Positions 1-64,000 of a DNA stretch of 64,000 nt are shown in pieces. The notes below the pieces were generated by a model. The model was not told the DNA's origin. It saw only the letters and a program-made list of their open reading frames with translations, and ran no database searches. Numbering within the stretch: position 1 is the stretch's first letter; each line of letters begins with the position of its first letter. Made by a program: the position numbers and the translations under genes. This DNA is from Apus apus (taxonomy: Eukaryota; Chordata; Aves; Apodiformes; Apodidae). The stretch spans positions 18,034,001-18,098,000 of the forward strand of contig NC_067285.1 in the NCBI RefSeq assembly GCF_020740795.1, in the 5' to 3' direction.

Positions 1-3000
1 TTTGTAGGAGTAAAGAAAATACAATAACCAGTGTAATTATTGTGACTTCACAGAGAAAAGTAGTGTTCAGCATTGATTATGGTGTTGTGTTGAGATCAGA
101 AGGATTCTGAGCGTGGTGCAAAAAACAGACAACTTCGTAAATTACAAACACCTTGGCTTATGTTGAATATAGAGAAGAAAGTTAATACCTAAGAAAACAA
201 CCCCTCTTCCCCTCCATGATTGTTTTAGGAATATGAATGTATTTTTTGTTTTAGATCTTATCTTTAGGGTTTTGTCCCCAGACAATGGTCCATTTAGCAT
301 ACCCCTTGATTTCTCGCATAAATGCTACCTAAACATGTCCAGTATTTAAAAAAAAAAAAAAAATCCATTGGTGTACTTGGGAAAAGAAGAGGATTTTTGG
401 TCCTTTTTGATGGTGAATACAGTGGATCATGCTGCTTTTTCTTTTTCTGAAGATAGCACTTCATAGCCCTTCCTTCAGAAGATTACATTTCTATGCTGAA
501 AGCTAACTTCTATGTTTAAAAGCTATTCAATGAAATCAAGTATCTTCTCATCTTTCAGTATTACAGGGAGCTTCAGTCTGTGCATTCATAAGGTGATGAG
601 CTGGGTAGGCTACACGGTATTCTGAAAGAGTTTGTTGCTCCTCTCCAGAGCTACTGCTCTGCCTTAGTATTGTCCAAGAAATGAGTGTTATTTAGCTATA
701 GTTTTCTGGATAAAGTATGGTTCATTCATATAGGATAGAAATCTAGAGAACTGCAAATAAGAAAGTGTAAGTTGTCTTTTCTGAGGGGTATGTTTTGGAT
801 ACCAGTGCATTCCTCAGCATTGCAAACATGGTTTGGATTTTTCTGTTCGGTTTCTAGCATACCTCTGGATGAATTTAAGGGCACAGGAAGAGACTGGATT
901 GATTGAGAATACCTGAACATTATGAAGTGACTCATGTCTGTCTAAACAACTGCAAAGCTTTGGTGTAATTTAGGCAACCCCCTGTAGTTCTCAAAGGAAG
1001 TAGCAATTATAACATGAAACTACTCTCTAATTTGCAAGATCAGCTTTACTTCAGCCTCTTCTCTATTGGCCGAATGCTTTGTCCTTAGTGTCATGCCTTT
1101 AACCTTTATCTCATGTGTGGTAGAACTTGCTGAATAGCTCATGATTTATTCCTAAGCAGGTAGAGAGCCAAGAAGCCCTGAAAACAGGTAGACAGATTGA
1201 GGTGTGGCAGTTCATCTGGACCTGAGTAAACTTCCAGATCCTGATTTCAATCCCATAGCCCAAAATTTCTTAAAACCAGTATAAATTAAAAAACAGTTGT
1301 GTAGAGGTATTTTCCTTCCCACTGACAGTGAAAGATTTTTCCCTTTCTTGCACCCCTTAGCTGGTAATTTTGTACCGAGTGATCTCAGCCACGAAACCTT
1401 TGCCTGTCGTGGAATCGTAGAACAATTTGGGTTGGAAGGAACCTTAAGGCTGAGACACTTCCCACTAGACCAAGTTACTCAAAGTCCTGTCCAAACTGTC
1501 CTTGAACACTTCCAGGGATGGGGCATCAGCATCTTCCCTGGGCAACCTGTTTCAGTGTCTCACCACCCTCACACTAGATAATTTCCTCCTAATGTCTAAC
1601 CTAAATCTACTCTCTTCCAGTTTCAATCCATTACCCTTGTCCTATTGCTACTGGTTGCCACTTACTTGTAATTTTTCTTATCTTTTTTCTTTCCTAACAC
1701 ATTTTTTCCTCAAGTCCTATTGTTAAATCGAGATAATGAGCTTATAACTGTTTGAATGCCTTTGTTCCCTGAATTAAATATTTTGCTTCGGCAGTCATGG
1801 AGCCACGCTTCTCAATTTGAGAGGTGTGTTCCAAGTCTGATCTATGTGACTTCTAACCTTTCCTTGACTAAAAGAAGAATTTTCTAGAGTGCAAACCAGT
1901 AGAGTGGACCTTGATAAAATCCCATAAATCCAGGAAAAGAGTTTGCTTTTTTTTTTTTTTTAGTGTAGGGTTTTTTTTGTTGTTGTTGGCTATTTTTTTA
2001 TTTTTTTTTTTTTTGCTGTGAATGGAACATATGATTGCATAGCAAATCAGTTCTACAAAAAACCAGCCACTGCAGTGGAATAACAACAACTTCACCATCA
2101 TTATCGTTCTCAATTACCCATGTAGTAGCTGTTAGTGGATGATAACTGCTTCCTTACATCCTTTGTGCCCTGGATGCTTTCTGAGAACAGCCAATTTCAG
2201 AAGGTTTGAAGGGGCACATGTCAATCTTCTTTGCTGATTTCTGTGCATGACTTCAGTAGTCTCTTGGGGAAGGGTAAGCCCTACATTGTCCATCAAGGAT
2301 CTAGAACTGGAGGTTCTAGAGTAGAGGCTGAGAAAAAGATCCCCAAGGTCAATGAGAGAATCAGTCAGAAAAGCCTTGGGCTTAATTACCTAGCAAGTAC
2401 AACTCTTTGAGGCAGAACAGAAAGAACAGCACAGAAAAATATCATTTGATTAGAGGAGCTGCTGAACTATCAGGAATCAGACTAGAAAGGACCGAAGTTG
2501 TGTGGGAAATGGCTTGGGTTTGAGCACATGCTCAACTAAACAACAAATCTCCTACATCTTTAAACAAGCAAAGCAATCCATAAAAGTAAGAATAGTAGGG
2601 AAACCAGAGGTGCAGCCGGACTCCACCTGATCTCCTCTTTCTTGGACATGGTATGGTATGGTACTAGACACCAACATGACAGAAAGCAAGGTTCTATAGC
2701 AAACTGATCATTTAAGTGGCACCAGTGTGCAGGTCATTTACACTAAGAGGGATTTCTCCTCAAAATCATAAACATCTCTGGTTCTGGAGGAGCATACAAC
2801 AGCAACTGGCACACGTAGGTTTTTAAAAGATTATGGACAGATGCTGAAAATTTATAATGTTGCATGAGTTCTGTGTAGATTTTTGTATGGTACAGTAAAA
2901 ACAAAAGAAGAAGTGGTGCAAGATCTGGTAGACATGTAAATACTTTCTCTAGAAAAGAAGATCACTTCTCTTATGCAACTGTCCAGAAGACTAAGCAGCA

Positions 3001-4030
3001 ATGATGCTGCACGTAAACTTGTGTTGCAGATCAAAGATTGTCTGAAGGGAAAGTGTAAATAATATGAATGTTTTTAATGTGAAAAAAAAACCACAACACA
3101 AAACCAAAAATGAAAAAGAAACAAACAAAAAAGGAAAAGCTAACTGCAGAAGGATGAGGAAAGGGCTCAAAGTTCTGATCTTGTCCTTGTAACGTCTTTA
3201 GGATGTAATGAAGGGGGGATGTGAAGGGAAAGCTGCAGATAATATATGTTTTTTAAATACCTATCTTGGAAAATGGTGAATAAAAACCTCAGTGTAGAAG
3301 ACAAGAAAAGAAAGAAATCTCTTTTTTATGCTGAAGCATTTCAGATGCTGCCAGCCTTCCCACTGTCGTTGTCTGCTTGTGTTAGGCCGTTAGAAACTCG
3401 TAGTACTCCTGTCGTTCTTATCCTCTCCTTAGTGTGAGTTCTTGCTGATGGAGAGGTATGGAATTGCAGGTTAGGTCAAGGGTGCCTGGAAACACTGACC
3501 ACAGACTTGATCAGCGAGCAGTTCTCAGAAGATGAGGAGCTGAGCTGTGGGCATACGTGCGCCTATTTTTAGGTATGAAGTTTAACTTGAAGCTCTTTGT
3601 TCTGGAATTTGATGCGCCAGAAGCGGTACCTCTTGTTCAACAGTTCCCATGCAAAGGGAAAGCCTGCTGAAGATCTAGAGAGGCATGGCCCTGTCAGCGC
3701 TTGCTGCTTAATGCAGTGACCAACTCTTGTGAGATCGGAACGCGTTTTCTAATGGGTGCAAATGAACCGGATTTATTCCTCGGATCGCACGGAGCAGAAC
3801 TTCACTCCGTGCGCAAGGGTTGTGACTTCTCAAACCGAGGGCTGAGAGCCGCTGTGTGGCAGCAGCAGGAGTATCTCTTGGCACCATCTTCTGGAAGTCA
3901 CCTAGAACTACAACCTCTGCCAAGAGTGCCCGGCAGTGTCTGAGGCTGTGCAGGCAGAAAGCCAGAATGGGAAGAACGGATGGACGTCTTCGTGGAACGT
4001 GTGTTGATGAATGTTATCTTCTCTCTTCAG
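1..4030 (+). other. ANKRD22: Intron 1 of ANKRD22 copy A
   Basis: By comparison with copy B, exon 1 would lie about 180 bases before the window, so this whole stretch is intron 1. It holds a CR1 fragment (about 1411-1668) and A- or T-rich runs near 347-363 and 1948-2014. I see no coding exon in it. Confidence 0.8.
1411..1668 (-). mobile_element. CR1-type LINE fragment, 3' end
   Basis: Read on the + strand, this is the reverse complement of a CR1 3' region: the 'gaatcgtagaacaatttgg' start, the 'ggttggaaggaacc' word, then the 'cttgaacacttccagggatg' and 'cagtgtctcaccaccctcac' words common in avian CR1 tails. It lies in ANKRD22 intron 1, copy A. It has no intact ORF. Confidence 0.85.
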
Positions 4031-7697
<3,667 letters not shown>

Positions 7698-8019
7698 TCA
7701 TCAAGAACTCTTGATCGTACAGGAAGCTGCCTCATCTGGCAATCTGTCTTGCACAGCAGCAGGAGTCCCGCAGAGTTTTGAGAGCTGTTACCTGACAAAG
7801 ATGGGAGTTATCAGTACCTCCACAGCCATGTAGGCTGGAAGGAGTTAGTGTGATTTTACTAAGCCATGAATGATTACAGCAGTGTTCAAAATATTGCCCT
7901 TCCCATCTGCTTCCCCAGTTTTATTACTTCTTTTGTGCAGACTGTGGATTTTGACAGCTTAGCTATGGCATTTCTTGAACCTTCAACAACACAAGTGTCC
8001 GTTGTGCAGCCAAAGCAAA

Positions 8020-8025
8020 AATAAA
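8020..8025 (+). terminator. ANKRD22: AATAAA polyadenylation signal of ANKRD22 copy A
   Basis: AATAAA lies 323 bases after the stop codon and is followed by a GT-rich stretch (gtgtgttact). This gives a 3' untranslated region of about 350 bases. Confidence 0.7.
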
Positions 8026-8736
8026 ATATCCTTTAGAATGTGTGTTACTTTTTCCATAGGGGATACACCTGATAACTGAATAGCATGTCACAGCAGCTTA
8101 TAAAAAAATCTGGTACCCTTCCTCTTTCTACCATGTGAATCACTCTCAGCTTAGCGCATCCTCCTCCCATCTCTGCTACAAGTTTCACACACCTTTATTC
8201 TCACTGTGTGGCTAAAAAAGAAGGATTATCTTCTGGTTTTATACAAGGAGAAAAAGATCAATTTTGTTGCTGGAGACCAAAAAGTAAAGCCAATTTCCAG
8301 GTCGCTTTCATGCATTAAGAAATAATAATGAAATATGAATAGTGCAGAAGAGAAACAAGTCTCTTGACTACCTTTCTAACACTAACAGTATGCTGAAGAA
8401 AAATAAATGAATAAATGAAATGTTGGTGGTGGGAACCAGACATGCCACTCCAAGGGGACTGGACAGGACAGCACACTTTTTAGAGTGGTGAATGCAGCAG
8501 GGGATGCATATACCAAAATAATAATAATAACAACAATGAAGTTTATCTTGCATGTCCAAAGGCGGAAGAAAACCTGCAGTGGTAAGTAATGTATTAATGG
8601 GGGCTGGTGCTTTGTGATTTAATAATGCAGCAATAAAGGAGGGTCTCCTTTCATAAGCTGCTGTGTTGACACTGTAGGTAAATGTGAGGACGAAAGAAGG
8701 AAAAAAAGCCAAGTTCTCTGTCGAGAGGATAAATTA

Positions 8737-8742
8737 TTTAAT
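8737..8742 (-). terminator. Possible ATTAAA polyadenylation signal of lipase gene 1
   Basis: On the minus strand ATTAAA lies about 430 bases after the ancestral stop position (9169). It is the best candidate I see between the two convergent genes, but the motif is short and AT-rich sequence is common here. Confidence 0.3.
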
Positions 8743-10524
8743 TTAAACTAAGGTCAATGATACTACAACAGAGAAATGGGAAAATCCCACCAGGGATTCT
8801 TCATGGAGAGACACAGATTTGGCATAGGAATACCCTGGGGTACATGAGATAGACAGAAGATCAATGGAGTGTATTATAAGGAAAATCAGTCTCGTATAAA
8901 GAAAAGCAGATCAAATTAAGTGATCCCTGCAGTGTGTGTTCATATCTACTCATACCTCCAACTTTCACTTCTGTAACACCTCAAATTTCTGAGGAAGACA
9001 GCAGTCACAGTAAGACCATGTAAAACCTCAAAACGTGAGGTAAGGAGGAAAAAAACAAGTGCAGAGAAATACCTAGTCTGGTGTCCGTTGTATGTGTCTG
9101 TGCATTTATCACCGTTACTGCCCAATGCCTGAGGTTTTACTGAGCGAACTGACACTGTGCATGTGGTTTCAAAAATATTTTGTCATTATTTCAATGATTT
9201 TCTCATACATTTTCTCCGTTGCATCAAGGCCCCAGATGAAATCGAGGTGTCCCCAGGCAGGGAAAATGGTCATGGTAAATGAGATTAGTAATCTGAGGAA
9301 GTAGCTTGGCCATGTCTTTTGGATCTGCAAATTTGTCCTCTCCCCCACTCCAGACAGCAGTTGGAATGTTTATCTTCTCTATCTTGTACACAGGAGGAGT
9401 GGACTGCAAGAAAGGCAGGAGAGCTGGGTGAATGCTGTTGTATCCAAAGTTGTGTTTAGAGGAGGGATTCGGTGCAGGCACCTCTCTCTTTCCCTTCTGC
9501 ACTGATCAAGGCCAGCCTCTGCAGTGTCTGTTTCCCAACCACATACCCTGCCTACGGCCAAAGGGAGTGATCCATCCTATTCCTGTAGTGCCTGGCTATA
9601 AATGGCCTTGCAGTCCTGACACCTGGTTGTGGCCTCCAGAGGTGGGAACAGGGAAAGAGCAGTGTTTGTGTTTATGATGCAAGGACAGTGGAGTTTATTC
9701 ATGTGTATATTTAGGGTGGGAAGATCTTTCAGTTTTGTAGTGGCATGGAGTGCAGCAACTGTTGGTCTTAGTTGTTTTCCTTGCGAATTAAGTGGCAGGG
9801 AAAGACTTTGACCATTTATAATTTTACCCTAGAAAATTTCTCAGGTCCTGTGTGTGGACGGAAGTGACCAACTCTATCTCTGGAGCCTTCCTGTCCGTGG
9901 AAAGCAGCTTTCCCTGGTTCAGCACGGGACACTGCAAGTCAAATGTGCTGGTTCAACAAAATTATTGTCAGCCAGTTGGAGAGATTGCTGCAGCTGTGAG
10001 ATTCATTTCATCTCTCAACAGAAAGGCAGACCTTGAGGATTTGTGGGGAAATGAAGAGCTCCATAGGAATCCCCTCTTGAGTGTAGCTCTTAGTCATTTT
10101 GGAATGGCAGGTAAATGGATATGTCGCTGGACACATCCCTGCATCAGCAGGAGAGATAAAATGAACTTGTGTTAGCTGTCTGCAAAGAGCTACGTCTTGT
10201 CTTTGAATAGGGTTTTGCACTTATGAGTATTAGGTTACAGTGAAACATTAGATCAGAGCACTCTCTCCGTCTTTCAGTAGCACTCAAGGTGCTAAAAGTC
10301 TGAATTTTTCTGTTCTTAATTTTGCCAAGACTCGAGGATGAGTTTTCAGGAAATACCACATTGCCTTACCTGGTTGTATTTCCTAATGTTTTCCTTAGAG
10401 CCATAGTCATAAGCTTGAAATTGGCCTGCATATGAAATCTGTTAAAAGAAGAGATAAAATATAAGTGCTAAGAGAGCAAGAGGCAGAGACCAGGACACCT
10501 TTTACTGCCTGTGATTGAAGCCAG

Positions 10525-10960
10525 GTCTCAGGTAGTGGACTGTGAGTTACTCCCACCCCTTCCTCTAGTTGCAAGCTTCCAGGGATACGGAGGATTGATT
10601 GCCAGGTGAGTGGCTTCATTGCCTTTTTCCTTGCTAATGTTCTCTCCTCATCCTGAGCTGCCATCCTTGCTATGTTTTTGGTATTAAAATTTGGCTTTTT
10701 TATCTTAGCTGACTAAATTTGGAGTTCTTGTTTGTGATGCAGTGTTGGATTCAGTTTCCACATGGGAAGAGGACCTGAATGCCCAGAATATGTCAAGGCT
10801 ATTACTAATCTAACATAAGATGTCTCCTTATACATCTTGTGGTTTGTGTGTCAGTTTTGTCTGGTCTCCTTACAGTAGTGGCACAATTTCCAGAGGCTCT
10901 GTACTTCTCACAGGAGCTTGACTGTACATGACTGGCACTCTGACAGCAGTTTTGAGATGG
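10525..10960. other. Stretch in lipase gene 1 intron absent from gene 2
   Basis: Alignment with gene 2 is lost at 10524/32999 and resumes at 10961/33003 at clearly lower identity. These 436 bases have no counterpart in gene 2. I see no repeat signature or ORF of note in them. They mark the recombination or deletion breakpoint. Confidence 0.7.
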
Positions 10961-13900
10961 GACATTAGACAGAAGGCACCAGATTTTTAGGGTCTGTGTT
11001 TAAAAGACATGATATATGCCCTGTAGGATTGATGAATGAAGAATTATGCACCCATCTGTTTTTTGTGGGATTTTGGTGGGGTTTTTTTTTTACATCAATT
11101 TATGTTAATTGTTTTTTTCCCAAACCTGACAAGTAATTTCATTTGTGAAAAAGTCAGTTTAGAGAACCGTTACTTCAAGGCTTCAAGTAACTGGTGATGT
11201 GCTAAAAATCTGCTTTCTGTCCTGCTTTTGCTATTTTCTTCTATTCTGCTGTATCTGTGTTTGCTTTGTAGCCACTTAAGAAGCCTTTGCTAGAGGCTGG
11301 CAAAATATCACCTCTGGACTTCCCTTCAAGTTTTTGGGTGCACTAAAGAAGTAGTAAGAATTTGTTTATATGTCAGCAGACAGTTATACCTGATGCCAGT
11401 GAAGAACATTCTGTAATGAAGTTCCAGCAGGGTAATGTCCGACAATTATATCTGTTCGACTCTGGAGAGAAAGCAGAAGCACTACAAAGGTAGGCATTAA
11501 AGCTGTGAAGGACCTGAGCAACATACTGCTGCTCTGTTAAACCCCCCTCTTAATATGACAGTCTTCACATTTCCTACAAAGATTGAGGGGAGACTCACAA
11601 ATACATGATTTGACAGTAGTAATAATTATGTATAATTTTTATCCCTTTGGGGAGGGTCTTTCACATATGGAAAGCAGCAATTGGGCAGTGCCTATGGCCT
11701 TTTTTTCCCAAGGTTCCAGAGTTTGTGTGAGGCTTTTAAATAGTGCTGTGCTTCATCAGTGTAAGAGACTGTCTTCTTCAGCATAATGAGGCTACAATTG
11801 TGGGAGATTTCTATAGGAATACTTGTTCACCAGTCTGAGTAGGAGAGATCAAAAGCTACCAGCAAACAGACATGTGGAGGGTCTGCAAGAAAAAGGTACA
11901 GCCAGAGTGAAGGAATGTGATCCTTCTGCTGAGAGGAGAGTGAGAAACAGCTTTGAGTTTTGGCTGGAAATATTTTGAGATGTAGCAACCAAGAAGAAAC
12001 CACCTCTTGTGTTCAAGGTGATTTGGATGTCTTCTTATTCAGGAAAGAGAATAGGATTTGTGCAAAAGAAAATAAAATCTTTCTCCATCTATTTGTCCAT
12101 GCTATAAAGCTTTGATATCTGTCCAACTTTTCCTTGTCTTAGTCCTATAAGAGGGAACACTGAGGAAGATCATGGCAAGATGGGACCTTTCTGAATTCAG
12201 CCTTTCTTCCTTGTGTGATTTGAATGTGTCAGGTGGCACATCTCATCATCAGCTGAGATCCTAATTGTCATTACTTGAAAACCCCAACATATTTCTCTAT
12301 GTCCCTGCAACTGTACATAGGCATGAGGCAAAGAAGTGGTTTTCCTTCAAAATTGCTTTAGCTTTACTTGTATTAAGGTGTTCTTGGACACGCTTACCGT
12401 GTTCAGATTTTGTAATCTGCCCCAGCTATGTGGGATATGACACTGCCACAGACTTTTCCCAGAGATCTACAGAACTGTATTATAAGTCCTTTCAGCAGTT
12501 CATTCTGTTGAAGAACACCTTTGCAGCCAAGAAGCAACTGTGGAGAGGAAAAGCACACAACTTTTTTATTATTTTTTCCTAGTGGCAGGAATATTTCATG
12601 CAGAAAACTGTCACTCCCTCTTCCCCAATAGCCCTGCCTCTTGGAAGAACATCATATGTTCTTCCTGCTTCTTAGTAATGGGCATAAGTTGTGGAGGTCA
12701 CCATCTGTTTATAGTGCTCTGACCTCAGTGAGAAAGGACAATTGGTTTGCACTCATGAGTGCAGAGCATAGCAAGTCCCTCTTTCCCCCAAATATTTCTT
12801 CTAGGCAGGTGCACAAACTACAGTGTGAGTATTGCTACTAAGTAAGGAGAGAGCAGACAAACAAGAAAGGTGTAGAGCTGGATGCTCTATAGTCACATAA
12901 TGAGTGCACCCTGGACAGCAAGATCATGTACAGCTTCTGACATCAAGTATAGCACACCGGATTTCCACCATTCCCAGCAAATTCCATTAAATTGGCAGAT
13001 TCTGGTGTGAAACAGGTATCTCCCTTGAAGTTTCCTTCATCGTTTTACAGGTAAATATTTCACAAGCATAAATGATGTGCGTGTCTGATAAGAATAAGAT
13101 GCAAGGGATCTTATTTGTGGTTTTCTCCTGATGCTTAAGGCAAGATTTAGTAACTTTGTTAGACTCCTTTTGTTCTGATAATGGTGAGCTTCCTTCAAAG
13201 ATATTTGATTTAAGCAAATATCAGTGAAAGAATACCTGTTATGTGAAGTTCCGAAAGATGCCTTGTCAAGCCTTGCAGCTTAGCTCTATGGAAAGCCTGA
13301 AGTGTGCCAGCACTGTCAGCAGTCTGATACACTGAATTCCTTCCTAACTCATCACCCCTTTCAAGACTGCTCAGTAGAGACCAAGCATAAAATTACATCT
13401 TTAAGAAAGAGGAAGAACGTACCCTGATCAGTGACTGGGGAAGACGTGCAAATTTTACCAGAGGACTGGTAGCGTATGTGATTGTGGTTACTGGTCCCAA
13501 AGCAAAGAGCACCTTGATCCTCTGAGCCAACTCAGGATAAGTACCAAATGCTATGAAGCCTGTAAAAACAGAAGACTCAAGTCAGGTTAGTGAAGAGATC
13601 TCCGCAGACCAACTAAGTAAAAAGCAATATGCAGAAAAGAAGAAGTGAGGCTAGATTAGCAGCCCATTGTATGTTGTACATTGCTGTGCTGCAGACCTAA
13701 CATTAAAATTGTTTTACTTGAAACTTGTATTTGGAGACCGAGTTAATTCTAAAATCACCAGTTACTTAGTACATGTCCTGATACTGGTTTTCTAAGAGCT
13801 GATAATTTTGCATTAGATCTGTTTTTCTGGAGAAGATGCATTAACCATATTTCTTCAGACCAAATTCCTCTAAAGTTCCCCAGACTGTAAAAAAATAATG

Positions 13901-15770
13901 AGTTTTTCAGCTTGCAGTCTATAAAGACTGTGTAAGTTCATGCTGGCATGCATTAGTACAATAATTATCTGAAGGTTTGTAGGTTAAGAGCAGAATGTTT
14001 CAGTTGTAACCAAGAGCAAACCCATGTGAGAGGGAATGGACACATAAAGGAAGCACATGGGGAAGCAAGGAAGGAAGTCAAACCAAAAAAAGTGTGCATT
14101 CCATCCTGTTTTCTTTATATGTCCAAATTTCTCCACTGATGGATTTGGTGAGAACTGGTTGCCTGAAACATATGTATCTGAACTCAAAGAAAGTCATGGA
14201 TCTTGTATGTTAATCTTACATACTAAAAACATTTGAAGACTGTAAGTGAGTTGATATTGGTATGCAGGTGCTAATAGCAAATAATTTTTTGGCGTTGATC
14301 TTTCTTTTCTGATTTCCAGTACTGGTAATTTTTTTTTAAATAATAAAGGGGTGAGTTATAGTCAGACATTAGCTATGCCTTAAATAATAATCTGGCATTA
14401 AGTTATGAGACTTAGTAATTATTTTTTTACTTCTGTTGTTTCAACTGTTTTATGGACTGTTGCACTGGTATTTACATCTGATCCACAAAGTTTCAGCATA
14501 TTTGTCTTAAAGCCTGAGATTCATAAAAGCTCATTTTTACTAAAACTGTAAGAAAAACATCAAATTGCTGGAATGCTATGTAAAACAAAGATAAATGCTT
14601 AGAGTGAAATAAAAATGGTTATTTAACAAACTGCAGTACATGGTACCTGGCAAATAATATCTTCTATACACCAGTAGTCTAAAGTGGTGTTGGATGGCCT
14701 GTTATTTGCTTGTTTCAGATAGAACAGTTCTTAGGAGTTCCCTCTACTTGGCAAGTGTCAGTTTAGAAAGTTTTTCTTCCTTTAGTAACTCATTTTGAGA
14801 AAGAAAGGTACTTAACAGAGAGAGAGATTGCAATCAGGTAGTGACATTGAGTATTTTGTACCCAGCTAGTCCAGACATTACCTGCAGTTGTGCCTTCGGA
14901 GTGACCAACATAGTATACATCCTTCTGTCCCGTTCTATTCATGATGAAATACAGCTCTGCTGGAATATCGTATTTACCTATCTCATCGAAGCTACAGGGT
15001 AGAAACACAAAAAGCTAGCAGACAATTGGGTTATCACAGCGCAAGTTGCTGATGTCAGCTTTGTTCATTGCACCAAGAAGAACCCACTGAAAGATGAGGT
15101 TGCACACTTTGTCTGCTTTCTTGCTTGAGCTGGGGAAGGGGGTAGAGGGATGGAGCTGTCCTGCCAGGCTGCCTGATGCCCTGGTTTCTCTGAGGAGGAG
15201 GTGCCAGTTGTTCCTGTCAGCAGCAGCCCTTGGGGGACTGTGATCAGTGCTCTAACTAGCATGGGTCACAAAATAAATTCTCTCTCAGTTAACATCACTT
15301 GTGAAAAATTTGGTTTCTAGACTGACTTGACCAGTCTCCTCTCCTGTCTGCACCTGGAACATGGTATCTGGTGGGAGACTTCAAGGTTACAGATGCCTTC
15401 CAGTGTTAGAAGTCTTTTCCCCAAATAAGCCAGTACTGTGTACGGACAAAGTGAAAAAGGTATGTACTTCCAGCTTCACTTCTGGATGTGCTCATTCCAG
15501 AAAGTCCTGTCCAGATCATGAAGTCAAATCCTTCTTTTGACCCCCCTGACATGCCCAGATGTGGCTGCATAAGGAGGAAAGAGCTGGCTTAGTCTCTAAA
15601 TGATGCATGTCCCAACTGAAGCCAGAGTACATGAATATGGATTTCATATAATCGAGAAGGGGATTATTTCAAATAACTAAAAGGAAAAGGGTTCTGCATC
15701 CCCATATTAACTACCCAAGCTTGCTAGACCTCTGAAAGTTGCTTTCTTCATTAATTCTTTCACCATGGAA

Positions 15771-15919
15771 TACCTGAACTGCCAGAACTCCTTCTGGCAG
15801 GGCTGAAGGGTCTGGTGTTTCAAAGACCAGGTGTTCCCTCGACTGTTTCCCAACCAGACGTCATAGCCGGCATCTGCGAGGAGGAAGCCCAGGCTGTTGT
15901 TGGGCAGGTTAGAAATCCA
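15771..15919. repeat. Short near-identical tract in lipase exon 3, gene 1 side
   Basis: About 149 bases over the 3' part of exon 3 match 38627-38775 with one difference noted, while the remainder of the exon on its 5' side is strongly diverged between the two genes. This fits a gene-conversion tract. Confidence 0.8.
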
Positions 15920-16103
15920 GGAGGTAGCATCTGCTAAAGTACCATGGTGTAGCAAGACTGCAGGCTTTTGCACTGTAAAAAAGGGATATGACAAAATTAT
16001 TAGAAAAGTCTGAAAAAAAGAATAGACATACTGAACTTGTGGACTTCAGATGGATTCAGAATTAAGACCACATGCCTGAGTAGTGCTGTTCCTGAGGTGG
16101 AAA

Positions 16104-17352
16104 GGTGTGGAAAACGCCATTGCTTGTGCAAAGGGGAAAGAGCGGGCACCCATGCAGGAGCTGGCTCTCAGACATTCCTTATGTCCTGTAACTGTGTCCC
16201 ACCTGTATTTTGGCTGTTCCTCCCAGCAGGAATTCTGAAAACACCAAGAATGTATCCATCTTCTGTGGTGACTTGATACTCCTCGCTGGGGTATCCATGA
16301 TACCTGATCATTTCACTCTGTGGGAAGCCAAAAGAGAGTTAGTTAACATGTAAGTTGTTTAGTTTTGGAGGTGACCAAGCTAAGCAGTGTGGGTGTGGGC
16401 TGTTCTGTGATGATAGTGCAAGGGCCCCGGCCACAGGGACTGTTGCTGAGAATAAGCATTACAGGTTTTATAAGAAGATGCATCAAAGTCTTCTTCACAC
16501 CCACTTAGGTGGTAACTGTCCGCTGTTTGACCTGCTATTACAAGACAAAGCAGAACTGTCCTGAGTGCCTTACCTTTTGGGCTGCTGAGCAATGCTGATG
16601 CAGATCATACCTTTCTGGAGAGGGAACGGGCAGCAGTATCTCTATAAGAAAATGCCTAATGCTGTGGGGTTTGGTCCATAATGATTCCTTTCTTGCCAAA
16701 GTGTGATTAGGCCAGCCCTGTAGGCAAGGCAAACAAGGGTGGAGCTCTTGTCTCTAGGGAGCTCATAGGAAGACCACACACACCTGATTTTGCATGTACT
16801 GTGAGGATTTCTTCAGTGCTTCAGAACAAGGGTTCTTGGGTTACTGTGTGCTGTGAGAATCTCCAGTCTGATGAAGAGGTTGAACCTCCCTTGCCACTGT
16901 GCTGAGCAGACAGATTGTGATGGAAGGAGAGGACTTGGCCTCCCTGGAGACTAGAGAGCAGCCTTTGCCTGCCTTGCAAAGGAATTCTTCTCTGGCAGCT
17001 CGGGCTGCTTGGATAGCAGCATCAAGGTTCCTTCTAGGCGAGTGCTCCCTACCACAGTGCTGGAGAGAACCCTTTGAAGGAGTCCTGCTTTTAGCCTCCT
17101 GACAGGGATTGTTAGTGATGGGGTGGTGGTAGAGGTGTGGGGAGAGACAATTTAGGAAGAAAGGGAGAGAAGGTGACCCAACTTACCACATTCATGAAGG
17201 ATTCAGGGTTGCGGTTCTTGGTGTACTGGCTTTTGTCTGAAGTCAGAGTGGAGGATGTTGTGGATCCTGCCGAGAAGGCAATTCCTTGGGAGCAGAGCAG
17301 CAGGAGGAGGCACCACATCTTGGGGCTGTGTGAAAGAAGTCGTGTAGGAGGA
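16104..17352. repeat. Near-identical tract over lipase exons 1-2, gene 1 side
   Basis: About 1.25 kb matching 39041-40289 at a constant offset of 22937 with only a few differences noted. It covers coding exons 1 and 2 and the intron between them. Flanks on both sides are diverged, so this is an island of high identity between paralogs. Confidence 0.9.
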
Positions 17353-18283
17353 GCAGACCTGGTGCAATTTGCTTGTATGATATTGGTGTTAATTTTTCCG
17401 TTCCTTTCTCTCTCATCTATGGTCCTCCCTACTGTAAATCTTTGTCTTGGCCACTTGGAGAAAGACTGCATTTTCATGGGGTTTTGGGGGTGACTGATGC
17501 TCCCAGGGAAGCTTTTTCTGAATAGAAATTCTAGAGTGCCTTCTATCTAGTTATCGCCCTGCTTTTGGGCTGTAGCCACGTTTGTAATCAGCATGGAAAA
17601 ACTAGACAGGTCATGAAAGCAGTATACTTCCTGATGTACAGTGGGAATGATTTTTAACATTTAAATATTTTAACATCTACCTCTTGAGTCACTAGAGTGT
17701 TTGGATTAAAGCAAAACTGGGATACACCCTTGATTTGAATATTACCATCCAAACTCACTCTAGGCCATCCATCCACTCTGAAGAAGATTACTTCGATTTT
17801 TATCTTAGAAGCACAGAAATCATCCCAACTGTGTGCTCTCTAAGGAGATTTTTATAGTTTAGTTTTGTACTCCACAGGTTTCAGCTGTTTTATTAATTTC
17901 AAACAGAAGTGTAACACCTTCTTCTATTCCTCCATGAGTAACATTGTTTGGGAATGAAGCTAAAAAGTTGAGCTGAAATCCATTTTTTTTTGTACTAATG
18001 GGTGAGACAATGGGGTAAACTGCTGTTCCTTTTTAGGGTATACTTTTTTATCTGTACTATTAACTCCAAGACTTGTCATGCACTGTCTCATAGTTTCAGT
18101 GACAAAACAGAAGCCTTGAACAGTCATCTGCTCTTTTTATCTAATGAAACAGCACCAAAGAGCAGCATTTGCCATGGCAAACTGGAAGTGACCACTTGAA
18201 AGATACATTCAAAAGGTTGTTTCTGGACACTTTTGTTACTAAATGAAAATAAGCTTTAAACATTCTAGAAATACGCTGAATGG

Positions 18284-19150
18284 TAGAGTCACAGAATTTT
18301 AGGGTTTGGAAGGGTCCTCTGCAGATTATCTAGTCCACCTGCCTTGCCAGAGGAGGTTCACCTAGAGCAGGTTGCTAAGGGTGGTGTCCAGGCAGGCTCT
18401 GAGTGTCTGTAGAGACAGAGATTCCACAGCTGCTCTGGGCAGCCTGTTCTAGTGCTCCATTACCCTTACACTGAAGGAGTTTCTCCTTATGCTTAGGTTG
18501 AACCTCTTGTGTTCCAGTTTGTGACCACTGCCGCTTGTCCTGTCACTGGACACCACTGAAAAGAGTCTGGTCCCATCCTGCTTTAGATATTTAGAAGAGT
18601 TTATGAGATCCCCCCTCAGTCTCCTCTCCTGCAGTCTGATCAGACCCAGCTCTCTCAGCCTTTCCTCATATGCTACATACTCTCGTCCCCTAACGATCTC
18701 AGTGGTTCTGTGCCGGACTCTCCCCAGTAGTTCCTTGTCCTTCATGAACTGGGGAGCCCAGAATGGGATGCAGTATTCCGTATGTGGCCTCACCAGGACA
18801 GAGTAGAGGGGAAGGATAACCTCTCTCAACCTCCTTGCCATGATCTTCTTGATGCACCCCGGACTGCCACTGGTCTTCTTGACCACGAGGGCACATTGCT
18901 AGGTCATGGTCATCCTGCTGTCCACCAGGACTTCCAAGTCTTTTTCCGCAGAGCTGCTTTCTACCAGGTCAGCCCCAAGCTGTATTGGTGCAAGGGGTTA
19001 TTCCTTCCGATGTGCAGGACCCTACATTTGCCCTTGTTGAACCTCTTTAGGTTCCTCTCTGCCCAGCTCTTCAGCCTTTCCAGATCACGCTGGATGGCAT
19101 CACAGCCCTCTAGTATTCTCAGCAAGGTGTTCTCAAGGGAGTCATACATT
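18284..19150 (-). mobile_element. CR1-type LINE fragment with ORF2 C-terminal remains
   Basis: On the minus strand this encodes pieces of the C-terminal part of a CR1 reverse-transcriptase ORF. One piece (about 18961-19149) includes [21 protein letters not shown] second (about 18449-18886) includes LREVILPLYSVLVRPHTEY and LIRLQERRLRGDLI. The two are separated by frame breaks and an in-frame TAG. The 3' end lies at the low-coordinate side (tagagtcacagaattttag). It is a 5'-truncated, inactive copy inside the first intron of lipase gene 1. Confidence 0.92.
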
Positions 19151-19588
19151 TTTTTCCAGATACACTCTCTTTTGGACAGAAAGGCGCCAGGGCAGTTAGT
19201 GTGGCTAGCAGGCTCCAGGGGAGCTTACAAGGAAAGCTAAAATGCATTTGAAACTGTGGAACAAAATACCCAGTTTATGCTCACGCTTTGCATACCAAGA
19301 TTTTCATGTGTTCACTGTGACATCCTTAGCAAAAAAAAAACAAACCACAGCAACCCAAACAACATGAGTAGAACAAAATAAAACTATTGGTTAATCTTTT
19401 TTTCCCAATTGTGCAGGTCAAAGACTTCTTCCTCTCCTCAGTGTCGGCAAACATGCACCTTGATGCTTAGCAACAGCCCTGTAGATCAGAGTCTGTCTAG
19501 TCTGACAAGCAACTGCAGAAGAGCAAGGCTACACATCTCTACAGAGACAGGCAACAGAGAAAGAGACCATGAGCACATATGTACTCAC

Positions 19589-19725
19589 CTCTGCTTTGAT
19601 TGCCTTGCTTGTGTCTTCTGCCGCAGTTCCTGGTCTGTCTGCACTAGCAGGCTGGTTCAATGGCAGAAAGCTTTGCAATCGAAACAAGATTTCACTTAGG
19701 AACACCAGTACTCTATGATGTCTCC
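19589..19725 (-). other. Probable 5' untranslated exon and start region of lipase gene 1
   Basis: On the minus strand a stretch ending ...cagtcaaagcagag-like sequence is followed by a GTGAGT donor (19583-19588). A closely similar stretch with its own GTAAGT donor occurs at 43384 before gene 2. It contains no ATG. The next acceptor (ttctttcacacag) lies seven bases before the start codon at 17318. A TTTAAATA word at about 19752-19759 could serve as a TATA-like element, which would put the transcription start near 19725. The outer end is an estimate. Confidence 0.55.
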
Positions 19726-20128
19726 ACACATAGGTGCTGTATGAAGCAGAGTATTTAAAGGGTGGTGTTATTTTATTATAAGCAGTACATTTGCATGACA
19801 TTGATAAAGATCAAATTGCACCATGGGTCAGGAGGCTGAAAGAGGTGTCTAACCTATGGTTAGGAGACTTCTTAGCATTTGCATAAATCTCATACCTCAT
19901 CACATTTGGGTTGCTTACCTGCTATCCACTTAAAGCTCTGGCGGCAGAAGTCCTAGAAGTGATTTTCAAGAGGGTCAGATATGTGATGCTGGATTAAGTA
20001 GTAGCTCATACTGTCTTTTCAAAGGTGATGCCTGAAAATATTGCTGTGTTTCATGGAGGCATCTTGCTTGGATCTTTCTTTCTTTGTGTTTTTTTTTTAA
20101 ATACTTTCCTTGTTACCATTCATTTATC

Positions 20129-20500
20129 ACAGAATTGTCATGGTTGGAAAGGACCTCTGAGACCACAGAGTGCAGCCATCAACACAAACCCAAACAGAAA
20201 AACACATTGCACCAGAAAACCCCCTGTGGAAAAGGACGTGGGGGTACTAGTGGATCAGAAACTGGTCATGAGCCACCAATGTGCAGTTGCAGCCTAGAAG
20301 ATGAACCCCACCCTGCGGTGTATCAAAAGAAGTGTGACCAGCAGATTGAGGTGATTCTGCCCCTCTACTCTGCCCTGGTGAGACCTCACCTAGAATGCTG
20401 GGCCCAGCTCTGGTGCTCCCAGCACAAGAAAGATGTGGACCTGTTGGAATGTGTCCATAGAAAGGTCACGAAAATGATCTGAGGACTGGAGCCCCTCTTT
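20129..20500. mobile_element. Two CR1 pieces in opposite orientation
   Basis: Bases 20129-20190 look like the reverse complement of a CR1 3' end (gttggaaaggacctctgag). Bases 20225-20480 read on the + strand as CR1 ORF2: DVGVLVDQKLVMSHQCA, then after a frame break VILPLYSALVRPHLE. Two insertions or one rearranged element are both possible. Confidence 0.75.
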
Positions 20501-20994
20501 TATGAGGACAGGAAAAGTGATTTTAAACTATAAAGACAAAAGAGATTTTGGGGTCTGCAGACACTTGAAATACGCATGGCTTACTCAGAAATACTGTCTG
20601 AGGATGGTGCCAAAATACTATCAGCATCTTTTATTCAGAGCCATGAACACTGAAAAGGGACAATGACATCAACAATAATTGCTCAACAACAATTGACATA
20701 TAAAATTGGCAGCTGAAGCATAAACCATATTCATTGTTTGGGCTGGGCTAGGAAGAGAAGACTGAGTAAAGGTGGTGGAAGAGACTGAAGTTAATTATAC
20801 TGGGAACTCTCATTCAAGGTGTGGGATCTAGTTGCTAACTCTTTTCTCAGTAGGTGTCAGAAGTGCTCATGCAGAGGGTTTGGTTGATGTTTTAGTTAGA
20901 AGTAGCTTGGGTGGCAAACTTGCTGTCCTGCACAGTTACATGTTTAAAGTTTAAGGTTTCATGTTTTTTGTTTTGTTTGTTTATTTTGTTTTTT

Positions 20995-22016
<1,022 letters not shown>

Positions 22017-22296
22017 CCCCTCTCCCTTTCTTCACCTGTGAAATTGTCTTCCTCTCTCTCCCACTCCTCCCCTCCCCAGCTTGTTTTGCTGCTTTCCTTT
22101 TTAGGCAACTGGAGGCAGTTATTGCAAAAATGACAGAGAAAAATGCTTCTCTGTTGTAACTTGTTCTGTCAGTCTCCTGTAAGCTGTTGTTCACGTTTAC
22201 CTTCCTGGGTTGGGTTTCTGAAGACAATTGTTTCTACCAAGTAGAGATCACTTCAAGCAGTTGTAGCTTAAGAAAGAAGGATACTTATATTAACCA

Positions 22297-22309
22297 GTTA
22301 AATATTAAC
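22297..22309 (+). promoter_or_regulatory. ANKRD22: HNF1-like site before ANKRD22 exon 1
   Basis: The 13-mer gttaaatattaac matches the known HNF1 consensus GTTAATNATTAAC at all but one position, with both half sites intact. It lies 87 bases before the ATG at 22396, a plausible promoter-proximal position. No clear TATA box was seen. The function is inferred from the motif only. Confidence 0.4.
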
Positions 22310-22395
22310 CAGATTCAGACAAAGTCAAGCGCGTTCAAGAGAGGTTAACTTGTTGGGCTGGTGAACAAGAACAAACTCAGGCAGTGAAGATAGGC

Positions 22396-30175
<7,780 letters not shown>

Positions 30176-30497
30176 TCATCAAGAACTCTTGATCGTACAG
30201 GAAGCTGCCTCATCTGGCAATCTGTCTTGCACAGCAGCAGGAGTCCCGCAGAGTTTTGAGAGCTGTTACCTGACAAAGATGGGAGTTATCAGTACCTCCA
30301 CAGCCATGTAGGCTGGAAGGAGTTAGTGTGATTTTACTAAGCCATGAATGATTACAGCAGTGTTCAAAATATTGCCCTTCCCATCTGCTTCCCCAGTTTT
30401 ATTACTTCTTTTGTGCAGACTGTGGATTTTGACAGCTTAGCTATGGCATTTCTTGAACCTTCAACAACACAAGTGTCCGTTGTGCAGCCAAAGCAAA

Positions 30498-30503
30498 AAT
30501 AAA
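30498..30503 (+). terminator. ANKRD22: AATAAA polyadenylation signal of ANKRD22 copy B
   Basis: Same AATAAA and GT-rich follow-up as in copy A, 323 bases after the stop codon. Confidence 0.7.
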
Positions 30504-31214
30504 ATATCCTTTAGAATGTGTGTTACTTTTTCCATAGGGGATACACCTGATAACTGAATAGCATGTCACAGCAGCTTATAAAAAAATCTGGTACCCTTCC
30601 TCTTTCTACCATGTGAATCACTCTCAGCTTAGCGCATCCTCCTCCCATCTCTGCTACAAGTTTCACACACCTTTATTCTCACTGTGTGGCTAAAAAAGAA
30701 GGATTATCTTCTGGTTTTATACAAGGAGAAAAAGATCAATTTTGTTGCTGGAGACCAAAAAGTAAAGCCAATTTCCAGGTCGCTTTCATGCATTAAGAAA
30801 TAATAATGAAATATGAATAGTGCAGAAGAGAAACAAGTCTCTTGACTACCTTTCTAACACTAACAGTATGCTGAAGAAAAATAAATGAATAAATGAAATG
30901 TTGGTGGTGGGAACCAGACATGCCACTCCAAGGGGACTGGACAGGACAGCACACTTTTTAGAGTGGTGAATGCAGCAGGGGATGCATATACCAAAATAAT
31001 AATAATAACAACAATGAAGTTTATCTTGCATGTCCAAAGGCGGAAGAAAACCTGCAGTGGTAAGTAATGTATTAATGGGGGCTGGTGCTTTGTGATTTAA
31101 TAATGCAGCAATAAAGGAGGGTCTCCTTTCATAAGCTGCTGTGTTGACACTGTAGGTAAATGTGAGGACGAAAGAAGGAAAAAAAGCCAAGTTCTCTGTC
31201 GAGTGGATAAATTA

Positions 31215-31220
31215 TTTAAT
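31215..31220 (-). terminator. Possible ATTAAA polyadenylation signal of lipase gene 2
   Basis: Counterpart of 8737-8742, about 430 bases past the stop codon at 31646. Weak motif in AT-rich sequence. Confidence 0.3.
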
Positions 31221-31645
31221 TTAAACTAAGGTCAATGATACTACAACAGAGAAATGGGAAAATCCCACCAGGGATTCTTCATGGAGAGACACAGATTTGG
31301 CATAGGAATACCCTGGGGTACATGAGATAGACAGAAGATCAATGGAGTGTATTATAAGGAAAATCAGTCTCGTATAAAGAAAAGCAGATCAAATTAAGTG
31401 ATCCCTGCAGTGTGTGTTCATATCTACTCATACCTCCAACTTTCACTTCTGTACACCTCAAATTTCTGAGGAAGACAGCAGTCACAGTAAGACCATGTAA
31501 AACCTCAAAACGTGAGGTAAGGAGGAAAAAAACAAGTGCAGAGAAATACCTAGTCTGGTGTCCATTGTATGTGTCTGTGCATTTATCACCGTTACTGCCC
31601 AATGCCTGAGGTTTTACTGAGCGAACTGACACTGTGCATGTGGTT

Positions 31646-34600
31646 TCAAAAATATTTTGTCATTATTTCAATGATTTTCTCATACATTTTCTCCGTTGCA
31701 TCAAGGCCCCAGATGAAATCGAGGTGTCCCCAGGCAGGAAAATGGTCATGGTAAATGAGATTAGTAATCTGAGGAAGTAGCTTGGCCATGTCTTTTGGAT
31801 CTGCAAATTTGTCCTCTCCCCCGCTCCAGACAGCAGTTGGAATGTTTATCTTCTCTATCTTGTACACAGGAGGAGTGGACTGCAAGAAAGGCAGGAGAGC
31901 TGGGTGAATGCTGTTGTATCCAAAGTTGTGTTTAGAGGAGGGATTCGGTGCAGGCACCTCTCTCTTTCCCTTCTGCACTGATCAAGGCCAGCCTCTGCAG
32001 TGTCTGTTTCCCAACCACATTCCCTGCCTACGGCCAAAGGGAGTGATCCGTCCTATTCCTGTAGTGCCTGGCTATAAATGGCCTTGCAGTCTGACACCTG
32101 GTTGTGGCCTCCAGAGGTGGGAACAGGGAAAGAGCAGTGTTTGTGTTTATGATGCAAGGACAGTGGAGTTTATTCATGTGTATATTTAGGGTGGGAAGAT
32201 CTTTCAGTTTTGTAGTGGCATGGAGTGCAGCAACTGTTGGTCTTAGTTGTTTTCCTTGCGAATTAAGTGGCAGGGAAAGACTTTGACCATTTATAATTTT
32301 ACCCTAGAAAATTTCTCAGGTCCTGTGTGTGGACGGAAGTGACCAACTCTATCTCTGGAGCCTTCCTGTCCGTGGAAAGCAGCTTTCCCTGGTTCAGCAC
32401 GGGACACTGCAAGTCAAATGTGCTGGTTCAACAAAATTATTGTCAGCCAGTTGGAGAGATTGCTGCAGCTGTGAGATTCATTTCATCTCTCAACAGAAAG
32501 GCAGACCTTGAGGATTTGTGGGGAAATGAAGAGCTCCATAGGAATCCCCTCTTGAGTGTAGCTCTTAGTCATTTTGGAATGGCAGGTAAATGGATATGTC
32601 GCTGGACACATCCCTGCATCAGCAGGAGAGATAAAATGAACTTGTGTTAGCTGTCTGCAAAGAGCTACGTCTTGTCTTTGAATAGGGTTTTGCACTTATG
32701 AGTATTAGGTTACAGTGAAACATTAGATCAGAGCACTCTCTCCGTCTTTCAGTAGCACTCAAGGTGCTAAAAGTCTGAATTTTTCTGTTCTTAATTTTGC
32801 CAAGACTCGAGGATGAGTTTTCAGGAAATACCACATTGCCTTACCTGGTTGTATTTCCTAATGTTTTCCTTAGAGCCATAGTCATAAGCTTGAAATTGGC
32901 CTGCATATGAAATCTGTTAAAAGAAGAGATAAAATATAAGTGCTAAGAGAGCAAGAGGCAGAGACCAGGACACCTTTTACTGCCTGTGATTGAAGCCAGA
33001 CAGACATTAGACAGAAGGCACCAGATTTTTGGGGTCTGCGTTTAAAAGATGTGATAGATGCCCTGTAGGATTGATGAGTGAAGAATTATCCACCCACCTG
33101 TTTTTTGTGGGATTTTGGTGGGTTTTTTTAAATTGTGGTGTTTTTTGTTTTTTTTTAACATCTATTTATGTTTATTTTATTTTTTGCCCAAACCTGAGAA
33201 GTAATTTCATTTGTGAATGTTGTATATAGCTCAGAGTGAGATGAAGTCAGTTTAGAGAACAGTTACTTCAAGGCTTCAAGTAACTGGTGATGTGCTAAAA
33301 ATCTGCTTTCTGTCTTGCCTTTGCTATTTTCTTCTCTTCTGCTGTATCTGTGTTTGCTTTGTAGCCACTTAACAAGCCTTTGTTAGAAGCTGGCAAAATA
33401 GGTTGCAAAGCCACTGGCTGCCAATGGTTTGTCCCCATTTTCTGGCTCTGGGTAGGTGTGTCCCACAGGACTGACTGCAGGGAATTTTTGTTGGGTGTCC
33501 TCAGTAGCACACCTATATCGTAGACCATAGGAAGTGTTTGCAGAAATGGGGAGTCAGCCTACAGGATGTCTACAGATATGTCCTGGCTCAGCAGGTGCCC
33601 CTGTACACATTCAGGAATGTTTCTTGGCTGGAGCGGTTTTGTCTTGTTCTGATTCAGACCATGAGCAGAATAAGCTCAGATCTGCCAGAGCGTATGTAGA
33701 AACCCACTATTAGAGAACTGGAATCCAGGATCTGGACAGTGGCTCAAACCAGAACAGTGACTAAAAGGGATTTGGAAAAACCTGGCTGTTGGGAACATCC
33801 CTGTAGAGCAACGTTGCTTGTAACATCCTCTGTTAGTATGAGACTGTGCTCGTGTTCACTTCTGTAGGTTTTAAGGTGAATGTCCTCATAAAAAAAGAAG
33901 AAGGTTGGAAGCCGATAGAGCCCAACATGCAGAGAGGCCTGGTGCACCCTGGGGAAACCTCAGTGCCTGATACCAAGGGGACAATTCAGGTAATGGTCTG
34001 GTGAGCCATGGGAAACTGCTTCCTCCATGGCAGGTGCTCAGAGCGGGGAGTGAGAAGATGTGAACAGCTGTTTCCCAGATCCACCACATCTGGACTTCTC
34101 TGGAGTTAGTTGTGTGCATTAAAGCAGTAGTAAGAGTTTGTTTATGCATCAGTACGGGGTTATACCTGACGCCAGTGAAGAATGTTCTGCACTGACGTTC
34201 CAGCAGGCGAATGTCCTACGTATGTATCTATTCGACTCTGGAGAGAAAGCATTACAAAGGTAGGGATTAAAGCTGTGAAGGACCTGAGCAACGTACTGTT
34301 GCTGTTTAAAAAACCTCTTTTAGTTGGATACTGTTCAAATATTAGACAGAAAACTGAGAAGTGGGCTTATGAACAGCTGGGTAATAGCATGTGCACTCTT
34401 TCTCCACAGAAGTGAATATTTTCCATGAAGATATTACTACTGTGAGATTCTGCCTTTCAGCAACAGTAGGGAAAAACTTTCCAGTCATTACAGAGTATAT
34501 TCCTCACCTCACATGAAACTCTCATGCATGTTCAAGTCTTTTGAAGATTTGGTTTCCTCTTCACTTTACTCCTAGTGCTAGAGAAGCCAGCTTACAAAAC

Positions 34601-37600
34601 CTACTGCTTTTCCTTGTGTTTGCATTTTTAAAGTTCTGTTAGGTAGATTTCTAATTCCAACTTCCTGAATTCCTTGTCAGACTTGCTATCTTACCAATGA
34701 TAACCACATTCATGACTTAACCCTTATCAGGAAAGGTCTTTAGTGGTTTCACCCTGCATTTCAAAAGGCCTGCAATGCCTTTAATTGCTTTTGCATTGAA
34801 CCTCTGATTCTCACTGCTTTCCTGTATGTGCTTTTTACAAGTGGCTGTGGAGGGAGAAAAATGGCCCCTGGTCTTCACAAATATTGAAGTAACAAACATG
34901 ATGCAGATCGGCTTCTGCATACCTTGGCTACCGTAATGGGTATTTTAGGCACACTCCAGTGTTTATGTGCTGGCAAGCATAGAACAACTCTCCTGTGAAT
35001 CCCTCTATAGGTGTGTTGCACCCCTCAGGTGCAGTGCAGACACCTGTAGCTCTTAATGTTGTGGATTGGACTGTTGGTCTCAGTTCTAAGGACCGAAAAA
35101 CAAGAAGGGAAAATGTCTCTCACAGTAGTTCTGTAGGACCAAGTTCTGGTGCAAGTAGCCTGAAAAGTGGGAAGAGCAAAGGAGCTTTTTCTTGTCTTTT
35201 AATTATTCCTGGTGTCTGCATGCTAAGGAAGGAAACCAGGAATTGTATTGCTGAAAAAGAAGACAGCTTCCATCATGTACTGTCTCTTTAAAAAGAGCAT
35301 TTGTGTATGTCTTGTTGCCTGAGCCCCAAAGAGGGCACATCTATTGACATGTGTAATATAGCTTCAAACTGAGTTCAGTCCATCATTTCTGGGACTGAAA
35401 TGTGTCTAGTTGTTGGTCCCATCCATCGTGACCTCTAGTCCTGTTTGGCACTGTTTGAACCACACGATATCCTGGCATTCCCCCAGTCTGCTGAGAACTA
35501 TGTTGTGGTTCATGTTCATTTACATGCATGACAATTGCTAGAAAAGGAGAGACCACACAAACTTGACTTCTAAACTTACTTACCGTGTTCAAATTTTTTA
35601 TGTTGCCTCCAGCTATGTTACAGAGCACATGGCCACAAAACTTATCCAGGCTTGCACATAACTGTGTCACAGGTCCTTTCAGAAATCCAATTTGGTGCAT
35701 GGCTCCTTTGCTGCCTAATGCAAACTAAGGAAAAAATAAGTGCAACACTTCTTTTTTTTTCTTGTTACAGGGGCATTCTCTGCAGAAAATTGTTGCTAAT
35801 AGCCTAGCCTGCTAATCTTAGTATTCAAAGACTGCTGAAACAGCTTGCCTTCCCAGTACCCCTTAAAACATCTCTTTGCCCATCGTGTATCTTGTATCCT
35901 TCCTTCTTCACCCTGCTGGCATCAATCCTGGAGAAAGCCATCCTTCCATTTCTAGCTTAGAGACCTCAATGCTCATTCATTTCTGAAGTTCCAGAGATAT
36001 CATTTAACAGCAAGAGTCTTATCATAGAATCATAGAGGTTGGGAGGGACCTCTGAAGATCATTGAGTCCAAGCCCCTGCTGCAGCAGGAACACCTAGGGC
36101 AGATCACACAGGAACACGTTCAGACAGGTCCTGAAAGTCTCCAGAGAAGGAGACTTCACAGCCTCTCTGAGCAGCCTGTCCCAGTGCTCCGTCACCCTAA
36201 CAGTAAAGAAGTTTTTCATCATGTTGAGGTGGAACTTCCTTAGGATGAGACAGTTTCTCAAGTCTCCTACTTCACTGGACCTGCTGCTACAAGCCCTGTA
36301 TCTCCAGTATTTTCCCCACAGAGCGCGGAAACAGATTTTTCAAGAGCACTCAATTCATTCCAAGCATGTCACCTGTTTGGGAACACTCTATCCCAGGCTG
36401 AGCGAACCCTGTTAAGATAACACAGGCATTGGGCATCTTAGAAGGAAAAATTACTTACCCTGATAAGTGGCTCAGGAACCTTTGCTATCTTAATTAAAGG
36501 GCTTGTAGCATGTGAGCATGTGATTACTGGGCCCAAAGCACAGAATATTTTCACCCGCTTAGCAAGCTCAGGGTATGTAGAAAATGCTATGAAGCCTGCA
36601 AACACAGAAGAGACAGCCTGAGTTAGGGAAGACATCTTCCATAGACAAAATAAATAAATAAGCAGCGGGTGACAAACAAGAAGTGACACTGGATTTGGAG
36701 TCCATTATCTGTTGCCCATGTTTGTCTCTGTTGCATGTTTTACCTAGGTTAAGTGTTGAAGCTGAGTCCTGAAATTAAATTTATTTTGGAAGTAAAGTTA
36801 ACCCTGAGGTTTAGAGCCTGTCTGGACATTGCCTTTCTCAGAAGGCTTTTTGTAGGCAAAATATCAATGGGGTATTCACGATAAATTCTCTCCAAAGTTT
36901 AACAATAATGCCATAAAAAATGAGCTTTTCAGATGATAATCTCTAAAGGTTTATGTATGTTTATGCTTCTATGAAACAGTAGAAAAACTAGCTGAATACT
37001 ATGAGTTATGAGTGTTTTCAACTGGTGGTTTGTATCAAAGGCAGCTAAAGAAAGCCTAGATGGTTAGTTTGTTTTGCTATAAGGGGCTTAAAATACTCTT
37101 ATGAGAGGAAAAGAAAGGAAAGTCTAGAGCTGTGACAATATATTATTTTTACATTTCCTTCTCATTTTTTTTCTGGGTTGCTTACACTGAACTTACAGTG
37201 AACTGGCAGTTGCTAATTTCTGAACAATATCCATTCGTGGATCTTTAACCATCAGCATCAGTAACTTTCAATTGATGCTGAAAGAAAGTTAGTTGCACTC
37301 AGAGGCCATGAAGTGAGTTACCTGCTACAGGTTCACACTGAGAAAAAAAAAAAAAGTATTTAATGTTTTTTTCTTTCCTAATTTTCAGTCTCTGGCAATA
37401 TGTTTTTAAACAGTAACGTGGCCAGTTATAGCCACTTGCGAGCTATGCTTTAAATTGTATGATTGGCATTAAGTCACATGACCTAGTAGTACTGAATTTC
37501 TTTTTCCTTGTCTTTTGTTATCTGAAAATATTTATTACATGTACTGTTTTGTCTTTTTAGCTTTTCCTTCTTTTAACAAGGAAAATAATCGTATGTCTTA

Positions 37601-40255
37601 GTACAAAAGGTGAACCTAATGGAAATTCTTGTTGCTGAGATTTTAAGAAAATGCCCAGTGCCAGTACCTGAAGCACCCAGGAAAGAACCGCTACTTGGTC
37701 TTTAATTATTTAAAAAGCAGAAATATATTTGGATCTGCTATTTGGATTTTTTTTTTTGTGCTTATTGAGGGTAACCAAAGCTGTTTTTAGACAAGTTTTG
37801 CGTATATTCCAAATCTCAACTCAGAAGGCACTACTACATTTGTTTCCACAAACAAATAAAACAACTGAATCACTAGGGAGACTTACTGATCAGATGGGAA
37901 GATGAATGGTCACAAACCATGAGTGTCTGGACATTACCTGCAGTTGTGCCTTCGGAGTGACCAACATAGTATACATCCTCCTGTCCCGTTTTATTCATGA
38001 TGAAATACAGCTCTGCTGGAATATCGTATTTACCCATTTCATCGAAGCTACGGGGTAGAACCACAAAAAGTTATCAGACAATTTGGCTATCACAGTGCGA
38101 GTTACTGAATGTCAGCTTTGTTCATTGCACCAAGGAGAACCCACTGAAGATGAGGTTGCACACTTGGTCTGCTTTCTTGCTTGAGCTGGGGAAGGGGGTA
38201 GAGGGATGCAGCTGTCCTGCCAGGCTGCCTGATGCCCTGGGCTCTCTGAGGAGGAGGTGCCAGTTTTTCCTGTCAGCAGCAGCCCTTGGCAGACTGAATG
38301 TAATAAGTGCTTTCACCAGCATGGGTTACACAACACATTTCTGACTTGGTTGAATTCAGCTGTGAGAGACCAGAGACAAATCTGCTTAGCCTGTTCCAGC
38401 TGAGGTTCTTTATTTCCCTCTTACAGTACTGTCTCCCTTTTCCTCAGCATCCCATTTCATTTCCCAGTGTCTTAAATCTTTTCCCCAGCCAGTGCTCCTG
38501 ACTCTGAGTAGTAGTATGCATCCTTCTTTGTCTGGTTCTTTACTCTTCTTGGTTGGTTCTGATGCTTGTTTAGGTAAAAAGCATCAGGCTGAAGCTATCT
38601 GACTAGGGTAATTCCCCTCTACAGAGTACCTGAACTGCCAGAACTCTTTCTGGCAGGGCTGAAGGGTCTGGTGTTTCAAAGACCAGGTGTTCCCTCGACT
38701 GTTTCCCAACCAGACGTCATAGCCGGCATCTGCGAGGAGGAAGCCCAGGCTGTTGTTGGGCAGGTTAGAAATCCAATGGGTAGCATCTCCTAGAAAAGCG
38801 TGCTGTAGAAAGACTGCAGGCTTTTCGCCTGGAATAGATGAAATAATCCTTATATTGGAGCAGTAGTTAATATGTCTTTACGACTGCAGTGCAGAGTTTA
38901 CCTTGTGAGAGGTTTTAAATCTTTCCTTCTGCAAGAAGTTCCCAGGAGAACTATGCATAGATATTGGTCTGAGATACCTGAAGTATTTCTTCCATGCAAG
39001 CAGGGGTCATTTCATGACATTGCATAACTATTTCATTACAGGTGTGGAAAACGCCATTGCTTGTGCAAAGGGGAAAGAGCGGGCACCCATGCAGGAGCTG
39101 GCTCTCAGACATTCCTTATGTCCTGTAACTGTGTCCCACCTGTATTTTGGCTGTTCCTCCCAGCAGGAATTCTGAAAACACCAAGAATGTATCCATCCTC
39201 TGTGGTGACTTGATACTCCTCGCTGGGGTATCCATGATACCTGATCATTTCACTCTGTGGGAAGCCAAAAGAGAGTTAGTTAACATGTAAGTTGTTTAGT
39301 TTTGGAGGTGACCAAGCTAAGCAGTGTGGGTGTGGGCTGTTCTGTGATGATAGTGCAAGGGCCCCGGCCACAGGGACTGTTGCTGAGAATAAGCATTACA
39401 GGTTTTATAAGAAGATGCATCAGAGTCTTCTTCACACCCACTTAGGTGGTAACTGTCCGCTGTTTGACCTGCTATTACAAGACAAAGCAGAACTGTCCTG
39501 AGTGCCTTACCTTTTGGGCTGCTGAGCAATGCTGATGCAGATCATACCTTTCTGGAGAGGGAACGGGCAGCAGTATCTCTATAAGAAAATGCCTAATGCT
39601 GTGGGGTTTGGTCCATAATGATTCCTTTCTTGCCAAAGTGTGATTAGGCCAGCCCTGCAGGCAAGGCAAACAAGGGTGGAGCTCTTGTCTCTAGGGAGCT
39701 CATAGGAAGACCACACACACCTGATTTTGCATGTACTGTGAGGATTTCTTCAGTGCTTCAGAACAAGGGTTCTTGGGTTACTGTGTGCTGTGAGAATCTC
39801 CAGTCTGATGAAGAGGTTGAACCTCCCTTGCCACTGTGCGGAGCAGACAGATTGTGATGGAAGGAGAGGACTTGGCCTCCCTGGAGACTAGAGAGCAGCC
39901 TTTGCCTGCCTTGCAAAGGAATTCTTCTCTGGCAGCTCGGGCTGCTTGGATAGCAGCATCAAGGTTCCTTCTAGGCGAGTGCTCCCTACCACAGTGCTGG
40001 AGAGAACCCTTTGAAGGAGTCCTGCTTTTAGCCTCCTGACAGGGATTGTTAGTGATGGGGTGGTGGTAGAGGTGTGGGGAGAGACAATTTAGGAAGAAAG
40101 GGAGAGAAGGTGACCCAACTTACCACATTCATGAAGGATTCAGGGTTGCGGTTCTTGGTGTACTGGCTTTTGTCTGAAGTCAGAGTGGAGGATGTTGTGG
40201 ATCCTGCCGAGAAGGCAATTCCTTGGGAGCAGAGCAGCAGGAGGAGGCACCACAT
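31646..40255 (-). CDS. Acid lipase family gene 2 (LIPM-like), intact mosaic
   Basis: Secreted or lysosomal acid lipase family protein, alpha/beta hydrolase. Exons from 5' to 3': 40124-40255, 39140-39254, 38630-38828, 37938-38047, 36459-36595, 35584-35724, 34166-34237, 32845-32913 and 31646-31879. They sum to 1209 bases, an open frame of 402 residues, the usual family length. Signal peptide [18 protein letters not shown]. Exon 2 has [15 protein letters not shown]. Exon 4 has nucleophile Ser in GHSEG. Exon 9 has catalytic Asp in [12 protein letters not shown] and His in [11 protein letters not shown]. Oddities: the oxyanion loop reads QHAFLGD where the family has QHGLLGD, the Gln after the nucleophile is Glu, and exon 8 has YDYG in place of YDWG. 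Exons 8-9, the 3' half of exon 3 and exons 1-2 are near-identical to gene 1; exons 4-7 are clearly diverged. Confidence 0.9.
33401..34084. other. Stretch in lipase gene 2 intron absent from gene 1
   Basis: About 680 bases between exons 8 and 7 of gene 2 with no counterpart in gene 1, where the flanks meet near 11307. It has no repeat signature that I recognise. It is either an insertion in gene 2 or a deletion in gene 1. Confidence 0.6.
36022..36300 (-). mobile_element. CR1-type LINE fragment, 3' end
   Basis: Starts with atcatagaatcatagaggtt and continues with gggacctctgaagatcat, gagcagcctgtcccagtgct and accctaacagtaaagaag, all typical of the reverse complement of a CR1 tail. It lies in lipase gene 2 between exons 6 and 5. 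No counterpart was seen in gene 1, so it probably inserted after the two genes split. Confidence 0.9.
38627..38775. repeat. Short near-identical tract in lipase exon 3, gene 2 side
   Basis: Partner of 15771-15919. Both ends of the tract are abrupt: the match begins at the exon 3 donor and ends inside the exon, at the codons following the oxyanion loop. Confidence 0.8.
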
Positions 40256-40289
40256 CTTGGGGCTGTGTGAAAGAAGTCATGTAGGAGGA
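39041..40289. repeat. Near-identical tract over lipase exons 1-2, gene 2 side
   Basis: Partner of 16104-17352. The sequence before 39041 (38830-39040) and after 40289 shows no close match to the corresponding gene 1 sequence. Confidence 0.9.
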
Positions 40290-43200
40290 TTTGTGTTAGG
40301 AAGAGAGTGCTGTGGGATTCCAGAAGACCAAGTGGGGAGTCTCCTGAAGGTTTCCCAAGGCCTGTTCTACCAGGTTGCTCCAGAATTAGTAGGTTTTTGA
40401 GGCGGAACTGTCCACATTGTGTAGCAGGGAGTTTTGCAGTACAGGTGAAGAAAACTCCTGGAGCTGCCATATGTGAATATACCTGAGCACTCTTTAGGTG
40501 ACAAGGGATCTGTGGTTGGTAGACAGGGCCAGCTCCTGGCATGAGTCTAGCAGAAGCTTGTTAAAGAAACATGAGTACCTGAGATGACCGTGTCCCAGCT
40601 GTCTGCCTTTATTGGTCTCCACTTCTCTGCCAGCAGGAAAGGTGATAGGAAAAGAAAGCAGTTCCTTTTACCTGTCTCTTCAGTAATGATGTGAGAGAGG
40701 TTTGGTATAGTCTCTTTTTCCACCTGCCTTTTTCTGCTTTAGGATAAAATGCCATTCTTGGTGCTGGTCAGTGGTGTGCTCGGGTGAGGAATCAGTCAAT
40801 GAGTCTCATGAGGGGTTGTGAGAGACCAGAAGTGTTTCAGGGACTCTGGGAGGAGATGTAATGGGTTTAGGGGAACACACAGTTAACAATAGATCCTGAG
40901 ATTGCCTTTATGTTGTCAAGGGCCTGTCACCTTCATCTCTTAGAAATGACTAGTCATATTTCAAATCTTGTCTTGATCATGGGAAGATGAGACTTTTCCC
41001 TTTCCTGGGTTAACAGATGGTACCAGATTAGCTTCTCTGAATAGAAATTGCACAGTGTGGTGTATCTAGCACCAGTTTATGGCAACTCCACCTGTGGGAC
41101 TATAAGTTAAAACTCTGGAGAGCAAAAGCGATGCTGATACCTTATGCAACTTCTTGCCTACAAGAGAGCTGCAAGTAGGTAGGATAGGATTTTTCTTTCC
41201 AATCTGAACTCTGCAAAAAGGATTAATCCATGAGGCTTAGGACTGTGCTTACACATCTAACTCATTGTATGCAGTGCCTGCATATATGAGGAGAGAATGA
41301 GGGCTGTGAAGAAAAAGTAGCAGCCTGCAGGTGGATTCAGTCAGTTACTGAATAGACCTAACGGACAGATAATGCAATGTAAAGCTTCAGCTCCTGAAAT
41401 TTTCTTGCAAGATTGTCTCATTGGTAATGACTGGGGACATTAGTGCTCTTTTTGACTTGTTTCTTCTTCAGAAGAGGGCATGATTCTATGATCCTTGTAT
41501 GTGTGTTAGTTCACCTTTCTGACCATCCTGTAATAAACTTTTGGTGTCATTGGTAAGTATCTACCAAGCTCGGTACTGAGAAACAAGCCTGTAAGGTAAT
41601 GAGGTTCACACGATCTCCTGAGGACTGTTTGCTGGGGGAGGACTATTCAGTGGGGTTAGTGCCTTGCTGAGGGTGAGGGCAAGCCAACACAACTGTTGTA
41701 TATTCTGTGCCCAGTTGAGCAGTCAGCAAGAGTAATCCAGTGAACTAGTCAGTGTGTGTATATCTTCAAAGCAGCCACAGCATGTGTAGCCGGGCATCAG
41801 GGTTTGTGAAAGAATTCAGTAGGAGACCAGTGTCTAATATAATTTGCATTAGGAAGTTCAGCAGACTCAGGAAACAAGTCTTTCTGAAACTAGGTTCATT
41901 AGACATGAAGAATCCTGTTTTTTATGAACAGATGTTCCCATGCAGTCACTTGTTTCTGAAGCTTGTTTCTAGCATAAGACACCTGCTATGGTGAGACATA
42001 CTGCTCTATGAAATTTATTTGGACTTGGAAATGGAGCTACAGATCAAGAGAAAATAACAGAGTACTCCCTGGAAAGTAGTGGGGAAGATAACCTGGATCT
42101 TGCAGAGTGAGGGAGGGATAACCAAGAGATTTTTGCAATCTCTGAAGTTCCTTACAGGAGTTTTGACTTCTGATCTTCAATTCAACTTTTAAATTTGACT
42201 GACAAATTTAAAGAGGGTAAAGTTCATTAATCATCAGAGAGTTGGAATGAAGTTGCATTTGGAAACACCCAAAACTTTAAACTTGGCATCAAAACACACT
42301 CCATTCCATTCCCTTTGTGTATGAAATACTTCTTAATTTTTGTTGTTAGAACAGGAAGCCTCACGACTATATAATCATTCAACACAAGTCTTTTTTTGCT
42401 TTCTGCTGCTTTATGCTGTTCTAATGGGAGTAAAATATACCTCCCTCTCCCTGCAAGGGAAATCTTATTTGGGAAGAAAATCTTATTTGTGAAGAGAAAC
42501 TTGTGCTAATGTCTCAGCTTGTTTTCAAATCACTACTGAGACTAGTTGAGACAATGCAGAGGCTAAATTATTCCTCTTGTTAGAGCAAACTTTTTCTCAA
42601 TATACTCTATGATCACCTGGCTTTCCTGGCATGGCTCATAGACTTCCAGGTATTTGCCTTTTAAATCAGATACAGCGGGTTAAGTAATATCAATCTTGGC
42701 AGGCCATTGAGCCCTTAAGTTTGAGGAACAGAGACAGTTAAGAGATGTCAACAGTCATTTTTATCTCGTGAGATGAATTCATAGGAAACATTGGACATGG
42801 TAAACTGTCATAAAATAACATACTTGGAAGAAAAAGAAGGTCAGATAGAGAAATACCCTTGAAAGTTCTTTACTACTTTTAAGATTTAGTGAAACTAAGA
42901 TGCAAGCCCTTCAGAAATGCATCCATCTATCCTTGTACTTTAAGCAGTCTACAATTTATTTCATAGCAGCTTTGCAGACATACACACACCAAACCAGAAA
43001 AGCAACTGTGACTAAATGTGTATGAGAATCTGCTGCCTTCCTCACTAACAAAAGAATGTATCTACATTACACTGCAGGAGCGGAAGGCTCAGTTTACATA
43101 CAGTGTTACATTGTTGCAAGACTGGGACTTTCATTCCCATGTTCTCAGGCTGAAGAAAACAAGTAGAGGGAAATTAAATAGTTGCTCTTTTACTTACTTT

Positions 43201-43383
43201 TGTGCTGGTCAAGCTTGTCTTCTAACATGATCAAACAAGCACTTCTATGCAATAGGCTTACAGAACAGCGAGGCAAAAAACTCTCTATTCTGACAAGAAA
43301 ATGCTCAAAAGCAAAACTGCACACCTTTACAGAGACAGACAACAGAGAAAGAGACCATGAGTATGTATTCACAAGCAACTTAC
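40290..43383 (-). other. First intron of lipase gene 2
   Basis: About 3.1 kb between the probable untranslated exon and coding exon 1. I see no coding exon and no clear mobile element in it. Confidence 0.55.
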
Positions 43384-43475
43384 CTCTGCTTTGACTGCCT
43401 TGCTTGTGTCTTCTGCCGCAGTTCCTGGTCCGTCTCCTCTAGCAGACTGATTCACTGGCAGAAACCTGTGCCAAT
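43384..43475 (-). other. Probable 5' untranslated exon of lipase gene 2
   Basis: On the minus strand this resembles 19589-19680 closely (shared word gaactgcggcagaagacac) and ends in a GTAAGT donor at 43378-43383. It has no ATG. Conservation between paralogs whose flanking introns are diverged supports a functional first exon. The outer boundary is estimated. Confidence 0.55.
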
Positions 43476-46400
43476 AAAAGGAAGTCAAAACACAATGAGC
43501 ACTTCAGAGTAACAGCCATGAATGAAATGAGTTGGCAGCATGTATTGTAGAGCACATTTTAGCTCTGATGTGGCAATGCTTTAGAAGTGGGAAAATCTCT
43601 CTGATAAAAAAGTCTGGTTAAATTCACAAACCCAAAATGTATCATGAGTTTAAGAAGTACCTATAAAACAGTGGTTAGGATATCTAGCTGAGACCTGGGT
43701 GTTCCAGTTCCCTGAGGCTGTAGCAGACCTTGACAAGTACTGTTGCCCAACTGAGGGGTTGCTCTGAATGTAAGCTTTTAGGATGAAGAGGAGAAAGTGT
43801 CCAGCTTCTCTCAACATACTCTCAGGAACACAGTCTCTGCTATTGCGCGTTTTTTTTTTTCTTTCTTTTTTTTCTTTTTTTTTTTTTTTTTACTTCAAGT
43901 TTAACATTACATACAGGGTCCTAAGTCTGTTTTTTCACTCGGTGTCACGACTCATGAGACCCATCTTATTCTGCATTGAATTGTCATGGCTTCTGTAGGG
44001 TCTCTCTGGTGCCAAAGAAGGCTTGATCACATCATATAACCTTTCATAGAATCATATAATGGTTTAGGCTGGAACGGGCCTTAAAGATCATCTAGTTCCA
44101 ACACCCCTGCATGGGCAGGGACAACTCCCACTAGGCCCAGTTGCTCAAAGCCCCATCCAACCTGGCCTTGAACACTTTCAGGGATGGGGCATCCATAACT
44201 TCCTTGGACAACCTATTCCAGTGTCTCACCACCCTCACAACAAATAATTTCTTCCTAATATCTCATCTAAATATTTCCTATTTCAGTTTAAAACCATTAT
44301 GTTTTTTCCTATCACTACATTCCCTTGTAAACAGTCCCTCTCCAGCTTTCCTGTAGTCCCCCTTCAGGTACTGGAAGGCTGCTATATGGTCTCTCCAGAG
44401 CTTCCCTTCTCCAGGCTGAACAACCCCAACTCTCTGAGCCTGTCTCCCAGTGACGGACTAAGCAAGAGTTCTTGTTTCTCCCAAGCAATTTTCATTAACA
44501 CTAAAAACATAGTATCTTTGGAGATCTTTACCTAACTGCTGAATTTGCTATAGTCAGCCTGGAGGCTCAGTTCCTTGCTGAAATTGTCTTGATGGTCATG
44601 TGCAGAAGGACATGTTCTGTGTCCTTAGGCAACTAGGTTGCAAACGAAGTAGAATCCTCCTACGTGAGGACCAGACCTTACAGCCAGTTACTCGTAAGTG
44701 TCTTCAGAAGAACTTGTGTTTCACCATGGACTAGTGAGCTTTTAGAACACCAGATGAAAGGGTTGTATTTTTGGAAACACTGTTGCAAATAACGTGATGC
44801 CTGTGTATGGTGGGGGAAGGAAAGGAGTGGAATGAGAACAAGATGTCAGTGAAGCCACAGTAACAGTTCTACTTTACATGCAAAGTAGAAAATATTGTTT
44901 GGGATCGTGAAAAAGCTAATTTGACAATTCCTTGGTGAAAAGAGTAAGTTGGCTGCTCTGATGTCTCTAAGTGACAATGACTTTCACCAAACCATAAATT
45001 AATCACTTAGAAAGGCTTCTGCAACATGATGTCTAGCCCCTCCTCATGTCCCAGTGTGGGATCAACAGTTTCCATCATGTTCCCAACCAATGCTGCTTGC
45101 CTGACCTGTTTGTACTGATTTTCCAGGAAATGCAACACCCTGCCTCCCAGATTGCAAGATAGCTGCACAGCTGTAATGTCTTTCTTGGTGAGTCAAGGGA
45201 ATGTTCTCGCTTCTTTCAGGTATGTTGCTATTGCATCTCCTATCATAAGTATTGACAACTGATGAAGCAGGTCTCAAGTCCAAGTGTATTTCCCCTACAA
45301 GCAGTGAGTTAGTAGAAGGGCTGTCTGTCTGGAGGGTATTTGTCCACAGGAATTTGCATTAGGTGTAGGGAATGTCCTTGTCTGGAAGGAAACCGTTATA
45401 TTTGGATGAAGCACTACTTACATTTATGGAGCACAAGGAAACAGGATAGACTTCAGCAGTGTGCTCAGGAAGTGAAACAGGCCTGGCTTTTCTCTTGGAA
45501 GGGAAAGGGACAGAAGTAGCACAAGCCATAGTTAATTTGTTTGTCTAATGAACCATTTTGCAGAGTGAGACTGATTCTTTGATCGTATAGTGTCACCAGT
45601 GAACTGTCTCTGTGAAACAGCTGTACCTGGCCTGGTTAACATCCCAGATTTGGCCCATGTCAACATCTGATTCAAATGGAGAATGCATGTGTTACACTGA
45701 AAGGAAACCCCTAAATGCACTGTGTTCCTCTTCACAGTGAAGCTAATAGACTCTCACTCTGGTGGCACAGTGGCTCATACTGCTGTATTTAAATAGGATG
45801 TTAGTTTCTTCAGTACTGTTTTCAAAGCAGTCTTTCCCACTAATGGGTAAAGTGGTCTAAATACCCATGAGATGGAGATAATGGATTCTCTCTAGCAATG
45901 TTTGTGTACCTTTCATTTTAATGTTTAAAGCCAAAAGTGGCTTCTCAGAGCCATGATACTGCTTAGAACAGCTCAGCTCTGTGGTAGACAGCAGATTACA
46001 CATGAAATAGCAGGACATGTGAGGTTCCTGCTGGGATCAGAGTGTAACTTTGTATCAAAGTGTCCCACTGAAGTGCTGTTATTCGAAAGATGAAATCAGC
46101 TTCTTTGTCCCGTTGTAGAAAGTTCATGTACACAGACTTTGAGCGTGTTGTCAGCAGATTGAATCTGCCAAGATTTCTCTATCTCAGCGGACACCTTGAA
46201 CCCAATTTTCCTGTCTTCCAGGTACATGCTTGAACCATCAGACTGTCTGTTGTTTTCTGCTGGGTCTACCCTCCATGTGTCCCTTACTCTTCCTCATGAA
46301 AAATTAAATGTCAAATTAAGACAAACCATCTTTTTTTCCGGGAGTGTGGTTTTTTTAATGTGAACTTAGTTTTTACTTTCTGGTCATCTTCTCATCTAAT

Positions 46401-46880
46401 AACAAAATGAATCATATTTATATTATATTATATACATAACTGCTTGAATCTCTCTTGCTTTACACTATGCCTTTCAAGAACTGCCAGCCCAATAAACCGA
46501 GAAAAAATATGAAGAACAGAAAACTTCTTGAAGTCACTGGCCATATACGGAGAAAGTTAGTGCTTTCATTCCTGTTAAGGTCTAAACCAGAGAGCAGACT
46601 GCAAGAAAACCTTGTCTTCTGCTAGCAAAGTACTGTTATTGCAGAATCTAGGTTTTATCAGTTTAAAAGTGATTGTTGACCCACAAGGTTGCCAGAAAAT
46701 ATGAAGTGCACCATTAGGATGCAGAAGGCTTTGCAGTGATACATGGTGTGAAAATACCATCAAGAAGAAACCTTTATCTGACTCCAGCAGGAATCATGTG
46801 AGGCAAAATAAGGTTTTTTTCAGTGAAAGCAGGTGTCATTAAGTGAGGTATGGCTACTGGTTGTTAAGGATAGGGTAAGG
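43476..46880. other. Intergenic region between lipase genes 2 and 3
   Basis: About 3.4 kb with a T-rich tract near 43851-43891 and one CR1 fragment at 44046. It would contain the promoter of gene 2 and the 3' untranslated region of gene 3. No other gene was recognised, and the polyadenylation signal of gene 3 is not clear. Confidence 0.6.
44046..44450 (-). mobile_element. CR1-type LINE fragment, 3' end
   Basis: Starts catagaatcatataatggtt and includes gccttgaacactttcaggga, cagtgtctcaccaccctcac and a final ctctgagcctgtctcccagt, all CR1 tail words read as reverse complement. It is more complete than the fragment at 1411. Confidence 0.9.
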
Positions 46881-49800
46881 TTAAGGATACTTCTGCATCA
46901 GATCAATAATTTCATTGTACATGTGCAAAGGTGCATCTAGTCCCCAGATGAAATCCAAGTGTGTCCATTCAGGAATCCTCTTGTGATAGGTGAGCCTCTT
47001 AATTTGGGACAGTAAAATAGCTACATCCTTGGGATCTGCTAGCAAGTCTTGTCCCCCAGTCCACACTGCAGTTGGTATAGTCATATCTTCTACATTGTAC
47101 AGAGGAGGAGTAGCCTGAAAAACATGAAGCAGTACAGAAACGAATGTCCAGGAAAGCACAGCAAATATTAAACATGTATTTGGGACTTTCTTCTGTCACT
47201 GTTCAGAGTTGCCTAAACCAAGCCAGGAAGGAAGCATCTTTGCTTGCCATTTCTGTCTGTGTTTGCAGGGATGACCCAGCTGATAGCACAGCCAAAGGAA
47301 AATTGTCTCCTGAGTTGACAGAGTTAGTGCTGTGTCTTTGCCCTCTCAGCTAGGAATTCAGAGGACAGGAGCCCAGACCAAGAGAGAATACGCCAGAATG
47401 CCACTGGATAAACCTCCATTTTGGGTCTTTTGGAATTCTGGTCAGCCTGGTTAGCCACAGAAAACATATATGTTCTAGTTATAAAACACAACATGTCATA
47501 AGGGTGAAAAGGAGCAAGAAGTGACTTTGGTAGAAGGAGAGGGGAAGTAGCTTGGACTCCTCAATTTGGAAAATAGAGGCCAGAGCAGGGACAGGAGGCA
47601 GGCTTATACAGTCATGAATAGTAACACAGGAAGTAATTATGCCATTATTTCTCATAACACAAAATCTAGAGGGTATCCAGTGACTTTCTGGGGGCAAACC
47701 GATTCAACACAAACTCATAGGAAGTAGTGTTTCATGCAAGCCATCATTAAAACATGCAACTTAATGAAGGCTGTTGTAGAAAACTAAAGGGTAAGAGGGT
47801 CAAGAATGGGATTAGAGCCTTAGATGGAGGAGAGATCCCTCAGGAACTGCTTGAGGATTTCTGGCGGCCTGAGCCTACTAGGTAGCTTTTGGTGCTCTCC
47901 AGTTATGTGCTCCCTAACGTTGTTTCCCTGCTCTCTCATGCATTGGCAACTGTGTCAATCATGCTAGTAGACAAGATGTCTCTCTGGTCTGATTCACTGG
48001 AGGCAATCTTCTTTATCAAAATATATTTTCTAGCTTTCCCACCTTTACTTTCTCTAATTCCTATTGATAATTTAATTGAAAACATTTGAATACACTCTCT
48101 CTCTCATTATTGCCAGTAGGGCTTGCAACTTTTCTCTGCTGACTTCCAATCTGGGAAGTAGTGATACAGATGGTGGTAGTTAAATCCATCTATTTGTATT
48201 CTGAAAATGTGCCTTCTACTCTAACCTTGCTGCCTTCCTCTGTGCTTCTGTATAGTCCGAGGGTGATAATATTGTTTTACCAAACATACCTGTTGGTATT
48301 TTTCCATGTTCTTCTTCGAACTGCCCCAGTCATAAGCTTGAAACTTCCCTGAATGGGCCTCCTAAGATGATGAACAAGAGAAGAGTAATTACAAAGCTGT
48401 GATTCCGGAAGTGTATGGTTTCTTTTCCTGCTGAGCCTCTGAATCCAGTCTAAAGCCTCCACTAAATTTCTGCTAAGAGCTATGAAAGAGCCAACAGTAA
48501 ATTAGTTAAAAGTCTTGGTCAGGGAAAAGGAGTAAAATATTTTTATCAGAACCAAAAAAAATTACTGCTCCTGCAGGAAACCCCAGGGGTACTTTTGCAA
48601 GCAATTTTTTTCTAGTTTATTAAATTGCTATTAACAATTGCCTCTAGCAATTTCCCCTCACTGCTGCTGCATTGTCTTCATGTGACAGTCACATTACTAT
48701 CTCTCAGTTCTGTGAGTGGCTCCTTCACATGTTCTCTCTTCCCTCTTTGGTTTGAATAGAGAAGTCACTATTTCTAGTTCTTCTGTTTTACTCCTTGGCT
48801 TTGCCTGCAGCATGGGTTGTTATCACTGTGAGAGGCACCCTAATGGGACCTTAATGTTGAATATAAGGTGTCGGTTAACTGCTTTAATAGTAATAAGAGC
48901 AATGGCAATGAAGGCTTAAGGGTATTAATCCTGCATGTTTGTCCTTGCTAGTCTATGGCTAGATGTTGAATTGACCCTGATCCAATTTGCAGAGCTCCCC
49001 ACACTGTGCCTTTGTAACCCTTTTTCTTTACAGGCCTAGGCTGGTGTTACAAAAGCAACTTAATCAGATCTAATATTTTATGTATATTCACAGCCAAAGT
49101 GATGTTTGATTTTGAGTAAATGTCTGTGTAGATTTCACTCCAACACATTCATATGTTTACTGCATTGAAAAGTAGATTAACAGTCTTGCAAAATCACTGT
49201 GCTCACAACTGCTACCTGCTCTTCTCCAGAGCCTGCATCATGCCAGGAAATATGTCTTGCATGCTGCAGCTTCTGTGACGGTGCCTAGAGTTTACGAATT
49301 TTGCAAGTGTAAGCCCAAACACAGAAAGTTGTCTCCTACCAGCAGTACCACTGAAGATGTACTGTGACAGAGAATTGTACATTGTAAGTAGTGAGTTTAC
49401 TAAATAAGGGTATATTTCTTTATGGTTTTATTGCTGTCCATACACTGACAGCTTTGAAAGCAAGAGAGAAAATTACAGGGGCTTTTACTAGTAAAATCTG
49501 GTATTTTACAGAGCAGCCTGTATCTTGCTCATTGTTTGACTGAACACTGGAAACTGCAATGTTTTTTAAGGTAAGCTTTGTACAGAATCATAGACATCAT
49601 TTATAAAAGATAGATAAATACATCTTCATACACAGCTTCCAGCATATGTGTTTTTACACAAATACAGCATCTAATTTTTTGGCTTCAAATATACCTGTAT
49701 CACATAGGGTATCTCTATCCTGCTGGCAAAAGAAAGATCAATGAATAATAGTGTTTTGAATTGAGATTTCAATTTTAAGCTACTGGTTGAATGTGTTTCC

Positions 49801-52800
49801 AAAAAGCTAGCAATGGTTTCACAGCAGGATATCAACTATGCCCACTTTATACCATTCAGCCAGGGATAAGTACCTATTTTATTTCACTAGTTTTGTTAGT
49901 TTTGCTAGTTTGCTAGTACCTGACTCCAGTGGACTATATTCTGCACAGAGGTTCCAGCGGGTGTTTGTGCGATATACACATCAATTCGGTTCTGAAAGAA
50001 AATATTCAGTAAGTATACTCTTCCTTCCATCTATTCAGATGTATGTCAAAACATCTGCCACAGCAGTGTCATGTATCAGGAAGACAAACAGATACTGGAG
50101 TTGTATGATCAGAGTCTCCCTCAGAGTTACTCCAGATGTGTCAGTGTGTCAGGTTCAGAGTAACACCAAAAGACCAGCCCCCTACCTGAACGTTTTCCAG
50201 GATGACTGAGAATCTAAAATAGAATCTAACAGGTGGAAAGAGCAGAATAGAAATTAATCAATTTAGACACCAACCTAGGTGTTTTTTTCAGGAGTCTGCA
50301 ACGGATCCTGTGTGACAGAGGAGTGCTATCAGACAGAACAGCAAAAGGAACAACAGCTGCCTGAGGAGTGCAAGACTGTTCAAAATAAACCACACCCTAG
50401 TCCTGCAGAGATTTCTTGAGAAATTGCTGTGTAATCCTTCCTCAAAGAATATGTTCTGAGGCATTTTTTGGAAAATGCTGGAGCCAAACTTTGATGTCCA
50501 GGGGATCTGGACTACAGCTGACATAGCAGAGCCCAAGTATGTTTTAAACCCCTGTGTCTGCCAACTCTCTCTCAAGTAACCCCGAGGTATCCTGTGCCTC
50601 TAAACACATCCCTCATGGCCCACAGTTTGAAAGAGGACAAGGGGGAATACATGTCTTCCTTTCTGTGTTGCAAAATGATCCTGTAAAACTGAACCAGGCA
50701 GGGGTTTTATTTCTTCTTCCTTGATGTACCAGCATATTGAAGATCTCCAACAAGACCAGCAGTCACAGCATGAACCAGGAGACAGTGCCCTACGTGTATT
50801 CTGGCTGAGGGCAAACTGCAGATTTCTGGGGGGCTTTGAGCAGCTGCTGATTTTGGGGTGACATCAAATGCTTAACTGGGAATGAGGCAGTGGTCCCCTG
50901 CCAGTGATGGGGAAACCAGCAGGTATTGTCACCTGGTAGTAGGAACTGTTCCCTGCACTGTGATGCTAAATAATAATAATAAAATAATCAGGATTCACAC
51001 CATAGGGTAGATTGCAAATTTTGTGAGCAGAAGCCTGAACTCTTGGTAGAGGTGATAAGAGTTATACATACCATGTCAATGTTTTTCAGGTTACAGCCAC
51101 CCAGACTGAAAAAGAGACTTCTACAAAGCCTGGCAAAAGCTTGAAAGCTGCAGAAGGGGACTATTAGCCTTCTTATACACTCTGTCTCAGGGAGAAACTC
51201 TCTTTTGCCAAGCAAACCCTGTGAAATACAAAGGTAACATTCACTTAAGAATATACTCTTGTACATTGTGCTGTTGTTTTTAGAAGGTGCCTGTGTCCTG
51301 TTCCTATTCTCTGGCATTTCCAGTGGTTCTCACTTGCTTTTTCTTCATTCGCCAGATGATGTTCTCACAAAGAAGAAAGAAATCAGCCAACTCAACCATT
51401 GCTCAATTTGTTACATCACTTTTAATGAAGAGATTTGTTACATGTTATCTTGAATTTTTATCTTGGCTCTAAACTTGCACATCAGTTGTGGCTTTGTCTA
51501 GAGGAATCTTGGAAACCTTTGAGGATCTGCAACTCTGTACCTGCCTGTGTAACCTGCTCCAGTACTGTGCTGTTGCCCTAGATAAAGACTTTTTCTTAAT
51601 GTCCAGTCTGAACTTCCAAAGGCTTCAGTCATAAGGTAAAAACACCCACATGCAAATGAGTAGACTTCATAAAGCCCTGTATTTTCTGTTTATTCATTTA
51701 ATGAGCTGAACAAACAAGTATACAGTTAAGTAGTTGAAACCAAGATATCACATACCCTGAGCAATCTTTCGGGTAGGTAGAGGAGTTTTGTTACTGGACT
51801 TCTAGCATACTTAATGGTAGTGACAGGTGCCAGTGCAAAATAGAATTTGATTTTTTGAGCCACCTCTGGCATTGTTGAAAATGCAATGAAAGCTGAGAAG
51901 ACAAAATAGAGCAGATAAGAAAATAATTATTTGCATATTAGATGGTTTTCAGTAATTTTAAATACTATTCTGCAATTTCAAACATGCAAATAAAATTGTC
52001 AGTTGTTCAGAGACTATGGTTCAGCCTAGATCTTTCTGAAATCCCTCTTATTCATGTGTTACCAGCTTGTACTTTTATTTCCCTCTTCAGAGAGAAATTT
52101 CTTTCTATATTTTGCCTTTCCAGTTTTATTTCAAACCCATTTAAACATAAATTCACACTTCTGATGTACATGCATACATAACATGTATTATTGGAAGGAG
52201 CAGTTGTTTTTCTTCCAATCAATCCAATTTTATATTTTGTTTCTTGTGTGTGCGTGCTGTCCAAACTGGCCGGCTTGTCATTTTGTACTCTCGTCTTCTT
52301 ATTCTGTTTATTTTGGTCAACTAAACAGCTGCTGTTGGGCACACCCTTGCTTCTTGGAATGTAATAATGTTCATGGCTCACAATAATTTCCAGTATGTTT
52401 AAGTTGATAGACTTATATCAGTAATGCATTTGGCCCATTACGCTTTATAGTCTTTATAATAAACTTAAAATGCCTGAAATCAGCTTATCCTATGTTTTTC
52501 ACACCTGCAAAAAGTTAATGAAAACCCCAGGTGCATTCAGTATCTCAAATGACCTTTTACACTAGTTTTCTGAAACATTATTCTGTTGTGTGTAACTTAC
52601 CAATTGTAGTGCCTTGTGAATAGCCAATATAGTACAGTTTTTCCTGTCCTGTTTTCTCCAGAATGAAATTTATTGCTGCTGGAAGATCAAATTTTGCCAT
52701 CTCATCAAAACTGCAGGTAGGAGATTGAAAGAGGGGCATGCATAAATTAAAAATGCATTTCCATTCACATTTTTATTACAGGCTTATCAGCAAAGAAACA

Positions 52801-55729
52801 ACATTAACTCTTCAGTGAATCATCCAGCTATATTAAGTTCTGTGTTTTTATGGCACTGGATATGGAAGATACTGCTCAAGATTTTCTGGGCTTTTTTCTC
52901 CCTTGACATCCACAGAGAGACTATAGCCTCAAGTAGTGTCAGGTTGAATTGTAACTGTCGATACAGAAGGAAGAGGAGGTGATACAGTAGCTGAGCTCCT
53001 TTCATAGAAACATGTATTTCATACAATCTGGCATTAACAAAAAGGCCTATTAAAGTAAGTGCAAAAAGTTACTTACATATTCTCCTGCTGTGATTTTTGT
53101 GCGTTTCTCATATGTGGCCTAGTGTTTTGAAATAGCCTCCAAAACTGCCCACAGAACTGAGGAGTGCCTTGGACATAACCTGTGCAGTTTCCTCTGAGTT
53201 GCTCTGCTGCTGTGCCTCCAGCCTGGGGAACCTTTGCTAGCAGCAAGCAGAGGAAAGCAGTCTTCATTGCTATTAATGTCTACATGGGTACATAGGAGCA
53301 CTTCAGCAACAGTGAATGTGAAGAATGGTTTATAAGAGGTAACATATATTAATCCCTGATTTAGCCAGCTTAAATTGATATGTGAGGATGGGCAGTGAAG
53401 ATGCCCTTCAATGGTTCAGTTTACCTGAATGCCCAGAATTCATCTTGATAAATAGAATAATTTTGATGCTTTCTGGACCAGCGATTCCCTCTGCTGTTTC
53501 CCATCCAAACGTCAAAGCCAGCATCAGCTAGTAGGAAGGCCAAGCTGTTGTTGGGCAGGTTTGTGACCCAGGTACTAGCATCTCCCAACAATCCATGTTG
53601 GAGAAATACAGCAGGTCTCAAAGCTGAAAAGAAAATAAGATACAAATAACAATTTATAAAATTTCTTGATTTTCTGGTAGTTCAGGGACATTACTGTTCC
53701 CTATCCAATCCTGGGATTTGTTCCTGAACCAGCTTAAAGGGAGACAACTAAATATAAGAAAAAAATGTACTTTTCTGCAAAGAGACAAGTTTTAGTAAAC
53801 TTCTGTAAGGATTTATAGTAAGGTCTACCTCACACTGGTGGAAACTGGCTTGGCAGCCCCCAGTCCTTGTTTGTACAGCTCTACCACAGTAGCCTGAGAT
53901 TCTCAACACTGATATGTTAGAATGAAGTTGTGGGATTGTTTGCAGAGGTTTTCTTTACCTAAAATATGAATCAATAACTGATATTAACCAGGTGTAAGCA
54001 AAAGCAAAGCAAAATTAGAAGCTGAAACAGCTTTCTCCAAACAGGCTGATGGGCAGATTACAGCCTTTGCCCTGTTTTTTTTATTTATTTTTTTTAACTT
54101 TTACTCATCGACTCTTACTATGATGATACGCACTTCATATTATAGTGGATTTTAATAACAAATAGATGTGTTTGACATAAATCCTGTTGATCTTGCAGGC
54201 TGTTCAGGGCAGCCAGAATTCTCTACTGAAGTTACTTGTGTATACAAGCATTGATACATTTTTACAAATAATGTGCCCTATCAAGGCTGTTTTTTTCTCA
54301 TCTTATAGAACGGTACCTGGGTTTCCCTGATTGTGTGAAGCGTAAGGGATTCTGTTAATAGTAATCATATAACCGTCTTCTGTTGTCACTTCATACTCCT
54401 CACTAGGGTACCCTCTGTAAGCAATGAGCTCATTCTGAAAGAGAAGGTACAAAAACATTTGCTTGCAGAAGTCCATTTCATATAATATATGCATAAGATA
54501 TTCACAATGAATAAATGTTAGAGAAATGTTAGATAGCAGATACTACTGGGGATTAAGTCTACATAGATTAAGTATCTGAACAAAGTAGTATCTGTTTGGA
54601 TATTGTAGCCTCAAAACTACAATAAATTCCCTTCATTCTTTGTGTTAAATCCAGGATTTGACTATTCAGTTAAAATCTATTATAAACCCCTTGCATTATA
54701 CTACTGCTATACAATCACAAGCCCTTGTATTCTGGTGATATAAGAATCACTATAACCTCATAGTAGGAGCTTATGCTTCCCACAGCTGTGATGAGGAGCT
54801 GCTTGGGTGCATGCTCTTTAGCTACTGCATTGCAAAGTGAAACCAGTTTATTCAAACTGCCTTCAGAGAAATCCAGAGCCCTCCACAACTGCCCTTTTGT
54901 GAATGGTGCAGATGTAATGAAAACCGCTGGAAAACTGACTGCATTATGGAAAAAAAAGGATCAACCACTTGCGTAGACACAGGGGAAATCAGTAACACTG
55001 CCAATCTTATGCTCTGAAATAAATATTATTTCTGTCCTGTAACATTCAACCTGTTTTGTTACAAAAGAGGATTGTTTTTTATAAATTGTATTCAGAGAAT
55101 TACTCAGTGTAATTTCTCACACAGAACAGAAAACCCAGAATTTTAACAAATGATGGAGAACCTATGCAAACTTGCTTGGCAAGAAGATGGCTTCTGTAAA
55201 TCTTGATATTTCTGACCTATGTTTGTCATTCAAACCCAGAGAAAATATAAGCCACTAGTTATTTAGAGTCTTTTTTGATGAAAGAATGCTGACATTCCTG
55301 CTGTCCTGACGATATGAAGGTTGTTCTTTCAAACAGGAAGATAGTGCTAGCAATAGCAAACTGGTAACGGACATTTAAAAGGAAATTAATTCTGGAGATT
55401 TAGTAAGGAAAGGTGTTTGACTTAATTTCTAACAAACATAAGATGTGCTGTTACACATGCAGAAAGAAGAAAATAGAAACAAAAACAGTAATATATAGAG
55501 CGATTAGAAATGGTGGGTTAAGTAAAGGCAGCTTATCTACCTAGTTATTTCCAACACCTAGAAAGCCCTCTGCTGTGAGACATGCATTCCATTCATCTCC
55601 AGGTCACGGTATTGAGTAACTTACAATATTCATAAAGGCTTCAGAATCCACATCTCTCTTCGTTGTTCTGAGTTCTTCTGAGTAAGTAATTCCCTGAACC
55701 ATACATGTCACAGCAACATACAGCCATAT
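46881..55729 (-). CDS. Acid lipase family gene 3, start codon replaced by ATA
   Basis: Acid lipase family member with an uninterrupted frame. Exons from 5' to 3': 55625-55729, 54317-54434, 53425-53623, 52601-52710, 51756-51892, 51072-51218, 49920-49991, 48290-48361 and 46881-47114. They sum to 1194 bases, 397 residues if counted from the ATA at 55727-55729. All borders are GT-AG and exon sizes are the family sizes (118, 199, 110, 137, 147, 72, 72). Motifs: [15 protein letters not shown]; oxyanion loop [21 protein letters not shown]; nucleophile GYSQG; catalytic Asp in [11 protein letters not shown]; His in [12 protein letters not shown]. The active site is therefore standard, unlike genes 1 and 2. 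Genes 1 and 2 have AAG-ATG-TGG at the start, where this gene has AAG-ATA-TGG. No in-frame ATG lies between it and the upstream stop. The next in-frame ATG would drop most of the signal peptide. A start in an unseen upstream exon is possible. Confidence 0.88.
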
Positions 55730-58700
55730 CTTCTCTCTGGATAAAACAGTACATTCATCTGTCAGTAGTCCTTTTCACTTGTAACCTAGACAGGTTCTGT
55801 GTTTCTTTGATGATGTAAGTGTAACCCAATTCTGAACGGAGCTAGTCTGGTGTTAATTAAACAAAACAAAACTAACTTTAAACACATATCAGAGGGAGTT
55901 TGGCAGCAATCTGGATTGTCTGCTAAGATTTGGACTAGGACATTGTTCAATCAGGGCAAAAGTGTCATGAATCCAAGAAAAGGAGCAAAGTTTTTGGAGA
56001 AATGGATTTCACTTGTTCTTCTGAGAAGCAACTCACATGTATTACCATGCCAGGCATTTATTCTGTAGATTAATTAGGAAACAATTCTGTCTAATTCTGG
56101 GGGGAACTGGAGTTAATAGTTAACTCAAAACAAATCAATCATTGTCACAGATAAGCTTTCAAAGTGAAGACAACCTAAGTTAGTTAACTGAAAAAAAAAA
56201 GACAATTGAAAACAAAGATTAAAATATTTATAATTTAATTTAGAACTTAGGAATGTAAATATAGAACTTATTTAAAGTTGCCTAGCATAATTTATACAAA
56301 GCTGCTCCACAGAAAAGTTTGTCCACTCTGTAGGATGAGGACAGAGAAAGGAAAATAAAGCTTTGGTAAACTTAATGATAGGTAGAGACTGAGTGTCAGG
56401 ATGTCCAGTTTTCTTCAGGAGATAAGGGATAAGAAAATTGAGAGGGAATGACCTGCCTAGTGCACACACAGCAACTACAGTCTGTGAACACCTACTTATT
56501 TGAAGAAAATGCAGAGTGCTTCATTTAAAATTCTGTCTACACCAAACAAACCTCTGGAGACCATGCCTAAACCTCTGTTGTTCCAGTGATAAAGCTTTAA
56601 GCCTGACTGACGAATCTACTGCATTTACAGTTTTCCCAGTCAGCAAGATTTTGTAACTTTTTCCCCAAATAACATGAAGCTTATGTTTTCTTATCACAGA
56701 ACAGTTTATGTTCTAACTTTCTAACTTGGTTCTTTAGTAGTAAAAGGAACAGACATTTAAAAAAACCCTTCTTTTTACTTAGCTTCAGGCTCTTTTCTTT
56801 TTGTTGAAATTCATTACTATCTTGTTCCCACACTTGGAATTTTTCTCATGCCTCTCATGTTATCCCAGAGTTACCTAAATTTGGACTAGATGAGTCATGC
56901 ATCTCCTTTTTAGACAAAATAAATCTTTCAAGAAATAGCCATCCTTTCATCTATGTGACTTACAAAACAATATAGTAAAATAAATTTGTTCTTAAATAAT
57001 AAAGAAACTCCTGAAGCCTAGGTTTGATACCACCTTTTGTAGCTCCCACAAAGCCTTCACCAATTTTGGGTCAGAGAGAAGTTGAAGTGTTACTAACCTT
57101 TTACCAGAAATCATGTTTTCGGCTGCGTGACTGAGATGATGGTAGAATGGAAACTCAATTCTGGGATATTTGAAGGCAGCAAAACAGTTGGACTTGATCT
57201 TAAAGTTCTTTTAAAAAAAAATTATATTGTATTATTCTAAAACAATGGTCATGCACCCTTTTTTTTCCCAATCACGCAGCAATATTAATCTATTTCTTTC
57301 CCACTCTTCATTCCTTCTTCTAGCACTTCTGCTCTTTCCTAGGGTAGCACCAGAGAATGGCAACTCCTTTTATTCTCAGACCACGTGCTTTTCATCTCCT
57401 TCACTACCACAGCTATAAAAAGGCTCTTTTACTATCACAGATTGCTGAATTTTTAAGGAGAATACCAGCCTCAGTGGAGTAGCAGAGCAGAATCAGGAAT
57501 TTTGAAAACAAATATGCTCATAGATATACCTTATCATATCTAATTAATTTGTCAACAAACCTGACAATTCCAGTTTCTCATGTTACTTGGAAAGGATAGA
57601 AAGAACTCTGATTGTTTGGTATTTCTGTAGATGTTATTGCACAAATTTTTCTATTAGTCTTCTAATGCTCCTGTTGCTGTTCCGTAATTCTATGTTACTG
57701 CAGGAGTGGTTTCAGGAGATTTTACGTTCTTCATATTACATCTGTAAAATGAGCAAAGAGTAAAATAGATATCCCCTAAATGTACAGTTATGAAGCTAGA
57801 ATGCTTTCCATAATCTGGGTGAATTTAGGAAACACTGCCACAATGACCACTTGTCTCAGTGGTCTCCAACATGCTGTGAGGGGGCCAGTGTTTCCCAGTT
57901 GTTAGGTCTTGAGGATAGTGTCCTTTATGAGGCTCTTATGTTTGTGGAGTGTAAGCATAATGCAGGCATATTCCCTAACTGGTGTTCCAGCTATTAATAT
58001 AACACAAACTTAGCAGATTGAAGATTTCTCTTTTTGTTCTTCATCTGTTCCAGCTTGGTATTTTTAAACCTTGAAATTAATTATTCTTTCTTGCTCAGTT
58101 CCACACATTTGTTCTCCAAATACTCTTTCTATCTTACAGATAGCTTTCATTCACGTAGAACAGATTAGATTTTACACTGAGATGAACATCTAACAGGGCT
58201 TTGAACAGGCTTTAATACTTCTGTTTATATTACAGATTGAATACTTTCTCCTGGCAACACTGGCTCTGGCTAGGACCAGTTTTATTTACTATAACCTTAA
58301 AAGTTTTTTCTTTTGATATTTACAGACCAGAAAAAATATGAAAGTCTCAGGGAAAGACCTGTTCCTGCAAGATTTGCATCCTGCTAGATGTTTTCGAAGA
58401 GAAATACAAGGTCCAGCATCACATTCTGACAGGGAAGTAGGAGAGGAAATTATTTTCAAAGGGCTAGTTTAGAAAGTGTTTCCAAACATTGAAATCCTAC
58501 ATGTGGATTATAATTTTTTTAATCTTCTGTTTATTTCCTTTCATATACATTGACATTTTGCATCTTCCCTATAAGAAAGCCAGTTTTTTTCCTTTTAAAG
58601 TCCTGATGTCTTTTGAAGCTCAACATGAATTCCACCAATGAACTGTTTAAATATGTACTTGCCTTTGAGTACCTATGTGATTCTGACTCCTTAAGATGTG

Positions 58701-61700
58701 CTGTTAACTCTCTCTGAACAAAGCCAGGTTCATTCCGTAGTGTAAAACAATGCTTCATTGACAAAAAGAACTTATATTGAGTAAAGAGACAACATACAAA
58801 ATGCATAATACCATAAATAGCAAACTGACAGGCAAAGCCGTCATTGCAAGTTATTGGCAGCACGTATTTGAAGCAAGTACTTGAGAAAGGGAGAGAACAT
58901 GAACAAGGATGAGCATCAGGTGGATTTCTTTATTCACAGACATGAATACTCTGTTGTGTGTTGACAGGTTTCATAGGAAGTTACTGACACTATAAAGAGG
59001 TATAGAATTCCATTGAAATGCTTAAAGTCCAAAATGTCACTGTCAGAGGTGTGGCTGCACCTTCACAAATGTGATCATACACAAATGAACTTTAAATTGG
59101 CCTGTCTAGGTGCCTTTATTTATATAAGTGTCGTTGTATAAATTGTTGATGGCATGCTTGGTTTGTGAAACCTTCAGCTCCTTTCAGTGCTCTTTCTGGA
59201 CAAAAACCTACAGCAATGCAGAGGATATAATCCCTAATATTTTCATGTTTTCTTAAAACTCTTCAATCTCCCTATTCCCACCTGCTTCAGGAATTAGTCC
59301 TGGCTCTGGAAATAACTTAAGAATGGAAGGTATTTGCAAGCGACTGAACATAAGAGTTCTTCGTGGATCAAATATGTCCTTTTGGCTTCTTCATCCAGCT
59401 CATGTACATAGTTATCAGAAATGTGTGGCTATTTTGAGTATGTTAAGAAGGGCCTTTACAGGAAGGTATGCTTTATTGAGAGACAGACTTGTTTTTGTGT
59501 TAGTCGCCAACAGTTAGTCTCCAAGGGAAAGCACAGCAGCAAAAACAGAAGGAACCCCTCCATGCACTCACATGGTTTTAAAAATATTTCATGCCATAAT
59601 GGTGTAAGCAGTTGTTTCTTGAAAGTGAACAAAACACTGAGATCTAAGGACAGTATGCTTTCCACAGCATCCCTGGGATAATATCTGGTTTCAAGCAGCA
59701 TGGGTGCAATGGTTGCCCTCAGCCACCCCACACTATTGCCTTGGCCAGAGCACTGTTGGCTCCCAGCACAGGTGTGTCTGGAGGGTGAAGACAGAGACCC
59801 CCGTGTCCAGCAATGTCCCCTACACCTCCAGACAGCTTACAGAGTCCTTTCAATGGGGTTCCCACAAAACAGACACATGTACAAAAGCATAAAGCACTAG
59901 TGAGAATAGGTGCTGCTTGGGTGAAAGATTCTCTTGCTTCTGTCAGGCCTGCAAAAATACTCGTGGTGCTCATCATCAAGGTATATGGAATTGGCTCATC
60001 TGGAGGATTTCCAGCATCTAGGCTAAATGGCATAGTATTCTTAAGCAATAAGTGAGGTATCTCTGAGTTGGCACTTTCATAATTATGAAGCTTTAATGTG
60101 ACAAAGACTAAGTAAGCAGTGTCAAAAGGAAGGGCTCTGGAGGGACAGAGAGGGGTGCAAGCCTGTGTTTTCTGCTCACACTGCTGACTCCATGCCTGGG
60201 AATGTCCCAGGCAGCACTGGCCTCCTGCCCAAACCTCAGTCACCCACGGAGAGACAGTTTGACACTGGCCCTTCTGTTGAAAAGGAAACATGATTTCTGA
60301 AAACAGAAATAATTTCTACAGTACATTTTGGCTGATGTAGAAGTTTGTGAAATATATGCAAAACAGTTTCTTCCCCTTTGGAGGTGGGTGAAGAGAAGTC
60401 TCTGTTGCAATTCATAAGCTTTGCTTAATTGTTCAATAGTTTTGCCCCACAATCCACAGGCAATTATTTTTATCATCCTGCTAATTTTGTAGTAATGCAT
60501 AGAGCTCTATCTCCTCACTCCTGTATGTCTCAACTGCAATTAGGGAAGAAAGAAAATCACATATCTACATGCGCATGTGTGGAAAGTATGGTTTACTTCT
60601 CTTGCACTTTTTGCTTAACAGAAGTCTTGGAAATGAAAGCTCAAATCCTCTGACAGAAGAACTGGAGCCAGTAAGAACACTAAGCAGGATTTACACTCAG
60701 TGTGCACCAGTCAATGCAAGTCAATGTGCCCCAGTCAGTCCTGGTGAGCACACGCTGGGGATGGGTCAGGCAATTTGCTCCAGTCACTTCTGTGTTGACA
60801 TTAGCGGGAGTTAGTTACCCAACTATTTTTAAGGATGGGTCAGAGGATCCCTGGACAGAGTGGCTCAGGTTTTTCTTAAAGCTATGAATTCAAGTAATGC
60901 GTTGCTCTGAGAATGAGTCTGCTGAGGGGGTTAGAGATGGCATTGCAAAACCTCTGTCTCCTGTTCAAATGGGGATTTTTGCATACCCATAACTGGGTTG
61001 GGCTGGAGTTGTGTTGAGCAGGGAGCTGAGGTCCAGGCTGGGGTCTAAGCGGGTTGGGAGTTGGGACCTCCAGCTCCCTCTTCCTATGAACATTTTTCTC
61101 CTTGCCTGCTTTCTACTGAGAAATTCTATTCAAATAGGAATTCAAACACTAATTATAGCAGTCTTGGCTCATTGACTTTTTTTGTGCTTAAAAACCAACT
61201 TCCCACTAACTTTGGCTAGGTCAACAGGTTGGATAACAGCAGCTGTCTCTTTCCAAATTGTAAAGCACATGGTTTTTCCTTTTGCCATTATACACAATAA
61301 GAATTTCTTTTGAAACAGTGAAGGTATAGCTAACTCCTAGATCTAGTCCTTTTTTTAAAAAAAGTGAAGATATAGTTACCTATACTGATAACTATAAATT
61401 CTGGTCTACTATGGGCATCAACATTAATTTTCCCACTTTAAATAATCTCCCATAAAATATTAAAAATAAATAATAATAGTTACAACAATAAGGTTATTAT
61501 ATTACACATAGAGTTTAGAATATATTTTTTTATTTTATAAGGAAAATTAATCATGGTTAAAGTGTTTTAAACTTAGCTATAGGAATTCACTTTAAATAGC
61601 AGAGCTCCAGATCAAATATAGTTTGTATTTTCAATATCTTTCCCTTACAGAGACAAAATTTGTCTGCTGATCCCAAAGTGATACTGCAAAACCAAGTGAA

Positions 61701-64000
61701 GAGTCTATTTTACTTATCTCAACACTATTTCATTCTCTTGCTATGTGAAGGAAGTTTATTCTAAAATGTTAGTGCCAACACATAGTTTCACAACACTGCT
61801 CAGAAATGGGACAGATTATACCTATGGACAACTTTCAAGCTCTGCTCCATTGATGATTGCACTGGACATTCAACATTTCTGTGAAACAATGCAATATTGT
61901 TTCACTAAGCCAAGTAATATCAAACAAGGATGTAATTCTTACCATCGCAGAGGAAAACCATGTCTTTTTCATGGTCAGGGTGACTTCTTCACTTGGAAAG
62001 CATTTTCAAAGTGACTTAAAGCAGGAAGATTCCTTTGCAGAGTGGTCTCCTGGTTGTTTCACTTTCCTGGAGCAGGTAGCAGAGACCATCTGAAAAGTAG
62101 TGAATTCCTAAGGTTTCTGCACGAGCACAATATGTCTCCATGCTCTCTGCTAGTGGACTGTCAATTTGTAGCAGAGGACCTCCAATGTGAAATGAGAAAT
62201 AGGTCTGAAAAAGCAGTAATTTTTATTTTGCTTTTGAAAGCCAACAGGTCATATCTTCATTGCCTGACAATTTGTGACACAGTGATCCCCAGGCTGATTC
62301 TGAGCTGAGCTGGTGGCATCCCTGCAGAGCAGCGTATAGAGAGGTACCAGCTCAGACTTGGCTCCAGCAGCACCACTTTTAGGGTCATATCTCTTGCAAT
62401 TCAGCCTGCCCCTCAGCTTGCAAAGCCAGGCTGGCATCTCCCTGCTCTATTCCCCAGCACCGCTGCAGCACCACACAGCCAATTCGCTCTGCATTTCTTT
62501 TATCCACAGTCTCACTTGGTTTCTCTCAGCATCTTTAAATAACTGCTGTCCAAGTCCAATGAATAGGACATCAAACCCCTTGTCACTGTTGTGAGATTCT
62601 ACTCAAGTAATTTTGACCTCCAGGGCTTTTGTTTCTTTCTTATGGTCTGGCTAGCATCTCCAGCTATGAGGATTTAGTGCATGTACTGTTCCTAACACTT
62701 GTCTGAACCATGTATGAGGAATATTTCAGTTTAAGCTGCATTTCTGTTAATCTGATTGATCATTTAGATAAGTAAATGAAAGTCATGGCTGAAATCCTTA
62801 CTTTTGTGCCCTTAAGGATGTCAGCTTTTTATTCATATAAGCCATAAATACAGACATGTCCTTATTACAAGTTGCATTGACAGAGACTTGAGGGAGTGGA
62901 CTGTTGGAGAGAGAGGTGTCACTGATGAGTTTTACGAGTTTTTGCTTTGAAAAAAAGAAAGGAATATCTGGGAAAAAAAAAAAAAAAAGAGGATTTAAAC
63001 AGTTTTTTAACAAGCAGGTAGGTTCTTGGAGCTAGCAATGCTGTCAAAATTTTTATTTCATGTTTAAAAAGTTATTCCCTGAGCATTTGTTGTAGCAACA
63101 CTGGTTTCCTGTCGATTTGTACCTTACAGTTGATTGCAAGCTCCAGTAATGTATTTCCAAAGTTTGGCGTAATGCTCTTGCTCTTCTTCCTCTTCTAATC
63201 TCCTAATCATGCTGCATTCTTTACTATCAAGACACTTGTCATCTTTCTCTTGTATTTGGTCATCTTTTTTTCATGAAACACAAAAAGCTTTAATTATTTT
63301 GCAGATGAACATGCAGCTATCATTGAGAACTGGACACAGGGCTCAAAATTTACCAGGGAACATACAGACAGACACACAGACAGCATAATCTCCTGAGCAT
63401 TGCTGTCTTGAGAAGGCAGCTAAACCATCCTCCTAGCAGGACTGCCTAACTCAGCAAGAGATCTCCCACATGATGCCTTCCCCACACACAATGACTTTCC
63501 CCCATGCAATGCCTTCCCCACGCTGTTCGCTGCCACTGACACCAGGGAGGAGAAGCAGCGTAAGCAGCAGGTCAGCTCAGACGTGTCTTCTGTCACCACT
63601 AGTCTATAATTTTTGTTTGGAGCTGCAGAGAATTGCAGCCTTGGAGTTTATTTATTAGAAATTCAAATCAAAGTAGATAATTGTTTATGTCAAACCAACT
63701 TCTCTGCAGGGTACACCAGCTCACCAGCTGTCAACTACTTGTATTTGAAATCATAAATACAGGGTATATGTGCATACAGGGGGTGCATAATCAACCCTCT
63801 ACTCACAATGGCTATTTTTCTCCTAAGAAGACAGCTCATCTTGGATGGAATTTTGGGAAAAATTCTTTTGCAGAATTACAGAATTTCAGCCTCTAATCTG
63901 TCTGCCTTTTTCTTTTTTTTTTTTTTTTTTTTTTCTCCCCCCGCCCTGTCTTTGGCCACTGCTACTTATGGGATGCTGGACAAAGAGGAAGAGTGTAGAA
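55730..64000. other. Region before lipase gene 3 with no recognised gene
   Basis: About 8.3 kb, partly AT-rich. It should hold the first exon and promoter of lipase gene 3, but I could not find a counterpart of the untranslated exon seen in genes 1 and 2. One 190-codon minus-strand frame at 59719-60291 has no recognisable domain. Small features are an A run near 62972 and a T run at 63911-63934. No CR1 copy with a clear signature was seen. Confidence 0.5.
63911..63934. repeat. Poly-T tract
   Basis: Uninterrupted or nearly uninterrupted T run of about two dozen bases followed by C-rich sequence. It could be the tail of an old retrotransposed piece on the minus strand, but no flanking element is recognisable. 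Confidence 0.6.

Follow-up and report, generated by a model that had tools for sequence, protein, structure and literature searches.

A lipase and ANKRD22 tandem array in Apus apus with a middle unit that may be a recent copy or an allele

Described lipase and ANKRD22 loci and the layout in Apus apus

In mammals (human 10q23), the gene order is LIPM-ANKRD22-STAMBPL1. The Apus apus locus resembles this order in that a lipase and ANKRD22 are arranged tail to tail and a STAMBPL1-like exon lies past ANKRD22, but differs in that the lipase-ANKRD22 pair is repeated, one ANKRD22 block (A2) is truncated and no ANKRD22 is left at the lipase unit U1. Duplication of LIPM-like genes has a precedent in birds: in the chicken, 'Lipase member M-like 2' is among the genes enriched in interscale epidermis relative to scale epidermis (PMC8742010). 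The excerpted text of that chicken paper reports skin expression and makes no mention of an ANKRD22 array. Among the matches listed, whose titles and abstract openings make for a weak negative, no paper described an ANKRD22-lipase array in birds. A second point of comparison is false heterotype duplication in assemblies, for which the excerpt of Ko et al. (2022; PMC9516828) names gaps between copies and erroneous k-mers as marks. Our locus shares with the cases in that excerpt the near identity of neighbouring copies on a single scaffold, the presence of an assembly gap and local errors in the base sequence. It departs from them in that the gap lies inside a copy, zero bases are missing there and other evidence marks the surrounding array as genuine.

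We analysed a window of 64,000 nucleotides (NC_067285.1, 18034001-18098000) together with 50 kb to its left and 30 kb to its right, 144 kb in total. All coordinates are window coordinates, zero and negative values marking positions on the same contig to the left of the window. In the alignment of the extended sequence, lipase and ANKRD22 genes form a tandem array that spans about 75 kb (-34291 to 40289) and reaches beyond the window, its left edge being at -34291. The order is STAMBPL1-like gene - U1 - A2 - X' - A - X - B - Y - further lipase, with four lipase units (U1, X', X and Y), all on the minus strand, and three ANKRD22 blocks between them, one truncated (A2) and two complete (A and B). 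The gene beyond U1 was recognised by a USP8_dimer exon at -49290 to -49009 on the minus strand (E 1.4e-11), which we take to be STAMBPL1-like; its position is the one expected from the gene order in mammals.

The outer flanks of the array differ, U1 adjoining the STAMBPL1-like exon and Y adjoining a further lipase, and both lie in ungapped sequence. U1 and Y are therefore paralogs and not alleles, and a multi-unit array exists whatever the gap in the assembly means. The tandem array as such is very probably genuine. A preliminary description, made from the window sequence, had offered a choice between a recent true duplication and two haplotypes placed in tandem; this choice is a fair one for a single unit but too narrow for a locus of several units. 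Leftover copies elsewhere in the genome were considered and discarded: among the best candidates scored by the program, a scope in which absence elsewhere is not proved, none of four genome-wide probes had a full-length match outside the array. Inside it, 1000-3000 matched at full length twice, 5000-7700 three times, the X core (12000-14500) twice and the Y core (34300-37300) twice, all other matches being either short fragments of repeat-like sequence or X/Y cross-matches inside the array.

ANKRD22 blocks and the assembly gap

Copy A (1..10524 in the window) and copy B (22580..32999) both consist of ANKRD22 and the 3' end of a lipase. Self-BLAST gave 99.85% identity between 1-4640 and 22580-27218 and 99.83% between 4741-10524 and 27219-32999. 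Compared base by base over about 10.42 kb of the window, the two copies showed 13 substitutions and 4 one-base indels, which bears out the near-identity of the two roughly 10.4-kb blocks and makes the earlier figure of about fifteen sites a fair one. The extra base was in copy A at all four indels. The repeat itself stands as first described, but it does not start at position 1: copy A extends left to about -546, beside a 240-bp microsatellite of its own (-786 to -547), and the left end of copy B is at about 22034. The closest relatives of these blocks and lipases (A2, X' and U1) also lie left of the window, so the comparison that had been drawn with the lipase paralogs further on did not include them.

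Copy A carries an N gap of exactly 100 N (4641..4740), the sole N run in 144 kb. Its presence had been noted correctly, but it is not missing sequence: copy B is continuous at the matching point (between 27218 and 27219), as is A2 (between -19590 and -19589), and the 100 N therefore replace zero bases. The gap may thus be a cut in otherwise continuous sequence. It sits 380 bp inside the start of A2's match to A and B. Left of the gap the repeat period of A and B is 22,579 bases, and their divergence is the same on both sides (6/4639 to the left, 7/5781 to the right). A TCTT microsatellite (20996..22015) does lie between the copies, between lipase X and copy B, as had been reported, but the break is not at this microsatellite. 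An LTR-like insertion follows X', with two arms (-3417 to -2634 and -1684 to -917) that are about 97% alike, whereas the junction between X and B is without the insertion.

The naming of the blocks as ANKRD22 plus lipase 3' exons was right. ANKRD22 copy B (22396..30175, plus strand) has six exons and is complete within the window, while copy A, on the same strand, has exon 1 just left of it (-183 to -163) and exons 2-6 at 4031..7697; joined across the gap, these exons give an open frame of 191 aa. Between the two copies every exon is identical letter for letter. The assignment is based on Ank families, a tblastn search with the human protein (an approximate query), and the six exons and 191-aa frame, which agree with the human gene. 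Ankyrin repeats (Pfam) were found in the ORF at 3944-4402 of copy A, one of ten ORFs scanned; the other nine gave no Pfam match in the same scan.

The third ANKRD22 block, A2 (-19969 to -13809), starts at the equivalent of 4261 and retains exons 3-6 only, with one substitution. U1 and A2 join at -19969 to -19966 in a deletion junction with a 4-bp overlap, and 6.28 kb is absent there relative to the X-B junction. A2 differed from A at 19/5780 positions and from B at 21/5780. When all three ANKRD22 blocks were compared over 6.1 kb, 16 sites were private to A2, four to B and two to A. Over 1.5 kb with U1 as outgroup, three sites grouped A with B, one A2 with A and one A2 with B, a weak grouping given so few sites. 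Of the ANKRD22 blocks, A and B would then share the most recent history, through a fresh duplication or conversion.

Lipase genes and mosaic divergence

Each lipase of the array has nine coding exons on the minus strand, labelled e1-e10 without e5. Open frames of 402 aa were found in U1, X' (unit at -13808 to -3418) and Y (31646..40255). Both proteins scanned (Y and X') contained PF04083 and PF00561, the Abhydro_lipase and alpha/beta-hydrolase families. Of the characterised acid lipases (lysosomal acid lipase 6v7n; gastric lipases 1hlg and 1k8q), 6v7n was matched by X' with E 3.1e-135 over residues 37-401. As judged from these matches, the lipases are members of the acid lipase family (LIPA/LIPF/LIPM). 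The nucleophile motif GxSxG reads GHSEG in U1, X', Y and X, compared with GHSQG in the aligned human enzyme, and within the array HAFLGD in U1 and Y stands against HGALAD in X'. The lipases are putative LIPM genes, judging from their ANKRD22/STAMBPL1-like neighbourhood and the gene order known in mammals.

Lipase X (9169..17318) also has nine coding exons but carries two frameshifts: a base is missing near 12420 (e7) and an extra one is present at 9260 (e10), which closes the frame early. Neither frameshift is present in X', U1 or Y.

The lipases fall into two types that are diverged in the middle of the gene, while the gene ends and ANKRD22 are nearly uniform. Between X' and Y, differences numbered 0/132 in e1, 1/115 in e2, 13/199 in e3 and 4/110 in e4, then rose to 39/137 in e6, 47/141 in e7 and 15/72 in e8, with 0/69 in e9 and 2/234 in e10. 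The 5' end of lipase X (e1-e2, 16103..17352) was 99.6% identical to that of Y (e1-e2, 39040..40289), whereas the adjoining lipase bodies were far more diverged; similarity of Y to the X units stops at 40289.

U1 combines parts of both types. It comprises the 3' end of a lipase (-34291 to -32763), a body of Y type (-31222 to -23994) with 99.3% identity to 33066-40289, and a 5' flank of X type (-25243 to -19966). The body differs from Y at 40/7220 positions (0.55%). Compared with X and X', the flank was 99.3-99.6% identical at first, about 78% over 0.43 kb and 98.2-98.8% over 1.28 kb; in the two stretches on either side of the 78% patch it is 0.2-1.6% from X'/X. At its end beside A2 it fell to 89-92% and 88% in two short stretches (8-11% diverged). 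A single recent crossover is insufficient for U1, because the flank is patchy and not uniformly young. Judging from these alignments, we infer that the Y-type body and X-type flank of U1 came together by unequal crossing over or gene conversion, in more than one event.

Such exchange between units may have both enlarged and homogenised the array. ANKRD22 would have been copied along with the lipase, since a single unit holds both genes in tail-to-tail arrangement. In its fullest form this history describes a young array of four lipases that is still exchanging sequence, in which ends and ANKRD22 are at least 99% alike, two old central types (e6-e8) persist and new combinations of flank and body arise, as in U1. 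We regard this full version as doubtful.

The middle unit as a copy or an allele

The middle unit, A plus X (about 22.5 kb), is the sole part of the array that could be an allele. On the sequence comparisons we lean slightly towards a true recent unit. The zero bases missing at the gap and the equal divergence of A and B on either side of it argue for a real unit, as does the grouping of A with B rather than with A2 (three sites against one and one). Divergence between X' and X (76/10341) is comparable to the value for the U1-Y paralog pair, and the LTR-like insertion after X' has no counterpart at the X-B junction, which also speaks for two separate units.

The strongest alternative is that alleles were placed in series during assembly. 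The true locus would then be U1 - A2 - X - B - Y, X' and X would be alleles, and copy A would be a phantom close to B. Because ANKRD22 blocks truly flank X on both sides, a graph can loop through both X alleles in series. An assembly graph would fork where repeat copies begin to match, and the gap in copy A lies close to where A2, A and B can no longer be told apart. The contig is not unbroken through X' - A - X, being interrupted by the N gap (4641-4740) albeit with zero bases missing. This gap lies between the copies if these are taken as the X' and X units, but inside A for the A-B pair. We consider such a serial arrangement of alleles quite possible, although somewhat less likely than a real unit.

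Small differences in the middle unit also count against a real copy. Comparison of A2+X' with A+X gave 18 indels, 12 of them of one base, and 11 of these 12 fell within 7807-12420 (scan P 0.00025). Two of the 11 were specific to A2 (7807 and 8049), three to A (8975, 9260 and 9615) and six were not polarised. This cluster and the two frameshifts confined to X would fit alleles in series, and together with the gap they recall the gaps between copies and erroneous k-mers in the excerpt of Ko et al. (PMC9516828). The substitutions between A and B, besides being very few, had an odd spectrum: transitions made up 7/17, against 80/116 in X'-X and U1-Y combined (P 0.03, post hoc), and A-T changes 6/17, against 12/116 (P 0.013, post hoc). 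These 17 substitutions span -546 to 10524; four lie left of the window, three of those beside the microsatellite. Against alleles in series stand the loss of zero bases at the gap with equal A-B divergence around it, the greater closeness of A to B than to A2, if at few sites, and an X'-X divergence as high as that of true paralogs here. That divergence is also within the range that two alleles of a bird may show.

The distinction bears on gene counts. When a gene is flanked on either side by a true repeat, its two alleles can pass for two genes in tandem, and such flanking repeats are a trap for counting. The counts of two complete ANKRD22 genes and four lipases are not for use before a read check. 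A real middle unit would make this locus well suited to following unequal crossing over and gene conversion at a divergence of 0.1-0.7%.

Should the middle unit be real, lipase X might be a dying copy, a true pseudogene and not a product of bad polishing. The last exon of the acid lipase family carries the catalytic Asp and His, and the single-base loss in e7 and gain in e10 leave X with a frame that closes before that exon. However, the three A-specific one-base gains that could be polarised (8975, 9260 and 9615) are close together and each repeats the neighbouring base, like consensus errors, and beyond the two indels only eight codons of X differ from X'. A pseudogene is therefore unlikely even on that premise.

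A plain overlap of contig ends would mean that the final 24 kb of the left-hand contig and the initial 22.5 kb of the right-hand contig represent one stretch on two unmerged haplotypes. It would agree with the alignment of -19589 to 4640 throughout with 4741-27218 across the gap (insertion and microsatellite excepted), but is very improbable, since ends that arose independently should not meet with single-base precision, as these do, and the first ANKRD22 block of the right contig, which should be an allele of A2, is closer to B (7/5781 against 19/5780). Such an overlap and any other error share the small remainder of the probability.

The eight codons that differ between X and X', apart from the two indels, are all nonsynonymous, with no synonymous change (942:264 sites). 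This pattern hints at selection for diversity in the compared sequences but is not significant (about 0.14 by hand), three of the ten changed bases being in one codon, and selection was rejected as an explanation on that ground. Between U1 and Y, three codons differed nonsynonymously and two synonymously.

Lipase 5' ends and coding differences

The 5' ends of two of the minus-strand lipase units of the array, at 16103-17352 and 39040-40289, showed 99.6% identity, while the adjoining lipase bodies were far more diverged. This near-identical 5' end was common to all four units (U1, X', X and Y) and is likely to be a conversion tract. Comparison of lipase X, the copy with two frameshifts, with lipase X' showed eight differing codons, all of which changed the amino acid. 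Seven of the eight were located within exons e3 and e8 (15774-15972 and 11390-11461 in lipase X, respectively). The lipases also differed in a short motif, which was HAFLGD in both Y (31646-40255) and U1, HGALAD in X' and HGTLAD in X. This site is close to the oxyanion hole position of lipases.

LTR-like insertion and extra sequence within the array

An LTR-like insertion was present between X' and the complete ANKRD22 block A, at -3417 to -917, to the left of the window. Its two arms showed ~97% identity, with 4 mismatches in 786 aligned columns, and enclosed ~950 bp. The insertion ended in TG...CA and was flanked by a short TCAT repeat. The junction between X and the second complete ANKRD22 block, B, did not contain this insertion.

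Compared with Y, U1 carried ~1.46 kb of extra sequence at -32687 to -31222 (left of the window), which was missing from Y at 33066-33075. The edge of this piece resembles a CR1 3' end.

Lipase relatives outside the array

An older lipase paralog with GYSQG was located on the minus strand at 46884-54542, and its exon peptides showed 44-71% match to those of the array lipases. Beyond the right end of the window, 65598-65750 weakly matched the last exon of a lipase (35%, E 3e-5); this stretch contains stops and is possibly a piece of an old pseudogene.
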